Of a stretch of DNA of 64,000 nucleotides, positions 1 to 64,000 are shown piece after piece; the stretch's first letter is position 1, and each line of letters begins with the position of its first letter. The translations under genes were made by a program, and so were the position numbers. The notes beneath the pieces are model-generated. The model did not search any database and had not been told where the DNA came from. It saw nothing but the letters and a program-made list of their open reading frames with translations. The stretch is from Candidatus Hecatella orcuttiae (lineage in GTDB: Archaea > Thermoproteota > Bathyarchaeia > Hecatellales > Hecatellaceae). The DNA lies in the NCBI GenBank assembly GCA_002011035.2, contig MTLY02000003.1:117194-181193 (forward strand), given 5' to 3'.

Positions 1-2
1 TC

Positions 3-1310
3 GCCAACCTCCCTGGGATGATGGAAGACCTCGTGAGGGAGGATGTGGGCGACGCCTATCTTTTCGGAGAAGACTACGACCCCCTCCAGCTGAACTCTCA
101 GATCACCCTCCTCAGAGACATCCGAATTCTCCTAGGCAAAATCCGCTGCTCCATCCAAGGCGGCTCCATAGACATGAACGTTTCATGGCTGCCCTCCCGG
201 GTTCACTCCCAGATCTACAGGTTGAAACCCCACCAGCTATTCGAGCTGCTGAAGCTGGGTTTCAGGCGGCCTATCAAGATAGGGGACGACGGGGACGGCT
301 TTGAACTGCGGATCGACGCTGACGCTTTGGATGGGAAGCTGTCCATCATCACCGGGCGGAAGGGCTCTGGGAAATCCCATCTTTCCAAGCTGCTGGTCTT
401 GGGGCTAGTGGACCACGGGGCTCCGGTGCTGGTCTTTGACGTCAACGGGGAATACGTCAACTTGGGGGTTAATCCCAACGGGGAGAAAAACCGCTACCAC
501 GACAGGATCATGGTGTTGAACCCTGCGAAAAACTTCAAAGTCACCCTCAGCTACATGGGCCTAGCAACCGCCTCCAGCCTCCTAGCCCACGTCCTAAGTT
601 TGCCGGAAACCTCACTGAGGGAGTTTTCAAGGATCTGGAAAAACCTAGAGCGCAGCGACTCCCTCAGCCTCAAGAGCCTGAAAAACACCCTCCGATGCTG
701 CGACCTCAACGAGCATGTTCGAGAGGCTCTCCTCTCGAGGGTCTACACACTGGAGCGCTCAGGCTTCGTCGTCGAGGAAGGGGAAGAAACCGTGAGGCTG
801 GAGGATTTCTTCGCAAAAACATCGGGGACGGGAGGCGCGGCGGTCATCAACCTCAGCCGGTCTTTCCCCTTGGAGAGGAAGCTCGTCGTGGAGTTCACGC
901 TGAGTAAACTGGTGGAGCTTTTGAGGGTGAGGAGGGTTAAGGCGTGTTTCCTCTTCGCGGAGGAGGCTCACCTCTACCTTAGGGAGACCTACTGGGAGGA
1001 CGCTGTCACCCGGATGAGGCATCTGGGCCTCTTCACCACTTTCATAACCAACCGGCCGGACTCCATAGGCGAGGACATCTACAGGCAGGCGGACTCGATT
1101 TTTCTCTTCAACTTCAAGAACGAACACGACCTCAACGCCATATCCAAGGCAGCCAGAATCGACGGGGAGACCATGAAGGCCATAGCCCAGTCCCTGAAAC
1201 CCCACCACTGCATGACCATCGGGCAGGTTACGGGGGAGATTCCCTTCGTCATCAGGGTGAAGCCGCTGGACGTGAAGACCATGGGAGAAACAAGAACGTT
1301 CTTCTCCTAG
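3..1310 (+). CDS. herA: HerA-like DNA translocase ATPase, 5'-truncated by the window
   Basis: FtsK/HerA-family P-loop ATPase, in archaea the motor that works with NurA and Mre11-Rad50 in DNA end resection. The frame is open to the window edge; the first Met is at 18, and since the reading frame continues upstream the real start probably lies outside. Counting from that Met, Walker A is GRKGSGKS at about residues 113-120, and a Walker-B-like FLFAEEAH precedes a segment with NRPDSIGEDI and a NEHDL element, as in HerA/DUF87 proteins. The N-terminal 100 residues would hold the HAS-barrel part. mre11 and rad50 follow on the same strand about 1.35 kb downstream. No nurA is visible here; it could lie just upstream. 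HerA is favoured over other DUF87 ATPases mainly by context. Confidence 0.8.
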   Translation, partial: ANLPGMMEDLVREDVGDAYLFGEDYDPLQLNSQITLLRDIRILLGKIRCSIQGGSIDMNVSWLPSRVHSQIYRLKPHQLFELLKLGFRRPIKIGDDGDGFELRIDADALDGKLSIITGRKGSGKSHLSKLLVLGLVDHGAPVLVFDVNGEYVNLGVNPNGEKNRYHDRIMVLNPAKNFKVTLSYMGLATASSLLAHVLSLPETSLREFSRIWKNLERSDSLSLKSLKNTLRCCDLNEHVREALLSRVYTLERSGFVVEEGEETVRLEDFFAKTSGTGGAAVINLSRSFPLERKLVVEFTLSKLVELLRVRRVKACFLFAEEAHLYLRETYWEDAVTRMRHLGLFTTFITNRPDSIGEDIYRQADSIFLFNFKNEHDLNAISKAARIDGETMKAIAQSLKPHHCMTIGQVTGEIPFVIRVKPLDVKTMGETRTFFS

Positions 1311-1393
1311 TCCATCATTTAATCTATTCAATAGGGGAGAAAGCCAAAAAAAGAAAAGTGGAATTGATGTTTTATTGGAGTCTGAGATTGCCG

Positions 1394-1759
1394 TTAGAGT
1401 TGAGTTAGTGGCTTCTTAACTTGCTCCAACTCTTTGAATGTAACTATTTTCGGCATTACTCGAATTAGTGTAAGGGTTATGGTCCATGTGAGGACTATGA
1501 CTACAGACATGGTTGTGCCTATGGTAGCCATTTCATAGAGCATTACGGGTATGTTGATCGGGTTGGCCATAGCGGTTAGGAATGGAGGCCACGGAACCAC
1601 TTCACCGTGCCAGACATGCTCAACCGCCAGCAGCATTACTCCGCCCCACAGCAGTGTATTCAGGAAAGTTAACTTCAACCTTGTAGCCAGTCTGCCAGAT
1701 GCCTTCTGTATAATCGTTGTTATAATTGCTAGAACCATAGGGACTAGGAAGCATGCCAA
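1394..1759 (-). CDS. Small three-helix membrane protein, paralog of the divergent neighbour
   Basis: About 121 residues with three hydrophobic segments (roughly residues 3-18, 32-46 and 72-99) and a charged C-terminal tail. The TTG start at 1759 is supported by a GGAGG eight bases upstream on the minus strand. Family not recognised. Residues FLNTLLWGGVMLLAVEHV align with FLSLIFWGTTIMVLVDHV of the protein encoded divergently at 1837-2163, and later helices also align (EMATIG against EATVLG), so the two look like paralogs. The two genes share a 77-base promoter region. A role linked to the flanking herA and mre11-rad50 genes is possible only by position. The polar E/D-H pair inside a helix could bind a metal, haem or proton, which is speculation. 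Confidence 0.65.
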   Translation of the reverse strand: MACFLVPMVLAIITTIIQKASGRLATRLKLTFLNTLLWGGVMLLAVEHVWHGEVVPWPPFLTAMANPINIPVMLYEMATIGTTMSVVIVLTWTITLTLIRVMPKIVTFKELEQVKKPLTQL

Positions 1760-1836
1760 CGTCGATTCCTCCAGTATTACTAACGAAAAATATAATAATA
1801 CTTTTTAGCCTTATAAGTTTATCGGAGGGTGAGGTT

Positions 1837-2163
1837 ATGTGGCTTGTAATTCTAGCGTTTGCGGCAACAATCGTCACAGCCTTATGGTATTCTAAGGCCG
1901 AAAACGATGTATACATGCTTAAGTTCCTCAGTCTAATATTTTGGGGTACAACAATAATGGTCTTAGTCGACCACGTAGGGGGCTACCTCATGGAGGGGGG
2001 AGAGTTCCTTGAACTAACAACAGAAGCCACGGTTCTTGGCATAGTCCTAGTGATCACGGCTCTTATAGTATGGGAGGTGGCTCTAGTGCTCAAAGATCCA
2101 AAAGGTGTACTACATAAAAGAGAAGACGGCATAAAAACATTAAGCTCCCATTCTGACCGGTAA
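1837..2163 (+). CDS. Small three-helix membrane protein, paralog of the divergent neighbour
   Basis: About 108 residues from the ATG at 1837, which has a strong ribosome site (GGAGGGTGAGG, two bases upstream). A longer form from 1753 would overlap the opposite gene and lacks such a site. There are hydrophobic helices near residues 2-16, 27-44 and 61-84, then a basic, Ser-rich tail. The element FWGTTIMVLVDHV matches the neighbour's LWGGVMLLAVEHV. Function unknown. The pair sits in an AT-rich stretch between herA and mre11. Confidence 0.65.
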   Translation: MWLVILAFAATIVTALWYSKAENDVYMLKFLSLIFWGTTIMVLVDHVGGYLMEGGEFLELTTEATVLGIVLVITALIVWEVALVLKDPKGVLHKREDGIKTLSSHSDR

Positions 2164-2315
2164 GAGATAATCATTTTGATCAGGCAAACCGAGTCGAACA
2201 TTACATCTAATAGGCATCAAAATCCAAATAAGAGCGAAAAAGTCTATCCTAACTATAAAATTTCCCGCGCTTACCAACTCTGAGCACAACCACTCCCTCA
2301 GCTTCGAAATTAACC

Positions 2316-2513
2316 TTAAACATTATCCAGCAACTCTCGGAGAGGTATGAATTTGCTCTTCCTTCCCTCTAAATACTCGTTCAGCCGTGTCCTCAGCTCG
2401 TCGAGCTCCTTCTTGGAGAGAATTTCGTTTTCCTCAAACAGAATTAAATAGAGAGCTCTTGAGAGAATGTCAACCTTTCTTTCTAGTTCTGAGACTTTAG
2501 CCTCAACGGCCAT
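2316..2513 (-). CDS. Small helical protein resembling a VapB-type antitoxin
   Basis: From the Met at 2513 the product is 65 residues: a heptad-like N-terminal helix (VSELERKVDILSRAL), then FEENEILSKKELDELRTRL and a short tail (GRKSKFIPLRELL). Small archaeal proteins of this form, helix then extended toxin-binding tail, often occur as antitoxins beside PIN toxins. No toxin gene is adjacent, so it could be an orphan antitoxin or only a coiled-coil protein. A longer start at 2594 would run through the duplicated 13-mer upstream and is less likely. Family assignment is by pattern and uncertain. Confidence 0.5.
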   Translation of the reverse strand: MAVEAKVSELERKVDILSRALYLILFEENEILSKKELDELRTRLNEYLEGRKSKFIPLRELLDNV

Positions 2514-2535
2514 TAAGCCCTTACGGGGGAAGGAA

Positions 2536-2592
2536 TAAGCATATCCACTAAAAACTTTTTTTATTTCCTTTAAAATCAGTAAGCATATCCAC
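2536..2592. repeat. Two direct copies of a 13-bp sequence upstream of the antitoxin-like gene
   Basis: TAAGCATATCCAC occurs at 2536-2548 and again at 2580-2592, 44 bp start to start (about four helical turns). Both lie within 80 bp upstream of the 2513 start on the minus strand, flanking an AT-rich stretch that could hold its TATA box. The placement suggests operator sites, possibly for autoregulation. Confidence 0.5.
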
Positions 2593-2657
2593 AATAGAAC
2601 CGGTCATTAGAAAGCTCTAAAACTTTTGGCGGTAAACATTAAGAAGAGAGGGAAGAA

Positions 2658-3890
2658 TTGAAGTCCCTGAGCTTTGTTCACCTAGCCGACCTTCACCTAG
2701 GCTACACCCAATATAATCTGCCTGAGCGCAGGGAAGACTTCAGCCGGGTCTTCGTGGAGGCGGTGGACAGAACCTTAGAGCTCAAACCTGACTTCGCCAT
2801 CCTAGCCGGTGATATCTTCGACAGCCCCCGACCCAGCAACCAAACCTTAGCCACCGCCGTCCGGGAGCTGAGGCGGCTCAGGGAAGCGGGGGTCAAGGTC
2901 TTTGCCACCGACGGCTCCCACGACATGGAGCCCAACGTCATGACGGGAACGGTGCTCACCCCCCTGCACAACGCAGGGCTCATCTGCTATCTGCCAAGGC
3001 TGGAGGGAAGCGCCTTCAGGGGAGAGGACTACTACATCTACGGGCTTCCCGGCTCCCGCAGCCTGATGGAGGCTGATGGAAAGTTTCCCTCCTACCTGAA
3101 GGATAAACCCCCGAAGCCGGAGCCCTCTGCCTTCAACATCCTAGTCTTCCACGGAGCCTTAGACGATCCCCGGTATTCGCCCCCCTACTTTAAGCCGGAC
3201 ATTCGGGTGGACCATCTTCCCTCAGGATTCCAGTACTATGCCGGAGGCCACATCCACGAGCCTAAACGCCTTGAATTTAAGGGAGGCCTCCTCGCCTATC
3301 CCGGTTGCTTGGAAACCACAGACTACTCGGAGGCCGCTGTGGAGAAGGGCTTCTACCATGTGAGGGTCGAGGCTCCCGATGCCGTTCCTCGGGTTGAGAG
3401 AATCAGCGTCGAAAAGGCGAGGAGGTTCATCGTGGAGGAGCGTGACTACAGCGGCATGACCCCTAAGGCTGTCTTCCAAGAGTCTTCAAACCTCCTCGCA
3501 AGCCTAGACAGCGAAGGGGCGGTGGTGGTCTTCCTGCTGAAGGGGCAGCTTCCCCCCGGCTACAGAAAAAGTGAGGTGGACGTCCACGGCATCAGGTCTT
3601 CAGCCCCCAAAGCCCTTCACACCATGGTCCTGAACCAGATGACGGAGGCGGAGCTGGCGGAAGAAGATGTCTTCCGGCTTAAAGAAGCTAGAGAGCTGAA
3701 AACCTTGGCTTACCGTTATCTCTTCGAGTATTTCAGACACCGTTATCCTGGAGGCGTCGACGTGAAGATGGCCAAGATAGCCTTGGAGCTGCTGGACCCC
3801 CTCATCCAAGGGGAGGAGGGGAAGGTGAAAACCCTGCTGGAGGAGGCGGTGGAAGGTTTTCCTGCAAAAGATGAGGGTTCAAAACCTTAG
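2658..3890 (+). CDS. mre11: Mre11 double-strand break repair nuclease
   Basis: Mn-dependent 3'-5' exonuclease/endonuclease of the Mre11-Rad50 complex. Calcineurin-like motifs appear in order: HLADLHLG (D-x-H), LAGDIFDSPRPSN (GDxFD), GSHD where most relatives have GNHD, VFHG, and GGHIHEP (GHxH). At 410 residues it has the usual archaeal size, with a C-terminal helical region for Rad50 binding. The start is a TTG at 2658 preceded by a purine-rich GAGAGGGA. The 3' end overlaps rad50 by 20 bases, a normal translationally coupled arrangement. The Asn-to-Ser change touches a position that is a metal ligand in characterised Mre11 proteins. Identity is secure from motifs and gene order. Confidence 0.95.
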   Translation: MKSLSFVHLADLHLGYTQYNLPERREDFSRVFVEAVDRTLELKPDFAILAGDIFDSPRPSNQTLATAVRELRRLREAGVKVFATDGSHDMEPNVMTGTVLTPLHNAGLICYLPRLEGSAFRGEDYYIYGLPGSRSLMEADGKFPSYLKDKPPKPEPSAFNILVFHGALDDPRYSPPYFKPDIRVDHLPSGFQYYAGGHIHEPKRLEFKGGLLAYPGCLETTDYSEAAVEKGFYHVRVEAPDAVPRVERISVEKARRFIVEERDYSGMTPKAVFQESSNLLASLDSEGAVVVFLLKGQLPPGYRKSEVDVHGIRSSAPKALHTMVLNQMTEAELAEEDVFRLKEARELKTLAYRYLFEYFRHRYPGGVDVKMAKIALELLDPLIQGEEGKVKTLLEEAVEGFPAKDEGSKP

Positions 3891-5940
3891 ATCCCACCTA
3901 GACTCCCAAGCGACCTTTGGGGAGGGCTTCAACTGCATAGTGGGCGGAGTCGGCTGCGGGAAAACCTCCCTCCTCATGGCGCTCCACTTCGCCCTCTTCG
4001 GCGAGCCTCTCCACCGAAGCTACGACTACCTTTTAAGAGAGGACAAAACCTGGGGCCAAGTTGGAGTTCAGTTCGAGCACGAGGGTAAAAAATACTCCAT
4101 CTTCCGAGGCTTGAAGAGGGAGAGAGACCGAATCCTCCAAGACTTCGACAAGCTGGTGCTCTTGGAGGAGGGGAAGAAAATCGCTTGGGGAAAACATGCA
4201 GCCGTCCAAGAGCAGCTCACCGCCATCACAGGCATCAGCAAAAACATGTTCGAGGAATTCGTGTGGATCCAGCAGGAGAAGCTGAAAGAAATCCTCAATA
4301 TGCGCCCTGGGGATAGGCAGAAGACTCTGGACGAGTTCTTCGGGCTTTCAAGCTTTCAGAAGGCTTGGGAGAATCTTTTCCCCTACCAGAAAGAGTACGA
4401 AGGCGTTCGAAGGAACTTAGAAAGCGACCCTGACCTCCGCCACCTAGCCGACCTGAAAAAACAGTACGAAGACACCCTCTCCGAAACTATCAAACTCCAA
4501 GTGGAGCTAGAAACCTCTAAAGTCGAACTGGCCGAAGCGGAGAAGAGGCTTCTGGAAGCTGAACGCCAGCTGAGAGACCTCGAAGACTTGGAAAAAAGAG
4601 TGAACAAGCTGAAGGAGGAAAGATCCGGGCTTCAGGCACAGATAGCCGAAACGGAGGCAGCCATCCGGAGGCTTGAAGAGGAACACAGTCGCGTCGAAGA
4701 AGCCTCAGCTAAAAGCGGGGAAAAACTTCAACAGCTGAGAGTCCAGGAAGGGGGAGTTCTCACCGCTTCCAGCTCCCTGCTGGGGATGACGGTGAACTCT
4801 GGAGATGAGCTGCCTACCATCATAGAAAAACTGGAGAGCGATGTCGGAGAGCTGAGAAACACGCTAGCTCAGACAAGGGCCGCTGTGGAGGAAAGCCGTC
4901 AGGCCCGTGAGAGAATCGAGGCCGAAAAAATCTGTCCCACCTGCCGTAGAAAAATCGGCAAAACCCACAAGGAAAGGCTGAGCTTCCAGCTGAGAGAAGA
5001 GGAAGAACAAAACCTACGAAAGATGAGGGAACTCACCGGAAAGTTGGAGGAGGCGGGGCGAAAACTCCAAACCCTCACCGCGGCCAAGAATAAACTTGAA
5101 ATCTTGAGGGTGGAGATCGCCAACGCTGAGGCTGAGCTCTCTGAAAAACAGCAAACCTCCACCCAGCTGAAAAGAGAAATAGCTGAGAAAGAGAAAAGCC
5201 GCGAAAAACTAGCCCAACGCCTGCGGGAAGTCGACGCCCAGATAGGAGAATTCCGGGTTGAAGTCTTGGAGTCGGCTAGGAAGCTCAGAGAGGAAAGCCG
5301 CCTGAGACGGGAAAGGCTTCTGCAGTCCATCCAGTTTCAGGAGAAAATGATCCAAGAAAAAAACTCCAGCCTAAGCTTGCTGGAGGAGAGGATCAAGAAC
5401 GCTGAACAGAAACAAGCTCAAAAGAGGAAGGCTGAAAACCTAGCCGCCGCCGTTGAGGAGCTGAGACACGCCTACCGGGAGGTAGTCCCCCTTCTCCGGA
5501 GGCTGTACGTGGAAAGCCTGAGACATGCTATGCAGTCGGTGATGGACAGCCTTACCGTGGAGGCGGCTAGAAGCCTCAGCATCGAAATCGACGAAGAATA
5601 CACTCCCTTCCTCGTGGAGGCTTCAGGCTTCCGGCGAGGCGTTCACCACCTTTCCGGGGGAGAGCGAACTTGGCTGTCTCTAGCCTACAGGGTGGGCCTA
5701 GGCCAACTCATCACCGAAGCCCGGACAGGGCAAAGCTTGGAGCTGCTCATCCTCGACGAGCCCACCGAGGCGCTGGGGGAGGAGGACCGAAGCATCGAAG
5801 CCTTGGCGGAGGCTATATCCAACCTGAAAAACGTCAGGCAGATCATCGTCGTAACCCACTCAGAACGTCTCGCCCAAGCAGCCTCGACGAGAATTTTAGT
5901 AGAGAAAAGAGACGGCGTAAGCCGGGTGGAAAAAGTCTAG
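3871..5940 (+). CDS. rad50: Rad50 ATPase with zinc hook, short coiled coil
   Basis: SMC-like ATPase partner of Mre11. N-terminal lobe with Walker A GGVGCGKTS (residues 25-33), a long charged coiled coil (about 170-520), a zinc hook CPTC at residues 355-358, the ABC signature LSGGERTWLS, and Walker B LLILDEPTEALGEED. The total of 689 residues is shorter than the roughly 850-900 of many archaeal Rad50 proteins, so the coiled-coil arms are short. The ATG at 3871 lies inside the end of mre11. The C-terminal lobe is complete (VVTHSERLAQAA). No frameshift is seen. Confidence 0.95.
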   Translation: MRVQNLRSHLDSQATFGEGFNCIVGGVGCGKTSLLMALHFALFGEPLHRSYDYLLREDKTWGQVGVQFEHEGKKYSIFRGLKRERDRILQDFDKLVLLEEGKKIAWGKHAAVQEQLTAITGISKNMFEEFVWIQQEKLKEILNMRPGDRQKTLDEFFGLSSFQKAWENLFPYQKEYEGVRRNLESDPDLRHLADLKKQYEDTLSETIKLQVELETSKVELAEAEKRLLEAERQLRDLEDLEKRVNKLKEERSGLQAQIAETEAAIRRLEEEHSRVEEASAKSGEKLQQLRVQEGGVLTASSSLLGMTVNSGDELPTIIEKLESDVGELRNTLAQTRAAVEESRQARERIEAEKICPTCRRKIGKTHKERLSFQLREEEEQNLRKMRELTGKLEEAGRKLQTLTAAKNKLEILRVEIANAEAELSEKQQTSTQLKREIAEKEKSREKLAQRLREVDAQIGEFRVEVLESARKLREESRLRRERLLQSIQFQEKMIQEKNSSLSLLEERIKNAEQKQAQKRKAENLAAAVEELRHAYREVVPLLRRLYVESLRHAMQSVMDSLTVEAARSLSIEIDEEYTPFLVEASGFRRGVHHLSGGERTWLSLAYRVGLGQLITEARTGQSLELLILDEPTEALGEEDRSIEALAEAISNLKNVRQIIVVTHSERLAQAASTRILVEKRDGVSRVEKV

Positions 5941-5955
5941 GAGACGGCCTTTTTT

Positions 5956-6240
5956 TCAGCCTTCTTTCTTCTCCTCGGTTTGAGCTGAAGTGGAGGCACT
6001 CGGTGTCTCGGAGGCTGGAGGCGTTTCGATGGTGGGCGGTGCAGGGGCAGGCGTGGTGAGGAGGGTGTAGCCTATCCACGCTAGGATGAGACATAGAGCG
6101 CCGACCAGGATGACCATGACCACGGTGACGGCCAGCCACCAAGTCCAAGGCCCCGCTGCTAGGGCGTAGAGGTAGACCGCTAATGCCAAAAGACTTCCAA
6201 CTAGGAGAATACCGCCTAAAGCCCTATCACTCAAAGCCAA
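5956..6240 (-). CDS. Two-helix membrane protein with low-complexity C-terminal tail
   Basis: 94 residues with two transmembrane helices (about 9-28 and 35-60) and a Pro/Thr/Ser/Glu tail ending EEKKEG. Family not recognised. It is convergent with rad50, 15 bases from its stop codon, and downstream of the surface-protein gene on the same strand with a 111-base gap, so co-transcription with that gene is possible. The acidic tail is probably on the cytoplasmic side. Confidence 0.6.
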   Translation of the reverse strand: MALSDRALGGILLVGSLLALAVYLYALAAGPWTWWLAVTVVMVILVGALCLILAWIGYTLLTTPAPAPPTIETPPASETPSASTSAQTEEKKEG

Positions 6241-6351
6241 TGTGATACAGCCTCAAACAAAATCTCATGTTCGGAAACAATATATAACCTTTACCTTCAA
6301 TTGCGACCATCATCGACTCCTATGCGCTAATAGGCCCCCGGATGATCTAAT

Positions 6352-7815
6352 TTACTTCCTCCCTCGACGCACGTAATACACAACCAAAGCCACGACGACC
6401 ACAACCGCCACTATCAAAGCAACAACCGGCATGAGCCTCTGAACCACCGGAACAGGCGTGGGTGTTGGTGTCGGTGTTGGGGTCGGCGTGGGTGTTGGAG
6501 TAGGCGTAGGAGTCGGTGTCGGTGTTGGGGTCGGCGTGGGTGTTGGAGTAGGCGTAGGAGTCGGTGTCGGTGTTGGGGTCGGCACGAATATAATCCCTCT
6601 TTCCACCAGTATGTCTACGATTTCCGGAGACAAGTATGCTTTCAACGTGTCCAAGGCGGTAACAGACAAGCCTCGGGATATGTTAACCAATTTCTGGACG
6701 CTGAGGTGTTCGTAGATCTTCGCAACACTCAAAGCTTTGCCAAGCTGGATCAGACGCTCAATAGCCAAAGTAGCTCTCTGCGTCTCCATGACTTCCACGA
6801 TGGCTGCAGCGTCCTCGGGAGTGGACGGAAGTCTCACTATTTCATCCAAGATAGAGGCTACGAGATCCACGCTTACAATCGGAGCCTCGAGGATACGTGC
6901 AGCAGTGCCTGGAAGAATTGTTTCCAAAATCTGAGCTGTAGCTCTTAAGTTAACCGCCGCCATCTCCACCACAACTCTCGCCGTTCCTACGACGGTCTGT
7001 TCAGCCATAGCCGTCACAGCCTCCGCCGCAGCCTCTATCGACACCTCAATCAAAACTTCAGCTGAATCCGACGGCAGAGCTTGCAGGAGGCGTGTGGCCG
7101 CCTCTTCGGGGGCCTCTTCAATTTCAGCGGGTGAGGGAGGAGGTACTCCCGGTAGAATCAGAGTAGGCGCGCTGGGGAGGGGTGCCGGGGTTGGGGTTGG
7201 CGTGGGGTTAACGGTGAAAGTGAGCACTCCAGGAGAAAACTTAGTGGTAGTTATGGTATCCCATGGCTCTGTCCACACTTCCACTCTTGTCTGATAAGTG
7301 CCCGGGCTTAGAACAGCCGTATTTATGGTGACAGTGTAGGTGATGGTCTGAGGGCCGGGATAACCATATCCGAAGCCTATGTACCCGTAACCGTATCCCA
7401 TTCCTGTAAATCCGGGAGGCAACCAACCGTACCCGTAGCTGGTGAGGTTGCCGTATTCATAGCCTGTAGGACCACCTGTCGGTGAAACAGTTACGCTGTA
7501 TAGGAGGCCGGAAGGAGACTGGGGGCCCAGCGTCCCATTTGCATACCAGAAGCCGTAGATGCTCCACGATCCACTGCCATCATCCAAGTAGATGGCTGGG
7601 TAGAGGGGTGTCCGTTCTCCTGTTTCGATGGTGACGGTGACGGTGAAAGTAGCCAAGTCGCCTTGTGTGTAGATTTGACCGTCCAAGCCCGTGGTGGTTA
7701 CGGTGATGGCTCTGGCGGTTTGGGATGGGAGATAGAGGAGAAGGGATACTATCACTAATGTGATGAGTAAGCTAGTAAGAGTTTTACTAGCCTTTATTCT
7801 CGAGAAAACACCCAT
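6352..7815 (-). CDS. Secreted, membrane-anchored surface protein with Pro-Thr linker
   Basis: 487 residues. The N-terminus has a signal peptide (basic start, hydrophobic LLITLVIVSLLLYL, likely cleavage near SQTARA). Residues about 36-205 look like beta-rich extracellular domains rich in Gly, Tyr and Thr. Residues about 225-410 are helical repeats rich in Ala, Ile and Leu (such as ARILEAPIVSVDLVASILDE), loosely like the MgtE N-terminal superhelix. A run of about 22 Pro-Thr pairs follows, then a C-terminal helix (VVALIVAVVVVVALVVYYV) and RRGRK. This is the layout of an archaeal cell-surface protein held by a C-terminal anchor, with the Pro-Thr run as a rigid, probably glycosylated stalk. Exact function unknown; an S-layer-associated role is an inference. 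Confidence 0.7.
   Translation of the reverse strand: MGVFSRIKASKTLTSLLITLVIVSLLLYLPSQTARAITVTTTGLDGQIYTQGDLATFTVTVTIETGERTPLYPAIYLDDGSGSWSIYGFWYANGTLGPQSPSGLLYSVTVSPTGGPTGYEYGNLTSYGYGWLPPGFTGMGYGYGYIGFGYGYPGPQTITYTVTINTAVLSPGTYQTRVEVWTEPWDTITTTKFSPGVLTFTVNPTPTPTPAPLPSAPTLILPGVPPPSPAEIEEAPEEAATRLLQALPSDSAEVLIEVSIEAAAEAVTAMAEQTVVGTARVVVEMAAVNLRATAQILETILPGTAARILEAPIVSVDLVASILDEIVRLPSTPEDAAAIVEVMETQRATLAIERLIQLGKALSVAKIYEHLSVQKLVNISRGLSVTALDTLKAYLSPEIVDILVERGIIFVPTPTPTPTPTPTPTPTPTPTPTPTPTPTPTPTPTPTPTPTPTPVPVVQRLMPVVALIVAVVVVVALVVYYVRRGRK
6485..6580 (-). repeat. Perfect 48-bp tandem repeat encoding the Pro-Thr stalk
   Basis: Two identical 48-bp units (6485-6532 and 6533-6580), with a partial third copy at about 6455-6484. 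Each unit encodes eight Pro-Thr pairs, and the synonymous codon pattern repeats exactly. This shows recent duplication of the 48-mer rather than only selection for Pro-Thr. Copy number could change by slippage or recombination, altering stalk length. Confidence 0.9.
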
Positions 7816-7994
7816 CGCCCATCACAATTGAATAAAAAATGTTCCCCCTATCTGACTCTGTTTATTTCGGCCAATTGACTATTTAAAATTTATGTCCACC
7901 CTTGAATGTACGCATTCCTATAACTGAACTTAAACTGGGTGAACTTCTAAATAATACTATATGCAGGTGGTCTTTCCTGTGATAAACTTAATAA

Positions 7995-8027
7995 GGCCTC
8001 CAAATCACCTCCTAGATAAAGGAGGCC
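7995..8027 (+). promoter_or_regulatory. Inverted repeat with alternative pairing upstream of glmS
   Basis: GGCCTCC (7995-8001) and GGAGGCC (8021-8027) are perfect reverse complements. A second CCTCC at 8008-8012 can also pair with GGAGG at 8021-8025, so two hairpins exclude each other. The element lies 61 bases before the glmS start. Whether it is transcribed depends on which upstream AT-rich element (near 7957, 7986 or 8046) is the TATA box. It could be a DNA operator or a leader RNA switch. Confidence 0.4.
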
Positions 8028-8088
8028 GCTTACTCTCTTAAAGACAAGTTTATGCTTAACTCTCGAAAGCTAACACCCAGTGGGTTGT

Positions 8089-9912
8089 ATGTGCAGAATA
8101 TTCGCTGCGATCCTAAAAGGCGGCAAGGCTTCCCCCATCCTCACCGCAGGTTTAAAGAGGCTGGAGTACGGAGGCTACGACTCAGCGGGAATCGCAACCA
8201 TACACAACGGCAGACTCTTCGTGAAAAAAGACGCAGGAAAAATCAACGAAGTCGACCGGCGGCTCGACTTCGGCAGCCTCCCCGGCTCTCTGGGCATAGC
8301 CCACAACCGGTGGGCTACCCACGGTGCACCCGTACAGGTTAACGCTCATCCTCACACCGACTGCAAAGGCAGCGTAGCCGTTGTGCACAACGGCATCATC
8401 GAGAACTTCGCGGAGTTGAAAAAGGAGCTTCTGGATAAGGGGCACCACTTTATTTCGAAGACAGACACGGAGGTCGTCGCCCATTTGGTGGAGGAGTACC
8501 TCCTCCAAGGAATCAGTTTTCGGGACGCTTGTCTTCACGCTTCTAGGAGGCTGGAGGGGTCCTATGCTTTGGCCGTCATCTCGACGGTGGAGCCTAGCCG
8601 GATTATGCTCCTCCGCAAGGACAGCCCTCTGCTCCTAGGGCTCTCCGACGAGGGAAACTTCGCATCATCCGACGCTGTGGCGTTCATCGACCACACTCAA
8701 GATGCAGTTCCCTTGGATTCTGGGGAAATGGCTGAACTTACTTCCTCCGCCTACTCGGTTTTCAGAACCGCCGACGGGAAGGCTGTGCTGAAGAAACCCA
8801 TCAGGCTCGAGTGGACTTTGGAAGAGGCCTCTAAGGAGGGTTTTCCCCATTTCATGCTCAAAGAAATCTTCGAACAGTCCAGATCTCTTCACTACGCTTT
8901 GAATCTTCAAAAGCCTTATCTGGAACTTATGGCCGAGCTTCTCGACAGGTCTAAGACGGTCTACTTGGTTGCAGCCGGGACCTCCTACCATTCCTGTGTT
9001 GCAGCCAGTTATATTTACTCGGAGTTGGCGGCCCTCACAGCCATACCAGTGGTGGCCAGCGAGTTCGTCGAGCAGTATGGGCGGTCGGTGAACGTAGACT
9101 CCACAGTCCTCCTCGTTTCTCAGTCGGGAGAAACAGCGGATGTTTTACGGGCGGCTGAGTATGTGAAGGCGAAGGCTGCGACGGTCTTGGGAATAACCAA
9201 TGTGCTCGGCTCGACGCTCACTAGGGTTACAAGAGCCTACCTCCTCCAGCAATCCGGCCCGGAGCTTGGAGTCGCGGCGACTAAAACCTACGCTTCCCAG
9301 TTGCTCACTCACATGCAACTCGCCCTCTACCTAGGGAAGAAAAGGGGGAAGCTCTCCCAGTCTGAAGTAGACTACTACCTAGATGCATTCAAAAAAACGC
9401 CGGAACTGGTTGAACAGGCCCTGAGAGAGCATGATGAGCGGATGAAAAAGCTGGCGAGAAAATATCTGAGCAGAAAACATTTCTTCTTCCTCGCAAGAGG
9501 CCTGAACACAGCCACAGCCTTGGAAGCTAGGCTGAAGCTGTCGGAGATCGCTTGCACGCCCTCCACAGCTCTCCCTGCTGGAGAGAGCAAACACGGGCCT
9601 ATATCCCTCGTAGAGAAAGGAGTTCCAGCGGTTTTCATCGCGCCGGATGATGGAACCAACAAATTGATGGAGGGGAACATCATGGAGATGAAGGCACGAG
9701 GAGCTGAGGCCATCATTCTCGGAGCGAGGGATGACGAGAAGCTGAGGAGGCTGAGCGACGAATACGTAGCCCTGCCGCCGGACATCCCCGGCATCCTCAC
9801 TCCCATCGTCTACGTGGTTCCTCTCCAACTGTTCGCTTACCACATGGCTGTTGAAAAGGGTCTAGACCCAGATAAGCCCAGAAACTTGGCAAAATCCGTG
9901 ACAGTTTTATAG
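8089..9912 (+). CDS. glmS: Glutamine--fructose-6-phosphate aminotransferase (isomerizing)
   Basis: Makes glucosamine-6-phosphate from fructose-6-phosphate and glutamine, the entry to UDP-GlcNAc for glycans. The start is taken at the ATG at 8089 because the catalytic N-terminal Cys must follow the initiator Met (MCRIF); a GTG at 8080 would add three residues and block this. Glutaminase motifs RWATHG, NAHPH and HNGIIEN are intact, two SIS domains follow, and the end is typical (PRNLAKSVTVL). Unusual: the near-invariant Gly after Cys1 is Arg, and the near-invariant Arg of EYRGYDSAG is Gly (EYGGYDSAG). About 607 residues, normal size. It stands alone with its own leader region. Confidence 0.95.
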   Translation: MCRIFAAILKGGKASPILTAGLKRLEYGGYDSAGIATIHNGRLFVKKDAGKINEVDRRLDFGSLPGSLGIAHNRWATHGAPVQVNAHPHTDCKGSVAVVHNGIIENFAELKKELLDKGHHFISKTDTEVVAHLVEEYLLQGISFRDACLHASRRLEGSYALAVISTVEPSRIMLLRKDSPLLLGLSDEGNFASSDAVAFIDHTQDAVPLDSGEMAELTSSAYSVFRTADGKAVLKKPIRLEWTLEEASKEGFPHFMLKEIFEQSRSLHYALNLQKPYLELMAELLDRSKTVYLVAAGTSYHSCVAASYIYSELAALTAIPVVASEFVEQYGRSVNVDSTVLLVSQSGETADVLRAAEYVKAKAATVLGITNVLGSTLTRVTRAYLLQQSGPELGVAATKTYASQLLTHMQLALYLGKKRGKLSQSEVDYYLDAFKKTPELVEQALREHDERMKKLARKYLSRKHFFFLARGLNTATALEARLKLSEIACTPSTALPAGESKHGPISLVEKGVPAVFIAPDDGTNKLMEGNIMEMKARGAEAIILGARDDEKLRRLSDEYVALPPDIPGILTPIVYVVPLQLFAYHMAVEKGLDPDKPRNLAKSVTVL

Positions 9913-9934
9913 CCTACTGAATTCGGTGGCCTGT

Positions 9935-9981
9935 TCGCAGCTCACTAGGTTTCTGCGGGTGCTTCCCGGCCGGGACTGCGA
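9935..9981 (+). other. GC-rich stem-loop after glmS
   Basis: TCGCAG (9935-9940) pairs with CTGCGA (9976-9981), and the interior contains the self-complementary CCCGGCCGGG (9965-9974). A T-run comes about 20 bases later. It could be a terminator or a processed 3' structure. No known RNA family is recognised. Confidence 0.35.
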
Positions 9982-10113
9982 GTAGAATCAAATGTAAATC
10001 AAGTTTTTCTGCGCAGTAAGCAGAAAGAGAATGTTCAAGTTCTAACAAATGCACTAAACATATTAATTAATTTGTTTACAGAAGACTATCCTAAAAGCTT
10101 AAGGTGCTTCATT

Positions 10114-11133
10114 TTGAAGGTTAAGGGAAATGCTGCGAGGCTTATTCTCTCCTCCTCCATCGGTGTCATTCTCTTTGCGGGAATGCTTTGGTTCGTCGGA
10201 GTGGATAGGCTTTGGCTGTCGATGGAGAAAGCCTCCCCTGCATGGTTAGCAGTGTCCGCCTCCATGCTCTTGCCTTTCTATCTGGTTCGGGCGTGGCGTT
10301 GGAGAATGATCCTAACTCCGGTGAAAAATCCCGTCAAGCTTTCCAATGTTTTCTGGATCACTGCCATAGGCTACTTGGTCAACACCTTGATCCCCATCAG
10401 GCTGGGAGAACTGGTGAGAGCGGTACTGCTGGACCGAAAGGAGAAAACAGGCTTCTTCGAAGGCGCTTCCTCCATCATCATTGAAAGGATACTGGACCTG
10501 TTTGGAATCGTAATGCTAGGAGCGTTGGCGTTAGTTCTCCTGCCCAAAATGAGCCTGCCCGCATGGATTTTCGACACCCTAAGAGTGGTGGTGCTGGTGG
10601 TGGCGGCAACCTTGATAATCCTACTAGCTGGGACAAGGGCTGAAAGCAAGATAATCGCCGGCGTCTCTCACATACTCTCCGCCATCCGTTTCCCTGCAAA
10701 ATGGAGGGAAAAAATCCTAGGCTACGTAGGCTCTCTTGTTAAGGGAGCCAGGCCAGTCGCCCAGAATCCAAGACTGCTTCTTTCAGCTCTAGCCTTAACT
10801 TGGGTGCTGTGGCTGTCGCAGTTTTTGGCATTTTACTTTGTTTTCAAAGCTTTCAACTACACGGTTCCGTGGACGGTTATCCTCCTCGGCTTTTCGTTTA
10901 TGATGATCACCTACGCCCTCCCAGCAGCCCCCGGATACGTGGGCAGTTACGAGTTTTTCTGGAGTGTTGTGTTCGTAGGTTTGGGTTTAACCCGGTTAGA
11001 TCTTTTGCTGGCAATGGCGATCGTCAGCCACCTATTGGGGATCGTAGTCCAGATGGCTGTAGGCTTCTTAGGCTTGGTTTGGTTAGGAGTATCCTTTCAG
11101 GAACTTCTGCGAATCCGTCCAACTCAGCGGTGA
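10114..11133 (+). CDS. Flippase-like integral membrane protein (UPF0104/YbhN type)
   Basis: Member of the lysylphosphatidylglycerol synthase transmembrane/UPF0104 family, hydrophobic proteins thought to flip or handle lipid-linked substrates. Eight or so helices are visible, with family motifs RAWRWRMIL, IPIRLGELVRA and ERILDLFGI near the N-terminal half and PGYVGSYEFFW later. The TTG at 10114 is preferred: it has AGGTG eight bases upstream, and a TATA-like ATTAATTAAT at about 10060-10070 would put transcription start after the alternative TTG at 10072. The length of 339 residues is normal. In archaea such genes often sit near glycan or lipid genes, and glmS is adjacent upstream. Confidence 0.8.
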   Translation: MKVKGNAARLILSSSIGVILFAGMLWFVGVDRLWLSMEKASPAWLAVSASMLLPFYLVRAWRWRMILTPVKNPVKLSNVFWITAIGYLVNTLIPIRLGELVRAVLLDRKEKTGFFEGASSIIIERILDLFGIVMLGALALVLLPKMSLPAWIFDTLRVVVLVVAATLIILLAGTRAESKIIAGVSHILSAIRFPAKWREKILGYVGSLVKGARPVAQNPRLLLSALALTWVLWLSQFLAFYFVFKAFNYTVPWTVILLGFSFMMITYALPAAPGYVGSYEFFWSVVFVGLGLTRLDLLLAMAIVSHLLGIVVQMAVGFLGLVWLGVSFQELLRIRPTQR

Positions 11134-11445
11134 CCAAAGAACGTGAAGCGGGGATAGGCGTATCGGTGCGCTGGGAAGGTGGGGTGGGCTGCTGTGGGGA
11201 TGAAACGAGCGAATGCAAGGAAGATTATTGAAAGAGTTATGGCAAAATACTGAGATAATCTGTCTCTCAAAGGTTAGCCGCCTATCGGAAAGAATCCACA
11301 AATGCTACGACGACTAAACCCTAACATCGACGAGAGAGCGGAAGGACCTATATACAAAAGAGTTTGAAAACATGGTGCAAGCCTTCAAAAAACAGCCCAG
11401 ATAAAGCTTTATATTTTATACATGTTTCTCTTTAGGTAAGACTGT
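11134..11445. other. Gene-free interval of 312 bases
   Basis: No convincing coding region or tRNA. The last part holds a likely TATA element (TTTATATTTT, about 11409-11418) that would drive the small gene starting near 11446. Boxes resembling C (GGGATGA) and D (CTGA) occur around 11198-11252 but are too weak to call a C/D RNA. Confidence 0.5.
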
Positions 11446-11640
11446 GTGGATGGCTTTATGAAAGAAAAAAATGATAGTTTTGCGGATGCCTGCGTTCAGA
11501 TCATCGAAAAACTGGCCGGGAAAGAGTCTGACCTAGAACTGATCTTCAAAGACTTGACATTGGAATTCGCCGGCTTGAAATCCAAGCTAACAGGCACTAT
11601 TGCGCTGAACATCAGATACTACGCCAAAGAAAAAAGTTAA
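11446..11640 (+). CDS. Small protein of unknown function, first of a pair
   Basis: 64 residues from GTG 11446, or 60 from ATG 11458. Acidic and helical at first (ACVQIIEKLAGKESDLELIF), then likely strands (LTGTIALNIRYYAKEKS). No family recognised. The TATA-like element 30-37 bases upstream supports a short-leader transcript. It is followed after 14 bases by a second unrecognised gene, so they are probably co-transcribed. Confidence 0.5.
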   Translation: MDGFMKEKNDSFADACVQIIEKLAGKESDLELIFKDLTLEFAGLKSKLTGTIALNIRYYAKEKS

Positions 11641-11654
11641 CAGCCGCCCGGCCG

Positions 11655-12047
11655 ATGGGCTCCATGCGAATACCGGCATGGCTTACTCAGTTTGTGAAAT
11701 CGGGAGAAGTCAGCCTCTTCAAAAACGGAAAGAAAATTGTTGAGTTGGAGATAGAAGGACAAGAGTTCACCCTCAACCTTGAAGAGGCGAGTTTCTTAGA
11801 AAATTTGCTAAAAATAGGGGTTAAACCTGAGAAGAAGTCCATTATTAAAATGCTCAGGGAGCAGAGGAAATTTGCTGAAAAACTGAGAGAAGACGGACTT
11901 ACAATAACAATATCTCACAAGGGTATAGCCGTGTTAAAGCTGGGCGCAGGAGCGAATCCTCGTTTCACACGGTGGCTAACGTTCACCAAGGCCATCGAAG
12001 TCAAAAGCTTGGGCAAGCTCATCGAGATGCTCAAAGAATTAAAATAG
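11655..12047 (+). CDS. Protein of unknown function, second of a pair
   Basis: 130 residues; a Met four codons in (11664) is an alternative start. The sequence alternates beta-like stretches (GEVSLFKNGKKIVELEIEG) with a basic helix (KSIIKMLREQRKFAEKLRE), then an amphipathic end (IEVKSLGKLIEMLKELK). No transmembrane segment or metal-binding motif is seen. No family recognised. The high Lys content and codon pattern look genuinely coding. Neighbours are a flippase-like gene and a UPF0182 gene, neither of which explains it. Confidence 0.6.
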   Translation: MGSMRIPAWLTQFVKSGEVSLFKNGKKIVELEIEGQEFTLNLEEASFLENLLKIGVKPEKKSIIKMLREQRKFAEKLREDGLTITISHKGIAVLKLGAGANPRFTRWLTFTKAIEVKSLGKLIEMLKELK

Positions 12048-12224
12048 GCCTTTTTCAGGCATTTCCAGCCTCTTTCCCCTCATTTCTGATTCTATCCCAT
12101 TACCCGAAGTTCCTCTAGCTCCGGTAAGGCGGCATTTCTCAAATCTTTGAGAGCCGTAAAGTTTAGCCTGTAGTAAACACTTATTAATCAAGCATGCATA
12201 TCAAACGTTAAAAGGCCTTCACAG

Positions 12225-14942
12225 ATGGTTGATGATTTTCCCGGAGAGCCGACGGTTTCAAGAGCTTTTGTGGAGCGTTATCGAAGGCAATTGCGTTGGA
12301 TGCTTGTAGGCGTTGTAGTTCTCTTCGCCATTTTGGCTGCCATGAGCGACGTAGTTTGGTTTTTCTTGAACATCATGGAATTCGGTGCCCTCTACCTACG
12401 CCCCATCTATTTCACCCTTATAGGCGGGCTGGTCCTTGCAGCTGTGGCCCTCGTTCGGGTGGACTTTCGAAACAGGAGGTCCCTTACATGGTGGGCTCTT
12501 AGGCTTCTCGTGAGAGTTCTGCGTCAACGGGGAGTCGTGGAGGGTGTTCCAGCCGACTATTTTGACTTTAAAACTTTTAGGATGACTCCCTTCAACTTCG
12601 CCGCTTGGCAGGCTACCAAGGCCATCTTGGGGATGCTGGTTTTCGGAAACCTTCTCTTCGGCCTGTCCATATATGCCATGGCTCAGGGGTGGAATCCCGG
12701 TCTCGGCCAAATTTGGGGAATCTTCAGTCTTCCCTTTGTTAACCCCCCTCCTGACCAAGCCTACGCGCAAGCAAAAGTTATTCCCCTCATGCCGGCTTTG
12801 ACCCTTATTGTTACACCGATTCTCGGCGCCATAGGCGCCCGGCTTACCATCCTTGTCGGTGCAACGCAGATGGTTCGAGTTCTGATGCCGACGGCTGCTG
12901 AGCTAGGCGGGGAGACTCGGCAATGGGGATGGCGCATCGGCATTATTGAAGGCTTAATCGCTTTAGCTCTTTTCTGGGCGATGTTCAATTCCTTTTTTCC
13001 GTCTTTTATAGATTACAATACCAAGTATGCTATCGCCGGATTGGCGGCGGCTGGAACTCTTTTCGCCTTCTTCAGCTACCTAGATCTAGTTAAAGGAAAA
13101 GGGCTTTTCATTCTCGCGCGCCGCCGTATTCTCACCCGATTTGTAGCTGTGCTTTTGATAGTCCTCGTCGTAGGCTCAGTTATGGCTGTCAACAACAACA
13201 TAGCCGACGCCAAAAAAGTCGAATGGCTCGGCCCTTACACAGCGCAGCAGATAGGGGTAAACCGTTACTTGGCGGAACTGGATGAGGTGAGGGAGATTCC
13301 TTACAATTTCAGCATCACCCCCATACCGAGAGAGGCCATCGATGCCTATGGGGCAGAGAATCAGAAGCTCTTAAGTAAAGTTCGCCTGTGGGATTGGGGA
13401 GCGGCTTTCGCTAAACTGAAGCCTGAGATAGGGCTCATCCCCTACGTGGACTACCAAGACTCCGATATCCTCCGTTTCAACGGAACCCTCTATTGGAGCG
13501 CCTCCATGAAGCCTATCCTACCTGAAACAGTTCGCCCCGGAGACAGGTGGTATGCGGAGCACCTAGTCTACACGCATGTGCCCGCAGGTTTTCTGATTTT
13601 GGATGCTCAAGAAGGTAGGATTGTTGATTCAGGCGACTTCTTCAAGCAGCGGAAAATCTACTACGGTGAAGGCGGTCTCTTCGAGGAGACATGGGCTGCT
13701 TATCCTGTGGACCGCGAGCGAAGCGATGAACTGTTAGGCCACTTTTATGATGGAGCTGGCGGCCTAGACCTTCCGCCGCCTTTGAGCTGGATTTTTGAAT
13801 TAAACTTCCTTCTGGCTTTTGGGGATGAGACAGTTCACGTGATGAGGTACAAAGATGTTTTCGACAGAGTGAGTCTGCTGTTCCCCTATTTCCAGTATCA
13901 GTTTGAGGGGCGGCGGTTAGACATGCTGCCGGTAACCGATGGTGAGCGCACATATTATCTGATGCCGTTGATCGTGGCGCTCAATACAAAGGATGTGCCT
14001 TGGAGTGTCGGTAATCCTTTTATGAGGCTGGTCGGCTACGCCCTTGTGGACATCTACGATGGAAACATTCAGTTGCTCGTGTTGGGTGACGACTATTTCA
14101 GTGAGCTGTTTAAAACCGTCTACAGCGACCACGTCACCACCGAGGTGCCTGACTGGCTCATGTACCAGATGAGGTACCCTGAGGAGTTGTTTGAGTGGCG
14201 AGTTGGAATGTACAATTACTACCACGTTACCGACCCCGCTACCTTCATCGTGGCAAAGGAATTCTTCGAGGTACCTCAAGGATTGAACACCTACTATATC
14301 ATAGCTCAACCTCCGGACTTCCAGCAGCCTGAGTACGTCGGCCTCCTATCTCTCGAACTTCGAGGTGCGCTAGGCCGCAACCTAGCCGGCTACATGATTG
14401 TCCGTAATGACTACGACCATTTCGGTGAGATGAACTTCTACGAGGTAGACATCAAGTCGCCGACGAAACTGCTCGGCCCAACGGCTGTGCTGGAGGCTTT
14501 GGAAAAAAATTCCGAATTTGCTCAGTTGAAAACTTTGCTACGGCAGCCGCGGATAGGGGACAATATCCTCTACAGGGTAGGGGAACATGACGTCTATTTC
14601 ATCCCAGTTTACACGGCGGGCGCAGGAGGCGTTGTCACGGAACTCGGGGTGGTGGCTGCTGTGGGAGCTGCTTTCACAGGGGAATATTACGTGGGCCTTG
14701 GCTCCACTCCCGAAGAGGCTTTCAAAGCTTTTCTAATCCAGTTGACGGGTGTTCAAGGCGTTCAAGAGCCTGGTGTACCATCTGCTGAGGCAGAGCTAAC
14801 CTTGAACGAGCTGATCCGGAAGGCGGACACGCATCTGGAAGCCTATTTAGAGCTTTGGGCGGAGGGTAAGTATCGGGAAGCTGGAGAGCGTTTCGAGCAG
14901 TTCCAAGATGTATGGCGGCAAATACTTGAACGTCTAAGTTAA
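12225..14942 (+). CDS. UPF0182 family membrane protein with large extracellular domain
   Basis: 905 residues. Seven hydrophobic helices are visible in the first third (about residues 24-45, 60-80, 120-148, 182-210, 235-256, 265-287 and 302-322), followed by a soluble domain of about 580 residues rich in Tyr and acidic residues, and a C-terminal helical tail (YREAGERFEQFQDVWRQIL). This matches the UPF0182/COG1615 layout in size and order. The family's function is unknown; the large domain should lie outside the membrane. The ATG start at 12225 follows the TTATTAATC element. A membrane-anchored Hsp20-like gene follows within about 30 bases, probably in the same transcript. Confidence 0.8.
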   Translation: MVDDFPGEPTVSRAFVERYRRQLRWMLVGVVVLFAILAAMSDVVWFFLNIMEFGALYLRPIYFTLIGGLVLAAVALVRVDFRNRRSLTWWALRLLVRVLRQRGVVEGVPADYFDFKTFRMTPFNFAAWQATKAILGMLVFGNLLFGLSIYAMAQGWNPGLGQIWGIFSLPFVNPPPDQAYAQAKVIPLMPALTLIVTPILGAIGARLTILVGATQMVRVLMPTAAELGGETRQWGWRIGIIEGLIALALFWAMFNSFFPSFIDYNTKYAIAGLAAAGTLFAFFSYLDLVKGKGLFILARRRILTRFVAVLLIVLVVGSVMAVNNNIADAKKVEWLGPYTAQQIGVNRYLAELDEVREIPYNFSITPIPREAIDAYGAENQKLLSKVRLWDWGAAFAKLKPEIGLIPYVDYQDSDILRFNGTLYWSASMKPILPETVRPGDRWYAEHLVYTHVPAGFLILDAQEGRIVDSGDFFKQRKIYYGEGGLFEETWAAYPVDRERSDELLGHFYDGAGGLDLPPPLSWIFELNFLLAFGDETVHVMRYKDVFDRVSLLFPYFQYQFEGRRLDMLPVTDGERTYYLMPLIVALNTKDVPWSVGNPFMRLVGYALVDIYDGNIQLLVLGDDYFSELFKTVYSDHVTTEVPDWLMYQMRYPEELFEWRVGMYNYYHVTDPATFIVAKEFFEVPQGLNTYYIIAQPPDFQQPEYVGLLSLELRGALGRNLAGYMIVRNDYDHFGEMNFYEVDIKSPTKLLGPTAVLEALEKNSEFAQLKTLLRQPRIGDNILYRVGEHDVYFIPVYTAGAGGVVTELGVVAAVGAAFTGEYYVGLGSTPEEAFKAFLIQLTGVQGVQEPGVPSAEAELTLNELIRKADTHLEAYLELWAEGKYREAGERFEQFQDVWRQILERLS

Positions 14943-14970
14943 ATGCATTCTAAAGGTGGGGGAGGTGACC

Positions 14971-15411
14971 GTGCAAAGGAAGCCTCCGAATGAAGACCTC
15001 ATCTCAGCGGCTATTCTCCTCCTAGGCCTCATCGTCATCGGCTTCCTCCTCATACTCATCATCCGCGTGCAAAGGGGGCTTCTGGGAATCGTTCTAGCCG
15101 GTTTAGCTGTCTTCCTCTTAGTCTACTGGTTAAGGGAGCTCCGGAAAACAGTGAAGGAAGAGTGGTTGGCCGTTCCCGTTCAACAACAGGTAGAATGGGC
15201 CTACGACCTTATTGACCGTGACTCAGAACTGATCCTCGTAGCCGAGGTGCCAGGGCCGGAAGACCAAGTTAAGGTTAAGCTGGAAGGGCGTGTGCTGGAA
15301 ATAGCGGGCGGACATGGCTTTCACAAGCGGGTGAAGCTTCCCAGAAATGTGGAAAAACCGGAAACAACCTACAACTACGGTGTGCTTGAGGTTAGGCTTA
15401 AGAAAAAATAA
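14971..15411 (+). CDS. Membrane-anchored protein with Hsp20/alpha-crystallin-like domain
   Basis: About 146 residues. Two hydrophobic helices (AAILLLGLIVIGFLLILII and IVLAGLAVFLLVYWL), then a short linker and a beta domain like an alpha-crystallin fold (LILVAEVPGPEDQVKVKL, then VLEIAGG, HKRVKLPRNV and YGVLEVRLKK). The GTG at 14971 is preferred because GGAGGTGA ends just before it; GTG 14956 would add five residues. The domain would face the cytoplasm if the N-terminus is inside. Placement straight after the UPF0182 gene suggests the two act together. A chaperone role at the membrane is an inference; the domain lacks the long N-terminal arm of soluble Hsp20. Confidence 0.7.
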   Translation: MQRKPPNEDLISAAILLLGLIVIGFLLILIIRVQRGLLGIVLAGLAVFLLVYWLRELRKTVKEEWLAVPVQQQVEWAYDLIDRDSELILVAEVPGPEDQVKVKLEGRVLEIAGGHGFHKRVKLPRNVEKPETTYNYGVLEVRLKKK

Positions 15412-15436
15412 CACGGAAGCCTGGATTTTCAGTAAA

Positions 15437-16354
15437 TTATCCTACCCTAGGGGAAGCCCACCCTAAAAGATTGGTTCTCCTAGGGCTGGCGCAGAAGGCG
15501 GTTCCGTCACAGGGCGCAGTGTTGAGCTTTTCGCAGGCTTCCCGGCAGGAGGCAAACCTCAGCCCGTGGGTGAGGATGAGGTCCCTGATTTTTGAAATCA
15601 GCCTAAATCTAACCTCTTCCGGGAGGTATCTGTAGCCTAAGATCGCCTTTCCTTGAGAGTAGAGCTTTCTCAGGTTATGGGCGAGCTGAGGGTCGACTGC
15701 CTCCAAGCTTGAGAAGAAGCCTCTGACAGGTTTAAGGCTTGAAACCGTAACTTGCTTAACGCCTACCTCCTTCAAGGCAGTGGTAAGTTGCTTCAGATCT
15801 TCTAGGCTGTCGTTGAGGCCGGGGATGAGAGGGTCTATCCGTGCGGTGGTGGCGATTCCTTCTTCTGCCAGCTTTTCCAAGGCCTTCAGCCTCCGGCTGG
15901 GAGGCGGCGCATGGGGCTCGATGGTCTTCGCCACCTCGTCTCTGATGGTTGTGACGGTTATGGAAACCACTGCCCCCGCCTGTTTGAGGAGGCGTGTATC
16001 CCTCAGAACAAGGTCGGACTTGGTTACGATGAGCAGAGGGAAACCATGGCCGGTTAGAGCCTCCACGCACTTTCTAGTTATGCGGTAGTCTTTTTCCGCA
16101 GGCTGGTAGGGGTCGGTGCAGTCGCTGAGCATTACAGACAGCTTAGGGCTGGTATGCTCCGCCATCCGTCCGATGGACGCTGGAAGGTTATGTCTAGGTT
16201 TAACGGGCCCTTGGAAGGATGGGAATTTCACCGCGTAACAGTAGAGACATCCGTGGGCGCAGCGTCCAAGATAAGGGTTCACATTGTATTTGGGAGGACA
16301 GGTACAGTAGGCTTGGAGGGGAGATTTAAACCGGCTGAGTTTCTGGGAAGTCAA
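15437..16354 (-). CDS. Radical SAM protein, SplB-like (COG1533)
   Basis: 305 residues. The radical SAM 4Fe-4S motif is CAHGCLYCYA (C-x3-C-x2-C), preceded by YNVNPYLGR. Further conserved elements are SVMLSDCTDPYQPAEKDY, VTKSDLVLRD and a TARIDPLIPGLND segment typical of the SplB/Rv2578c group. A C-terminal cluster of Cys (CREACEKLNTAPCDGTAFC) could bind another metal or cluster. Spore photoproduct lyase itself is not expected in archaea and the substrate is unknown. The gene lies 6 bases after the XPF nuclease gene on the same strand, so a shared transcript and a DNA-repair role are plausible. Confidence 0.8.
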   Translation of the reverse strand: MTSQKLSRFKSPLQAYCTCPPKYNVNPYLGRCAHGCLYCYAVKFPSFQGPVKPRHNLPASIGRMAEHTSPKLSVMLSDCTDPYQPAEKDYRITRKCVEALTGHGFPLLIVTKSDLVLRDTRLLKQAGAVVSITVTTIRDEVAKTIEPHAPPPSRRLKALEKLAEEGIATTARIDPLIPGLNDSLEDLKQLTTALKEVGVKQVTVSSLKPVRGFFSSLEAVDPQLAHNLRKLYSQGKAILGYRYLPEEVRFRLISKIRDLILTHGLRFASCREACEKLNTAPCDGTAFCASPRRTNLLGWASPRVG

Positions 16355-16360
16355 AAACGT

Positions 16361-17074
16361 TCAACTCTCCTCGACGGCTTCCTGTTCCTCCTCAAGAAGC
16401 CTTTGCCTAGCTGCCTTGAAGGGCGGAGGCTTGTAGGGAGAGTCCAGCACGGTAGCTACTCGTTCCGCCCTTTTTCTTCCAAACCCTTCCACCGAAGAAA
16501 GCTCTAAGCTTGAAGCCTGAAAAAGCCTCCTAACTGTGCCGAATCTACGGAGCATCCTGTCAGCCAACTTGATGCCAATCCTTGGCAGCGAAGAGGCTAC
16601 TGCCAGCTGGGCTTCGCCTAAGCTGGAAATTTTACGCCTTTCCCTGACCACGGGCTCTCGGGAGCTGGGGGCGGTCAGTTGCCGCGTTATGACGTAGAGC
16701 AGTTCCGCTGTTTGGTCTTCTTCTGCTGTGAAAAACAAATGGCCTCCGAAGCGGAGGGAAAGGGAGGCCAAAGCGCCCCAGAGGGCGCGGGGATTCGGGA
16801 AGCTTTCCAAGGCGACGTGAAAGTCTCCCTCCACTACGAAAATGGGCTCCTGATAGGCTTCAGCCAGCCTTTGAGCTTGGTTGAAAAGTCTGCCTGAGAA
16901 AAGGGAGCTGAAGAAGTCGTGGGTTTTCTTTCTTTCCACAGCGTAGATGTCTGAAAGCACATAGTCTCCCACGGACAGGTTTCGGTAGACCAAGTGGACT
17001 CCGAGACTTTCCAGCCGGAAGGGCACCCCGGAGGCTTTTTCTCTGTAGTCGGCTACTATCTTAATCTCCGTCAA
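16361..17074 (-). CDS. xpf: XPF/Mus81-family structure-specific endonuclease, short form
   Basis: 237 residues: an N-terminal ERCC4 nuclease domain with the catalytic ERKKTHDFFSS (family ERKxxxD) and a C-terminal tandem helix-hairpin-helix region (LPRIGIKLADRMLRRFG and VEGFGRKRAERVA). There is no helicase domain, as in the Crenarchaeota-type XPF that acts with PCNA on flaps and branched DNA. A clear PCNA-binding box is not visible at the acidic C-terminus (EEEQEAVEES), which is a difference from crenarchaeal forms. First gene of a two-gene unit with the radical SAM protein. Confidence 0.9.
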   Translation of the reverse strand: MTEIKIVADYREKASGVPFRLESLGVHLVYRNLSVGDYVLSDIYAVERKKTHDFFSSLFSGRLFNQAQRLAEAYQEPIFVVEGDFHVALESFPNPRALWGALASLSLRFGGHLFFTAEEDQTAELLYVITRQLTAPSSREPVVRERRKISSLGEAQLAVASSLPRIGIKLADRMLRRFGTVRRLFQASSLELSSVEGFGRKRAERVATVLDSPYKPPPFKAARQRLLEEEQEAVEES

Positions 17075-17185
17075 CCCGTTTCATTCTCCGGATAAAATGA
17101 GAGGACAGCTCAGTCAAAGTTTGAGAAAGCCCAGTTAGTTAAAAAACCTTCCCTCTAAAAGAAATTGTAAGGTGCCCGCTTCAAT

Positions 17186-19372
17186 TTATTCGATGAAATC
17201 GCTGACCTTAGGCGGCTCAGGGGGCAGTCCTTTCCGTTTTCTGATGTTCCTGATAATCTGCCCTATGAGCGAAGATGGCACGTTTTCCCACCTGGAGAAT
17301 TCTGTTCCCCAGAAGGCTCTTCCCGCCGTGGAGCCCCTCATGGCTTCGGAGAGGTCGAAGGTTTCGGAGGCAGGGATCTCGCCCACCACGTACATCAAAT
17401 ATTCTTTCTGCTCCATGGATAGGATCCGCCCTCTTCTCCCAGCAATGATCTTCGTAACGTTTCCTACATGTTCGGAGGGAACCTTCACCGTGACTTTGAG
17501 AATGGGCTCGAGGAGCACGGGATCGGCGGAAAGGAAGCTGGCGTAGAGCGACCTCCGAGTGGCAGGCATGATCTGGGCTGGGCCTGTGTGAACAGGGTCC
17601 TCGTGGATTTGGGCGTCTTGAAGGCTGACTTTGACGCCTCGAACGATCTCATGGGCGATGGGGCCTTCCTCCATAGTCCAGTTGAAGGCTGAGATGATGG
17701 AGTCTTTAACCACATCCAGCCTTTGAATTCCCTTGGTCACATCGGTTAGGATGTTTCCGTGCTCATCCACTCTCCAAACGCCCTTAGCCTCATCGGGGTC
17801 CCAGCCTAGGTCCCGGAGGGTTTTAGCCATTCTATGTTTGTCGGTGTAGTCGGAGATTTCCCCCTTCTTTATCAGCTCTATGACCTCCGTTTGCAAGGGT
17901 TCCACTTGGACGAAGATCCTGTTATGCTTGTTGGGGGACTTACCCTCGTAAACCTGCCCTTTCTCCCTCACACTTTCCCTGTAGAGAATGATGGGCTGAG
18001 AGGTGATGATGTCCAAGCCGGCTTTCTGAATCCATGTGGTAGCAATTTCCAAATGAAGCTGCCCCATGCCTGAGATCAGATACTCACCGGTCTCCTCATT
18101 TATCTTGGTCACCAAGTTAGGGTCTTCGATGGAGAGTTTTCTCAGAAAATCCACCAGCCGAGGCAGATCTTTGCTGTGCTTAGGCTCCACAGCCACTGTT
18201 ACCACAGGCTCACTTATGTATTGAAGCCCCTCGAAGGGTACTACATCCTTAAACGTGGAGACAGTTTCCCCAGCCTTAGCCTTCTCCAACCCCAAAAGGG
18301 CGGGGATGTTTCCACAGGGAAGACTGCCCACCACCTCCCGGAATTGCCCCATGTAGATACAGACCTGCTGAATCCGGTAGTCAGATTTGGCCCCTACCAA
18401 GTGAACCACGTCGCCGGTGTTGAGGACTCCTGAGAAAAGCCTCCCAGTGGCCACGACCCCCGCTTGGGGGTCTACCACCACGTTGGTGACGCACATCACG
18501 GCTGGGCCGTCTCTGTCGCAGTTAATCATAGCCTGCCCTACTTCACTGTCAGGGTCGCCTTTCCAGATTTTAGGTATCCGGTACTTCTGCGCTACGTGGG
18601 GGAGGGGAACGTGGTTTATGAGCATGGGGAGCACAGCCTCGTGGAGGGGGGCTATCTTAACAAGTTCTCCAACCCTCTCCTGCTGATAATATTCTACAAT
18701 GTCTGAAAACTTGATGCCCCTCTCCTGCACCATCTGAAGGGTCAGCCCCCAACGGTCCTTAGCCGAGCCGAAAGCAATGTTCCCCGCTGCTAGATTCACC
18801 TTCCACCGGTCCTTATACTCAGGTTCAGCGTAGATTTCAATGAGATTGTTGAAGTCTCGAATAATTCTAGTAAGCTTCTCCTGCACCTGCGCAGGGGTAA
18901 GCCTTAACTCTTTAATGAGGCGGTCTATCTTGTTGATGAAGAGAATCGGCCTAACTCTTTCTTCCAGAGACTGTCTTGTTACCGTTTCGGTTTGAACCAT
19001 GACTTCCTCCACGGCGTCCACTACCACCATGCAGCCATCGATAGCCCTCAGCGACCTAGTCACTCTCCCCGTAAAGTCCACATGCCCCGGGGTGTCGATG
19101 AGGTTGATGACATATGGTCTGTCTCCAATTTCATAATAGAGGCTGATGTTAGCGGCTTTAATGGTCATCTGCCTCTTCTGTTCCTCTTCTAAGTAGTCAA
19201 GGGCTAAAGCCTGCCCAGCTACCGAGGGGGAAAGCAGACCGGCTGCGGAGAGGAGGGAGTCGGTGAGGGTGGTTTTCCCATGGTCCACGTGGGCGATGAT
19301 GCCGGCGTTCCTCACCTGTTCTAGGTTTTGGACTATCTTGGTGATTTCCCCTGTGGTCTTGAACTTAGGCAA
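17186..19372 (-). CDS. fusA: Translation elongation factor 2
   Basis: GTPase driving ribosomal translocation. The TTG at 19372 gives the usual archaeal N-terminus (LPKFKTTGEI, normally MPKFK or similar); a start at 19408 would add 12 residues. G-motifs: AHVDHGKTTL, DTPGHVDF and NKIDR. Switch I reads RQMTI instead of the common RGITI. In domain IV the diphthamide loop reads HEDPVHTGPAQ: the modified His is kept (residue 595 from TTG) but the usual Arg after it is Thr. The length of 728 residues is normal. It stands alone, with no S12/S7 genes around it. Confidence 0.95.
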   Translation of the reverse strand: MPKFKTTGEITKIVQNLEQVRNAGIIAHVDHGKTTLTDSLLSAAGLLSPSVAGQALALDYLEEEQKRQMTIKAANISLYYEIGDRPYVINLIDTPGHVDFTGRVTRSLRAIDGCMVVVDAVEEVMVQTETVTRQSLEERVRPILFINKIDRLIKELRLTPAQVQEKLTRIIRDFNNLIEIYAEPEYKDRWKVNLAAGNIAFGSAKDRWGLTLQMVQERGIKFSDIVEYYQQERVGELVKIAPLHEAVLPMLINHVPLPHVAQKYRIPKIWKGDPDSEVGQAMINCDRDGPAVMCVTNVVVDPQAGVVATGRLFSGVLNTGDVVHLVGAKSDYRIQQVCIYMGQFREVVGSLPCGNIPALLGLEKAKAGETVSTFKDVVPFEGLQYISEPVVTVAVEPKHSKDLPRLVDFLRKLSIEDPNLVTKINEETGEYLISGMGQLHLEIATTWIQKAGLDIITSQPIILYRESVREKGQVYEGKSPNKHNRIFVQVEPLQTEVIELIKKGEISDYTDKHRMAKTLRDLGWDPDEAKGVWRVDEHGNILTDVTKGIQRLDVVKDSIISAFNWTMEEGPIAHEIVRGVKVSLQDAQIHEDPVHTGPAQIMPATRRSLYASFLSADPVLLEPILKVTVKVPSEHVGNVTKIIAGRRGRILSMEQKEYLMYVVGEIPASETFDLSEAMRGSTAGRAFWGTEFSRWENVPSSLIGQIIRNIRKRKGLPPEPPKVSDFIE

Positions 19373-19468
19373 CTTCCAGTAACCTTCTGTCAGCGTTACG
19401 GCTATCACATAACGTCGAATTTTAAAAAGTTGTTGTTCGCTTTCCGGAAACCCCGTTTAAGCTTGCTT

Positions 19469-20068
19469 TCACTCGATAGTGGCATGCCTTGCCCTTAGGT
19501 CTTTCTCAGTCTTACCCAGTCTGCGCATCAACACCGTCACAAGGCTGTCTAAGAACACGGTGGAGGCTACTTCGAAAACCGTGCCCAAGGGGGCTAAGGG
19601 CTCATGAACTCCCAAGATCTGTCTTGAAAAGTAGTCGCGGTCCTTCGCCAGTTTCGTTCTTCCCCGAACGATCACGGTATGATCCGCTTGCTTCCCTAGC
19701 GGGGAGTTGCGGTGCGAGGTGATGGCCACTATCTTGGCTCCCACCTTCTTGGCTATTCTGGCCGCTGTAACTATCACCGTCGTTGTCCCTGAACCTGATA
19801 TGGCGAGGAGGATGTCGTCTCTCTCAACTGCAGGGGTTATGGTTTCGCCGACGACGTGAACGTTGAAATTCAGGTGCATAAGTCTCATGGCGAAGGCTCT
19901 CCCCACCAAGCCGCTTCGCCCAGCCCCTATGACCATGATCTTTTTATCGCTTCTTTTAGCTTCGATGAGAAGGTCGATAAGTTTGTTGACTTCCTCTAGA
20001 TCCAGTTTGCTTACAGTCAGCGAAATAGACCGGAGGATCTCATCTATTACGGTTTTAAGTTCCTCCAA
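19469..20068 (-). CDS. hxlB: 6-phospho-3-hexuloisomerase
   Basis: SIS-domain isomerase interconverting 3-hexulose-6-phosphate and fructose-6-phosphate in the ribulose monophosphate pathway. 199 residues; the SIS core is clear (VIGAGRSGLVGRAFAMRL, ISGSGTTTVIV, ITSHRNSPLGKQADHTV), with the family end APLGTVFEVASTVFLDSLV. In archaea without a pentose phosphate pathway it runs with hexulose-phosphate synthase to make ribulose-5-phosphate. Its partner is the Fae-Hps fusion about 33 kb away in this window, so the two are not in one operon. Confidence 0.9.
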   Translation of the reverse strand: MEELKTVIDEILRSISLTVSKLDLEEVNKLIDLLIEAKRSDKKIMVIGAGRSGLVGRAFAMRLMHLNFNVHVVGETITPAVERDDILLAISGSGTTTVIVTAARIAKKVGAKIVAITSHRNSPLGKQADHTVIVRGRTKLAKDRDYFSRQILGVHEPLAPLGTVFEVASTVFLDSLVTVLMRRLGKTEKDLRARHATIE

Positions 20069-20121
20069 CCCGCATCATCTTCAAGGAAGACTGTAGCCTT
20101 TGGGGAGATTAAGCTTATGAG

Positions 20122-20544
20122 TCACCGAACTACCAGCACAGGGCACGAAGCCCACCTTATCACCCTTTCAACCGTGCTACCTAAGAGGATTCTTTTGATC
20201 CCGGTGAGGCCTCGGGTTCCCATCACGATAAGGTCGACTTTCGCCTCGTCCGCCAAGTCCAGTATGGTCTCAGTGGGCACTCCTTCGCGGATAAATTCCT
20301 CCACCTCCACGTCCTCGGTTTGAGCCTTTTCAACGATCTTTTTAACGGCTTCGGAGCCTAAGGCTTTCAGGTGCTCTAAGGCTTTTTCCCTATCCTCAGG
20401 CTTAAAGCCGGCAAGCGCGTGGCTGTCCACCACGTGGAGTATGATGAGCTTGGAGCCGAAGATTCTGGCTAGGTTTATGCCGTGCTCCGCAGCCTTAAAG
20501 GAACCTTGAGAGCCGTCGGTTGGGATGAGGATGCTCCTGTACAT
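20122..20544 (-). CDS. Universal stress protein UspA family
   Basis: 140 residues with the Rossmann-like USP fold. N-terminal ILIPTDGSQGSFKAAEHGI and the ATP-binding motif MGTRGLTGIKRILLGSTVERV (G-x2-G-x9-G-S) are present, ending CPVLVVR. Probably an ATP-binding stress protein. The ATG at 20544 is preceded by an AGGAGG-rich stretch (AAAGGAGGCTGTAAGCC) on the minus strand. The partner process is unknown. Confidence 0.9.
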   Translation of the reverse strand: MYRSILIPTDGSQGSFKAAEHGINLARIFGSKLIILHVVDSHALAGFKPEDREKALEHLKALGSEAVKKIVEKAQTEDVEVEEFIREGVPTETILDLADEAKVDLIVMGTRGLTGIKRILLGSTVERVIRWASCPVLVVR

Positions 20545-20630
20545 GGCTTACAGCCTCCTTTTAGTGGTCGGGTTTTGAGTTTAAATTAGTTTCTATGTCT
20601 TCTAAAAAAGGAGGTTCAGAACCCGCCGGC

Positions 20631-21398
20631 TCAGCCGACGATTGTAGGGATCTTTACATAAATCCGCGTAAAAACGATGAAAAATAGGGCTAAAACCGCG
20701 AGTCCTAAGGCCGCTAGGTCGGTTCTCCTGAATTTTAAGCTATACAGGCTTGTCCTCTGTTTTTTCACCCCGTAGCCTCTAGACTCCATGGCTTCAGCCA
20801 GTTCCATGCTTCTTCTCAGAGAATTGGCAACCAAAGGAATTAGGATGGGCAAATAGTTTTTCGCTCTTCGAAGAAGGTTACGGCCTTCTAGCTCAAGGCC
20901 TCTGGAACGCTGCGCGTCGGCTATGGACCTAGCTTCAGCGGCCAAGACGGGAACAAACCTCATGGCCATGGTCAAGGCGAAACTCACGTCAAAAGGGATG
21001 CGGGCTTTCTGGACAGCTAGGCTGAAATCATCCGGAGCTGTGGTGAGGAAGAAGATGGAGAAGGAGGAAATCAGAATTAAGAACCTCAAAGCCATGGCTA
21101 TGGAGAAATCCAAAGGCCTGCCTGTTACGCCGACGACGGAAAAGAAAAAGTTTAAAGCAAAAATGACGGCGGCGAAGACGGAGGCTCCTTTCAAGACGGT
21201 TAGCCATTCCTTAGTTATCCTACCCACGACGGTTAGAGGCAGCATGGAAGCCAAAATCACCAGCAGGGGAAGAGTCTTACCTAAAACCAACGCTCCGACC
21301 ACGTTCACGCAGGCGAGGAAGAATTTCACCCTAGGGTCTAACCTGTGGAGGAGGGTGAAGCCTTTTTTGAACTTAAAGCTTTTATAATGTATCATCAA
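20631..21398 (-). CDS. ecfT: ECF transporter transmembrane component EcfT
   Basis: 255 residues with five to six hydrophobic segments and the two cytoplasmic Ala/Ser-Arg-Gly motifs that couple to the ATPases (ADAQRSRGLELEGR and ELAEAMESRGYGVKK). It overlaps the preceding ATPase gene by 4 bases, so translation is coupled. Together with the two ATPase genes it forms the complete energy-coupling module, but no substrate-binding S component lies next to it. This indicates a shared module serving S proteins encoded elsewhere. Confidence 0.9.
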   Translation of the reverse strand: MMIHYKSFKFKKGFTLLHRLDPRVKFFLACVNVVGALVLGKTLPLLVILASMLPLTVVGRITKEWLTVLKGASVFAAVIFALNFFFSVVGVTGRPLDFSIAMALRFLILISSFSIFFLTTAPDDFSLAVQKARIPFDVSFALTMAMRFVPVLAAEARSIADAQRSRGLELEGRNLLRRAKNYLPILIPLVANSLRRSMELAEAMESRGYGVKKQRTSLYSLKFRRTDLAALGLAVLALFFIVFTRIYVKIPTIVG

Positions 21399-22222
21399 CC
21401 TCGCTTAAGCCTCCGGAGGTTTTCCATCAGCAATTCGCTTGCTTCCTCCACCCCGAAAACAGCCTTGGGGAAACCCAAGCGCGAGAGAGGGTCGAAGACC
21501 TCGACCAGTTGGGGGAGGGTCAGTGCGCCTTTCTTAATCAGCTCCCTGTCGGTCAGAACCTCTTCCACCGGGCCTGAGGCGATAACCCTGCCTGCTGCCA
21601 TTAGTAGAATTTTGCAGCTGCATTCGGCCACAAATTCCACATCGTGGGTGACGACCACCACAGTTCTGCCCTCTCGGCTTATTTCTGACAAAAACTTTCT
21701 GAGGTTTGATTTCTGCTCGTAATCTTGGCCGATGGTAGGTTCGTCTATGATCAAATACTTCGGATCCCAAGCGAGGACGCTGGCTAGGGCGACTCTTTTC
21801 TTTTCCCCGCCGCTGAGAGTGAGAGGGGAAGCCTGCCTGTACTCTTCCAAGCTGAGAAGCCTCAGCACTTGGTCGGTTCTCTCCTCAATTTCCGCCCGGT
21901 TGAAGCCGAAGTTTTTCAAGGCGAAGGCTATTTCATCCTCCACGGTTTCGCTGAAAAGCTGGTGATCTGGGTTTTGGAAGACAAGGCCTACTTTTCTTGA
22001 AAGTTCCGCCACCGTCGCGCTTCCTGTATCCACGTCGTCGACCAAAACCCTTCCTTGGGTCGGCTTTAAGAGGCCGTTGAAATGTTTTATCAAGGTTGTT
22101 TTCCCAGCGCCGTTCTCCCCCATGACAGCTAGGAAATCCCCCTCCCTGACTTCAAGGGTGACATCCTTGAGCACTTCCACGCCCGGCAGATAGGAGAAAG
22201 AAACTTTCTCCAGCCGAATCAC
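21395..22222 (-). CDS. ECF transporter ATP-binding protein (second subunit)
   Basis: 275 residues, ABC ATPase with Walker A GENGAGKTTL, Q-loop FQNPDHQLF (a typical ECF ATPase form), signature LSGGEKKR and Walker B YLIIDEPTIGQD, then the H-loop VVTHDVEFV. Overlaps both neighbours by 4 bases. It pairs with the upstream ATPase as the heterodimer that powers EcfT. The C-terminal extension (LPQLVEVFDPLSRLG) is typical of these subunits. Confidence 0.9.
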   Translation of the reverse strand: MIRLEKVSFSYLPGVEVLKDVTLEVREGDFLAVMGENGAGKTTLIKHFNGLLKPTQGRVLVDDVDTGSATVAELSRKVGLVFQNPDHQLFSETVEDEIAFALKNFGFNRAEIEERTDQVLRLLSLEEYRQASPLTLSGGEKKRVALASVLAWDPKYLIIDEPTIGQDYEQKSNLRKFLSEISREGRTVVVVTHDVEFVAECSCKILLMAAGRVIASGPVEEVLTDRELIKKGALTLPQLVEVFDPLSRLGFPKAVFGVEEASELLMENLRRLKRG

Positions 22223-23058
22223 CGGTTCAACGCCTCCATGAGCTTGGCTGAAAACTCCTCAGGAGAGAGGGAAACAGGCGGAGGGATGAGGTTTTTTTCA
22301 GCCAGCAGCCTATGAAGCTCGGCAACCTTTGGAATTCCTATTCCCCTCAGCTTTTCAGCCGCTCCGCTTAGAATTTCTCGAGGGTCTCCGTCCGCTAAGA
22401 TGCCGCCCTTCTCCATAACCACCATCCGGCTGGCGTGTTTAAGGGCCATTTCTAGGCGGTGTTCCACCATCAGAACAGTGATGCCTAATTCTCGGTTGAG
22501 CTTGGCGACGGTTTCCATGATGCTCTTAGCTGAAGCAGGGTCGAGGAAGGAAGTAGGCTCGTCGAACACCATCACAGAGGGCCTCATCGCCAAAACGCAG
22601 GCTATAGCTGCCTTCTGCTGTTCCCCCCCTGAAAGCTCATGGGGAGCTGAATCTTTCAACTTCCCAATGCCCACAGCCTCCAAGGCCCAGTCAATCCTCC
22701 GACGAATTTCGGCGGGAGGAAGACCTAAATTTTCCAGCCCGAAGGCTACATCCCTCTCCACCGTAAGGGAGAAAAGCTGGTTTTCGGGATTCTGAAAAAC
22801 TAAACCCACATGCTGCGCCAGCTCCCGGGTGGGGTGGCTGAGAACGTCCAGCTGTGCCACCTGAATTTTTCCGCTGAGGTCTCCTCCGTAAAAGTGAGGT
22901 ATAAGCCCGTTGAGACATCGGCATAAAGTCGTCTTCCCGCAGCCTGAAGGCCCGGCTAAGACGACGAATTCCCCTTTCCGAATTTGCAGATTCACATCTT
23001 TAAGCGCCGGCTTCCCAGCTTCAGGATAGGTGTAGACCAGCTCTTCGATTTCTATCAT
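22219..23058 (-). CDS. ECF transporter ATP-binding protein (first subunit)
   Basis: 279 residues, first gene of the three-gene ECF module. Walker A GPSGCGKTTL, Q-loop FQNPENQLF, signature LSGGEQQKAA, Walker B VMVFDEPTSFLD and H-loop VEHRLEMAL are all intact. It ends with a 4-base overlap with the next ATPase gene. The substrate cannot be inferred because no S component is adjacent. Confidence 0.9.
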   Translation of the reverse strand: MIEIEELVYTYPEAGKPALKDVNLQIRKGEFVVLAGPSGCGKTTLCRCLNGLIPHFYGGDLSGKIQVAQLDVLSHPTRELAQHVGLVFQNPENQLFSLTVERDVAFGLENLGLPPAEIRRRIDWALEAVGIGKLKDSAPHELSGGEQQKAAIACVLAMRPSVMVFDEPTSFLDPASAKSIMETVAKLNRELGITVLMVEHRLEMALKHASRMVVMEKGGILADGDPREILSGAAEKLRGIGIPKVAELHRLLAEKNLIPPPVSLSPEEFSAKLMEALNR

Positions 23059-23115
23059 GACTGCAGCCGAACCTAGGTCTCCAGTGATCCATTAAAACGT
23101 AGCTACCATAAAATG

Positions 23116-24132
23116 TTAACCAACCTGGGCTTTGATGAGTTTAACCGCCTCAAAGAGAATCTGGTTTAGGTCTCCTTGGCAGTTGACACCGGCCGACGTG
23201 GGGTGTCCTCCCCCCGTCCCTGAGAAAACCTCCCCCACCATCATCGCCACATCCCTCCCCAAGTGTATGCCGGTTTCCTCGTAGAAGTCGGGAGTTGACC
23301 TGAGGCTAACTCTAACTTGGCCCTTTTTCTCTCCCCCAACCACCGCCACATGGCATCCTAACGTGAGAAGCCCTCGGGCTGCTGAAGCCTGATGAGAGTT
23401 CACATTGGAAACCGCCAGCAACCATTCGTTCAATTTGTGAATTTGAAGCCGCTCCGCCGCCTTTAACCTTGCAATTCTCTCCGACCGGGACATGGGTTTA
23501 TACATGGCTGCGAGAGCTTTTTCGACATGAATACCCTTACCCACCAGCTCCGCCAAAATTCGGAAAGTCTGGGCTGTAGCATAGCGGAAAGCCTTTGTTT
23601 CATAGGCTATTCCGAAGAAGAGCCCCAAGGCCTCCTTCTTGGAAAGACGGAGGCCAGCTTGGCGGCAGAGTCTGTAGACTATTTCGCATGCGGATTTGGC
23701 TTTTCCGTCGACCAGCATGAGAGAAGCCAGCTTCCTTGTGTTGGGATGAACGGTGTGGTGATCCACCAAAATTAGGGGTTTTCCGCTGCGCTCCACCTTC
23801 GCTCCCCATTCATCCAACTGCCCCATGGTGCTCGTATCCACGAGAACTAGAAGATCCGCTTCCTTCAACTTGGGAAAATCAACTAACTTAACTGGCACAT
23901 GTTTCATCAAAAGCTTGGACATGTCGCTGGGGCCTTGGACAGCGAAAATATCAGCGCGAAGTCCCGGCCTAAGCCTCCTTAAAAGCTTTGAAAAAACGAA
24001 GGAAGCAAACAAGGCATCAGGGTCAGCGTTATGGTGGCATAAGATGAGAGCTCTTTGAAAAAATTTTCTTCTTAAAAAGATCTTTAAAACCTTAAGCCGC
24101 AATACCTTTTGCTTAGCTAAGAAGGAAAACAT
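23116..24132 (-). CDS. DHH-family phosphoesterase
   Basis: 338 residues with DHH motifs CHHNADPDAL, LVDTST and DHHTVH, and the DHHA1 end GGGHPTSAG. This fits archaeal RecJ/NrnA-like phosphoesterases that cut short RNA or DNA or cyclic dinucleotides; sequence alone does not decide which. The N-terminal basic helix (RLKVLKIFLRRKFFQRA) may be part of the true protein or the start may be later. It lies 57 bases upstream of the ECF module on the same strand. Confidence 0.85.
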   Translation of the reverse strand: MFSFLAKQKVLRLKVLKIFLRRKFFQRALILCHHNADPDALFASFVFSKLLRRLRPGLRADIFAVQGPSDMSKLLMKHVPVKLVDFPKLKEADLLVLVDTSTMGQLDEWGAKVERSGKPLILVDHHTVHPNTRKLASLMLVDGKAKSACEIVYRLCRQAGLRLSKKEALGLFFGIAYETKAFRYATAQTFRILAELVGKGIHVEKALAAMYKPMSRSERIARLKAAERLQIHKLNEWLLAVSNVNSHQASAARGLLTLGCHVAVVGGEKKGQVRVSLRSTPDFYEETGIHLGRDVAMMVGEVFSGTGGGHPTSAGVNCQGDLNQILFEAVKLIKAQVG

Positions 24133-24192
24133 CTACCCTACCCTGAGGCTAAAGCTTGTTCTACAACGTAGCAGGCTTGTAGTTTCCTTGAG

Positions 24193-24561
24193 TCAACTGG
24201 GTGGAGCTGTTTTCAGCCTTGTTTGAAGCTGCTGTTGGACTTCTCTTAGTTTCTCCCGGGTTTTTTCTTCCTGTTTACCGAGGACGTTAGCCCGGACATT
24301 GAGAAGCTCCTTTTTCTCCGTGAGGTCTTTCGTGATCGACGACTTGTCTTTTTTGACAAGGATGGAGCCTATGGACTTGTAAACGGAGGCATCGTCAGAC
24401 ATGGACTGCAGCTCTTCCAAAGCTCGATTGGTGTCGGTGAGCTCCATCTCCACCTGCTGTTTTTGGGCGACGATAACCTGCAAAGTCTGCTGAAGCTGCT
24501 GCAGCCTTGCCAGTTGTTCTTGGAGGTTTGCGGGAAGCTCGGAAGTTTCTTCTCCCATCAA
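24193..24561 (-). CDS. pfdB: Prefoldin subunit beta
   Basis: About 122 residues (or 121 from the second Met): two coiled-coil helices joined by a short beta hairpin (DDASVYKSIGSILVKKDK), the standard prefoldin beta layout. It assembles with prefoldin alpha, encoded at 61300-61740 in this window, as the jellyfish-shaped chaperone that passes nascent proteins to the thermosome. It follows pcc1 and the Brix gene, a gene order conserved in many archaea. Confidence 0.93.
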   Translation of the reverse strand: MMGEETSELPANLQEQLARLQQLQQTLQVIVAQKQQVEMELTDTNRALEELQSMSDDASVYKSIGSILVKKDKSSITKDLTEKKELLNVRANVLGKQEEKTREKLREVQQQLQTRLKTAPPS

Positions 24562-24625
24562 CTACCACTTATCCCTTCATCCAACACTCTATGACAGTTA
24601 AATAAGATTTACTCTTTAATAACAT

Positions 24626-24928
24626 TTAGCAGCCGGCTTCTGTTAAACTGTTCTCCCTTAAACGTCTTGGAGTGGAAACCTCATCCAAGACGGCGATGAT
24701 GCTGTTCAGCTGCGAGAACCACCGGCAAAAAGAGTTCACAGCAGCTCTGAGAGAGGTTATCCCGGAGGCATGAAAATCCATCACAAGGAGCTTCCCCCTA
24801 ACTTTAACCTTCACCCTAGACCTAGCGCTTGGGGTTGTCCCTGTTTCAGGCTTCAACGCCTCATAGATCACCCTAGCTTTTCTTTCGCTGGGAAGACTGA
24901 CAGTTATGAGAACCCCGGCTTTACTCAA
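24626..24928 (-). CDS. pcc1: KEOPS complex subunit Pcc1
   Basis: 100 residues. The pattern SERKARVIYEALKPE, then RSRVKVKVRGKLLVMDFHA and SLRAAVNSFCRWFSQL, is characteristic of Pcc1/CTAG-type subunits, the dimerising part of KEOPS that makes the t6A tRNA modification. It overlaps the upstream Brix gene by 4 bases. The other KEOPS genes (kae1, bud32, cgi121) are not in the window. Confidence 0.88.
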   Translation of the reverse strand: MSKAGVLITVSLPSERKARVIYEALKPETGTTPSARSRVKVKVRGKLLVMDFHASGITSLRAAVNSFCRWFSQLNSIIAVLDEVSTPRRLRENSLTEAGC

Positions 24929-25551
24929 GCATCTTCTCTCCCATTTTCAAAATTGTTAACAGTATCGCCCCATTCGATCCCGCGCAGGGATATAAAGGGG
25001 CCGATCTCCTTGAATCCGTTGATGGATGAGTAAAAAGTAATCCCGCGTAGGAAAGTTTTCTCCTCCAACAGCTTCATGTAAGCCCAGTTATTTTTTAATC
25101 CTTCTCCAGGAGAGAGGGGGACCGCTCCGAAGATTTTACTTAACACGTGTGCAAGTTTCTGCCCTTCTGGGGTGGAAGCCTTGAAAACTCCCAATCTACT
25201 GATTCTCTTTCTAGACTTTCTCCACGTTATGTCGAATTCTCTTTGCAGCCGTACTCCTTTAATGTAGAGGACCGGTGGAATCTGAGTCAGCGTCCCCCCT
25301 TCGGTTTTGTAGAAATCTATTCTCCCAGGGCCTCCCGCCCATCTGCCTAGGATCATTACGTACTTCACACCCATCTCCTCAGCTGTTTCCGCCAATCCTG
25401 AAAGACTCATCTTACCCCTGTTCACTCTATATGAGCGAGGGGACACTGTGTGAAGGTCCCTCATCAGAGTTCTCATGGATCTGGTGGGTTCTCTTGAGCT
25501 GGTGATCAGCAGATGATAAGATGAACCCCTTACATATGTGAAGGTATCCAT
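24925..25551 (-). CDS. Brix domain ribosome-biogenesis protein
   Basis: 208 residues. ITSSREPTRSMRTLMRDL at the N-terminus and VKYVMILGRWAGGPGRIDFY match the Brix/Imp4-type fold found in archaeal rRNA-processing proteins, with a second half repeating the motif. It binds RNA and acts in ribosome assembly. Located just before pcc1 and prefoldin beta, the usual archaeal order. The normally adjacent L37Ae and RpoP genes are absent here. Confidence 0.8.
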   Translation of the reverse strand: MDTFTYVRGSSYHLLITSSREPTRSMRTLMRDLHTVSPRSYRVNRGKMSLSGLAETAEEMGVKYVMILGRWAGGPGRIDFYKTEGGTLTQIPPVLYIKGVRLQREFDITWRKSRKRISRLGVFKASTPEGQKLAHVLSKIFGAVPLSPGEGLKNNWAYMKLLEEKTFLRGITFYSSINGFKEIGPFISLRGIEWGDTVNNFENGREDA

Positions 25552-25597
25552 GTTCAGTCACTGAATGTCAACGCCGAAAACTTTTGGGAAGCCCCAG

Positions 25598-25888
25598 TCA
25601 AAACAGTTCTTTTTCTCGAAGTCTTTGCTGGAGCTTTCCCCTCACCTTGATCCCTTGCACAACTTCTTCAGGCTGAGTTTCAAAGCGAGAAGTGGTCCTT
25701 TTAAAAGTTAATCCGCAGAACCCGTTGGACAGAAGTTTGTTTCTAACACAGAGGGCGTATTTGCAGCTGGCTCCTTCACAGAGGTCGTCTGCAAATCTGC
25801 AGTAGACGTTGCCAGACCTGTACTGGATCGCTTTTTGGCCGCATTTGAACAGATCGCAGGTGGGGGAGCATTTTTTAGCTTCATTCAA
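25598..25888 (-). CDS. Cys-rich small protein of unknown function
   Basis: 96 residues with nine Cys in the first 60 (CSPTCDLFKCGQ, YCRFADDLC, CKYALC and a later FCG), enough for one or two metal sites, and a basic C-terminal half (KVRGKLQQRLREKELF). No family recognised. It is the first gene of the minus-strand group that continues with Brix, pcc1 and prefoldin beta, about 46 bases before the Brix gene. It sits where many archaea have L37Ae and RpoP, but it resembles neither. Confidence 0.6.
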   Translation of the reverse strand: MNEAKKCSPTCDLFKCGQKAIQYRSGNVYCRFADDLCEGASCKYALCVRNKLLSNGFCGLTFKRTTSRFETQPEEVVQGIKVRGKLQQRLREKELF

Positions 25889-26153
25889 ACCTAAAAACCT
25901 CCAACTGAAAACTCGGAAAGAACAATCGAAGCCTTCAGAGATCTGCTGAAAAATAGTTGGAAATCTTGATATTTTAACATTTTGGTCTTTCCCGGTTGAG
26001 GACGCCTCTTGGTTTGAAAGGAAGTTTTTAAACGGATGAAATAGTAGCTGGGAATGTCAGACTTTTAAAGACTTTTAATGATCGAGGATTTTGCAGAGCT
26101 ACGGAAAACTTATAAAGACTTTGGAAGAATCAGCCTAAACGTAAAAGCTTACT

Positions 26154-28622
26154 TTGGGATTGGCGTTGCTGCGCACTATGCGGATGGCGAGGATCGAGGT
26201 AGTAGCACCAGCGGATAAAACCGATTTCATAATTCGAGATGTAGGAAGACTCGGCATCGCCCATTTCATCAACATCACCCAAACTAAAAAGAGAAAATAC
26301 GAGGAGTTAACTGAAGAATTCAGGCATACTTCTAGGGAAGACCTTCTGCTGCAGCTTTCAAACCGTATACATAACACCATGAAAAAGCTTACCAGCGCAC
26401 CTTACCCCAAGCCTCTCCCAGTCGGAAAGGACGTAGACGAGGTTTTAAAGAAGATAGAAGGCGAAATAGCCTGTCTCGAGCTGGAATGGGCTAAAATCGA
26501 CAACCTTATGAAAGAAGTGACGGAGGAGAAAGCTTCCCTAGAAAAGGATCTAACCCAGTTCTACGAGGAGCTGGAGGCCGTTAAAAAACAGCTGGAAGAA
26601 TTCGGTGTTAGCGTCCACCATCTCCAAGCATTGAAAAAGGAGAGTCTGGCTGACCGGGACAAGATAAGACGCCTGCATGAGCGGCTGTTGGAGGCTCAAA
26701 AAGCCTTAGCCCTGTTAGAGATGGCGGCAAAGCTGAGCGCACCTCATGAAAAACTTCCCAACGATGAAGCTGAACTTAAAAAGCTTAGAGAAGAGCTCCG
26801 GAAAGCTCTTGAACTCCACAGGCGGGTTGAAGAAAGCCTTCCCGCAGCCAAGGGAGAGATGGATAGAATCGAAGAGATCCTCCAAGGGACTAAGGAAGCT
26901 GTTGAAAAGAAAATCGAAGCAGTTGAAAAATTTAGGGAGGTTCAAGCTGAAGTAAGTCAACTTAAAAAGCTGGTAGAAGAGCTTGAGGCTTTAAACCCCG
27001 AAGCATTGGCGTTGACGGGAGAGGCTTTCACGCGGGTTCTCAGGGAGACAGTGGAGGTTCTTGATGTTCTCAAAGACATGCACCTAGGTTCCCTCGGCAT
27101 TGAGGATACCATGCAGAAGGTGTCGAAAATCTCCTACGAAGTTCTGAAGAGCTACGAGGTTTTAGAGAACGCTGAAAAGTTTCTTTCTCTTCAAACTGTG
27201 AAAAACCTGATAGACCATGTTAAGGAAGCTGAATCCGCTGAGGTGGAGGGCCTGCTAGAGAAGGCTAGGGAACTGCTTGAAAGTACATCCATGAAGCATC
27301 TAGGAATCTTGGAGAAAGCCTTGGAGATCCGTCACCTCGAACATCGAATTGATAGGCTTTCGCAGGAGCCGGCTAGGTTGTTAGAGCGGCTGGAAGAGGT
27401 GGCTAAAGGAGCCTCAGTCATTCATGCCTACAGGGAGATTGTGGACATTGAGCTGAGAATCGAGGAGCTTAAGCAGAATTTCAGGAGAACAGGGAAAACC
27501 GCTGTGTTCGAGGTTTGGGTTAAAAACGTGGACAGGGAAAAAGCCTTAGAAGCCATCAGAAGAAGCTGCCCTGAAGCCGTGGTCAACGTAACTGGAGAGG
27601 AGCTGGGAGACAAACCTCCCACCTTCATGAAAAACCCCCGGATAGCCGCTTGCTATGAGAAGCTTGTGGCAGCCTTCGGCCTTCCTAACTATCATGAAAT
27701 CGATCCCACGATTATCACGCTGTTCTCTTTCCCCATCATCTTCGGCTTGATGTTCGGGGACATGGGGCAGGGGCTAATTCTCATCGTCGGAGGTCTTCTC
27801 ATAAAAAAGGTGTTCGACAGGTTCAAGCTTTCAGGGGACCTATGGGACCCCATCTATCAGGGGAGATTCCTCATAATCAGCTGCGGGATCACAGCCACCT
27901 TTTTCGGCTTCCTCTACGGCGAGTTCTTCGGTCCCACCACCGCCGGCCATGAATATGAGTGGTATACCATGCTCACCGGGTTGAAGGAAGGCCCTTGGTT
28001 CAGCCCCATCGACCCCCACAAAGGAGGGCCTGTCATGCTGCTGAAGGTAGCCTTAGTGGTGGGCATGATTCACATATCCTTTGGAATAATCCTCGACATC
28101 ATCAACAAGCTTTCCCGGAGGGAGTTTAGAAAGAGTCTCGCTCCAGTTTCATGGCTTTGGTTCTACCTCAGCCTCAGCTACCTGATGCTGTCGGTGTTGT
28201 TCTTCGGCCAGAGGATTGAAAACATTCTGCTTGATCTTCAGAATATTGTTCCCTTCTTCGTCGTGCCTTTCATAGGAATGTTCGTTCTTCACAGGTTCTC
28301 GGAAAGCGCCATGGACGCCTTCTCCGAAATGGTGAGCAAAGCCATCGAGTCCATTTCTAACACCTTTTCCTACGGCCGAATTCTAGCCTTAGGCATCGCC
28401 CACGCGGTGTTCAGCGAAATCGCCCTCATAGGCTCTGGGGCGATGTTCTGGCCTGTGTTCATCATGGTCACAATCTTCATGATAATAGCCTTGGAGGGGA
28501 TCATAACCTTCGCCCACACCCTGAGGCTTCACTGGGTAGAATGGTTCAGCAAATACTACAAGGGGGATGGAGTGCCTTTTGAAGGATTCATCATCCAAAG
28601 AAGATTCACAGCGCCGGCATAG
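26154..28622 (+). CDS. atpI: A-type ATP synthase subunit I
   Basis: 822 residues. The N-terminal half is soluble and coiled coil (long charged stretches, residues about 100-400); the C-terminal half carries about eight helices, including FSFPIIFGLMFGDMGQG and AVFSEIALIGSG, as expected for the a/I stator subunit that forms the proton or sodium path. The start is uncertain: TTG 26154 or the ATGs at 26178 and 26184 (MARIEVVAP, which fits relatives best). A TATA-like ACTTATAAAG lies at about 26106-26115. Confidence 0.93.
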   Translation: MGLALLRTMRMARIEVVAPADKTDFIIRDVGRLGIAHFINITQTKKRKYEELTEEFRHTSREDLLLQLSNRIHNTMKKLTSAPYPKPLPVGKDVDEVLKKIEGEIACLELEWAKIDNLMKEVTEEKASLEKDLTQFYEELEAVKKQLEEFGVSVHHLQALKKESLADRDKIRRLHERLLEAQKALALLEMAAKLSAPHEKLPNDEAELKKLREELRKALELHRRVEESLPAAKGEMDRIEEILQGTKEAVEKKIEAVEKFREVQAEVSQLKKLVEELEALNPEALALTGEAFTRVLRETVEVLDVLKDMHLGSLGIEDTMQKVSKISYEVLKSYEVLENAEKFLSLQTVKNLIDHVKEAESAEVEGLLEKARELLESTSMKHLGILEKALEIRHLEHRIDRLSQEPARLLERLEEVAKGASVIHAYREIVDIELRIEELKQNFRRTGKTAVFEVWVKNVDREKALEAIRRSCPEAVVNVTGEELGDKPPTFMKNPRIAACYEKLVAAFGLPNYHEIDPTIITLFSFPIIFGLMFGDMGQGLILIVGGLLIKKVFDRFKLSGDLWDPIYQGRFLIISCGITATFFGFLYGEFFGPTTAGHEYEWYTMLTGLKEGPWFSPIDPHKGGPVMLLKVALVVGMIHISFGIILDIINKLSRREFRKSLAPVSWLWFYLSLSYLMLSVLFFGQRIENILLDLQNIVPFFVVPFIGMFVLHRFSESAMDAFSEMVSKAIESISNTFSYGRILALGIAHAVFSEIALIGSGAMFWPVFIMVTIFMIIALEGIITFAHTLRLHWVEWFSKYYKGDGVPFEGFIIQRRFTAPA

Positions 28623-28878
28623 GTTTCTCAGCCTAAAGCCGGCTGAGCTCCGAGGTTACTCCATAAAGAGGGTTTTACTCTTCGGCCTCATCCCTCCTGC
28701 TTTCGTCCTCGCCGGGCTCTTTCTCGGCCTTTGGATTTTCACCGCTCTAGAGTTTTCCCTGTTTTACAAGCTGGTTTTCACCGTTGGCACCACTTTTGCA
28801 GGCTTCGCCTTGGGGACTTTCGTGATAGTTAAGCTTACGGATAAAATCGTCAAATTTGCCAGGGTTGGAAAAGAATGA
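28567..28878 (+). CDS. Small two-helix membrane protein inside the A-ATPase cluster
   Basis: 103 residues from ATG 28567, which overlaps the end of atpI by 56 bases; a shorter form from the in-frame TTG at 28579 is possible. Two helices (about residues 36-58 and 67-90) and a basic end. Family not recognised; it does not look like subunit H, E or G. It overlaps atpC by 4 bases, so it is translated with the ATP synthase genes and may be an accessory assembly or stator protein. Confidence 0.6.
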   Translation: MECLLKDSSSKEDSQRRHRFLSLKPAELRGYSIKRVLLFGLIPPAFVLAGLFLGLWIFTALEFSLFYKLVFTVGTTFAGFALGTFVIVKLTDKIVKFARVGKE

Positions 28879-29954
28879 AGTCAGTCTACCTATACGGAAC
28901 TTTAAGCCCTAGGATTAGGGCGAGGAAGTCTTTTCTGCTGGTGAAGGGCGACTACGACGCCCTCTTGGGTGCTGAAAACGTGCAAGCTGTCCTGAGAAGG
29001 CTGGAGGGAACAGCCTACCGCCATCAAGTAGCTTCCCTTCTTCTAGAAGAATTCAATCTGAGCAAAGCTGAAGAAAGTCTCATGGAAGCCTATCGGAGGG
29101 AGATAGACTTCATCGCCTCCCACCTGAAAACCCGGGAGGCTGCTGACTTCTTTTCTCAGCTCAGCCGCATACAGGAATTAAAATGTCTCGCAGACATTTT
29201 GAAGGCGATCTTTCTGGAGCTGCCTTGGGATGAAGCCTCCAGCTACATTCACCCCTATGGAAGGCTGGGGGCCGCGCAGTGCAAAGCTTTGGTCGACGGG
29301 AAAAATCTTAAACAGGTTTTAAGCCTCATCTGGGAAAGGCCTTTGGCTTTGGAGGTTGAGAGGCTGGTCAAGGAGGTTGAGGATGTCTCAAGGCGGGGGC
29401 TGGAGGTGGAGATCACTGTAACAAGGTACGGGATGATGGAAGCTTGGAAGAAGTTGAACGAGGTGAAAGGGAAGGATAGATTCAGCCTTAAGCTTATGGG
29501 CTTCGTCTTGGACGCTGCGAACATCATGGCAGTGTTGAGGATGAAAAAACTAGGTTTCAAACCTGAAGAAATCGGGTGGAACCTCATTTCCGCGTATTAC
29601 AGGATCTCTCGGGAGGGGTTGGAGAAGGCTTCAGCCGCCCCCACAGAGAAGGAAGCTGTAAAGGTTTTCGCATCCGGCTACTACGTAAACCAGCTTTCAC
29701 CTCTCCTGAGCGCCTACGAGGTTAAAGGAGACCTGTCTATCTTTGAAACAGTCTTCAAACGTTTCCATGCCGGTGAATGTGAACGGGTTTTCATTTCACC
29801 TTTTTTCCACCTCGGAGAGGTTTTGGCTTATCTTTATCTGAAGCTTTATGAGGTTCAGGACCTCATCGCCATCCTCATCGCCAAACAGGAAGGGCTCCCC
29901 GCTGAGAAGACTAAGCCTCATCTCGTCCTCCACCAGCCGCCCTATCCGCTTTGA
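28875..29954 (+). CDS. atpC: A-type ATP synthase subunit C
   Basis: 359 residues, all helical, with the typical N-terminal region (SPRIRARKSFLLVKGDYDAL) and repeated helical bundle segments such as LSRIQELKCLADIL and FVLDAANIMAVLRMKKLG. This subunit is the socket that connects the central stalk to the c-ring. It overlaps the small membrane gene by 4 bases and is followed by the proteolipid gene. Confidence 0.9.
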   Translation: MKSVYLYGTLSPRIRARKSFLLVKGDYDALLGAENVQAVLRRLEGTAYRHQVASLLLEEFNLSKAEESLMEAYRREIDFIASHLKTREAADFFSQLSRIQELKCLADILKAIFLELPWDEASSYIHPYGRLGAAQCKALVDGKNLKQVLSLIWERPLALEVERLVKEVEDVSRRGLEVEITVTRYGMMEAWKKLNEVKGKDRFSLKLMGFVLDAANIMAVLRMKKLGFKPEEIGWNLISAYYRISREGLEKASAAPTEKEAVKVFASGYYVNQLSPLLSAYEVKGDLSIFETVFKRFHAGECERVFISPFFHLGEVLAYLYLKLYEVQDLIAILIAKQEGLPAEKTKPHLVLHQPPYPL

Positions 29955-30032
29955 TTCGGAGCCTCTCCTACCAAAAGAGTTTTAAATTCAATGAATTAAT
30001 CTTGAACATCCCACATAGGGCAGGTGAAGCGG

Positions 30033-30377
30033 ATGAGTTTCCACCTAAGAACAGCGCCGGTAACCGTTCTGCTGATAGCAATGGCGGCAGCCATGCTGGT
30101 AGCTTTTGCCTCCGCGCAAGAGACCCCCGAAGCGGTTGAAGCTGTGAAAACCATCGACTTAGGGCTGATGGCCATAGGCGCAGGCATAGCCATCGCCGTT
30201 CCCGGCCTTGGAGCGGCCCTAGGCTTATCGATGGCAGTATCCGCCATCGCAGCCGCAGGGGCAGAGAGGCCTGAGATCATCGGAAGGTTCTTCATCTTCG
30301 TAGTCTTCATCGAAGCTATAGCCATTTACGCTCTCATTGTAGCCATATTCATCATTTTGATGCTTCCAGCAGCTTGA
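30033..30377 (+). CDS. atpK: A-type ATP synthase subunit K (c-ring proteolipid)
   Basis: About 114 residues. An N-terminal signal-like segment (VLLIAMAAAMLVAFASAQ) is followed by one helical hairpin: GLMAIGAGIAIAVPGLGAAL and the second helix FVVFIEAIAIYALIVAIF, whose Glu is the ion-carrying carboxylate. The ATG at 30033 is favoured by AGGTGA five bases upstream; GTG 30024 is inside that site's context. This is the last ATP synthase gene here: E, F, A, B and D subunits are not in the window. Confidence 0.9.
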   Translation: MSFHLRTAPVTVLLIAMAAAMLVAFASAQETPEAVEAVKTIDLGLMAIGAGIAIAVPGLGAALGLSMAVSAIAAAGAERPEIIGRFFIFVVFIEAIAIYALIVAIFIILMLPAA

Positions 30378-30631
30378 AAAATTCCAACATAGTGTCGAAA
30401 GAAGACAGGCAGAACCCTTAGATATCTTTAGTTCCCTAGCTTAAAAAAGAGACGAGCGCCGAAGAACAATGTTGATGCTTTTTTATGTTTAAAAATAGTT
30501 TGCAGAAGATGTTTTATCGGAGACAACACTTGTTCTTGAACAGCTTAGCATAAGAAGCTGAAGTTGCAGATAAAGAGAATTTATTCAATTTTCACCATTC
30601 AGCTGGTGTTTGTCTTTCTGCTTTAACTATC

Positions 30632-30964
30632 TCACCTGATTAATTGGAGTGCTTTAGCTAGTTTATATCTTTGCCTTAACCTCATGATTTCGGCCTGAGC
30701 TTTTCTTTTGGCATGGAAAAGTTTTGGCTTAATGAGCGGCAGACGACGCCATCTCTCCAGTTTCGGAAGGTTTTTAGCCGATTCATATTCTGTTAAAAGC
30801 GACATGCTCTCGGATGAGATTGAAGCGTATTCAATAAATCTGGGGTATCTTTCTTTCACCCATGATAAGCCCATTCCGCTTAAGGGGCTTTTATATAGTT
30901 GTGCGCCGCGGATGATCTCTTCTCTTATCTGAAAGTCTGATTTCTCCCCCTCTTTCCGTGCCAA
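30632..30964 (-). CDS. Basic protein of unknown function behind a palindromic promoter
   Basis: 110 residues, highly basic in the C-terminal half (RRLPLIKPKLFHAKRKAQAE and RLRQRYKLAKAL), which suggests nucleic acid binding. No family recognised. It starts with a TTG and has no ribosome site, since a perfect palindrome lies directly before the start; a leaderless or short-leader transcript is likely. The gene sits alone in an AT-rich stretch between the ATP synthase and lipid reductase genes. Confidence 0.5.
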   Translation of the reverse strand: MARKEGEKSDFQIREEIIRGAQLYKSPLSGMGLSWVKERYPRFIEYASISSESMSLLTEYESAKNLPKLERWRRLPLIKPKLFHAKRKAQAEIMRLRQRYKLAKALQLIR

Positions 30965-30966
30965 AT

Positions 30967-30983
30967 TACTTCACTGTGAAGTA
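30967..30983. promoter_or_regulatory. Perfect 17-bp palindrome next to the start of the 30632-30964 gene
   Basis: TACTTCAC-T-GTGAAGTA: two perfect 8-bp arms around one base, ending two bases before the TTG start. AT-rich elements (TTTATTAATT on the minus strand) lie upstream. The placement between a possible TATA box and the start is that of a repressor operator. Confidence 0.6.
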
Positions 30984-31166
30984 CGTTGGATTAAATGAAT
31001 TAATAAATTTTACCTTGGCGAACGTTGAATTTGCTGCATTTACTCACAAAGCCTACTGGGGCAGCTGTTAAAAAAAACTTAATCTGAAAACTTCGCAAGA
31101 AAGTTGGGGGAATTTGGTGAAACTGGTGTAGGCTGGCAAAAATACTAGAAACTTGGCGAATATTTT

Positions 31167-32408
31167 CTATCTAAGAAAAATCATGAAGCTTGTCAGAAGG
31201 ATTTTTGAGATAAACCTAAAACTCCAAGGTCGTTTTAAAGTCGAACTGCCCAACTTTAGAATCAAAGGGAAAAACAGTCTAGACTGGTAGTCTGTGTCCC
31301 CGTATCTTTCAATTTCCCTCCGAAGCTTTTCCTCTTCGGCTAAGAAACGGAAGATGCAGTCCAATTCTTGGTCTGAAAATTCATCCAGCATTCTGCGCAT
31401 TTTGGATGTAAAGTTCAGCTCTCTTCCGAAGGCTTTTTCACAGACTACCGCGTAGTGGTTCGACATCTGCAGCCAAGATAACCCTCCAGCGAGGATTTGA
31501 GCTGCTGCTTCCCCCGCAGCCTTTCCAGCTTTTAACCCAAAGTAAATACCCCCTCCTGAGGTGGATTTGTTATGGCCAGCGGCTCCCCCTGCCAGCATCA
31601 GGTTGCCTCGGCAGCACTCCTTAACCGGGCCGTGGAGGGGGATTTCTCCTCCTTGAACGTGTTTCACTTTCCCCCTCCGGGTTTTCTTGGAAAGAACCGG
31701 ATGGCTTCGGAGCGCCTTTTCTAGGCAGCTTCGGGCAGGAGTCTTCCAGAGGTCTCCCCGCACACAGAGGCCTACCCGGGCTCGCCCTGTATCCAAAGGG
31801 ACTATCCAGCCGAAGAAGCCGGGAAACATCCTCCTCCCAAAATAGAGTTCCACCGCATCTACTTCGTTGAAGTCCACTCCCTCCATCTCATACTGGATTC
31901 CCTTCAGGCGGGGAAGCTGGCAGGGAAGACCTACCCTCTCCGCTAAGAGGGGCGTGGAGCCCTCAGCGTCGACTACTACCCTAGCTTCAACATACCTGAT
32001 GTGGTCATGCTTGACCTTGAGAAGGCAGTTCGGTTTGCCTAAGCCTTCTAAACCGTAGGCTTTAGCCTCAAGCAATAGCTCTGCTCCTGCGTCTAAGGCT
32101 CTCTCAGCGAGTTTTCTGTCCAGTTTCTCCCTGTCGACGATGTGAAATTCGCCCCTGTCCTTGAAGAGGGAGAACTGCAGGTTGCTGGGAGAGTAGAAGA
32201 AGGCGCCCCTCACGGTGTTCAGCACGCAGTCCCGGGGGAGGTTAAACTCTTGAAAGGCTCTGGCTGTAATCTTGCCTGTGCAGTGGGCCGGCCGCCCTAT
32301 TTGGGAGTGCTCCTCCAGCAGCAAGGTTTTCAAGCCTGCTTTAGCCGCTGTGTAGGCGGCTGTGGAGCCCGTGGGACCAGCGCCAACTACCACAACGTCG
32401 TAGGTCAA
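31167..32408 (-). CDS. Geranylgeranyl reductase-family FAD protein
   Basis: 413 residues. FAD-binding GxGxxG at the N-terminus (VVVGAGPTGSTAAYTAAKAG), then PAHCTGKITARA, a VVDAEGSTPLL motif and LMLAGGAAGHNKSTSGGGI, all as in archaeal digeranylgeranylglycerophospholipid reductases. It saturates the isoprenoid chains of membrane lipids. The last 40 residues are basic and hydrophobic and may touch the membrane. Divergent from mfnB, sharing a 100-base promoter region. Confidence 0.88.
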   Translation of the reverse strand: MTYDVVVVGAGPTGSTAAYTAAKAGLKTLLLEEHSQIGRPAHCTGKITARAFQEFNLPRDCVLNTVRGAFFYSPSNLQFSLFKDRGEFHIVDREKLDRKLAERALDAGAELLLEAKAYGLEGLGKPNCLLKVKHDHIRYVEARVVVDAEGSTPLLAERVGLPCQLPRLKGIQYEMEGVDFNEVDAVELYFGRRMFPGFFGWIVPLDTGRARVGLCVRGDLWKTPARSCLEKALRSHPVLSKKTRRGKVKHVQGGEIPLHGPVKECCRGNLMLAGGAAGHNKSTSGGGIYFGLKAGKAAGEAAAQILAGGLSWLQMSNHYAVVCEKAFGRELNFTSKMRRMLDEFSDQELDCIFRFLAEEEKLRREIERYGDTDYQSRLFFPLILKLGSSTLKRPWSFRFISKILLTSFMIFLR

Positions 32409-32508
32409 CCCAGCTCCTTCCGGCTATTTTTCGAAGGCTCAAAACTATTTATGGGTAAACATAATTTTTAAAGGCTGAAGCTAGAGCCGACTGCGAGGGT
32501 CTCCGGTT

Positions 32509-33216
32509 TTGAAACTTCTGGTCAGCGTTGTTGACAAGGCGGAAGCCTTGGAGGCTGCGAAGGGTGGAGCCCACATCGTCGATGTGAAAAACCCTGAGGA
32601 GGGCGCCTTGGGAGCCAATTTTCCTTGGATAATCCGCCAAGTTAGGAAGTCGATCCTCAGCCAGGTTGAGGTAAGCGCAACCCTAGGAGACCTACCCTAC
32701 CTGCCGGGAACAGCCTCCCTCGCCGCCTTGGGCGCAGCGGCTTCCGGAGCCAATTACGTGAAGGCAGGCCTCTACGGGGTTAAAACCGTGGAGGAAGCCG
32801 TCAAGCTTCTCACAGGGGTGAGAAAGGCCTTGGAAGGCTTGAAGCCCAAGGTTCAAACCATTGCAGCCGGCTACGCTGACTACGAGACTTGGGGCTGCTT
32901 GAGCCCTTGGAAGCTACCCCTCGCCGCCTACAAGGCGGAGGTAGACGGGCTGATGGTCGACGTGAAAAGAAAAAACCTCCAAAACCTCTTCGATCACGTT
33001 CACCTAGGAGAGTTAAAACTTTTCGTCCAGGAAGCCCACACCTACGGGTTAAAGGTTGCCTTAGCAGGGGGCCTAACCGCCGAAAACCTAGAAGCCCTCC
33101 GGGATACAAGCGTGGACATCGTCGGCGTCCGTAGGTCCGTTCTTTCAGCCGCCGGAAGGGTGGACAGAGAAAAAGTGAGCCGGATGCTTGAAGCTACAAG
33201 TTTCCCAGAGCGCTGA
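32509..33216 (+). CDS. mfnB: (5-formylfuran-3-yl)methyl phosphate synthase
   Basis: TIM-barrel enzyme making the furan precursor of methanofuran from two glyceraldehyde-3-phosphate molecules. 235 residues; the N-terminal LLVSVVDKAEALEAAKGGA and VDVKNPEEGALGANFPW are family signatures, with Lys residues at the barrel face (VDVKNP and YVKAGLYG). The TTG start at 32509 follows GAGGGT. It converges with mfnE, 25 bases apart; the other three mfn genes run on the opposite strand. Confidence 0.92.
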   Translation: MKLLVSVVDKAEALEAAKGGAHIVDVKNPEEGALGANFPWIIRQVRKSILSQVEVSATLGDLPYLPGTASLAALGAAASGANYVKAGLYGVKTVEEAVKLLTGVRKALEGLKPKVQTIAAGYADYETWGCLSPWKLPLAAYKAEVDGLMVDVKRKNLQNLFDHVHLGELKLFVQEAHTYGLKVALAGGLTAENLEALRDTSVDIVGVRRSVLSAAGRVDREKVSRMLEATSFPER

Positions 33217-33241
33217 TGCAAACCCCTCGTTCAGGGAAACT

Positions 33242-33913
33242 CTAATCCGGTACTATTTCCGAACAGAGAACCGAGCGGCCCTCCAAAATTCTCCGCATTC
33301 GCTCAGGCTTCCGACCGTTGACCACGAAGCAAGTCAGCTTCCCTTCAGCCAAAAGCCTCGGAAGCTCAGCGTCGACGCAACTCCACCTCCGCCGGACTTG
33401 AAGCTCGCCTACGGTGAGCTGAGGAATGAGCTTGCCGCCGCCTTTCTTCGGGTCTTGGGTGAAAATTCCGTCCACATCCTTGAGAAGGAGAAGTTTATCC
33501 GCCTTTAGGCGGAGGGCTAGGAAGGCGGCGATGGAGTCGGAGGTTACATCCCAAGAAGCCCTCAGAAGCCTAGAGGCCGCTGTAAACCGAGAGGGGAGAA
33601 AAATCGGAAGGCCGCATCTCCCAAGCAAGATTTCCACCTCCTCCAATCTGCTCACAGTATGAGAGGCGGGTATGAAGCTGTGAAGGAGAAGGCCGAACTG
33701 GTCCATGGCCAAGACAGCCATCCGGTGGGCTGTCTGAGGCGGAAGGCTGAATTTTCGGTCCAGCGCCCTCACAGCATCCGCTAGAGGGCCTCCCCCCGGG
33801 ACGATGAGCAGTCGATGCCGATGGGACAGCCGGCTGAGGGTTTTGCAAAGCTTCTTCAAGGCCTGAGGATACTCAGTTAGGCTGCCTCCCACCTTCACCA
33901 CGGCTTCCACCAT
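33242..33913 (-). CDS. mfnE: [5-(aminomethyl)furan-3-yl]methyl phosphate kinase
   Basis: 223 residues, amino acid kinase fold: N-terminal VKVGGSLTEYP, the nucleotide loop VPGGGPLADAVRAL, and KLLLLKDVDGIFTQDPK near the C-terminus. Converts the aminomethylfuran phosphate to the diphosphate in methanofuran biosynthesis. Its ATG directly follows the mfnF stop codon, so the genes form one transcript (mfnD-mfnF-mfnE). Confidence 0.85.
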   Translation of the reverse strand: MVEAVVKVGGSLTEYPQALKKLCKTLSRLSHRHRLLIVPGGGPLADAVRALDRKFSLPPQTAHRMAVLAMDQFGLLLHSFIPASHTVSRLEEVEILLGRCGLPIFLPSRFTAASRLLRASWDVTSDSIAAFLALRLKADKLLLLKDVDGIFTQDPKKGGGKLIPQLTVGELQVRRRWSCVDAELPRLLAEGKLTCFVVNGRKPERMRRILEGRSVLCSEIVPD

Positions 33914-34996
33914 CTAAACTTCCCCTCCTCCTCCGCCGTAACGCTCCGCCGCCATCAACGCCGCTGCCCCTGCGGGAGCTGTCTTCGATATAGCAAGGCC
34001 TGTAAGCTCGTCAAGGTTGACAACTTGGCGAAAACCAGCCTTTAATGCCGCTTTCCGAGCTAAAAATTCAGCCCCTAGGCCTGCGGTCACCACGGGTATG
34101 CGGTTCTTATCCAAAGCAGGGAGGGCTGCGGCTTCAAAAACTTGGTTCAAGGCCTCTGCTATCTGGTTCACCTGTTCCCCTGCGACAAACTGGGCTATTT
34201 CCTCAACCTCCGTCTCCCCCAGCATGCTCAAATCTGCGCAGACAACCCTCGCCAGCCTGGCTGAGGCTTCAGACTTGGTGACTCCTCTCCCATCGCTGGT
34301 TTCCACGGTGTACTCCTCCTCTTTCAGGTTGCCGAGGATTAGGTGGACGTCGCCGGTGGTGGCGAAGAGCTCCGAGGAAACCCTCACTCTCCCACCGCCC
34401 AGAGGAATAGACTTGACCACCGCGGCGACGTTGGTCCTGAGGGCACCTGTGTAAACCAACTCCCCGCAGCCCAGCTTTTCCAAATCGGTTTTACCCCGCG
34501 CAGCAGTCTTGCTTGCGAGAACGGGGATGATGCTGGTGGTGGTGCTGCCCACGTCTACCACGAGGCCGTTGCTCAGGTAGCGGGCGACCAGCCATCCTGT
34601 GGCAGCCCAGTTGGCTGAAGCCACCCGGAGGGGGCTGAGCTTGGCTTCCTCAGGGGAGATCAGGCTTCCTTCCACGTCCACGATGCCTAAGGGTGAATCG
34701 CCGAAGGCTTCCCCCACGCAGGATATGATATAAGCTACGCCTTCTCCCTTGGTCTGAAAAACATCGGAGAGTTCCGCCGTCATGGTAACGCCTACGCCGT
34801 CCCAGCTGCCCGAGGGGGAACCTGCCATCCGTCTTCCCAGTCCCCTGAGAAGAGGGAGAAGACGGTCTTTGCCCTGCTTCCAAATGGGGAAATACTGGAC
34901 ATCTGTCCGGAGTTTTTTCTCTCCCCCCTCAACTTTTTGTAGGCAGGCTGCTTTAACGTTCGCTCCGCCTACGTCCAACCCCAAGGTTTTTATCAT
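33914..34996 (-). CDS. mfnF: Methanofuran biosynthesis condensing enzyme MfnF
   Basis: 360 residues, related to hydantoinase A/oxoprolinase. LGLDVGGANVKAACLQ at the N-terminus and VVDVGSTTTSIIPVL later are ASKHA-type phosphate loops, with CGELVYTGALRT as the family signature. It couples the furan diphosphate with the tyramine-glutamate part to build the methanofuran core. Overlaps mfnD by 4 bases. A TIGR-type name for this family is 'H4MPT-linked C1 transfer pathway protein'. Confidence 0.88.
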   Translation of the reverse strand: MIKTLGLDVGGANVKAACLQKVEGGEKKLRTDVQYFPIWKQGKDRLLPLLRGLGRRMAGSPSGSWDGVGVTMTAELSDVFQTKGEGVAYIISCVGEAFGDSPLGIVDVEGSLISPEEAKLSPLRVASANWAATGWLVARYLSNGLVVDVGSTTTSIIPVLASKTAARGKTDLEKLGCGELVYTGALRTNVAAVVKSIPLGGGRVRVSSELFATTGDVHLILGNLKEEEYTVETSDGRGVTKSEASARLARVVCADLSMLGETEVEEIAQFVAGEQVNQIAEALNQVFEAAALPALDKNRIPVVTAGLGAEFLARKAALKAGFRQVVNLDELTGLAISKTAPAGAAALMAAERYGGGGGEV

Positions 34997-36204
34997 GATC
35001 CTATTGGTGGATGCTCAGCCTTGAAAATCTTATCCAAAACCCTGCGGAGCCTCTGAGAAGCCTCAGAAAAGGTAGAGCCGTGGGCGACTAAGTATCCCTC
35101 TCTGGCCTCCGGCTGCCAGCGGGGCGGGAGGAAAAACTCCGCGCTTCCTCTGACCCTAGTTTGAGGCAGTTGAACCTTCTTGTAGACAGCGCTGCCCTTG
35201 GAGAAGATTTTCTCGGGAAGCCTTCCATGGAAGGCTGAGCCTAGAAGGAGGGCGGCTGGGTTTTCCTCTAGGATTTTCCTCACCCCTAGGTAGGATGCAG
35301 TCAGCCGAAGGTTGATGTCCACCACCACCGGCCCGTGGGGAGTTAAGACCAAGTCAACTCCCACATAACCCCGCAGAGGCGCTAGGGCCCTTGCAGCCTT
35401 CACAGCCTCCTTTAAAGCAGCCTCTTTCAAGGGTGGAGCGTAAGGGGTGAAGCCGCCTAGGTAGTGGGAAGCTGAAGATGGTCTTCCCAAGGTTATCCAC
35501 TGCTTGTTGAGGCTGAGGGGTTTCAGGTCCTTTCCGCTACAGAGGAGACTAACGCTGGCTGAGGCGCCCTTGAGGTATTCCTGAACTAGGAGCAGAGAGG
35601 CATGGGCCTCCTTTACCGTTTTCTCCAAGGCTGAAGCCACGTCTTCCTTCCGGTGAATTAGGCTGAGTCCGGTGCACCCTGCTTCTTGGTCAGGTTTGAC
35701 TACGGCTGGGAAACCCACAGCCTCCACTGCTTTCTCTAAGCCTTTGCAGCCGTCTTGAACCTTCGCCTTCACGGTTTTGGGAACTTTCACTCCCGCTTTT
35801 CTCAAAACCTCGTATACGGCCGACTTCCTCTGAAATTTTTTAACCGTTCCCGAAGGGCAGTTGAGGGACTGGCAGCCCCCTTCCTCCATCGTTTCCACAG
35901 CTTCACCTAAGGCGTTTCGAGTTTCAGGAGCTATGACCAAGGCGGCGTCAGCGGCAGCTGAAAGCTTTCGGACGGCAAAGTTTAACTCTTGGGGCGACTG
36001 GATGAAAACCGCTTCGTCGACGCGGAGGAGGGAACGGGCGGTTTTCAGCCTCCGGTCTAGGGTAACGGCTACTTGGCAGCCTAAACTTTTGAGGTCGGAT
36101 ATGAAAGCTTTGAACATTCCATAGCCGTCGCAGAGAATCTCCGATGGTATGACTTCCCCGGCAAACCCTCCCCCGGCTGCGTATTCGAACACAAAAACCT
36201 TCAC
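34993..36204 (-). CDS. mfnD: Tyramine--L-glutamate ligase (ATP-grasp)
   Basis: 403 residues. ATP-grasp features: AVVKPDQEAGCTGLSLI, then LLVQEYLKGASASVSLLCSG and VGVDLVLTPHGPVVVDINLR. The N-terminus VFVFEYAAGGGF matches archaeal MfnD. It attaches the first glutamate to tyramine for methanofuran. First gene of the mfnD-F-E unit. mfnA and mfnC are not in the window. Confidence 0.88.
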   Translation of the reverse strand: MKVFVFEYAAGGGFAGEVIPSEILCDGYGMFKAFISDLKSLGCQVAVTLDRRLKTARSLLRVDEAVFIQSPQELNFAVRKLSAAADAALVIAPETRNALGEAVETMEEGGCQSLNCPSGTVKKFQRKSAVYEVLRKAGVKVPKTVKAKVQDGCKGLEKAVEAVGFPAVVKPDQEAGCTGLSLIHRKEDVASALEKTVKEAHASLLLVQEYLKGASASVSLLCSGKDLKPLSLNKQWITLGRPSSASHYLGGFTPYAPPLKEAALKEAVKAARALAPLRGYVGVDLVLTPHGPVVVDINLRLTASYLGVRKILEENPAALLLGSAFHGRLPEKIFSKGSAVYKKVQLPQTRVRGSAEFFLPPRWQPEAREGYLVAHGSTFSEASQRLRRVLDKIFKAEHPPIGS

Positions 36205-36327
36205 GGCTTATGATGCCCCAAGTTGACGTTTGCGGCCTCTGGAATGTTTAGGAAATCTTGGAGTTTAACCTTTTATTTTTTAACCCGCCTCCTGAGAGTC
36301 TTTCTTACACTGGGAATTTCTAGGGTA

Positions 36328-36354
36328 AAAGTCATATGAAACAGTATAGACTTT
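36328..36354. promoter_or_regulatory. Inverted repeat upstream of the CDF transporter gene
   Basis: AAAGTC (36328-36333) and GACTTT (36349-36354) are perfect reverse complements, 15 bases apart, with further near-matches inside (CATAT and TATAG). It ends 13 bases before the ATG at 36368 and covers the place where a TATA box would lie for a short leader. A metal-responsive operator is plausible. Confidence 0.4.
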
Positions 36355-36367
36355 ATTTAGATGAGCA

Positions 36368-37252
36368 ATGTTGCTTGACTTCGAAAAAGGCGAAAGAGTT
36401 GCGAAAACGTCCGTCGGCATATTCGCCGTTATCGGAACGGTGGAACTGATTTTCGGGATCCAGTCGGGCAGCATTGCTTTAACAGCGGACAGCGCCCACA
36501 CCTTCACCGATGCGCTTGTTTCCGCCATCACCTTTTTCGGGCTCAGAACCTCCCGACGCCCACCCGGAGGGAGATTTCATTTCGGCTACCATAAGGTTGA
36601 GACGTTTTCCGCCGTGCTATCCGCCCTGATAATGGTTGCTGTAGGTGTGCTTATCGTCTATAGGTCCTTTCTAGAGCTGAGGGCTCCTGAGCCTCTGACT
36701 GCTCATTTCCCTGCCATGGCCACGGCGTTGGGAGCCTCAACGGTTTTCCTTTTGCTCGGCCTCAACAAGAGGAAGACAGCGAAGAGGATTAACTCTAAAT
36801 CTCTGAGCTTCGACGCCTTCAACACCTTGAAGAGCTCCGCAGCCTCGTTCTCAGCTTTCCTAGGCATCAGTCTCTCCTACCTGGGTTTTTTCCGGATAGA
36901 CGCCGTCGCCGGCCTTGTCATCGGCGGTTTCATTTTTGCCGTCGCTTATATTACGATAAAAGAATCCTCTCTCATTCTGCTGGATGCATGTGCGTGCAGC
37001 GTCGACACCTTGGAAACGGCTAGGAGACTGGTGGAAAGCGTGGAAGGCGTTAAGAAAGCTGAGGACATCCGGCTGAGAAGCGCAGGTCCCTTCATCATGG
37101 GTGATGTGGTGATAAAAGTTGACGGGAAAACAACCGTCCAAGAGCTTGAGGACATCAACGCCAAAATCGAGGATTCGGTCAGAAGCTATATTCCAAACCT
37201 TCTAAAGCTGATAATTCAACCCAAACCCTATGAGGAGGATGGACAGTCCTAA
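36368..37252 (+). CDS. Cation diffusion facilitator metal transporter
   Basis: 294 residues with about six helices. Metal-site residues in TADSAHTFTD (helix II) and the later SKSLSFDAFNTLKSSAA (helix V, with the D-x3-(D/N) pattern) fit the CDF family, as does FHFGYHKVETFSAVLSAL. The C-terminal domain (EGVKKAEDIRLRSAG) is the cytoplasmic ferredoxin-like regulatory part. Probably exports Zn, Fe or Mn; the metal cannot be read from sequence. Confidence 0.9.
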   Translation: MLLDFEKGERVAKTSVGIFAVIGTVELIFGIQSGSIALTADSAHTFTDALVSAITFFGLRTSRRPPGGRFHFGYHKVETFSAVLSALIMVAVGVLIVYRSFLELRAPEPLTAHFPAMATALGASTVFLLLGLNKRKTAKRINSKSLSFDAFNTLKSSAASFSAFLGISLSYLGFFRIDAVAGLVIGGFIFAVAYITIKESSLILLDACACSVDTLETARRLVESVEGVKKAEDIRLRSAGPFIMGDVVIKVDGKTTVQELEDINAKIEDSVRSYIPNLLKLIIQPKPYEEDGQS

Positions 37253-37338
37253 GCACGAATGTACAAAACCGCCGGCATTCAGCCTTCAGGTGGAAAGGCT
37301 TAGATATGGTTGCACTCCCCTCTAATGGGGGATGAATT

Positions 37339-37596
37339 TTGAGTCAGCCGCCAGTGAGCGAAGGAGAAGACTTGGACTTTGAAACCGTGAAAGAAGACTG
37401 GAACGAGTACAAGCTCAGCGACGGCTCAACCCTCAAGGTAAAGACCGTCCTCATAGGCGTTCGCCGGCTTAAAAACCAGTACACCCCCACCGGAGACCCT
37501 GTCTACGTTATCACCTCCCACAACGTGGTTCGGTCCCTCCACGTGCCTGAGAAACTTAAAAGAAGGCCAGCCCCGCCGGCTGGAACCACCATATGA
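37339..37596 (+). CDS. Small conserved-looking protein of unknown function
   Basis: 85 residues: an acidic start (SEGEDLDFETVKEDWNEYKL), then a beta-rich stretch (STLKVKTVLIGVRRLKN and GDPVYVITSHNVVRSLHVP) and a basic, Pro-rich end. No family recognised. The TTG start at 37339 is well supported by GGGGGATG six bases upstream. It precedes the PIN-ATPase-KH gene by about 70 bases on the same strand. Confidence 0.6.
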   Translation: MSQPPVSEGEDLDFETVKEDWNEYKLSDGSTLKVKTVLIGVRRLKNQYTPTGDPVYVITSHNVVRSLHVPEKLKRRPAPPAGTTI

Positions 37597-37664
37597 GGGC
37601 TTGAGGAAACAACTTATAGCGGGAGAGCTCTAAGAGTTTATTGGCCTATTGATGGGAGTTAAAG

Positions 37665-39473
37665 ATGGTTGAAAGAATTTTTCCTGACACCTCCGTCATC
37701 GTAGACGGAAAGATAGTTCGCATGTTGGAGCGAGGAGAACTCAAGGCTGAAGAAGTGGTCGTTCCCTTGGTGGTGGTGGAAGAGCTTCAGGCTCAAGCCT
37801 CCAAAGGTCGGGACTCAGGCTTCATAGGGTTAAGAGAGCTGAAAAGGCTCAGAGCCGTGGGGGAGACTCGAGGCATTAAAGTTTCCTTCTCTGGCACTAG
37901 GCCTAGCTTAGACGACATCAAGCTGGCTAGAAGCGGTAGAATCGACGCCCTCATCATGGACATGGCCTTAAAGGAGGGGGGAACCCTCGTCACCGCGGAC
38001 TATGTTCAAGCCTTAACCGCCGAAGCCAACGGCGCCAAGGTGGTCTACATTCCTCCCGAAGGCCGGCCGCCTAAGCTGAAGTTTGAAAAATACTTCACCC
38101 CCGATACCATGAGTGTTCACTTGAAAGCGGGAGCCGCGCCCATGGCCAAGCGGGGCAAACCCGGCGCCTCCAAACTGGTGAAGTTGAGAGAGAGGCCTCT
38201 CACCGAGGAGGAGATGGAGAACACCATCAGGGAGATCCACGAAGTCAGCAGGCTCAGAGGGAAGGGTCTTTTCGAAATATCCATGAATAATGCCACCGTC
38301 ATTCAGCTGGGAGACTACCGTATAGCCGTGGCTAGGCCTCCCTTCTCAGACGGCTTAGAAGTAACCATCGTCCGGCCTGTGGTGAAGCTGAGGCTGGATG
38401 ACTACGGCTTATCTCCGAAACTCTTAGAAAGACTTCGGGACAAGGCAGAGGGTATCCTCATAGCTGGGCCTCCGGGCTCCGGGAAAACCACCTTCGCCTC
38501 TTCTCTAGCCCAGTTCTACATGGCTCAAGATAAGATCGTGAAAACACTGGAGGCCCCTAGAGACCTGCAGGTGGGGCCTGAAATCACCCAGTATGCTCCC
38601 TTGGAGGGGAGCTTCGAGAAAACAGCGGACATTCTCCTCCTCGTCCGCCCTGACTACACTGTTTTCGACGAGATCAGAAAAACTCAGGACTTTAAGACCT
38701 TCGCCGACATGAGGCTGGCTGGAGTGGGCATGATAGGGGTAACCCATGCCAGCAGCCCCATCGACGCCATCCAGAGGTTCATAGGGCGGACGGAGTTGGG
38801 AATGATCCCCCACATCGTCGACACGCTGATTTTCCTCCGATACGGAACGGTGGAAAAAGTTTACGAGCTGAGTTTAACGGTCAAAGTCCCCACGGGGATG
38901 ACGGATGAAGCCCTAACAAGGCCTGTCATAGAAATCAGAGACTTTGAAAGCGGCCGCTTGGAGTATGAAGTCTACACTTTTGGGGAGGAGAACATCATCG
39001 TCCCCGTCGCCCCCACCGAAGCCGCCAAGGTTCCCCCAGCCCGAAGGCTGGCTGAAACCCGGATTTTGGAGGAAATCCGCAGGCTCGCCCCCAAGGCTGA
39101 GGTGGAACTGGTCTCCTCAGACCGGGCTGTGATCCGAGCGGACAGCCGAAGCATCCCCATGCTCATAGGCAGGGAGGGCGCCAACATCTCCAAGCTGGAG
39201 AAGAAGCTGGGAATCCGTCTGGATGTAAGGCCTCTCCGCGGCGAAGAGGGAAAACCCGTCAAATTCTCTTTAGAGGAAACCAAAAGCAGCATCGACCTGC
39301 TTTTCGACCCTGAAATAGTAGGAAGCCAAGCCCGTGTTTATGTGGACGGAAAATTTCTTTTCGCAGCGACGGTGGGTAAAAAAGCTAGGATACGGGTCTC
39401 GAAACGAAGCCCTATGGGATGGGAGCTCGGGGAAGCTATCACAGAAGACCGGGAGATCACCGTAACAGTATAA
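37665..39473 (+). CDS. PIN domain-PilT-like ATPase-KH domain protein (COG1855)
   Basis: 602 residues in three parts. Residues 1-130 are a PIN nuclease domain (FPDTSVIVDGKI with acidic residues, and LVTADYVQALTAEANGAK). Residues about 180-430 are a secretion-type ATPase (GPPGSGKTTFASSLAQ as Walker A, with YTVFDEIRKTQDF and GVTHASSPIDAIQRFIGRTE). Residues about 490-540 are a KH RNA-binding domain (RSIPMLIGREGANISKLEKK). The order PIN-ATPase-KH is a conserved archaeal architecture, likely an RNA-processing or quality-control enzyme. Confidence 0.9.
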   Translation: MVERIFPDTSVIVDGKIVRMLERGELKAEEVVVPLVVVEELQAQASKGRDSGFIGLRELKRLRAVGETRGIKVSFSGTRPSLDDIKLARSGRIDALIMDMALKEGGTLVTADYVQALTAEANGAKVVYIPPEGRPPKLKFEKYFTPDTMSVHLKAGAAPMAKRGKPGASKLVKLRERPLTEEEMENTIREIHEVSRLRGKGLFEISMNNATVIQLGDYRIAVARPPFSDGLEVTIVRPVVKLRLDDYGLSPKLLERLRDKAEGILIAGPPGSGKTTFASSLAQFYMAQDKIVKTLEAPRDLQVGPEITQYAPLEGSFEKTADILLLVRPDYTVFDEIRKTQDFKTFADMRLAGVGMIGVTHASSPIDAIQRFIGRTELGMIPHIVDTLIFLRYGTVEKVYELSLTVKVPTGMTDEALTRPVIEIRDFESGRLEYEVYTFGEENIIVPVAPTEAAKVPPARRLAETRILEEIRRLAPKAEVELVSSDRAVIRADSRSIPMLIGREGANISKLEKKLGIRLDVRPLRGEEGKPVKFSLEETKSSIDLLFDPEIVGSQARVYVDGKFLFAATVGKKARIRVSKRSPMGWELGEAITEDREITVTV

Positions 39474-39526
39474 GCTGACCCGAAAAAGATTAGGCCGTAT
39501 ATGGCATGGGTTTTCTGGGCGTGGGG

Positions 39527-40834
39527 TTATGAACTTCGGCAGCGTTTAATTTGCTGTCCTGTTTTTTTAAACTGGACAAAAAACTTTATGATGAACTCTT
39601 TGAGGTTTAAGGGGTCATCCACATAGGTGATGGTGGAGGTTCCGTTTAGCCTCGCCATTTTTTCGCAGAAACGTCTCAGCTCCGGCCGCCGGTCCAGTAT
39701 GATGATGTTAAGCCTGATGTCGGCTTTCCCGGCCATGTAGGCAGCCCTCAAGGCGCTTTCTTCAGGTGTTTCATCCCCATGGCAGGCTGCAGTGGGTTCC
39801 CCGTCTGTTATCAGGAAAATGTTCTTGTTGCCTTCTTCCCGGGAGAGAAGCTCTGTGGCGAAGTCGATAACCTGTCCTATGTCAGTGTATCCATAAGGCC
39901 TCAGCTTAACGATCTGCCCGTAGGACAAGAGTTGAGGCCTCTGGTTGTAGGCTACTACATGGAGTTTATCTTCCTTGTAGTCCCTCTGAAGTATCTCTCT
40001 GAAAGCCAAGGCTGCCGCTATGCCTCCTCTAAACTTATTCCCTCGCATGGAGTAGGACACGTCGACCAAAAGGGCGTTGGTTGACTTGGCTTCGTGGAGG
40101 GGAACCCTGATTTTCAAGTCATCCTCCGCGATCCTCATGTTCACAGGGTCTCTTACTGCCGTGCGGATAAGGGTCTCCTGAATGTCCAACATATCGTAAG
40201 AGTGCTGGAATTCGTCGAATTCCCGGAGAGTGGAGGAGGGCATACTACCCCAACCGGTTTCCTCAATCTCATGGGGGCCCTTATCTTGATGTTTTTTCAG
40301 GTTTAAGAAAACTTCCTCCAACACTTTCTCAGCTATGATTTTCTCACTTTTCTCCGTAAACTCCGGATACAAGGCTAAAACGTTCTGGTAAGGCCAATCC
40401 TTCGGCGGCTTCAGCTCAATCCAACCTTCCTTGTTGAGGGCTTCCAGTATCTGGTTGAGGAAATGCTGGATCAGCTGTTCGGCTTGAAGATCTGAAGGCT
40501 GAATTTCACCTTTTTTGATTTTCTCCAGAAGCTGCTGCCAAGCTTTCTCTTTGGCTTTACGCTGCAGCACGTATTCTTTCAGCCATCGGCTGTCGTGGCT
40601 TCTCATCCAATGCCAAAGTTGGCTTTCCGCCTCCGCGCCGAGGCTTTCCTCCATACACTGGTTCTTGCATTGCCGAATGAGCTCTTCCAGCAGTTGAGAT
40701 TCAGATTTTTTTTCACGTGATTGCGCATCAGGATTAAAAAGCTTGTAAAGAAGGTCCCCTGTCATCTCTTTTCCTAGAATGGAGGAAAGCTCTTGCTCCT
40801 CAGGCTTTCTGCACAGTTCACATTCAGGCTTCAT
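39527..40834 (-). CDS. VWA-domain protein paired with a MoxR-like ATPase
   Basis: About 435 residues from the Met at 40834, which overlaps the AAA gene's end by 11 bases; an earlier start at 40894 would add 20 residues. N-terminal CELCRKP gives a CxxC motif, a long helical middle follows, and a C-terminal von Willebrand A domain has all MIDAS parts: DVSYSM, GYTDIGQV and ITDGEPTA. Works with the upstream AAA ATPase like CobT/ChlD or MoxR-VWA pairs, which load metals or remodel protein complexes. The target is unknown. Confidence 0.85.
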   Translation of the reverse strand: MKPECELCRKPEEQELSSILGKEMTGDLLYKLFNPDAQSREKKSESQLLEELIRQCKNQCMEESLGAEAESQLWHWMRSHDSRWLKEYVLQRKAKEKAWQQLLEKIKKGEIQPSDLQAEQLIQHFLNQILEALNKEGWIELKPPKDWPYQNVLALYPEFTEKSEKIIAEKVLEEVFLNLKKHQDKGPHEIEETGWGSMPSSTLREFDEFQHSYDMLDIQETLIRTAVRDPVNMRIAEDDLKIRVPLHEAKSTNALLVDVSYSMRGNKFRGGIAAALAFREILQRDYKEDKLHVVAYNQRPQLLSYGQIVKLRPYGYTDIGQVIDFATELLSREEGNKNIFLITDGEPTAACHGDETPEESALRAAYMAGKADIRLNIIILDRRPELRRFCEKMARLNGTSTITYVDDPLNLKEFIIKFFVQFKKTGQQIKRCRSS

Positions 40835-42290
40835 TTTCCACCAGCTCTCCCAAATAGTAGGTGAAGTCCTTTTTGTCCACCAACCTAGGAGCACAGTGAA
40901 GCATGGATTCTAGGATGATCTCCACGGTTGAAAGATAATAATCGTCTTCCAGCGCATCGTCGCGGGAAATAGCCCTTACGTACTGGTTGATTACTCTATA
41001 CTTTCTCAGCTTGGGGACAAGCTCCATTCGAACGGATAAAGCCTGTCTCCCATCCGAGGGTGTGCCGCAGGCTCTCAGAGCATCGTAGAATTCTCGAAAC
41101 TTTTCAGAGGAAAGCTGATTGTAGATTTCTTTGCAGGTTTGCTTCAAAGCCTCCTCCAGCAGCTTGTCCACGATCTCCTCCTTCTTGTCCACAAACCCAA
41201 ATTCCACTTCCATCCTGCCTACGAGGGCAAGTTTGACTATTTCGTTGAATTCCCCGTAGTCGGAGAGGAGAGGCGTCCTCCGGCCGCTTCTCAGAGCTTT
41301 AGATAGAACGTGGTCAAATAGTTTTATGGTAGCTCTGCAGGAAGGCTCCGATTCTATCCTCCGAGCGTCGGCAAACCGCTCCTTGTCGCGGGCGTACCTA
41401 ACCGTTCTCGCCAATATCTCCTGATGCCAAGGAGGTATCTTGGGGGTCTCTCCGGATCGCGTGGCGTAAAACGTGTTCCTCAAACCTATTTCTATTTCCT
41501 CCTCCAAAGTCTCAGGAGGCCCTATTTCTATTTCCTCCATCCTGTCTAGGAGAGGCTCTTTGATGGGTGAGGTTCCCCGGTAGTTGGCGGGATTGGTGGA
41601 AGCTAACTCCAGGGTATCGATCTTGAAGGGGACAATATCCCCCTCCATGGTGGTCACCTGATGTTCTTCAAAGAACTCGTGGAGCAGAGTCTGCAGGGAT
41701 GAGGGCACTGCCCCCAATTCGTCGAAGTATCCAACCCCCCGATTGGCTTTGAGGGCCCTTCCGGGAATGAAGACTTCAGGATGGTCCAGCTCATAGCCTT
41801 CCCTAATCTTCTGAATGGATATGCCGCCTATGAGCTGCCTGCTGGTGAGCATAGGGTCCCCGGGAATCCTGACCCATATCCGCGGAATCCAAGTGAGCTC
41901 TACCCTGTTGCTTTCCAGAAGCCTCTTTCTGCAGGAGAAACAGGAAGGCCGAGTGGGGTCGTCGTGGATTTTACATCCCTTCACCGCCAAGAGTTTGGTG
42001 GGAAGCAGCTGCGCTATAGCCTTGGAGAAAGTTGTCTTACCGTAGCCTTTTCTTCCCTTGAAGAGGATGGGGGAATTGGAGAGGAGGGCGTTTTTCACCA
42101 GCTCTTTTTCCTTTCTCTTTCCAACTACGCTTGGGAAGATGTCCACTCCAGCCTTTTCACTTTCCAAGATTTTCTCTATTATGTAGTCGATGGTGTGTTT
42201 TGAGTGGTACTCCTTGTAGGGGGGACTCCAGATGTCGATTTCTTCCCCGTAGAGGGTGAAGACTGGAGCGTTACTCTCCTTTACCACCAC
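40824..42290 (-). CDS. AAA ATPase of the MoxR/magnesium-chelatase type with Cys motif
   Basis: 488 residues. Walker A GRKGYGKTTFSKAI, a central GVGYFDELGAVPSSLQ as Walker B, and arginine fingers in EPLLDRMEEIEI. A CxxC with a third Cys (CKIHDDPTRPSCFSC) is inserted after the Walker A helix, the place where ChlI/BchI and related AAA proteins can carry inserts. The start is uncertain: GTG 42290 is the first ordinary start, but the frame stays open and looks coding (CKTPNPSKLGTGEIDR-like stretch) for about 20 codons upstream. First gene of a pair with the VWA gene. Confidence 0.85.
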   Translation of the reverse strand: MVVKESNAPVFTLYGEEIDIWSPPYKEYHSKHTIDYIIEKILESEKAGVDIFPSVVGKRKEKELVKNALLSNSPILFKGRKGYGKTTFSKAIAQLLPTKLLAVKGCKIHDDPTRPSCFSCRKRLLESNRVELTWIPRIWVRIPGDPMLTSRQLIGGISIQKIREGYELDHPEVFIPGRALKANRGVGYFDELGAVPSSLQTLLHEFFEEHQVTTMEGDIVPFKIDTLELASTNPANYRGTSPIKEPLLDRMEEIEIGPPETLEEEIEIGLRNTFYATRSGETPKIPPWHQEILARTVRYARDKERFADARRIESEPSCRATIKLFDHVLSKALRSGRRTPLLSDYGEFNEIVKLALVGRMEVEFGFVDKKEEIVDKLLEEALKQTCKEIYNQLSSEKFREFYDALRACGTPSDGRQALSVRMELVPKLRKYRVINQYVRAISRDDALEDDYYLSTVEIILESMLHCAPRLVDKKDFTYYLGELVENEA

Positions 42291-42453
42291 TTCCTCGAAG
42301 ATGAGGCGGTCTATTTCGCCTGTTCCGAGTTTGGAGGGATTCGGCGTTTTTCCACAACTCCCTAGATATCTGGGATGAGAGTTATCACAATATAGATTTA
42401 CTTACTTATTTATTTCACGTTTTACAAACAAATAACAGCCCAGAGAGGGGCCT

Positions 42454-43032
42454 TCAGCCGCTTTCCCTCTGGGAGCTCTCAGCCGCTTTCCCCACCGCCT
42501 TGGCCACCTTAACCATGCTGGGCCGGAGGAGTTTACCGTGGAGGAGGTAGCCTTTCCGGAGGACCTCTACCACGGTGTTATCTTCAGCCGAATCGGTTTG
42601 AACTTGCTCCACCGCCTCGTGGACGGCTGGATTGAAAGTTTTTCCCAAGGCATCGATTTCCGTTACGCCTCGATCTTTCAGGGTTTCCTTTAAATCCCTT
42701 AAGGTCATCCGGATTCCTTCAGCCAGTGGCCCTTCTCCCGCAGAGGGCCCGGTGTATTGAGCTGCTCTCTCTAGGTTGTCCACGATTTCCAGAAGCTTCA
42801 CCATGAGTGGAATGCTCTGAGCCTCCGTGGCTTCTTCGATTTCCTTTTTAACCTTCTTCTGATAGTTGTCGAAGTCTGCTTGAAGATATTTAAGCTGGTT
42901 GAGGTAGCCTTCCGCCCGCGCCTTCTCCTCCTCCAAGGCTTTCCTAAGTTTTTCTATTTCTCCCTTCAGCTTTTCAGGGTCCGCTGTTTCGATTTCTTTT
43001 TCTTCTTTTTCATGAGGCTCCGAGGAACCCAC
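42454..43032 (-). CDS. grpE: Nucleotide exchange factor GrpE
   Basis: 192 residues: a charged, unstructured N-terminus, a long coiled coil (about 18-75, with LKYLQADFDNYQKKV, a GrpE signature), then the small beta domain ending VEVLRKGYLLHGKLLRPSMVKVA. It releases ADP from DnaK. No dnaK or dnaJ gene is present in the window, unlike the usual grpE-dnaK-dnaJ order, so it stands alone here; Archaea that have DnaK acquired it from bacteria. Confidence 0.93.
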   Translation of the reverse strand: MGSSEPHEKEEKEIETADPEKLKGEIEKLRKALEEEKARAEGYLNQLKYLQADFDNYQKKVKKEIEEATEAQSIPLMVKLLEIVDNLERAAQYTGPSAGEGPLAEGIRMTLRDLKETLKDRGVTEIDALGKTFNPAVHEAVEQVQTDSAEDNTVVEVLRKGYLLHGKLLRPSMVKVAKAVGKAAESSQRESG

Positions 43033-43210
43033 GGCTTTTTGCTACCCCCTGAAAAGCATTTTTAAAGCGAAAGTTTTCAGCATTTGAAAAACTGCGTTTC
43101 CATAATAAGTTTTTCGGGTTTTCAGCCGAAGAGTAGGGTATGAATTTTTAAATCAGCAGCGAGCTTTCTATGCAAATAGAGCTGAGAAAGCTGAAGGAGT
43201 GAAATGAAAC

Positions 43211-43972
43211 TTGTCCAGCGTTAAAATGGAAGAAATGCGTGTTGTGGAAACAGCTCCCTTTGACGTCAAGAAGCAAGCCTTTATCGTCGGGGTTCCGGAC
43301 GTAGGTTTGGTGGGCCCTATCGCCGCCTCCCACTTAGTCCAGTCGCTGGGTATGACGGAGATAGGATACGTGGAGTCAGATATGCTCCCCCCAGTGGTAA
43401 TCGTCCACAAAAACCATCCCAAGCCTCCCTTGAGGCTTTACGGCTCCGGAAGCCTAGCCGTCATGACCACGGAAGTGGCCTTGACTCCCAAGTCTCTCTT
43501 CTACCTCACCCGGGCTCTCACCCGGTGGGCTAAGATGAGGGGGATCGAATTTGTCGTGGGGATGACAGGTCTGGCTATCCCCAACCGAATGGATGTGGAG
43601 AAACCCACCGTTTACGCGGTGGGCTCCACCGACAGTGCTAAAGCTCTCATTAAGAAGGCTGAGATTCCTCCCTTCGACGAGGGGGTTCTTGTGGGAACTT
43701 ATGCTTTGCTCATCCGAGAGTGCCTCCGGGAAAACCAGCCTAACATCACCCTTCTCGCCGAGTCTCACTTCCAGTTTCCAGACCCTGGAGCTTCGGCCTC
43801 CACTATTCAAAGCCTGAACTCCCTGCTGAACCTCAACATAGGGGTTGAGGAGCTTTTGGAGAAGGCTGAGGAGATAAGGGTGAAAGCTCGGGAGCTCATG
43901 AGAAGAACTCAAGAGCAGCTGAGAGGCATGCATAAGGTACAGGAGCAAGAGGTCCCGGGAATTTACGTTTAG
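43211..43972 (+). CDS. PAC2-family (proteasome assembly chaperone-like) protein
   Basis: 253 residues. KQAFIVGVPDVGLVGPIAASHLV, GMTGLAIPNRMD and PFDEGVLVGTYALLI match the archaeal PAC2/DUF75 family (COG2047), a Rossmann-like protein group related to proteasome assembly chaperones. The TTG start at 43211 has GGAGTGA eight bases upstream. An Hsp20 gene follows after 12 bases, so the two form a protein quality-control unit. The function in archaea is not established. Confidence 0.85.
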   Translation: MSSVKMEEMRVVETAPFDVKKQAFIVGVPDVGLVGPIAASHLVQSLGMTEIGYVESDMLPPVVIVHKNHPKPPLRLYGSGSLAVMTTEVALTPKSLFYLTRALTRWAKMRGIEFVVGMTGLAIPNRMDVEKPTVYAVGSTDSAKALIKKAEIPPFDEGVLVGTYALLIRECLRENQPNITLLAESHFQFPDPGASASTIQSLNSLLNLNIGVEELLEKAEEIRVKARELMRRTQEQLRGMHKVQEQEVPGIYV

Positions 43973-43984
43973 GGGGGGTCAGCC

Positions 43985-44431
43985 ATGTCAACTAGGAAAA
44001 GGCGTTCCTTTTTCGACCTCTTCGATGAGATCAGAAGCGAAATAGACCGAATGATGAAAGAATTCACCGAAGCCATGCTGCCTGAAACGCCCATGTACGA
44101 CGTGACCAAGAAGGAGCTTCAACCCCTCACCAACATCCAAGAAACCGAGGAAAACGTCATCGTCACCATAGACCTGCCCTGCGTCAGAAAGGAAGACATA
44201 AAGCTTCACATCACAAAAGACAGTCTCAAAGTTGAAGCTCCCACCCGGCAGTGCATTCAATTCGAGCCGTGGGGACCCTTCCAAAGGCAGGTGGAGTTTG
44301 AAGTCTTTCGGAAAATCCTGAAACTACCCACCACCGTGGAAGCCAAGAAAGCTAGGGCCAGGTTCCAAGGCGGCATCTTGGAGGTAACCATCCCCAAAAA
44401 GACCGTGGGCTTCGAGGTGCCCATCGAGTAG
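43985..44431 (+). CDS. hsp20: Small heat shock protein Hsp20
   Basis: 148 residues. N-terminal helix (FFDLFDEIRSEIDRMMKEF), then the alpha-crystallin domain (EENVIVTIDLPCVRKEDIKL and FRKILKLPTTVEAKKARARF) with the end GGILEVTIPKK. Holds unfolded proteins. The ATG follows a G-run and lies 12 bases after the PAC2 gene. The usual C-terminal I-x-I is replaced by a short VPIE end. Confidence 0.93.
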   Translation: MSTRKRRSFFDLFDEIRSEIDRMMKEFTEAMLPETPMYDVTKKELQPLTNIQETEENVIVTIDLPCVRKEDIKLHITKDSLKVEAPTRQCIQFEPWGPFQRQVEFEVFRKILKLPTTVEAKKARARFQGGILEVTIPKKTVGFEVPIE

Positions 44432-44488
44432 AAGGCCATCCTCCGGCAGCAGGCTCTGCCTTAAAAAGCCTCGGATCGAGCAGCGGGG

Positions 44489-45592
44489 ATGATGATGGTT
44501 CAAAAAAGGAGACAGGTCACCTACAGGGAAGCCGGCGTAGACATCGAAGCTGAGGAAGAGGCCCTCAGAGAAGTTGTGAAAAAATGCCATGAAAGCTTCG
44601 TCTTCCGAAAAGGACCCGGCAGCGCTGTTATCCCCATTTCCCACTTCTCCGGCGTCGTCAAAATTTCCGAGAAACTGGGCTTGGCTGTGAAGACCGACGG
44701 AGTGGGATCCAAGGTTCTTATCGCCCAGCTTATGGAGAAATACGACACCGTGGGCATCGACTGCGTGGCCATGAACGTGAACGACGTAGTCTGCGTGGGA
44801 GCGGAGCCCCTCTCCTTCGTCGACTACATCGCCGTTCAAAAGCCGGACCCGCTGCTTTTAAAGGAGATAGCCTCAGGCCTCGTGGAGGGAGCCAGAAGGG
44901 CGAAGGTGGCCATCGTGGGGGGTGAAATAGCTCAGCTTCCAGAAATCATCCAAGGTAGCGTGGAAGGCAGAGGATTCGACTTAGCTGGCATGTGCATCGG
45001 CCTCCTGCCCCTGAATCGCCTGCTTTCAGGGGAAGCTGTTAGGGAAGGCGATGTGGTCGTAGGGTTTGAAAGCTCAGGCATCCACAGCAACGGTCTAACC
45101 TTGGCTAGGAAAGTTCTCCTAGAAAAGGCTAAACTCAGCCTCTTCAAGCCTGCGGAAGGACTTGACAGGCCCTTGGGGGAAGAACTGCTCGAGCCCACCC
45201 GCATCTATGTGGCGGAGGCTCTGGAAATGCTAGATTCGGGCCTCCAGGTTAAGGCTATGGCTCACATCACCGGAAAAGGCCTCCTAAACCTAGGGAGGAT
45301 AGGTGGAGATTGCGGTTTCCTCATCGAAAACCTACCCCCTCCTCCCCCCATCTTTAACCTCATCCAAAGCAGTGGAAAGGTGGCTGAGGAGGAAATGTAC
45401 CGGGTCTTCAACATGGGAATAGGTTTCTGCGCGGTGATTCCTAAGGAAGAAGTTGATTTAGCGTTAAAAATAGCGGAAAAACACGGTGGAAGAGCTCATC
45501 TTCTAGGAAAAGCTGTAAAAGACCCTGAAAGGAGGATCCGAATAAAACCCAAGCGGTTGGTTGGCGTTAGAGGGAGATTTGAGAAATATTAG
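44489..45592 (+). CDS. purM: Phosphoribosylformylglycinamidine cyclo-ligase (AIR synthase)
   Basis: Purine synthesis step 5. 367 residues with the PurM motifs TYREAGVDIEAEE, then VKTDGVGSKVLIAQ, DCVAMNVNDVVCVGAEPL, SSGIHSNGLTLAR and the C-terminal MAHITGKGL. Start at the first of three ATG codons at 44489; any of the three is possible. It follows Hsp20 with a 57-base gap, and the promoter arrangement is not clear. Confidence 0.95.
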   Translation: MMMVQKRRQVTYREAGVDIEAEEEALREVVKKCHESFVFRKGPGSAVIPISHFSGVVKISEKLGLAVKTDGVGSKVLIAQLMEKYDTVGIDCVAMNVNDVVCVGAEPLSFVDYIAVQKPDPLLLKEIASGLVEGARRAKVAIVGGEIAQLPEIIQGSVEGRGFDLAGMCIGLLPLNRLLSGEAVREGDVVVGFESSGIHSNGLTLARKVLLEKAKLSLFKPAEGLDRPLGEELLEPTRIYVAEALEMLDSGLQVKAMAHITGKGLLNLGRIGGDCGFLIENLPPPPPIFNLIQSSGKVAEEEMYRVFNMGIGFCAVIPKEEVDLALKIAEKHGGRAHLLGKAVKDPERRIRIKPKRLVGVRGRFEKY

Positions 45593-45684
45593 CTTCTGTA
45601 AGGAAGAAGTCCTTCCCAGCCGGATTATCAAAAATCTTATATTTCTAGGCCCGATTAAAAAACAGTTTAACGGAGGTAGTTTCC

Positions 45685-46764
45685 TTGGCTGAGATAAGAG
45701 TCGCTATAGCCGGTGTCGGCAACTGCGCTTCTTCCTTAGTCCAAGGAGTCTACTACTACAGAAACGTAAGTGATGATGAAAAAGTTTTAGGTCTCATGCA
45801 CACGGTTTTCGGAGGATACAGAATCGGAGACATACGGTTTGTAGCAGCCTTCGACGTGGACCCCAGAAAAATCGGAAAAGACCTCTCCCAAGCCATCTTC
45901 TCCGCGCCCAACTGTACCCTGAAGTTCTCCGATGTCCCATACTTGGGGGTACCGGTTCAACCAGCGCCTATGCTGGATGGTGTGGCACCTCACATGATGG
46001 AAAGCTTCGGGCTTAAGGACGACGACCCCGTGGAGCCCGTGGAGATCGTTGATGTCCTGAGAGCTTCGGAGGCTGATATGCTGATCAACTATCTTCCCGT
46101 AGGCAGCCGACAGGCTACGCAGTATTATGCGGAAGCCGCGCTTAAAGCTGGCTGCGGATTCGTCAACGCCATACCGGAGTTCATAGCCTCCAGTCCAGAA
46201 TGGGTGAAAAGGTACGAGGAAGTAGGCTTGCCGCTGGCTGGCGATGACATCAAAAGCCAAGTGGGTGCGACTATCATCCATAGGACCTTAGTGGAGCTTT
46301 TGGAGAGCAGAGGCGTCAAAGTGGATGAAACCTATCAGCTGAACATCGGGGGAAACACCGACTTCCTCAACATGACGGTGGAGGATCGCTTGGCTAGGAA
46401 GAGGATAAGCAAAACCGAGGCGGTTACAAGTCTTCTCCCCTACGAAATACCTGTGCGGATAGGCCCCTCCGACTACGTGCCTTTCCTCAACGACCAGAAA
46501 ATATGTTACCTCCACATTAAGGGGAAGAAGTTCGGCGGCGCCTCCATTACGGTGGACCTGAAACTTGCGGTGGAGGACTCTCCAAACAGCGCTGGAGTCA
46601 TGGTCGATGTGATTCGGGCGATGAAGTTGGGGTTAGACAGGGAGTTAGGCGGAGTCTTAACCAGCATCTCAGCCTACGCCTTTAAACATCCACCTCAACA
46701 GGTTCCAGACCATCAAGCCAGAGTGTGGGTGGAGGAATTCATCCAAGGTAAAAGACAGCGGTGA
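45685..46764 (+). CDS. ino1: Inositol-3-phosphate synthase
   Basis: 359 residues, NAD-dependent. VAIAGVGNCASSLVQGVYYY is the Rossmann start, with GDDIKSQVGATIIHRTL and NIGGNTDFLNM as the conserved active-site parts. Turns glucose-6-phosphate into myo-inositol-3-phosphate for archaeal inositol lipids and solutes. The TTG start at 45685 has GGAGGTAG upstream. It fits the lipid theme of the window (geranylgeranyl reductase, UPF0104). Confidence 0.95.
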   Translation: MAEIRVAIAGVGNCASSLVQGVYYYRNVSDDEKVLGLMHTVFGGYRIGDIRFVAAFDVDPRKIGKDLSQAIFSAPNCTLKFSDVPYLGVPVQPAPMLDGVAPHMMESFGLKDDDPVEPVEIVDVLRASEADMLINYLPVGSRQATQYYAEAALKAGCGFVNAIPEFIASSPEWVKRYEEVGLPLAGDDIKSQVGATIIHRTLVELLESRGVKVDETYQLNIGGNTDFLNMTVEDRLARKRISKTEAVTSLLPYEIPVRIGPSDYVPFLNDQKICYLHIKGKKFGGASITVDLKLAVEDSPNSAGVMVDVIRAMKLGLDRELGGVLTSISAYAFKHPPQQVPDHQARVWVEEFIQGKRQR

Positions 46765-46885
46765 AAACTCCGCTGTTAGATTCACCTCACCTACACCACC
46801 CTAGGGAAGTTTGACTCAGCTTTCAAGAAGCGATAGTGTAGTGTAGGGTTTAATCTTTAAATTCTTCATCCAACCATGTCGAAGG

Positions 46886-48055
46886 ATGATGATACCTTCA
46901 ACCGTCAGGGTGGCTACGGGTCTATACTGTAACTGGGATTCTTTCGTCAGAGTAGACAGTCAGGTTCTTCGCTGGGTTGAGAACTTGCAAAAAGTAAAAC
47001 CGCAAGCCGTTGTTTTAAAGTCCTTGGAAGAAGCTGTATACACTCTGCAAAAAGCTTTCAGGGAAGGAGGAAGGGAGTTCCTCATATCCCGGGAACTCTA
47101 CTCTTCTCTTGATTCTCTTTTTAAGAGGAGGGAGAAAAGAGTTGGAGGCAACGGTTACCATATGGGTAAAGTTTTGTTCGACCTAGGTCTTAGGCCGTTG
47201 GTATCCTACCCTTGCCGGCCTCCCAACCTCATGCGGGCTTCCCCGGCTTTCAAGATAGCTTGTGGAAAAGAATTCAAATTGCCTGAGGAGGCAGTACGGG
47301 TCGGGGACCCGGAATACGACCACATCGTCTTCGAGTTTACAGAAGACCCTTCTCTAGGGGTTTTCTTAGAAGGGCGCCATATACTCTCCTGGGACAGGAT
47401 GTCTTCGGAGGGAAAATTTGACTACGACTTTCTGGAGCATGCCTCCGACCGGAGGTTCGTGGACGTTCTGATTCTCGCCTACGCCCATCTTCTTCTCCCA
47501 GATTTCAAAAAGAAAACCGACGAGGTAGTTGACTACTTGGACGGTTCGAGGAGGCCAAAAGTGCACTTGGAACTGGGTCAAGGTTCGGAGGAGGCTTTAA
47601 CCTATGCCCTAAAAAAGTTCACAGACTATCACTGCGTAGACTCTCTAGGTCTTAACGAGAAAGAATGCGCAGACTTCCTGAAGGCTTCTTCAGGAAGACC
47701 TGAAGACCTAGCTGAAGCTGCATTGGAGGCCGCTAAGCTCTATGGTGTGGACAGAGTCTGCGTTCACTCATCCTCCTTCGCCCTATCCGTATCGAAGTAC
47801 AGCTTAGACAGGGAAGCGGAAGCCTTGACCACAGGCCGTTTGGTCGCCGCGGCTAAAACCTTCGGTCTTCCCTTCGAAGAAAGTCTGAATTCAGCTGCTG
47901 GTCTTCCCTGCTCAGAGGTTAAGCCGAGAAAAGAGAAGAGAGACGGCTACAGCCTCTGCCTCATTCCCGCTCTCATAAACAGGAACCCAAAGGTTTTAAC
48001 AGGCCTAGGAGACGCCTTCGCTGCTTCTCAGTCAGTCAAGGCGCTTATTCCCTAA
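46886..48055 (+). CDS. ADP-dependent sugar kinase (phosphofructokinase/glucokinase family)
   Basis: 389 residues. GGNGYHMGKVLFDLG is the ribokinase-fold substrate loop, and the C-terminal TGLGDAFAAS holds the catalytic Asp, as in archaeal ADP-dependent phosphofructokinase and glucokinase (EC 2.7.1.146/147). The two activities cannot be told apart by motif. This is the gateway of the modified Embden-Meyerhof pathway. It is followed by the LpdD-like gene after two bases. Confidence 0.85.
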   Translation: MMIPSTVRVATGLYCNWDSFVRVDSQVLRWVENLQKVKPQAVVLKSLEEAVYTLQKAFREGGREFLISRELYSSLDSLFKRREKRVGGNGYHMGKVLFDLGLRPLVSYPCRPPNLMRASPAFKIACGKEFKLPEEAVRVGDPEYDHIVFEFTEDPSLGVFLEGRHILSWDRMSSEGKFDYDFLEHASDRRFVDVLILAYAHLLLPDFKKKTDEVVDYLDGSRRPKVHLELGQGSEEALTYALKKFTDYHCVDSLGLNEKECADFLKASSGRPEDLAEAALEAAKLYGVDRVCVHSSSFALSVSKYSLDREAEALTTGRLVAAAKTFGLPFEESLNSAAGLPCSEVKPRKEKRDGYSLCLIPALINRNPKVLTGLGDAFAASQSVKALIP

Positions 48056-48057
48056 AG

Positions 48058-48519
48058 ATGAAGGGCTTTGTTCGCAGTGTGGTAAAATTATATGCCGGGA
48101 GGTTTTATTCCAAAATTATGGAAGCTTCGGGTACAGGTATATTGACAGCGTCCGCTGGAAAGGGAAGAACCGCTGCGAACAGCGTAGGCATCTTCATGGA
48201 AAGAGGAGCAGTTCTCTGCATCTTTGGCAGAGAATCTCCCCATGTGGGTGCTGTAGCTTTGGCTGTCCCTCGGCCGAGTTTGAAGGATCCTCGTAGGCTG
48301 AGTGCAACTTCCTCGGTGCTCACGGTAGTCGGCCATAAGGAAGATGAAATAGTTAAACCTCTTTCAGAGGAAGCCGCCAAGAAGCTTAACCTCACCACAG
48401 TAGTTGTGGCAGGTCTTCACGTGGAGAAAGCCTCAGACCGGGACATCGAAGCCTTAAAAGAAAACGCTAAGCTGAGCGCAGAAAAACTCGTGAAAACCTT
48501 CATGAGACGTTGGAAATAA
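48058..48519 (+). CDS. LpdD-like protein (prenylated-flavin chaperone-like fold)
   Basis: 153 residues. Gly-rich start (TGILTASAGKGRTAANSV), then SPHVGAVALAVPRPSLKDPRR and VVGHKEDEIVKPLSEEAAKKL, which matches the LpdD-like family linked to UbiD-type decarboxylases by prenylated flavin handling. Starts two bases after the sugar-kinase stop codon, so co-expressed. No UbiD/UbiX gene is in the window; the role next to a sugar kinase is unclear. Confidence 0.6.
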   Translation: MKGFVRSVVKLYAGRFYSKIMEASGTGILTASAGKGRTAANSVGIFMERGAVLCIFGRESPHVGAVALAVPRPSLKDPRRLSATSSVLTVVGHKEDEIVKPLSEEAAKKLNLTTVVVAGLHVEKASDRDIEALKENAKLSAEKLVKTFMRRWK

Positions 48520-48525
48520 AAAGAC

Positions 48526-48560
48526 AACCCTGCCGGGCGACCCCGGCGGGAGCTAGGGTT
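48526..48560. terminator. Bidirectional hairpin between convergent genes
   Basis: AACCCT (48526-48531) pairs with AGGGTT (48555-48560), and GCCGGG (48532-48537) with CCCGGC (48542-48547). It sits between the convergent ends of the LpdD-like gene (48519) and the ferritin-like gene (48559), so it could stop transcription from both sides. Confidence 0.6.
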
Positions 48561-48975
48561 ATTTCTCCATCAGGCTTGTGAATGTGTCGTGGTGGTTTTC
48601 TTCATCCTCCAGTATCTTTCTGAAAATTCTCGCCGTGGTCACATCTTCTTCATTCTGCGCCGTTTTAATTATCTGCTTGTAAAGCCGGATTGCTCCTTCT
48701 TCGTCTTTTATATCTTGTTTTATCATTTCTTTAAGGGTTTTTCCGACAAAGATGGGCTTAGGTTTGGTTGTAGGTTTTCCTCCCAAGTAAGCCAGTCTTT
48801 CAGCGATTTCTTCAGCGTGCTTCATCTCGGTTATAGCTATGCTTCTCAGCTCATCCTTCACGGCGAAACCTTCTACCCCCGCCCAGAGGATATGCTGCCA
48901 CATATACTGGATTGATACCTGTAACTCTCTTGCCACTGCTTCATTCAACAAATCCAGCAATTTTTTTGATACCAT
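48559..48975 (-). CDS. Ferritin-like di-iron protein (bacterioferritin/Dps-like)
   Basis: 138 residues, four-helix bundle with di-iron ligands: E in VARELQVSIQYMWQH, EMKHAEEIAERL, DEEGAIRLYKQ and EDEENHHD. Probably binds iron for storage or peroxide reduction. The ATG at 48975 is preceded by GGTGAGG eight bases upstream. Faces the polyferredoxin gene on the other strand. Confidence 0.88.
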   Translation of the reverse strand: MVSKKLLDLLNEAVARELQVSIQYMWQHILWAGVEGFAVKDELRSIAITEMKHAEEIAERLAYLGGKPTTKPKPIFVGKTLKEMIKQDIKDEEGAIRLYKQIIKTAQNEEDVTTARIFRKILEDEENHHDTFTSLMEK

Positions 48976-49141
48976 ATTCTAACCTCACCTTATACTCCGA
49001 AATAGGCGCGATTTGTTTTTAAGATTTTCTATCACCTGCCCGCAACAAAGATAATCAAGCAGAAAGACTCCTCTCCTGGAGTGAAAGATAATAATCCCCG
49101 CCGCTTAATATACTCCAAGGAAGCATATTCGAGGTTTCACC

Positions 49142-49561
49142 ATGGTCTATAGAAGGCTTTCCGTCGTAGACGTCGACCTCTGTGTAGGCTGCCAGTGTTG
49201 CATGTTTGCTTGCAACAGAAGGTTTGCCGAAGCAGGTCTATCTAGGTCGGCAATTCACGTCAGATCTGCTGGAGGGTTTGAAAGAGGCTTCGTGGTAACG
49301 GTTTGCAGAGCCTGCCCAGATCCCCCTTGCATGAAGGTTTGCCCCACCAACGCTTTGGAGCTCAGAAAACATGGGGGCGTCATTCTCAAGCCGGAAAAGT
49401 GCATCGGATGCCAGAACTGTGTTGAAGCCTGCACCATCGGGGCTATCTTCTGGAATAAAGTTGAAGCCAAGCCTGTTATCTGCGTCTATTGCGGCTACTG
49501 CGCTGACTTCTGCGCCTTCGGGGTTCTGAAAGCTGAACCCTTGGAGGGGGAAAAGAAATGA
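49142..49561 (+). CDS. 4Fe-4S polyferredoxin, partner of the aldehyde oxidoreductase
   Basis: 139 residues with 4Fe-4S motifs CVGCQCCMFAC, CRACPDPPCMKVCP, CIGCQNCVEAC and CVYCGYCADFC, giving Cys for four clusters. Carries electrons from the enzyme encoded right after it; its stop codon overlaps that gene's start. TATA-like TTAATATACT lies about 35 bases upstream of the ATG. Confidence 0.9.
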   Translation: MVYRRLSVVDVDLCVGCQCCMFACNRRFAEAGLSRSAIHVRSAGGFERGFVVTVCRACPDPPCMKVCPTNALELRKHGGVILKPEKCIGCQNCVEACTIGAIFWNKVEAKPVICVYCGYCADFCAFGVLKAEPLEGEKK

Positions 49562-51321
49562 TGGAAGAAGATTCCCTCAGCCGGATTCTCTATGTGGATC
49601 TGTCAAGGCGGAGGTTCTGGGTTAAGGAAAGGCCTGAGCTTTTTGAAAAGTGGCTGGGGGGCGCAGGAGTCGCCATCCAACTGCTCAAGGAAGAATGCCC
49701 CAAGGATGCTGACCCCTTCGGTCCGGAAAACCCTGTGATTTTCGCCGTGGGCCCCTTGAACGGGCTTTTTCCAATAGCCTCCAAAACCGCAGCCATGTTT
49801 AAGTCTCCTCTCACAGGCAATCTGGGTGAAAGTTATGCGGGAGGCAGAAGCTCCATCGCCCTACGGATGGCCGGCTACGGTGCGTTGGTGATTAAAGGCT
49901 CCAGCGAAACACCTGTTTACCTTGCAGTTCACGAGGAGGATGTCCATTTCAGGGAAGCTTCAGTCCTTTGGGGAATGCGCAGCAGCTACACGGTTGGGCG
50001 GGTGATAAGAGGAAGGGAGCCGGCGGCTGGAGTGAGAACCATCATGCGCATCGGGAGAGCAGGGGAAAAACTAGTTTCCTACGCCTGCCTGGTCACCGAA
50101 ACCTACAGACATTTCGGCAGACTGGGGCTGGGAGCAGTCTTCGGCAGCAAAAAGCTGAAAGCCTTAACCATCTCCGGAAAGCGTTCCTTCAAGTTCAAGA
50201 AACCCCGACAGTACCGGGAGGTCTACGACAAAATCTTCGAGCAACTTGTCACATCTCCCGCGATGAAAAAATACCATGAACTGGGCACGGCTATGAACAT
50301 CGGCCCGCTGAACGAGATGAAAGCTCTGCCCACCAAAAACCTGTCATCGGCTTCGTTTGAAAAGGCAGAGGACATCTCGGGGGAAAGTTTTGCTGAAAAA
50401 TATCTAGGCCGAAGGGTGGCCTGCGCCCACTGCCCTGTTAGCTGCGTCCACATCGCTGCCTTGAGGGAACCCTACGAAACTGAGCCCTACTTCTACAAGA
50501 CCAAGATGATCTCCTACGACTACGAGCTTATCTACGCCTTGGGTTCCATGCTTGAGATACCTTCTCCACCAGAGGTTCTGAAACTTATCGACGAAGTGGA
50601 AACCTTCGGCTTGGACGCCATGAGCACCGGTGTAGCCTTGGCTTGGGCGACGGAAATGCAGGAAAGAGGATTGATAACAGAGACAGAGCTCTCCGGCCTC
50701 AGGCTGAGATGGGGCGACGCTGAAGCCTATACTAAGGCCATTCAGATGCTGGTGGAGCAGCCCAACGATTTCTTTCGAGCCTTAGCCCGCGGTGTCGACT
50801 ACGCTTCTTTAAAGTACGGAGGCTCGGAGTATGCTCTAGCCTTCGGAGGTAATGAGATGCCCGGCTACCACACCGGCCCGGCGGCGCATGTAGGCTATCT
50901 TGTGGGCGCGCGTCACAGCCACCTAGACGGCAGTGGGTACAGTATCGACCAAAAGTGGAGCGCGGCTGGAAGACAGCCTACAGCGGAGGATGTTGCAGCT
51001 GCCCTGATCTCGGAGGAGATATGGCGGCAGATACTTTCCAGCCTTGTAATATGCTATTTTGGCAGAGGAGTCTACACGCAGGAAATCGTGGTTGAAGCTC
51101 TGAATGTAGCTGGGTATCCGGTGAGCTACCAAGAGTTGATGAAACTGGGGGCTGAGATCCTGAAAGCCAAGTATGAGTTCAAGTTCAGTCAAGGCTTCAG
51201 CTTCGAGGGGCTGAAGGTGCCAAAACGAGTTTTAGAGACGCCTACTCCCTTGGGCTTTATTTCCGAGGACTTTATCAGAGAAAGTGTAAACCTTTACAGG
51301 AGAAAACTGGAAAGCTTATGA
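49558..51321 (+). CDS. Aldehyde:ferredoxin oxidoreductase family tungstoenzyme
   Basis: 587 residues. N-terminal LSRILYVDLSRRRFWVK and KSPLTGNLGESYAGGRSS are the family starts, and CAHCPVSC (C-x2-C-x3-C) with a distant C in SSLVICYFGRG bind the 4Fe-4S cluster. Likely oxidises aldehydes (or acts in amino acid or glyceraldehyde-3-phosphate metabolism; the subtype is not fixed by sequence) using a tungsten-pterin. Overlaps the ferredoxin gene by 4 bases. Confidence 0.9.
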   Translation: MMEEDSLSRILYVDLSRRRFWVKERPELFEKWLGGAGVAIQLLKEECPKDADPFGPENPVIFAVGPLNGLFPIASKTAAMFKSPLTGNLGESYAGGRSSIALRMAGYGALVIKGSSETPVYLAVHEEDVHFREASVLWGMRSSYTVGRVIRGREPAAGVRTIMRIGRAGEKLVSYACLVTETYRHFGRLGLGAVFGSKKLKALTISGKRSFKFKKPRQYREVYDKIFEQLVTSPAMKKYHELGTAMNIGPLNEMKALPTKNLSSASFEKAEDISGESFAEKYLGRRVACAHCPVSCVHIAALREPYETEPYFYKTKMISYDYELIYALGSMLEIPSPPEVLKLIDEVETFGLDAMSTGVALAWATEMQERGLITETELSGLRLRWGDAEAYTKAIQMLVEQPNDFFRALARGVDYASLKYGGSEYALAFGGNEMPGYHTGPAAHVGYLVGARHSHLDGSGYSIDQKWSAAGRQPTAEDVAAALISEEIWRQILSSLVICYFGRGVYTQEIVVEALNVAGYPVSYQELMKLGAEILKAKYEFKFSQGFSFEGLKVPKRVLETPTPLGFISEDFIRESVNLYRRKLESL

Positions 51322-51420
51322 GGGCGTCGAGGCTTAAACGGCTTGGTTGGTGGAAAAGATTTATGGGCAGCCAAGCATCTGTGAATACACTTTGCAAGGC
51401 AGGATTGAGGGGGAGAAAAA

Positions 51421-52053
51421 TTGACATCCGCAGAAACCTATGAGTACCTGCTGCCCTTGGAAAGCTTGGTGGTTTCAGGCATTCAGATAGGCACGAAAAT
51501 CAAAACCAAGCATATGGAGCCCTACATCTACAGGGTGAGGCCTGACGGCCTGTTCATCATCGACACCCGAAAAACCGATGAAAGAGTCAGGATAGCAGCT
51601 AAATTTATGGCTACTTTTCCCCCCAGCAGTATAGCTGTGGTTTCCTTTCGTCTCTACGGGCAGACGCCTGTGGCTAAATTCTGCGAAGTAACAGGTTGCG
51701 TTCCTATCTTAGGACGGTTCCCCCCAGGCGCTTTCACTAACCCCCTCTGCCCCAGCTACATGGAGCCTCAGCTGGTGATGGTCACAGACCCTGCTGCCGA
51801 TGAGCAGGCGATAGGGGAAGCATCCAAGATCGGCTTGCCTGTCATCGCCCTCTGTGACACCGACAATGTTGTTGAGAACATCGACCTCGTCATCCCCACC
51901 AACAACAAAGGGAGGAAAGCCTTGGCCATGGTTTACTGGCTTCTAGCCAGACAGGTTCTACGGGAGAGAGGGGCTATCTCCACGGACGGCAACCTCTCGG
52001 TGCCAGTTGAAGATTTCGAGACCAAGCTTACCGAGAGTAAGGAAGAAACTTAG
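51421..52053 (+). CDS. rpsB: 30S ribosomal protein S2
   Basis: 210 residues with archaeal S2 parts: HMEPYIYRVRPDGLFIID, GRFPPGAFTNP, VTDPAADEQAI and ALCDTDNVVENIDLVIPTNN. The TTG start at 51421 follows GGGGGAG. It is not in its common archaeal neighbourhood (L18e-L13-S9-RpoN-RpoK-enolase-S2). The C-terminal 20 residues are acidic and variable. Confidence 0.95.
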   Translation: MTSAETYEYLLPLESLVVSGIQIGTKIKTKHMEPYIYRVRPDGLFIIDTRKTDERVRIAAKFMATFPPSSIAVVSFRLYGQTPVAKFCEVTGCVPILGRFPPGAFTNPLCPSYMEPQLVMVTDPAADEQAIGEASKIGLPVIALCDTDNVVENIDLVIPTNNKGRKALAMVYWLLARQVLRERGAISTDGNLSVPVEDFETKLTESKEET

Positions 52054-52134
52054 TCGTCAGGGGCAAACCGCGGCTTCCAGCTTTTTGGTGCTTGTTGCTT
52101 CTTTTCCGGGTTAGAGTCTCTGGTTAAATATAAA

Positions 52135-52163
52135 TACTTGTAATACTTTCAGGTTAACAAGTA
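52135..52163. promoter_or_regulatory. Inverted repeat with NikR-like spacing before the NicO transporter gene
   Basis: TACTTGT (52135-52141) and ACAAGTA (52157-52163) are perfect reverse complements 15 bases apart, so half-site centres are 22 bases apart. A TATA-like AAATATAAATA (about 52126-52136) overlaps its left arm. The transporter starts at 52184. The spacing matches NikR operators (GTATGA-N16-TCATAC in E. coli), though the half-site bases differ. Confidence 0.5.
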
Positions 52164-52183
52164 ATATCATGCCGGGTTGAAAA

Positions 52184-52870
52184 TTGGAAGCAGAACTGCT
52201 TTTAGTTCTTTCCCTCGGTTTTGTGCTGGGATTAGAACATTCAGCCGACGCAGACCATGTAGTGGCAGTGTCCACCATCGTTAGCAAGAACAAAAGTCTA
52301 GTGAAGTCTTCGATCCTCGGCACCTTGTGGGGAGTCGGACATACCTTCACCCTGTTGGTGGCAGGATTCACCGTTTTACTCTTCAAAGTTACCCTATCCG
52401 ACATGATGAGATTTCCGTTCGAATTTGCCGTGGGAATCATGCTGGTGGCGCTGGGGGTTTCAGTCCTCAGAAGAAGCCTATGGGACAGGGTTCATTTCCA
52501 CCGCCACACCCATGGTGCGCAGTCACACATTCATCTCCACTCCCACAGAGCTGGGGAAAGCCACGACCATAAACACACGCCGCTCCTCATAGGCATGATT
52601 CACGGCTTAGCGGGAAGCGCTGTGTTGCTTCTGTTGGTGCTTTCAACTCTGGATTCCCTGTTCCTCGGCTTGGTGTACATCCTCGTTTTCGGGGTGGGTT
52701 CCATCTTAGGCATGATGGGCTTGAGCGCCGTCATCAGCCTGCCCTTCATACTTTCAGCTGAACGCTCCGCAAAGCTGAACCGGTGTCTGAGGGCTATGTC
52801 AGGCTTCTTGAGCATCGGGCTGGGAATTCTAATAGTCCTAAAGGAGTTGAATCTAGTAGGAGTCTTCTAG
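52184..52870 (+). CDS. NicO/UreH-type nickel-cobalt transporter
   Basis: 228 residues, six helices, with the metal-selecting LGLEHSADADH (H-x4-D-H) near the N-terminus and a His-rich cytoplasmic loop (HFHRHTHGAQSHIHLHSH with DHKH). Moves Ni or Co. The TTG start at 52184 is the first possible. Ni or Co is needed for carbon monoxide dehydrogenase/acetyl-CoA synthase or corrinoid enzymes, which would fit a C1 metabolism. Confidence 0.85.
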   Translation: MEAELLLVLSLGFVLGLEHSADADHVVAVSTIVSKNKSLVKSSILGTLWGVGHTFTLLVAGFTVLLFKVTLSDMMRFPFEFAVGIMLVALGVSVLRRSLWDRVHFHRHTHGAQSHIHLHSHRAGESHDHKHTPLLIGMIHGLAGSAVLLLLVLSTLDSLFLGLVYILVFGVGSILGMMGLSAVISLPFILSAERSAKLNRCLRAMSGFLSIGLGILIVLKELNLVGVF

Positions 52871-52961
52871 ACAGGCTGGGATAGGCCGCCATATTTAATT
52901 GGAGAACAGTTTTATATTCGCCAGTTTTCTTTTCGTTAGAAAGGGACGGAGGTTAGAAATT

Positions 52962-53246
52962 ATGGTTAACATCAGAAGGCTGGTCATCGATTCCCTCATG
53001 CCTAGGGACAGCTCCATCATAGACCTTTCCCAGGCCATCTGCCGGGTTGAAGGGGTTGAGGAGGTTGACATATCCGTCATGGAGGTGGATGTAAAAACCG
53101 AGACCATCAAGCTCACCATCCGAGGGGCGAACATCAACTACGATGAACTCTGCAAAGTAATGAACGACCACGGCACGGCCATAAGAAGCATCGACGAGAT
53201 AAACGTGGCTAGGAAAAAAATATCAACCCCCTCCCAGCCTACCTGA
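52962..53246 (+). CDS. DUF211 family protein
   Basis: 94 residues from ATG 52962 (GGACGGAGG upstream); a longer frame from 52899 has no ribosome site. IRRLVIDSLMPRDSSIIDLSQ and RVEGVEEVDISVMEVDVKTETIKL match the archaeal DUF211/COG1888 ferredoxin-like fold. Unknown function; it follows the NicO gene by 91 bases and may sense a metal. Confidence 0.85.
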   Translation: MVNIRRLVIDSLMPRDSSIIDLSQAICRVEGVEEVDISVMEVDVKTETIKLTIRGANINYDELCKVMNDHGTAIRSIDEINVARKKISTPSQPT

Positions 53247-53344
53247 GGCTGAGGAAAGCCCGGGACAGCTGCGAAGACGCTTTTCCCTTGAAAGCGTTGC
53301 TTAGGGTTCAGAAAAGCGTCCGGCCGGATGGAAACACTGCCGAT

Positions 53345-54532
53345 TTATTCTACGTGGACACGGTAGAGGTCCATGTCCTCTCCCAGCAGGGAGAGAAATT
53401 CTCTGGCAGACCTTTTAGGGTCTTTAGACTGAGTTATGTATCTTCCTACCACGATGATGTCAGCGCCAGCTTGGACGGCTTGGTGTACGTTTGAAGGGCG
53501 GATACCCCCGGCTACGCCCACCAAGAGCTTCTTTTTCCCCTTAGGGGCTTCTTTGATTTCCGCTATCTGGTCCCACCGGGTTTTTTCCCCTCTCCCCACG
53601 TCTATGCTTTCATGGAGGATGACCACGTCCGGAGGTTCTTTCAGAGCTTTAATTTTCTCCACGGGGTGAGGAACATTCATCATATCGATAAAGGAGTAGA
53701 TCCCCAGCCTAGCGGCTTCGTAGATGAAAAGGTTCAGGGTTTCATTGCTGGCAAGGCCTGAGGCCACCACTCCGTCGGCGGTTTCGTCGAAGGCTAGGTT
53801 AACCTCCACCTGCCCCACGTCCAAGGTTTTAAAGTCGGCTACGACGAAGGTTTCCTTGGCAATTTCCTTGATGGCTCGAATAACCTTGGCACCGTACCTT
53901 TTGATCAAAGGTGTGCCCGCCTCCAAGATAAGCCGGTCGCTGAGGGGAAGTTCCGCCAAGATGGTCTTAGTCCTTTCAAGGTCGGGTATGTCTAAGGCCA
54001 CCTGCAGATAGGGGGGCATCCACAGCCTCGGAACCCTGAAGCCCATGATGGGATGCTTGGCTCTGTCCTTGTCGTACATGATCTTCTCCAAAGGCGGGTA
54101 GCCGGCGAGGGCTCTTTTCAAAGCCAGTTTGGTCGCCCCATAATTGTAATGGTATATTTTCCTCAAGTCTTGAGCCTCAGGGTGGACGAAGACGCTGCAC
54201 AGTATAACCCAGTCTTCCACCTTCTCCGCTGGGATGACGCCTTCTTCCACAGCGTCGGCTACAGCCTTAGCCACAGCCGCCTGAGCTGGGCCGAATACTT
54301 TTTCCACCTGAGTGGACTCTTCGATGGTGACCTTGGGGACGATGAGAGTGAAGGGTTTAGGGGGAAGATTAGGCCTTATGACGGCTAGGAGAGGCGTGTG
54401 CCCCGCGGAAACGTTGGTTAACCCCGCGGCGAAGGCCTGCCCCACTGGGCTTTCCTTGTCTCCGATGATGAGGTCTATGTGGGCTACCTCAGCGCCTTCT
54501 CCCACCAAGGCTTCTCCTATAAAATAATCCAA
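53345..54532 (-). CDS. fae-hps: Bifunctional formaldehyde-activating enzyme / hexulose-6-phosphate synthase
   Basis: 395 residues. Residues 1-160 are Fae (YFIGEALVGEGAEVAHIDLI, FGPAQAAVAKAVADAVEEG), which condenses formaldehyde with tetrahydromethanopterin; residues about 165-395 are the Hps TIM barrel (LQVALDIPDLERTKTIL, VVADFKTLDVGQ, LVGVAGGIRPSN). In archaea the fusion releases formaldehyde from hexulose-6-phosphate to make ribulose-5-phosphate and methylene-H4MPT. TTG start with GAGGTG before it. The isomerase partner is at 19469-20068. Confidence 0.95.
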   Translation of the reverse strand: MDYFIGEALVGEGAEVAHIDLIIGDKESPVGQAFAAGLTNVSAGHTPLLAVIRPNLPPKPFTLIVPKVTIEESTQVEKVFGPAQAAVAKAVADAVEEGVIPAEKVEDWVILCSVFVHPEAQDLRKIYHYNYGATKLALKRALAGYPPLEKIMYDKDRAKHPIMGFRVPRLWMPPYLQVALDIPDLERTKTILAELPLSDRLILEAGTPLIKRYGAKVIRAIKEIAKETFVVADFKTLDVGQVEVNLAFDETADGVVASGLASNETLNLFIYEAARLGIYSFIDMMNVPHPVEKIKALKEPPDVVILHESIDVGRGEKTRWDQIAEIKEAPKGKKKLLVGVAGGIRPSNVHQAVQAGADIIVVGRYITQSKDPKRSAREFLSLLGEDMDLYRVHVE

Positions 54533-54566
54533 ACCACGGGCACCTCTTCGAGTGAGAGAATAATAT

Positions 54567-54580
54567 TAGGTCCAAACCTA
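54567..54580. promoter_or_regulatory. Inverted repeat beside the TATA box of fae-hps
   Basis: TAGGT-CCAA-ACCTA (54567-54580), perfect 5-bp arms, directly next to a TATA-like ATTTATAGG on the minus strand (about 54578-54588), 35 bases before the fae-hps start. Possible repressor site; short arms make chance more likely. Confidence 0.35.
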
Positions 54581-54647
54581 TAAATACCTCTAGCTTTTAA
54601 AGGGCCTTGGAATCTGGATGACGGCGGGGGCGTAGGCTTCGGGAGGC

Positions 54648-55313
54648 ATTGACCTCGGGGTAAGAGTCTACGAGCTTCGATCCCCCAAGGAGGGGCCCAC
54701 AAGGCTTTTCCTAGGCGGTTTACACGGCCGGGAGGGGAAGACCGCTAAGCCCATTTTGATGAGGGTGGCGGCGGACGGTGTTCCCTCCAGTGGAAGGACG
54801 ATAATCATCCCCACTCTCTCCATGGGTAAAAAATACCTCAGTACTCTTCAGGAGAGCTACTATGAAACCGAGGAAGGTGCTAAGGTTCTGTCACTAATTC
54901 GGGAGTATAATCCCTCCATCTACGTGGAGCTTCACTGTTATCGACACTCGGCTTTCTCATCCCTGACCAGTTTGGAGAGACTCAGCAAGACGGGAGTGCC
55001 GCCCATGGTCGAACTGGAAGAGAAGATGCTTCTCGGAAGCGTGTCTCCACACCTGCTTTCTAGATTTAAATTCGAATTTTCCTTGGTATTGGAGGTTCCT
55101 TGCCGAGCTTCCCTCAAGACGAAGATGAAAGCCCTCCGACTGTTGAATTTCATAAAAAACTCCGAAAATTGGAGAGCGGTTTTAGAAAAATTCAAAACGG
55201 AGTACCCTCATCAACTGGAGAAAGCTTCGAGGCTTCTTCGAGGCTGGCTTCCCGAAGGCGTAGGCGCGCGGGGCCCGCCAACTAAAAGTAACTCGGAGAA
55301 CGCTTTTATCTAG
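54648..55313 (+). CDS. DUF2119 family protein, apparently with a non-standard start
   Basis: About 222 residues if it begins at the ATT codon at 54648. The frame between the in-frame TAG at 54633 and TTG 54756 has no ATG, GTG or TTG, yet it encodes the family N-terminus (PTRLFLGGLHGREGK) needed for the fold. The motif LHGREG (H-x2-E) and the later VELHCYRH look like metal ligands of an M14/AstE-like zinc peptidase fold. GGGAGG ends just before the ATT. Function of DUF2119 (COG4073) is unknown. Divergent from fae-hps. Confidence 0.6.
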   Translation: MDLGVRVYELRSPKEGPTRLFLGGLHGREGKTAKPILMRVAADGVPSSGRTIIIPTLSMGKKYLSTLQESYYETEEGAKVLSLIREYNPSIYVELHCYRHSAFSSLTSLERLSKTGVPPMVELEEKMLLGSVSPHLLSRFKFEFSLVLEVPCRASLKTKMKALRLLNFIKNSENWRAVLEKFKTEYPHQLEKASRLLRGWLPEGVGARGPPTKSNSENAFI

Positions 55314-55336
55314 AGGCTGAAAGGGCTGATTGTAGG

Positions 55337-56650
55337 TTGGTCTCCCTAACCTTCTACGGCGGCGTCGGCGAAATAGGCGGCAACAAGATTCTCATAGAAA
55401 GCGGAGAGGACAGAATTCTCCTCGACTTCGGCATGTCCTTCGCTCTCAGGAGAAAATTTTACTACACTTTCCTATGTCCCAAAACAGAGAAAAGCCTGCT
55501 GGAGTTCGGTTTGCTGCCGAGGCTGAAAGGCGTCTACAGGTTCGATAGGTCTGAGCCCAGCTTGAACGGGGTTTTCCTCTCCCACTCCCACCTAGACCAT
55601 GCCGGTTATGTTTCTTTTCTGAAGAGGGAGATCCCTATCTTCTGCGGGGAAACCACGGCCACCATTCTCAAGGCTTTAATGGAGCTGAGGGGAAGAGACC
55701 TCGAATTCGACCTAGAAGGTTTAGAGTTCAAGACGTTCAGAACCGGGAAGAAAATTCGGCTTGGCAGCTTGGAAATAGAGCCGATTCACGTGGACCACTC
55801 TGTTCCAGGCGCCTACGGACTCATAGTTCACACGGAGGAGGGTTCCGTCGTCTACACTGGAGACTTCCGACTTCATGGCTCCCGGCCGGAGATGACGGAA
55901 GAGTTCCTCCGCAAGGCAGGGGAAGCAGACCCTCAGGCAGTCATCGTAGAGGGGACAAACGTGGTGGGGGCTGAGATGTCTTCGGAGGCGGAGGTTTCAG
56001 CGAAGCTGGAGAAACTCGTCCAGAAAACCTCAGGTCTAGTGTTAGCGGACTTCGCAGTAGGGGATCTTGACAGACTCAGGTCCTTCCACGGAGTGGCTGA
56101 AAAAACCGGGAGGCAGCTGGCTGTCACCCTAAAACAGGCTCATCTCCTCAGGAGGCTCGGCGGAGACCCGCACCTGAAGGTCCCCTGCTTGGAGGACGGC
56201 TGTTTGCTGGTTTTCAAAAGGAGCAAAAAACGGTATGCCCCTTGGGAGCAGGCTTTGATGGAGCTGGACAACGTCGTTGACCCGGCGGGAGTCGCTGCGA
56301 ATCAGGGAAAGATTATCCTCTCCACCTCCTTCTACAGCCTCGGCGAGCTTTTGGAGATAAACCCCAAAGCCGGAAGCTGCTATGTGCTCTCCTCCTCGGA
56401 GCCTGTCACAGAGGAGGGGGAAATCGAATTCGACAGGCTGGTTAACTGGCTGGACCACTACGGTCTACCTCAATACCACATCCACGTCTCAGGACACGCC
56501 CTGCCCCACCAGCTGAAGGAGGCGGTGGAGGCCATGGGAGCCAAAAAGGTTTTTCCCATCCACTGCGAACACCCGAAACTCTTTCGGAGGTTTCTGGGAA
56601 CCAAGGTTAACGTCAAATTGGTGGAGAAAAATAGGGTTTATTCCATTTAG
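55337..56650 (+). CDS. RNase J-like metallo-beta-lactamase nuclease
   Basis: 437 residues. LTFYGGVGEIGGNKILIESG starts the fold; SHSHLDHAG (HxHxDH), VDHSVPGAYG, YTGDFRLHG and the late SGHALPH give the zinc ligands of the beta-CASP group. Archaeal homologs are 5'-3' RNA exonucleases. The TTG start at 55337 lies 23 bases after DUF2119. It converges with beta-RFAP synthase, overlapping by 4 bases at the stop codons. Confidence 0.88.
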   Translation: MVSLTFYGGVGEIGGNKILIESGEDRILLDFGMSFALRRKFYYTFLCPKTEKSLLEFGLLPRLKGVYRFDRSEPSLNGVFLSHSHLDHAGYVSFLKREIPIFCGETTATILKALMELRGRDLEFDLEGLEFKTFRTGKKIRLGSLEIEPIHVDHSVPGAYGLIVHTEEGSVVYTGDFRLHGSRPEMTEEFLRKAGEADPQAVIVEGTNVVGAEMSSEAEVSAKLEKLVQKTSGLVLADFAVGDLDRLRSFHGVAEKTGRQLAVTLKQAHLLRRLGGDPHLKVPCLEDGCLLVFKRSKKRYAPWEQALMELDNVVDPAGVAANQGKIILSTSFYSLGELLEINPKAGSCYVLSSSEPVTEEGEIEFDRLVNWLDHYGLPQYHIHVSGHALPHQLKEAVEAMGAKKVFPIHCEHPKLFRRFLGTKVNVKLVEKNRVYSI

Positions 56651-57627
56651 GCTAGCCCGGCTTTCTTCAGCAAAGCGCCACGTCTGCTTACCCGTGAGTA
56701 GTAGACGAGTCCTCCGGTTTCCTCCTCTAGGAAAACTTGAGCCTCCTCTTTCAACCTCTCCGCCTGAGGCTTTCCTCGGATGAAGCCGTAGACAGCCGGC
56801 CCGAAGGAACTCATTCCCGCACCCAAAGCTCCTTTTTCCAGCATGAAATCGATAATCTGCCGGACGATCGGAGCTTGAAGCTGGTGCTCGATCTTCTTGA
56901 AGCCTATCCCCTGAATTTCGGTGAGGGCTGCTCCGAAGCTGGAGGCGTCGCCCTCCACCAGCGACGGCCAAAGCTTCATCAGGATAATCCGGGCCAGCTT
57001 GTCCACTTCCCGGGATGGGAGGGGGCAGTAAGTCTTGAAGACTTCAACCTCCTGACGCCCATGCTGGCCTCTTGAGACATCAGGAACAGCGACCACGAAA
57101 AACCAGTCTGGAGGCGGATGGACCCTAGCCAAGATGGGAGGCGGGGGCGCCTTGGAAACCCGGGAAGGAAGAAACTCTCGCTTTTGAGCTTCAGCTCCGA
57201 AACTGTGACCGCCGTCTAGGATAATGCCTCCGGCTTGAAAGGCAGCGACCCCTATGCCGGAGGTTCCCCCTCTTCCCATGAGAGCGGCCAGCTCTGTTAC
57301 GCTGAGCTTCAACTCCAAGTACTCCGCCAAAGCTTTCCCCACAGCCAAGGCCAGCTGGGTGGCAGAACCTAAGCCCACATGTTGGGGAATAGAGCTCAAA
57401 ACTCTGATGGAAACTGGAGGTTTTTGATGGAGGTGCTGAACGAACTTTTCAGCGAACCTCCGGCATAGGCCTTGGGCCTCCAGTCTCCGGGAAGGTTCAA
57501 CCTCAATTTCCCAACCGGGGGTCTCCAGGGCTGCGCCTACCCCCCCGTCCACTCTGCCCAGCTCTCCGTTGAGGTCGATGAGGGTGAAATGGAGGCGGGA
57601 AGGCGTGGTAACGGTTATCTTAATCAT
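56647..57627 (-). CDS. Beta-ribofuranosylaminobenzene 5'-phosphate synthase
   Basis: 326 residues, GHMP-kinase fold. TPSRLHFTLIDLNGELGRVDGG and IPQHVGLGSATQLALAVGKAL are family signatures, with GRGGTSGIGVAAFQAGG. It joins PRPP and p-aminobenzoate (or p-hydroxybenzoate) with loss of CO2 to start the tetrahydromethanopterin side. Together with the mfn genes this shows both C1 carriers are made by the organism. Confidence 0.92.
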   Translation of the reverse strand: MIKITVTTPSRLHFTLIDLNGELGRVDGGVGAALETPGWEIEVEPSRRLEAQGLCRRFAEKFVQHLHQKPPVSIRVLSSIPQHVGLGSATQLALAVGKALAEYLELKLSVTELAALMGRGGTSGIGVAAFQAGGIILDGGHSFGAEAQKREFLPSRVSKAPPPPILARVHPPPDWFFVVAVPDVSRGQHGRQEVEVFKTYCPLPSREVDKLARIILMKLWPSLVEGDASSFGAALTEIQGIGFKKIEHQLQAPIVRQIIDFMLEKGALGAGMSSFGPAVYGFIRGKPQAERLKEEAQVFLEEETGGLVYYSRVSRRGALLKKAGLA

Positions 57628-57655
57628 TCCATCATCTCCTAACCCGGGGGTGGCT

Positions 57656-59038
57656 TTACCCTCGCTTTTTTCTTTCCTTGATCATCCGGGTGAAGTAGTC
57701 CCGTTTATCCTTCGCCCTCCTGCAAGCTTCAGCCACCTGGGTTTTGAGCTTTTCCTTGTCTGTCTGAGCCTCTTCCCCCACAACTCTTTTGACTTCGGTG
57801 TAAGGTGATTCCCTGAATTTGGGCTTCAACTCCTTCAACTCCCCTCCGTAAGAAATCTGAGCCTCCAACGGCCCGTCGACCACCCTTCCCACTTCACCGA
57901 TTTTTATGCCTAACCCTGTCACCGCGGCCTTCAAGTGTTCCGCATGGTCTTTGGGGGCGAAGATAAGAAGGGAATCTAGGGAGACCCCTAGAGGGTCGAT
58001 GGAGAGACTTCTCATCATCCGGAGAACCGCGGGGTTTACCAATTCTTCAAAAGCCTGTCCATCCACCACCATTCCGACCCCAGCCTCCCTGCAGATAGTG
58101 TTGGCGTCCCCCCGTATGCCCCCGTTGGTCACATCGGTCATGGCGTGAATCTGGGAGACGAGGCCTGAATCAAGGAGGAAACGGCATACCTCCAAAAAGT
58201 TGATGTTAAGGGTCTCGAGGAGGACGGGGAAGTTGCCCGAGTAGATGGCCGCTGTAGCCACTGTTCCCCCTCCCGCGCCCTCTGTCATGAGGACGATGTC
58301 CCCCGGCCTGATGTTCCGCTTAGCCGTCAGAGCTTTGGGGCTCTCCGCCAAGCCCACGGCTCCAACACAGCTTACCATACGGTCTCCCAGGACCATGTCT
58401 CCTCCAACCCTCAAGGTGCTACCGGAAACAAGGGGAACCCCCGTCAACCCCGACACCGTGCTTACACCGGCCACGAAGTCGAAAAGCTTCCCCACATCTC
58501 CATCGTCGGCTAGATGCAGGTCGTCGAAGAGTGCCACAGGTCTGGCTCCTTTAACGTAGACGTCGCGGAGGCAGGCGCGAGTGACATGGAAGCCGGCGAT
58601 GAAGGGGAAGCTGCTGAGCCTGGAGTGGGTTCCGTCCACGGCCACCGTGACCACGACCTTCTCTTGCTCCCTATAGACGGCTCCCGCATCATCCAAGGAA
58701 AGAGGCCCTAGAAGAGGAGTCAGACCCTCCACTGTGGCCAGCTGGGCGATGAGGGAGTGAACGTAGAGGTCACCCTCTCCCCGGGAGCCGACGCCCATCT
58801 CCCCCATTTTCACCCCAGCCTGCGGGTATTCTAGCAGCCGTCGGAGGGCCTTGTGCTTGGGCTTCCGGCGGCTTCTCTCAACCTCTGCCAGAACTGCCTC
58901 CGCCAGTCTTCCTGCCTCCTCCAAGGAAGTCTCTTTGTAGGTTTTAATTTCCTCCACCAGTCTTGCTTTTATGAGGCTGGGAGTTGTTTTTCTGTCCAGT
59001 AAAAGGTTGACCAAACCTTCCAAGTCTGTCAAATTCAT
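57656..59038 (-). CDS. AIR synthase-related protein (selenophosphate synthetase-like, COG2144)
   Basis: 460 residues. PurM-like ATP-binding fold with the N-terminal half LDDAGAVYREQEKVVV, then VKGARPVALFDDLHLADDGD, MTEGAGGGTVAT and a helical N-terminal extension of about 80 residues. It belongs to the AIR-synthase/HypE/SelD superfamily; methanogenesis-marker-2-like proteins have this look, but the substrate is unknown. Minus strand, 28 bases upstream of beta-RFAP synthase, so likely co-transcribed with methanopterin synthesis. Confidence 0.75.
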   Translation of the reverse strand: MNLTDLEGLVNLLLDRKTTPSLIKARLVEEIKTYKETSLEEAGRLAEAVLAEVERSRRKPKHKALRRLLEYPQAGVKMGEMGVGSRGEGDLYVHSLIAQLATVEGLTPLLGPLSLDDAGAVYREQEKVVVTVAVDGTHSRLSSFPFIAGFHVTRACLRDVYVKGARPVALFDDLHLADDGDVGKLFDFVAGVSTVSGLTGVPLVSGSTLRVGGDMVLGDRMVSCVGAVGLAESPKALTAKRNIRPGDIVLMTEGAGGGTVATAAIYSGNFPVLLETLNINFLEVCRFLLDSGLVSQIHAMTDVTNGGIRGDANTICREAGVGMVVDGQAFEELVNPAVLRMMRSLSIDPLGVSLDSLLIFAPKDHAEHLKAAVTGLGIKIGEVGRVVDGPLEAQISYGGELKELKPKFRESPYTEVKRVVGEEAQTDKEKLKTQVAEACRRAKDKRDYFTRMIKERKKRG

Positions 59039-59181
59039 CCTCTCTAGACCGGGGCCGTTTTTCCGGCTTTCTTAACCAAGATCGTAGGCTTCCCAAATAT
59101 GCTTAGCCCCAGGGCCGGAGGAGGCAGACACAGTTATATAATTCGGGGAGACCCCGCTTTTCAAGCGGAGAAGTCCCTGCT

Positions 59182-59859
59182 TTGTCCATCCTCAGCCTTG
59201 AAAACCGCCAGCTGGACGGAGAATACCGGCTTCATGTAAAAGCTAAGCAGCGAAGCTACGTCGAACAGAAGTATTTTGAACTCTACATCCTCAACGGAGA
59301 AAACCAGCAAGCGGAGCCCCCGCTTTTCAGAGGCATACACAGCTCAGGCCGGGCTTCCCTCTGGGTCAAAGGCTGGGTGGACGGGGAGTACTTTGAACAG
59401 GTAGCGTTCCCCCACGGGGCTAAACTCCACTTGACCGAATCAGGCTTGGACGTGAGGCTTTTCAAGCTCTTAGGCAGCTTGATTCCTCTTGGAGGAAGCC
59501 TGATGGTGGCCTACGAAATGTTCTGGGGAAAAAGCCAAGTCCACCGGGAGACAAGCCTGGCTTTAAAGCAGGGAATACCACCCCTTCTAACTCCTCTGGG
59601 ATACCTCCTCTTCCAAGCTGACTGCTGGATAGGTATCAAGGACTGGTACTGGCCTGAAGGAGGCATGGAAGGACCCCCAAAGCTTCAAGGCTTCAAAGCG
59701 CCCGACGAAAAAACCGAGCGGAAGAAAACTTTGGACACGATCAAGATGTTGGAGAATTTCCTTCGCAGGCAGCCTGAGAGTATCTCTGAAACAGAATCGG
59801 CCGCTCGCAGATTGGCTGAAAAAATCCTCAGCCGGCTTTTAAAGAGGCAAAAGAAATAA
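59182..59859 (+). CDS. Protein of unknown function, possibly DUF1122
   Basis: 225 residues with no transmembrane segment clear enough to call; FKLLGSLIPLGGSLMVAYEMF is a hydrophobic core stretch. The N-terminus is beta-rich (YFELYILNGEN) and the C-terminus basic (RRLAEKILSRLLKRQKK). It resembles the archaeal DUF1122 group in layout, but I am not certain. The TTG start at 59182 follows AGCGGAGAAG. The next feature is a tRNA on the other strand. Confidence 0.45.
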   Translation: MSILSLENRQLDGEYRLHVKAKQRSYVEQKYFELYILNGENQQAEPPLFRGIHSSGRASLWVKGWVDGEYFEQVAFPHGAKLHLTESGLDVRLFKLLGSLIPLGGSLMVAYEMFWGKSQVHRETSLALKQGIPPLLTPLGYLLFQADCWIGIKDWYWPEGGMEGPPKLQGFKAPDEKTERKKTLDTIKMLENFLRRQPESISETESAARRLAEKILSRLLKRQKK

Positions 59860-59991
59860 CAGCGATCCTCCGCTCTGCGGGGACACGTAGGCTTACCAGT
59901 CTTGTCTTCTAAAGACTAAATAACCGGTTAGCCAATGCCGCGTTTTTCCTACCTATCAAATAAAGCTACTGTAGAAAATCGATGAAAGATT

Positions 59992-60081
59992 TGGAGCCCC
60001 GGGAGGGATTCGAACCCTCGACCTTCCGCTGTCCCTCCTCCGCTACGAGGCGGACGCTCTGACCGGCTGAGCTATCGGGGC
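59992..60081 (-). tRNA. tRNA-Thr (CGT) with a 13-nt intron, CCA encoded
   Basis: On the minus strand the acceptor GCCCCGA pairs with CCGGGGC, the D arm is GCTC/GAGC, and the T arm is GAGGG-TTCGAAT-CCCTC. The anticodon stem TCCGC pairs with GCGGA only after removing 13 bases (60031-60043) between position 37 and 38; the loop then is CTCGTAA with anticodon CGT (Thr). The discriminator base is T, common in archaeal tRNA-Thr, and CCA is encoded. A relaxed bulge-helix-bulge can be drawn around both splice sites. Confidence 0.85.
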
Positions 60082-60231
60082 GCAGAATTTTCATTCACAG
60101 TTACATTTTTTAACTTTGCTGAATATAGCAAATTCGCTTGAAAGAAGGAATCCTCTTCTTTTCTCAAGACTGTTACAGGAAGCAGTTTAGAAAGTCCTTT
60201 AGCCTAAGGCCGTCGAGTTCAAATTTCCTAC

Positions 60232-60945
60232 ATGAAGAGAAACAAGGTGAGGGGAGAAACTTTGAGCTGCAGCGGAGAGGCCTTAAAAAACCTAATCCGA
60301 AATTACGGGAAAACCTACGCGGAAGAACTAGGCATCAACCTCAAGGCAGCTGAGGAATCCGAGGTTTTCAAGTGGTTTCTGGCGTCCGTTCTCTTCGGAG
60401 CGCCTATAGCTGAAACCTCCGCCAAGAAGACTTTTCGACAATTTGAGCGAAGCCATCTGACTGCTCCGGAAAAGATCCTGAAAGCAGGATGGAACAGGCT
60501 TGTCGCCCTCCTAGATGAGGGAGGCTACACCCGGTATGATTTCAAAACTGCTACCAAACTGCTGGAAGCAGCGGAAAACTTGAAGAAGAATTATGGAGGA
60601 AGCCTCAACCGCCTCCATGATAAGGCGGCTGACTCACGGGACTTGGCCGTTAAACTGCAAGGGCTGGCCAAAGGCATAGGCCCCACCACCGTCAACATCT
60701 TCCTCAGAGAGATGATGTCCTTATGGAAGAAAGCCTATGCCCCCCTCCAACCCGCCGAGATTGCGGCTGCGCAGGCGTTGGGCTTAACTCGCTTGGAGGG
60801 CAAGGGCGAAGAGGAAAAAAGGGCTATTCTCGAAGATTTGGTGAAGGCTTGGAGGCAGCTAGGGGGGAAGATGGAGGACATACCATCCTTGAGGGCGGCC
60901 TTGTTCAGGTTCGGTAAGGCTGTCCTTAAAGGGAAAGGGAAGTAA
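60232..60945 (+). CDS. Helix-hairpin-helix protein, DNA-glycosylase-like fold
   Basis: 237 residues, all helical. ESEVFKWFLASVLFGAPIAE and GLAKGIGPTTVNIFLREM form an HhH-like element as in endonuclease III relatives, but the catalytic Lys/Asp pattern after the hairpin is not clear, so enzymatic activity is unsure. The ATG at 60232 begins MKRNKVRGETL. Neighbours are translation and protein-targeting genes; the context does not fix a role. Confidence 0.6.
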   Translation: MKRNKVRGETLSCSGEALKNLIRNYGKTYAEELGINLKAAEESEVFKWFLASVLFGAPIAETSAKKTFRQFERSHLTAPEKILKAGWNRLVALLDEGGYTRYDFKTATKLLEAAENLKKNYGGSLNRLHDKAADSRDLAVKLQGLAKGIGPTTVNIFLREMMSLWKKAYAPLQPAEIAAAQALGLTRLEGKGEEEKRAILEDLVKAWRQLGGKMEDIPSLRAALFRFGKAVLKGKGK

Positions 60946-61059
60946 CCGCCAAGACTACGCCTGTGTCTTCTGGAGAAGTCTTATAAGGAAGTTAGGTTTT
61001 CTAGGGGTATCCTCCTGAATGTTAAGCTTTGGAAAGCAAGCAACTTCGGGGAAGAGCTT

Positions 61060-61299
61060 TTGAGCGAGGTTAAAACCTTAAGGATCAAAGGCGAAGTTAA
61101 ACTGGGCTTCAGGCTTGTTCCCTTCGTAAAGGAGGTCAGGGCTCTAAGCCGGGAGGAGGCCTTGGAAAAGGTTTACAACGAAATTGGGGGTAGAAACAAG
61201 TTGAAGAGAAAACAGCTTAAGATCCTAGCCGTAGAAGAGATCAAGCCGGAGGAGATTAAAGACCCTCAACTTCGAGCCCTCGCAGGAATGGGAGAATAA
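61060..61299 (+). CDS. rpl20A: Ribosomal protein LX (L18Ae/L20A)
   Basis: 79 residues; RIKGEVKLGFRLVPFVKEVRA and EKVYNEIGGRNKLKRKQLKI are LX signatures. TTG start at 61060 after GGGGAAG. First of the LX-prefoldin alpha-FtsY operon found in many archaea; the usual L39e, L31e and eIF6 genes before it are missing here. Confidence 0.9.
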   Translation: MSEVKTLRIKGEVKLGFRLVPFVKEVRALSREEALEKVYNEIGGRNKLKRKQLKILAVEEIKPEEIKDPQLRALAGMGE

Positions 61300-61740
61300 A
61301 TGGCAGCCGAGGAAAAACCTGAAGAAATAGAGAGAAAACTCCGGGACATGGTAGTGGAACTTCGGATACTGGAAGGAAACGCCCAAGAACTGCAGTCAAG
61401 GCTGGGAACGGTGGAGATGGCTCTCCGCGAGTACAACATGGCGGAGACAACGGTTAAAGGACTGGAACAAATGGAGGCTGACAACGAAATCTTGGTTCCC
61501 GTGGGCGGAGGCACTTTCATCAAGGCTAAGATTGCCGACACCGATAAGCTCATGGTAAGCATCGGAGCCGAAGTTACCACCGAAAAGACCGCTAAGGAAG
61601 CGGTAGCTCTCTTGGAAACCAGACAGGCAGAATTGAACAGCATTAGGAACTCGCTTCAAAAACAGTTCACTCAGCTTCTGAACAGGATGCAGGTGCTGCG
61701 GGGTGAAATCCAGAGGATAACAGGCTCCCTCAGAACGTGA
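61300..61740 (+). CDS. pfdA: Prefoldin subunit alpha
   Basis: 146 residues, long N- and C-terminal coiled-coil helices around a beta hairpin part (DNEILVPVGGGTFIKAKIA), the alpha-type prefoldin layout with two hairpins. The ATG directly follows the LX stop codon. Assembles with prefoldin beta (24193-24561). Confidence 0.92.
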   Translation: MAAEEKPEEIERKLRDMVVELRILEGNAQELQSRLGTVEMALREYNMAETTVKGLEQMEADNEILVPVGGGTFIKAKIADTDKLMVSIGAEVTTEKTAKEAVALLETRQAELNSIRNSLQKQFTQLLNRMQVLRGEIQRITGSLRT

Positions 61741-61747
61741 AAACGTG

Positions 61748-62659
61748 ATGTTTGAAAAGCTGAGGAAAGCCTTCCACACCTTTGCCGATAGAATCTCCAC
61801 CCAAGAGCTGACAGGCGGAAAGCTTCAAAGTCTACTGGAAGAATTCAAAATCATGCTCCTCGAAAATGATGTGGCCCTGAGCGTGGCGGAAAAAGTGGTG
61901 GAAGACCTCCGGGCGAAAGTGGAAGGTCTTAGAGTTGGGCGGCTTGGAGACAAACGCGGGCCGGTTCTGGAAGCCTTGAGAGGCGTTCTCTGTGAAGTCC
62001 TTACCGGCTGCGGAAGCCTAGACCTCCTAAAGCTGGCTGAGGAAAGGAGAAAGGAGAGCAGACCCCTCACCCTCGTCTTCGTGGGTATCAACGGAACAGG
62101 GAAGACGACAACCATAGCCAAGATGGCGAAGTTTTTCTTGGACCGAGGCTTCTCCACGGTTCTAGCCTGCAGCGACACTTTCAGAGCCGGCGCCATCGAG
62201 CAACTGGAAGAGCATGCCAGACGTTTGGGAATCAAGATGGTTAAGCATGCTTACGGCTCAGACCCTGCCTCCGTAGCCTTTGACGCTGTAGCGCACGCCC
62301 AAGCTCGGGGCATCAACGTGGTCCTTGTGGATACAGCGGGCAGGATGGAGACTGACCGGAACCTGATGGAGGAAATGCGGAAGATCGTCAGGGCAGCGGA
62401 GGCGGACGCTGTTCTCTTCGTAGGCGACGCTTTAACCGGGAACGACGCGGTGGCGCAAGCTCAAGAGTTTAACAGGTACGTTCAAGTCGACGGCTCCATT
62501 TTGACGAAGATGGACGCTGACGCCAAAGGGGGAGCCGTGGTTTCCATAGCCTATGTGACAGGGAAGCCCATCGTCTTCATGGGCGTTGGGCAAGCCTACG
62601 GTGACCTTAAGCCCTTCCACGTCGAAGAGTTCATAAGCCAGCTGCTGGGGGACCATTAG
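61748..62659 (+). CDS. ftsY: Signal recognition particle receptor FtsY
   Basis: 303 residues from ATG 61748 (GTG 61745 is also possible). NG GTPase domain: GINGTGKTTTIAKMA, DTFRAGAIEQLEEH, DTAGRMETDRNLMEE and TKMDADAKGGAVVS. There is only a short N-terminal part, no acidic A domain. Docks SRP-ribosome complexes at the membrane. Part of the LX-pfdA-ftsY unit. Confidence 0.95.
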   Translation: MFEKLRKAFHTFADRISTQELTGGKLQSLLEEFKIMLLENDVALSVAEKVVEDLRAKVEGLRVGRLGDKRGPVLEALRGVLCEVLTGCGSLDLLKLAEERRKESRPLTLVFVGINGTGKTTTIAKMAKFFLDRGFSTVLACSDTFRAGAIEQLEEHARRLGIKMVKHAYGSDPASVAFDAVAHAQARGINVVLVDTAGRMETDRNLMEEMRKIVRAAEADAVLFVGDALTGNDAVAQAQEFNRYVQVDGSILTKMDADAKGGAVVSIAYVTGKPIVFMGVGQAYGDLKPFHVEEFISQLLGDH

Positions 62660-62674
62660 GTTGAGGTTTGGGGG

Positions 62675-63592
62675 ATGAAAGGCCGAGACTTCCTGACTTT
62701 AGGAGATTTCTCCGCAGAGGAGCTTTGGGCGATCATGAAAGAAGCCCTGAGGCTGGAGCAACTGGGCGGCTCCGTCTCGGAAATTCTCAAGGGAAAGTTC
62801 CTAGTTCTCATCTTCCAAAAGCCTTCCACGCGAACGAGGATTTCCTTCGAAGCGGCTATCAAACAGCTTGGGGGCGAATGCGTAAGCCTAGGCTGGAGCG
62901 AGATGCAGCTTGGCCGTGGGGAGACCATAGCAGACACAGCTCGAACCCTAGACCGGTATGCCGACGGCATCGTGGCAAGGGTGTTTTCCCACGGCCACTT
63001 GGTGGAGATGGCTGAATATGCGGCTATTCCGGTGGTCAATGCTCTCTCCGACCTCTACCATCCATGTCAAGCTCTCTCCGATTTTCTGACCATCTACAAG
63101 AAGCTGGGCAAGCTGGAGGGTGTCAAACTCGCGTGGATCGGCGATGGGGACAACGTCTGCCATTCGCTTCTTCTCGGCTGTTCCAAGCTGGGTGTCGACA
63201 TGAGCGTAGCTTCCCCTCCCGGCTTCGAGCCTAAAGGTGAAGTCCTCCAAGCTGCTCAGCGGGAAAGCCGAAAATCCGGCTGTAAGATAGAGGTTGTCAG
63301 GGAACCGGAGGCAGCGGTCCGCGGCGCTGACATCATCTACACGGATACGTTTATCTCCATGGGTCTGGACGAGGAGAGACAGAGACGGCTTCAGGCATTC
63401 CTCCCAAAATACCAGGTGACCCTCAAGCTTCTCCAGCTGGCAAACCCCGACTGCCTCTTCATGCACTGCCTACCCGCCCACAGGGGCGAGGAAGTGGTCG
63501 ACGAAGTCCTCGATGGTCCCCATTCCATCGTGTGGTTTCAGGCTGAGAACAGAATGCATCTTCAAAGAGGCCTCCTCTCCCTCCTCATCTAG
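62675..63592 (+). CDS. argF: Ornithine carbamoyltransferase
   Basis: 305 residues. Carbamoyl-phosphate loop FQKPSTRTRISFEAA, then HPCQALSD and FMHCLPAHRGEEV, complete active-site motifs. Makes citrulline for arginine. Starts 15 bases after ftsY; GGGG lies just before the ATG. The C-terminus RMHLQRGLLSLLI is typical. Confidence 0.95.
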   Translation: MKGRDFLTLGDFSAEELWAIMKEALRLEQLGGSVSEILKGKFLVLIFQKPSTRTRISFEAAIKQLGGECVSLGWSEMQLGRGETIADTARTLDRYADGIVARVFSHGHLVEMAEYAAIPVVNALSDLYHPCQALSDFLTIYKKLGKLEGVKLAWIGDGDNVCHSLLLGCSKLGVDMSVASPPGFEPKGEVLQAAQRESRKSGCKIEVVREPEAAVRGADIIYTDTFISMGLDEERQRRLQAFLPKYQVTLKLLQLANPDCLFMHCLPAHRGEEVVDEVLDGPHSIVWFQAENRMHLQRGLLSLLI

Positions 63593-63604
63593 TCTTTCCG
63601 GGAG

Positions 63605-64000
63605 ATGTTCGCAATTTTCCTCATAGCCGCCTCCAAGGAGGACCCCGCGGGCCTCAACATCGCCCAAAAGCTCATAAAAGAATACGGCTTCAAAAGGCTG
63701 GAGAAGCCGGGCTCTCCGAAACTAGACCTCTACAGGAAAGACGACGTGCAGCTCGTCCTTATCGAAGGGCCGTGCACCCACGCCTCCCAGCTCAGCCGGC
63801 TTTTTCCCGTGGAGGCCGTGGTCTTCGCCTCCAAGCACAGGAGCGAAAGCTTAGAGCCCACTCTCACCGTCCACGTTCCCGGGAACCTAACCTCTGAAGC
63901 GAAACAAGGAGGTCGTCCCAGAGAGCTGGCGTGGGCTTGGCCTCAGCGCATGCGCAAAGCACTCCTCGCCCTAATGGAGGGAAAGAATAGGCTGCCTTCC
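63605..64000 (+). CDS. dtdA: D-aminoacyl-tRNA deacylase, archaeal type, 3'-truncated by the window
   Basis: 132 codons are visible. IAASKEDPAGLNIAQKL and the later FASKHRSESLEPTLTVHVPGN are DtdA (DTD2) signatures; it hydrolyses D-amino acids from tRNA. The ATG at 63605 lies 12 bases after argF. The reading frame continues past the window edge. Confidence 0.88.
   Translation, partial: MFAIFLIAASKEDPAGLNIAQKLIKEYGFKRLEKPGSPKLDLYRKDDVQLVLIEGPCTHASQLSRLFPVEAVVFASKHRSESLEPTLTVHVPGNLTSEAKQGGRPRELAWAWPQRMRKALLALMEGKNRLPS

Follow-up and report, generated by a model that had tools for sequence, protein, structure and literature searches.

Two adjacent genes in an archaeal genome raise the question of what a AAA+ ATPase and a VWA-domain protein do together when both carry conserved cysteines. 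They lie at 39527-42290 of the window, by which is meant the whole 64,000-nucleotide stretch of Candidatus Hecatella orcuttiae DNA that was analysed. A sequence-only reading of this locus had described a MoxR-VWA pair and proposed a chelatase or metal-cluster insertion machine. Both open reading frames do occur at those coordinates, and the archaeal pair is real, conserved and distinct from the AAA+/VWA pairs already described. The kinship of the motor, the role of the cysteines and the identity of a client are taken up in turn below.

The gene pair and its motifs

The AAA+ gene, of the chelatase (ChlI-like) type, occupies 40824..42290 on the minus strand and encodes 488 aa counted from its annotated GTG. 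This start is probably too short, because the match to the family profile extends six codons beyond it and conserved coding sequence runs on for a few codons before the GTG. In the window and in three related loci (L007, L008 and L009), the upstream part of the frame contains no ATG, GTG or TTG and has an ATA at the same place; the L010 frame has the same-place ATA together with an upstream ATG, and L012 has an ATG. Walker A, recognised from the sequence and by family comparison, is GRKGYGKT (42033..42056, minus strand) and reads GRKGYGKTT at residues 79-87 of the protein. GYGKTT is kept in 56 of the 57 AAA proteins of the window's sequence family (hereafter family A), the remaining one, L219, having GFGKTT. 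Walker B reads YFDELG.

The VWA-domain partner gene follows at 39527..40834 on the same strand and encodes 435 aa; its ATG is at 40834, and the two genes overlap by 11 nt. The list of open reading frames also allows a longer VWA frame from a GTG at 40894. The MIDAS motifs DVSYS (40049..40063, minus strand; seen in sequence and alignment), YTDIG and ITDGEPT are all in place, and DxSxSM was found in 57/57 family members. The intact Walker and MIDAS motifs reported earlier are thus present, and adjacent AAA+ and VWA genes carrying them make this a AAA+/VWA pair. The arrangement is also stable, in that the frame after the AAA gene encodes a VWA protein at all 12 loci first compared and later in all 57 distinct members.

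Both proteins carry cysteine motifs. Following the P-loop helix of the AAA protein is a loop, CKIHDDPTRPSCFSC (41931..41975, minus strand), that lies in the extra segment of ChlI-like ATPases and contains the motif C106-x10-C117-x2-C120. The earlier description of this motif as C-x11-C-x2-C was right about the cysteines and one residue too long in its first spacing. The VWA protein carries a CxxC motif, CELC (40811..40822, minus strand), supported by sequence, alignment and family comparison; it had been said to begin the protein and does lie near the N-terminus, which reads MKPECELC, so that the cysteines are C5 and C8. The remaining VWA cysteines of the window (in CKNQC and in the C-terminal CRSS) are unconserved in a 14-row alignment.

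Kinship of the motor

Profile searches place the AAA protein near the chelatases. Pfam PF01078 (Mg_chelatase) scores 23.4 bits over a gathering cut-off of 20.3, though across residues 54-98 only, and AAA_5 and Sigma54_activat also exceed their Pfam cut-offs. The best NCBIfam profiles, each matching only part of the protein, are TIGR02442 (3.1e-9) and TIGR02030 (1.6e-7). These scores fall far short of strict membership, with 35.8 bits against a curated cut-off of 779.45 for the cobaltochelatase profile TIGR02442 and 30.9 bits against an equivalog cut-off of 466.95 for the BchI/ChlI profile TIGR02030. The best sequence match in the PDB is ChlI (1.3e-6). PF07726, the AAA_3 (MoxR) family, scores 22.8 bits, under its cut-off of 27.

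The Cys loop itself points the same way. In a sequence alignment, it falls opposite DPFNSDPSDPDLMSDEVR of ChlI, and the extra segment is found in family A, in a sister group (G2) and in chelatase-like rows and is missing from MoxR-labelled rows, the MoxR label being given by the P-loop of each row. In ChlI, according to the excerpt of PMC10653834, a specific insertion named i1 comes directly after helix 2 and is a proposed contact with a partner subunit. On our reading of the alignment, the AAA Cys segment would correspond to this insertion. In the open-access literature, as judged by titles and abstract openings, no paper was found to deal with this pair or with cysteines in insertion i1.

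A tree agrees with these comparisons. Family A forms one clade (SH-aLRT 100), is joined with G2 and a more distant group, G3 (97), and the three together stand beside the chelatases rather than MoxR (82), in a quick tree that gave long-branch warnings, included the Cys segment and covered 60 of 92 classified rows, among them 9 of 40 MoxR-labelled rows. Its labels come from our own patterns, and since 'Chel' was assigned by the Cys motif itself, finding the motif in 'Chel' members is no result. One row so labelled, L046, grouped with MoxR. By profile and tree, then, the ATPases of ChlI/BchI and TIGR02442 belong to the same AAA+ clade as family A, with which they also have the segment after the P-loop helix in common. 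MoxR (MRP) proteins resemble the window's protein in having VWA partners and belong, in the wide sense, to the helix-2-insert AAA+ clade (PMC7159879, excerpt), but they lack a Cys segment after the P-loop helix. The pairing named in the sequence-only reading is kept, and MoxR proper is rejected on the sub-threshold PF07726 score and on the missing segment in MoxR-labelled rows.

Parallels to the Cys loop occur in other archaea. In four of five CobN-bearing genomes (G010, G039, G043 and G051), a chelatase-like ATPase with four loop cysteines is encoded on the CobN contig, as in CSFNCNPKNPAEMCDIC of G010. These CobN-linked loops carry their cysteines at the family-A position as C-x3-C and C-x2-C, whereas family A mostly has Asp in place of the second Cys (CKIxDDP versus CPFNCNP). 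Judging from the ChlI alignment, the four-Cys loops linked to CobN and the position of the tree branch next to the chelatases, the AAA cysteines seem to have been inherited as part of a chelatase-type motor, with the second Cys changed to Asp here.

Does the pair then serve a chelatase? As the motor of a class I tetrapyrrole chelatase for Mg or Co, it would have its best NCBIfam matches in chelatase profiles, as it does, and the CobN-linked ATPases of four of five genomes offer a precedent for the loop. The scores are far under the equivalog cut-offs, however, and CobN/BchH (PF02514), found in 5/61 genomes searched, gave no match in the eight genomes of the window's taxonomic family, several of which are incomplete; this search covered that family and not the family-A genomes of other lineages. 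The missing large subunit makes a tetrapyrrole chelatase unlikely, and we regard that role as strongly disfavoured in the window's family, to the point of being very improbable there. The earlier chelatase proposal thus agrees with the sequence of the AAA protein, but no large subunit was found in the window's family; the likeness is right for the motor and probably not for the pathway.

Conservation of the cysteines and a candidate metal site

The C-x10-C-x2-C motif is intact in all 57 distinct family-A AAA proteins, and this conservation is more than chance. A VWA N-terminal Cys was likewise present in all 75 scored pairs, 56 from family A and 19 from G2, by patterns that themselves contain Cys; reading through the listing, no neighbouring VWA protein without an N-terminal Cys was seen in family A or G2. 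Loss of the cysteines among homologs, which the sequence-only reading had named as grounds for abandoning its own proposal, is therefore not what is found, and that objection fails. Within the 56 family-A pairs the CxxC form occurs in 51, and the five exceptions, a single clade, have an additional Cys in the AAA protein, at RICGDP; other family-A AAA proteins have a different residue before GDP. The 75 pairs remain from 84 distinct AAA rows, of which nine were dropped: L160, missed by the loop pattern; L143 and L066, whose AAA genes are cut by a contig end; L063, whose VWA start lies beyond the searched stretch (NPCSDL was seen there); L134 and L152, whose fetched stretches hold no VWA frame; and L145, L154 and L185, whose next frame is non-VWA by eye or masked. 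L160, the 57th family-A member, has the loop CKIYDDPTHPSCFSC and a VWA frame with KPKCALC.

Orthologues occur in seven of the eight genomes of the window's taxonomic family, the eighth being 61% complete, and among the matches listed are named Hecatellales, Archaeoglobi, a Thermoprotei and a Nitrososphaeria MAG. In the sample from the window's phylum, 4/398 genomes have orthologues, six of the ten matches being to the more distant G3. In the sample from the phylum of genome G583, 51 genomes matched at 1e-35; four of these are G2, and the other 47 of 392 have a family-A pair, all 47 loci scoring as family A.

Beyond family A, the cysteines vary. The G2 sister pairs of Bathyarchaeia, Chloroflexi, Deltaproteobacteria and Alkanophagales have the same gene pair, with three or four loop Cys and one or two at the VWA N-terminus. 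A Nonomuraea pair keeps the C-x10-C-x2-C spacing in its AAA protein and has no N-terminal Cys in its VWA protein, while the pair of another bacterial relative, Thermomicrobium, has none of the Cys in either protein, so the wider architecture can do without the cysteines. In both of these pairs the VWA protein is longer than in the window (684 and 699 aa). The Thermomicrobium AAA protein is annotated as 'sigma 54-interacting', and the mycobacterial Rv0958/Rv0959 ('magnesium chelatase') are presumably kin to the sister pairs.

What the pair does may be approached through NorQ/NorD and CbbQ/CbbO, which are AAA+ plus VWA pairs, as in the window; NorQ and CbbQ are not known to have the long Cys segment. 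We place roughly even confidence in the pair being a stand-alone protein-remodelling motor of two parts, NorQD/ChlID-like, whose AAA cysteines hold a structural metal. The AAA+ protein, a ChlI-like ATPase of the chelatase clade, would form a ring. The VWA protein, its MIDAS intact, would be the adaptor, docked in that ring and offering it a client, which would be remodelled as ATP hydrolysis twists the adaptor, the mode of action described for NorQ/NorD. In NorQD, the excerpt of PMC13036017 describes a VWA finger that enters the ring pore and proposes that ATP turnover twists the adaptor, opening the client for metal insertion. In the archaeal pair, the three loop cysteines would bind a metal ion in a structural role, zinc being the likeliest, in a site possibly closed by an N-terminal Cys of the VWA protein, and the loop would be a metal-stabilised contact element.

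Predicted structures, all of single chains, allow a NorQD-like pair and do not prove one, because NorQD does not stand out among the fold matches and the model of the AAA core is poor. For the VWA model, the best Foldseek match is 9qhe_G (E 4.9e-8), which we take to be the NorD chain of the NorQD complex, and VIA-align puts a Catenulispora VWA protein first (Z 20.1) and NorD at rank 32 (Z 17.0). For the AAA model, NorQ is best by VIA-align (Z 13.3, rmsd 4.5 over 250) with CbbQ tied, and Foldseek puts Lon first and NorQ third; the core of this model (residues 138-163 and 165-248), built with 14 sequences in the alignment, has pLDDT below 50.

A bolder version of the metal-site proposal is that the three Cys of the AAA loop and one or more at the VWA N-terminus build a single site, so that the ATP cycle makes or breaks a metal link between the partners. 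This idea is attractive because none of the 75 scored pairs, whether of family A or of G2, has fewer than three AAA and one VWA Cys, and it still seems to us unlikely on sequence comparison. In the family-A L056 clade, in Bathyarchaeia G2 and in L044, a single VWA Cys goes with a fourth AAA Cys, as if a ligand had moved between the partners. Exceptions to this pattern are the L217 clade (four plus two or more), L062 (four plus two) and three G2 rows (three plus one), and in a tree test each trait changed three times, giving two to three independent pairs, too few for significance. The extra AAA Cys of L062 lies outside the loop and was scored as absent in that test. Counter-cases to a shared site are also seen in the Nonomuraea and Thermomicrobium pairs.

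Another way that the thiols might act is as a redox switch, in which oxidation to disulphides would stop ATP hydrolysis and confine the pair to reducing conditions. There is a precedent in NorQ, where a Cys46-Cys68 disulphide deforms the P-loop and leaves hardly any ATPase activity (PMC13036017, excerpt), and the AAA loop here does come after the P-loop helix. Against this, the VWA CxxC lies where the model has little order, its first ten residues having a mean pLDDT of 52, and three spaced Cys with a C-x2-C resemble a metal site more than a single disulphide. We consider the switch improbable, and a structural metal in the AAA loop continues to be the preferred reading.

Gene neighbourhood and the search for a client

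A client could conceivably be named by the company that the pair keeps. The next gene upstream of the AAA gene is grpE (42454..43032, minus strand; profile matches), giving the order grpE-AAA-VWA in the window, and in genomes G001 and G003 the pair ends an operon ordered grpE-dnaK-dnaJ-AAA-VWA (DnaJ identified by Pfam in L037). An Hsp20 gene lies near the pair in the window, with relatives in L039, L240 and L241 (cluster 7). In the window's own genome (G000, contig C3), dnaK and dnaJ are found on another contig, beside an Hsp20 gene. Such linkage, seen in some Hecatellales, would suit a ClpB-like co-chaperone of Hsp70 that passes clients to or from DnaK-DnaJ-GrpE. However, DnaK was found in only three of nine searched family-A genomes (the window's own, G001 and G003); the six others with the pair (G002, G004, G006, G007, G126 and G269) gave no DnaK match, although G002, G004, G006 and G007 are 62-85% complete, which weakens the single absences. 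G005, also searched, gave neither a family-A match nor DnaK. Moreover, 29 of 32 neighbourhoods hold no relative of that operon's GrpE, DnaK or DnaJ. Judging from the six genomes without a DnaK match, the pair seems able to do without Hsp70, which is rejected as a requirement, and the co-chaperone role is a shade less probable still than the redox switch.

The same neighbourhoods bear on metal insertion. In this reading, which resumes the earlier suggestion of a metal-cluster insertion machine, the cysteines would carry a metal or metal cluster to a metalloenzyme client that the motor opens. Two well-studied AAA/VWA pairs serve metal insertion, NorQD (PMC13036017, excerpt) and CoxDE (PMC7159879, excerpt), and in the archaeal pair both partners have conserved Cys. 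The sequence-only reading had proposed finding the client by co-occurrence, with AOR as one candidate. An AOR N-domain is indeed present in 39/40 genomes with the pair, but AOR also occurs in 34/40 without it (14/20 in the phylum of G583 and 20/20 in the window's class) and in 73/80 compared genomes overall, which were hand-picked from earlier lists, 'without' meaning below the search thresholds. AOR is common with or without the pair, is not informative as a client and was set aside.

Nor does the neighbourhood name a client. After clustering, no gene other than the partner is found at more than eight of the 32 loci, the neighbourhoods being 31 regions of 8-21 kb at family-A loci (at least 16 kb in 27) plus window positions 33000-52000; neighbours were judged by eye, with family profiles used for the named genes of the window and of L037/L117. 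The four clusters that reach eight loci are one synteny block common to the same eight. The AAA loop, for its part, stands at a fixed place common to chelatase-type ATPases, as expected of a structural element. Metal insertion is for these reasons doubtful, if somewhat less so than the shared site, and a remodelling motor with a structural metal remains the reading that we prefer.

Motors of the chelatase type are familiar from the insertion of metals into tetrapyrroles. Here, a conserved archaeal branch keeps such a motor together with a VWA adaptor and with conserved Cys in both, and, as no chelatase large subunit was found in the genomes of the window's family, the pair probably serves something else. 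If the cysteines of both proteins do share a metal, a AAA+ ring and its adaptor would be coupled in a new manner, an idea that is easy to test, since each thiol can be replaced separately.

Chaperone genes around the pair

The window carries grpE at 42454-43032, and in the same genome the dnaK-dnaJ genes lie on a different contig (C2, 73066-76208, corresponding to 7067-10209 of the fetched region L117), where they adjoin an Hsp20 gene. In two related genomes, G001 and G003, a single grpE-dnaK-dnaJ operon occurs, with the AAA-VWA pair at its end. Divergent from the window's grpE are a PAC2-family gene (proteasome assembly chaperone-like) and then an Hsp20 gene (43211-44431), and at another locus, L039, relatives of both are found near an Hsp70 operon.

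Other genes of the window

About 7 kb from the AAA-VWA pair, on the opposite strand, a gene of the 4Fe-4S ferredoxin type precedes one for an aldehyde ferredoxin oxidoreductase (49142-51321). Genes for an amino acid kinase, a hydantoinase/oxoprolinase-like protein and an ATP-grasp protein adjoin one another at 33242-36204; the top NCBIfam match of the ATP-grasp gene was MfnD, below the cut-off, and relatives of all three are likewise grouped at locus L041.

Start and sequence variation of the AAA gene

Conserved N-terminal codons extend upstream of the first ATG, GTG or TTG of the AAA gene in the window (42291-42400, minus strand) and at the related loci L007, L008 and L009. An in-frame ATA occupies the equivalent position in all four, and could possibly serve as a rare start codon.

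An additional group of related AAA genes, G3 (L104-L109), comes from other Thermoproteota. Two of its members, L104 and L106, have GQAKT in place of GxGKT, the Cys residues being partially retained in L104 and lost in L106. Two AAA genes of the sister-group (G2) type, L145 and L185, had no VWA gene recognisable by eye immediately downstream. Within family A, the protein family of the window's AAA gene, a clade comprising L217, L223 and L228 has a fourth Cys in the AAA loop (CKIGCDP) and retains the VWA CxxC alongside it; in this the loop resembles that of chelatase ATPases, which also have a fourth loop Cys.
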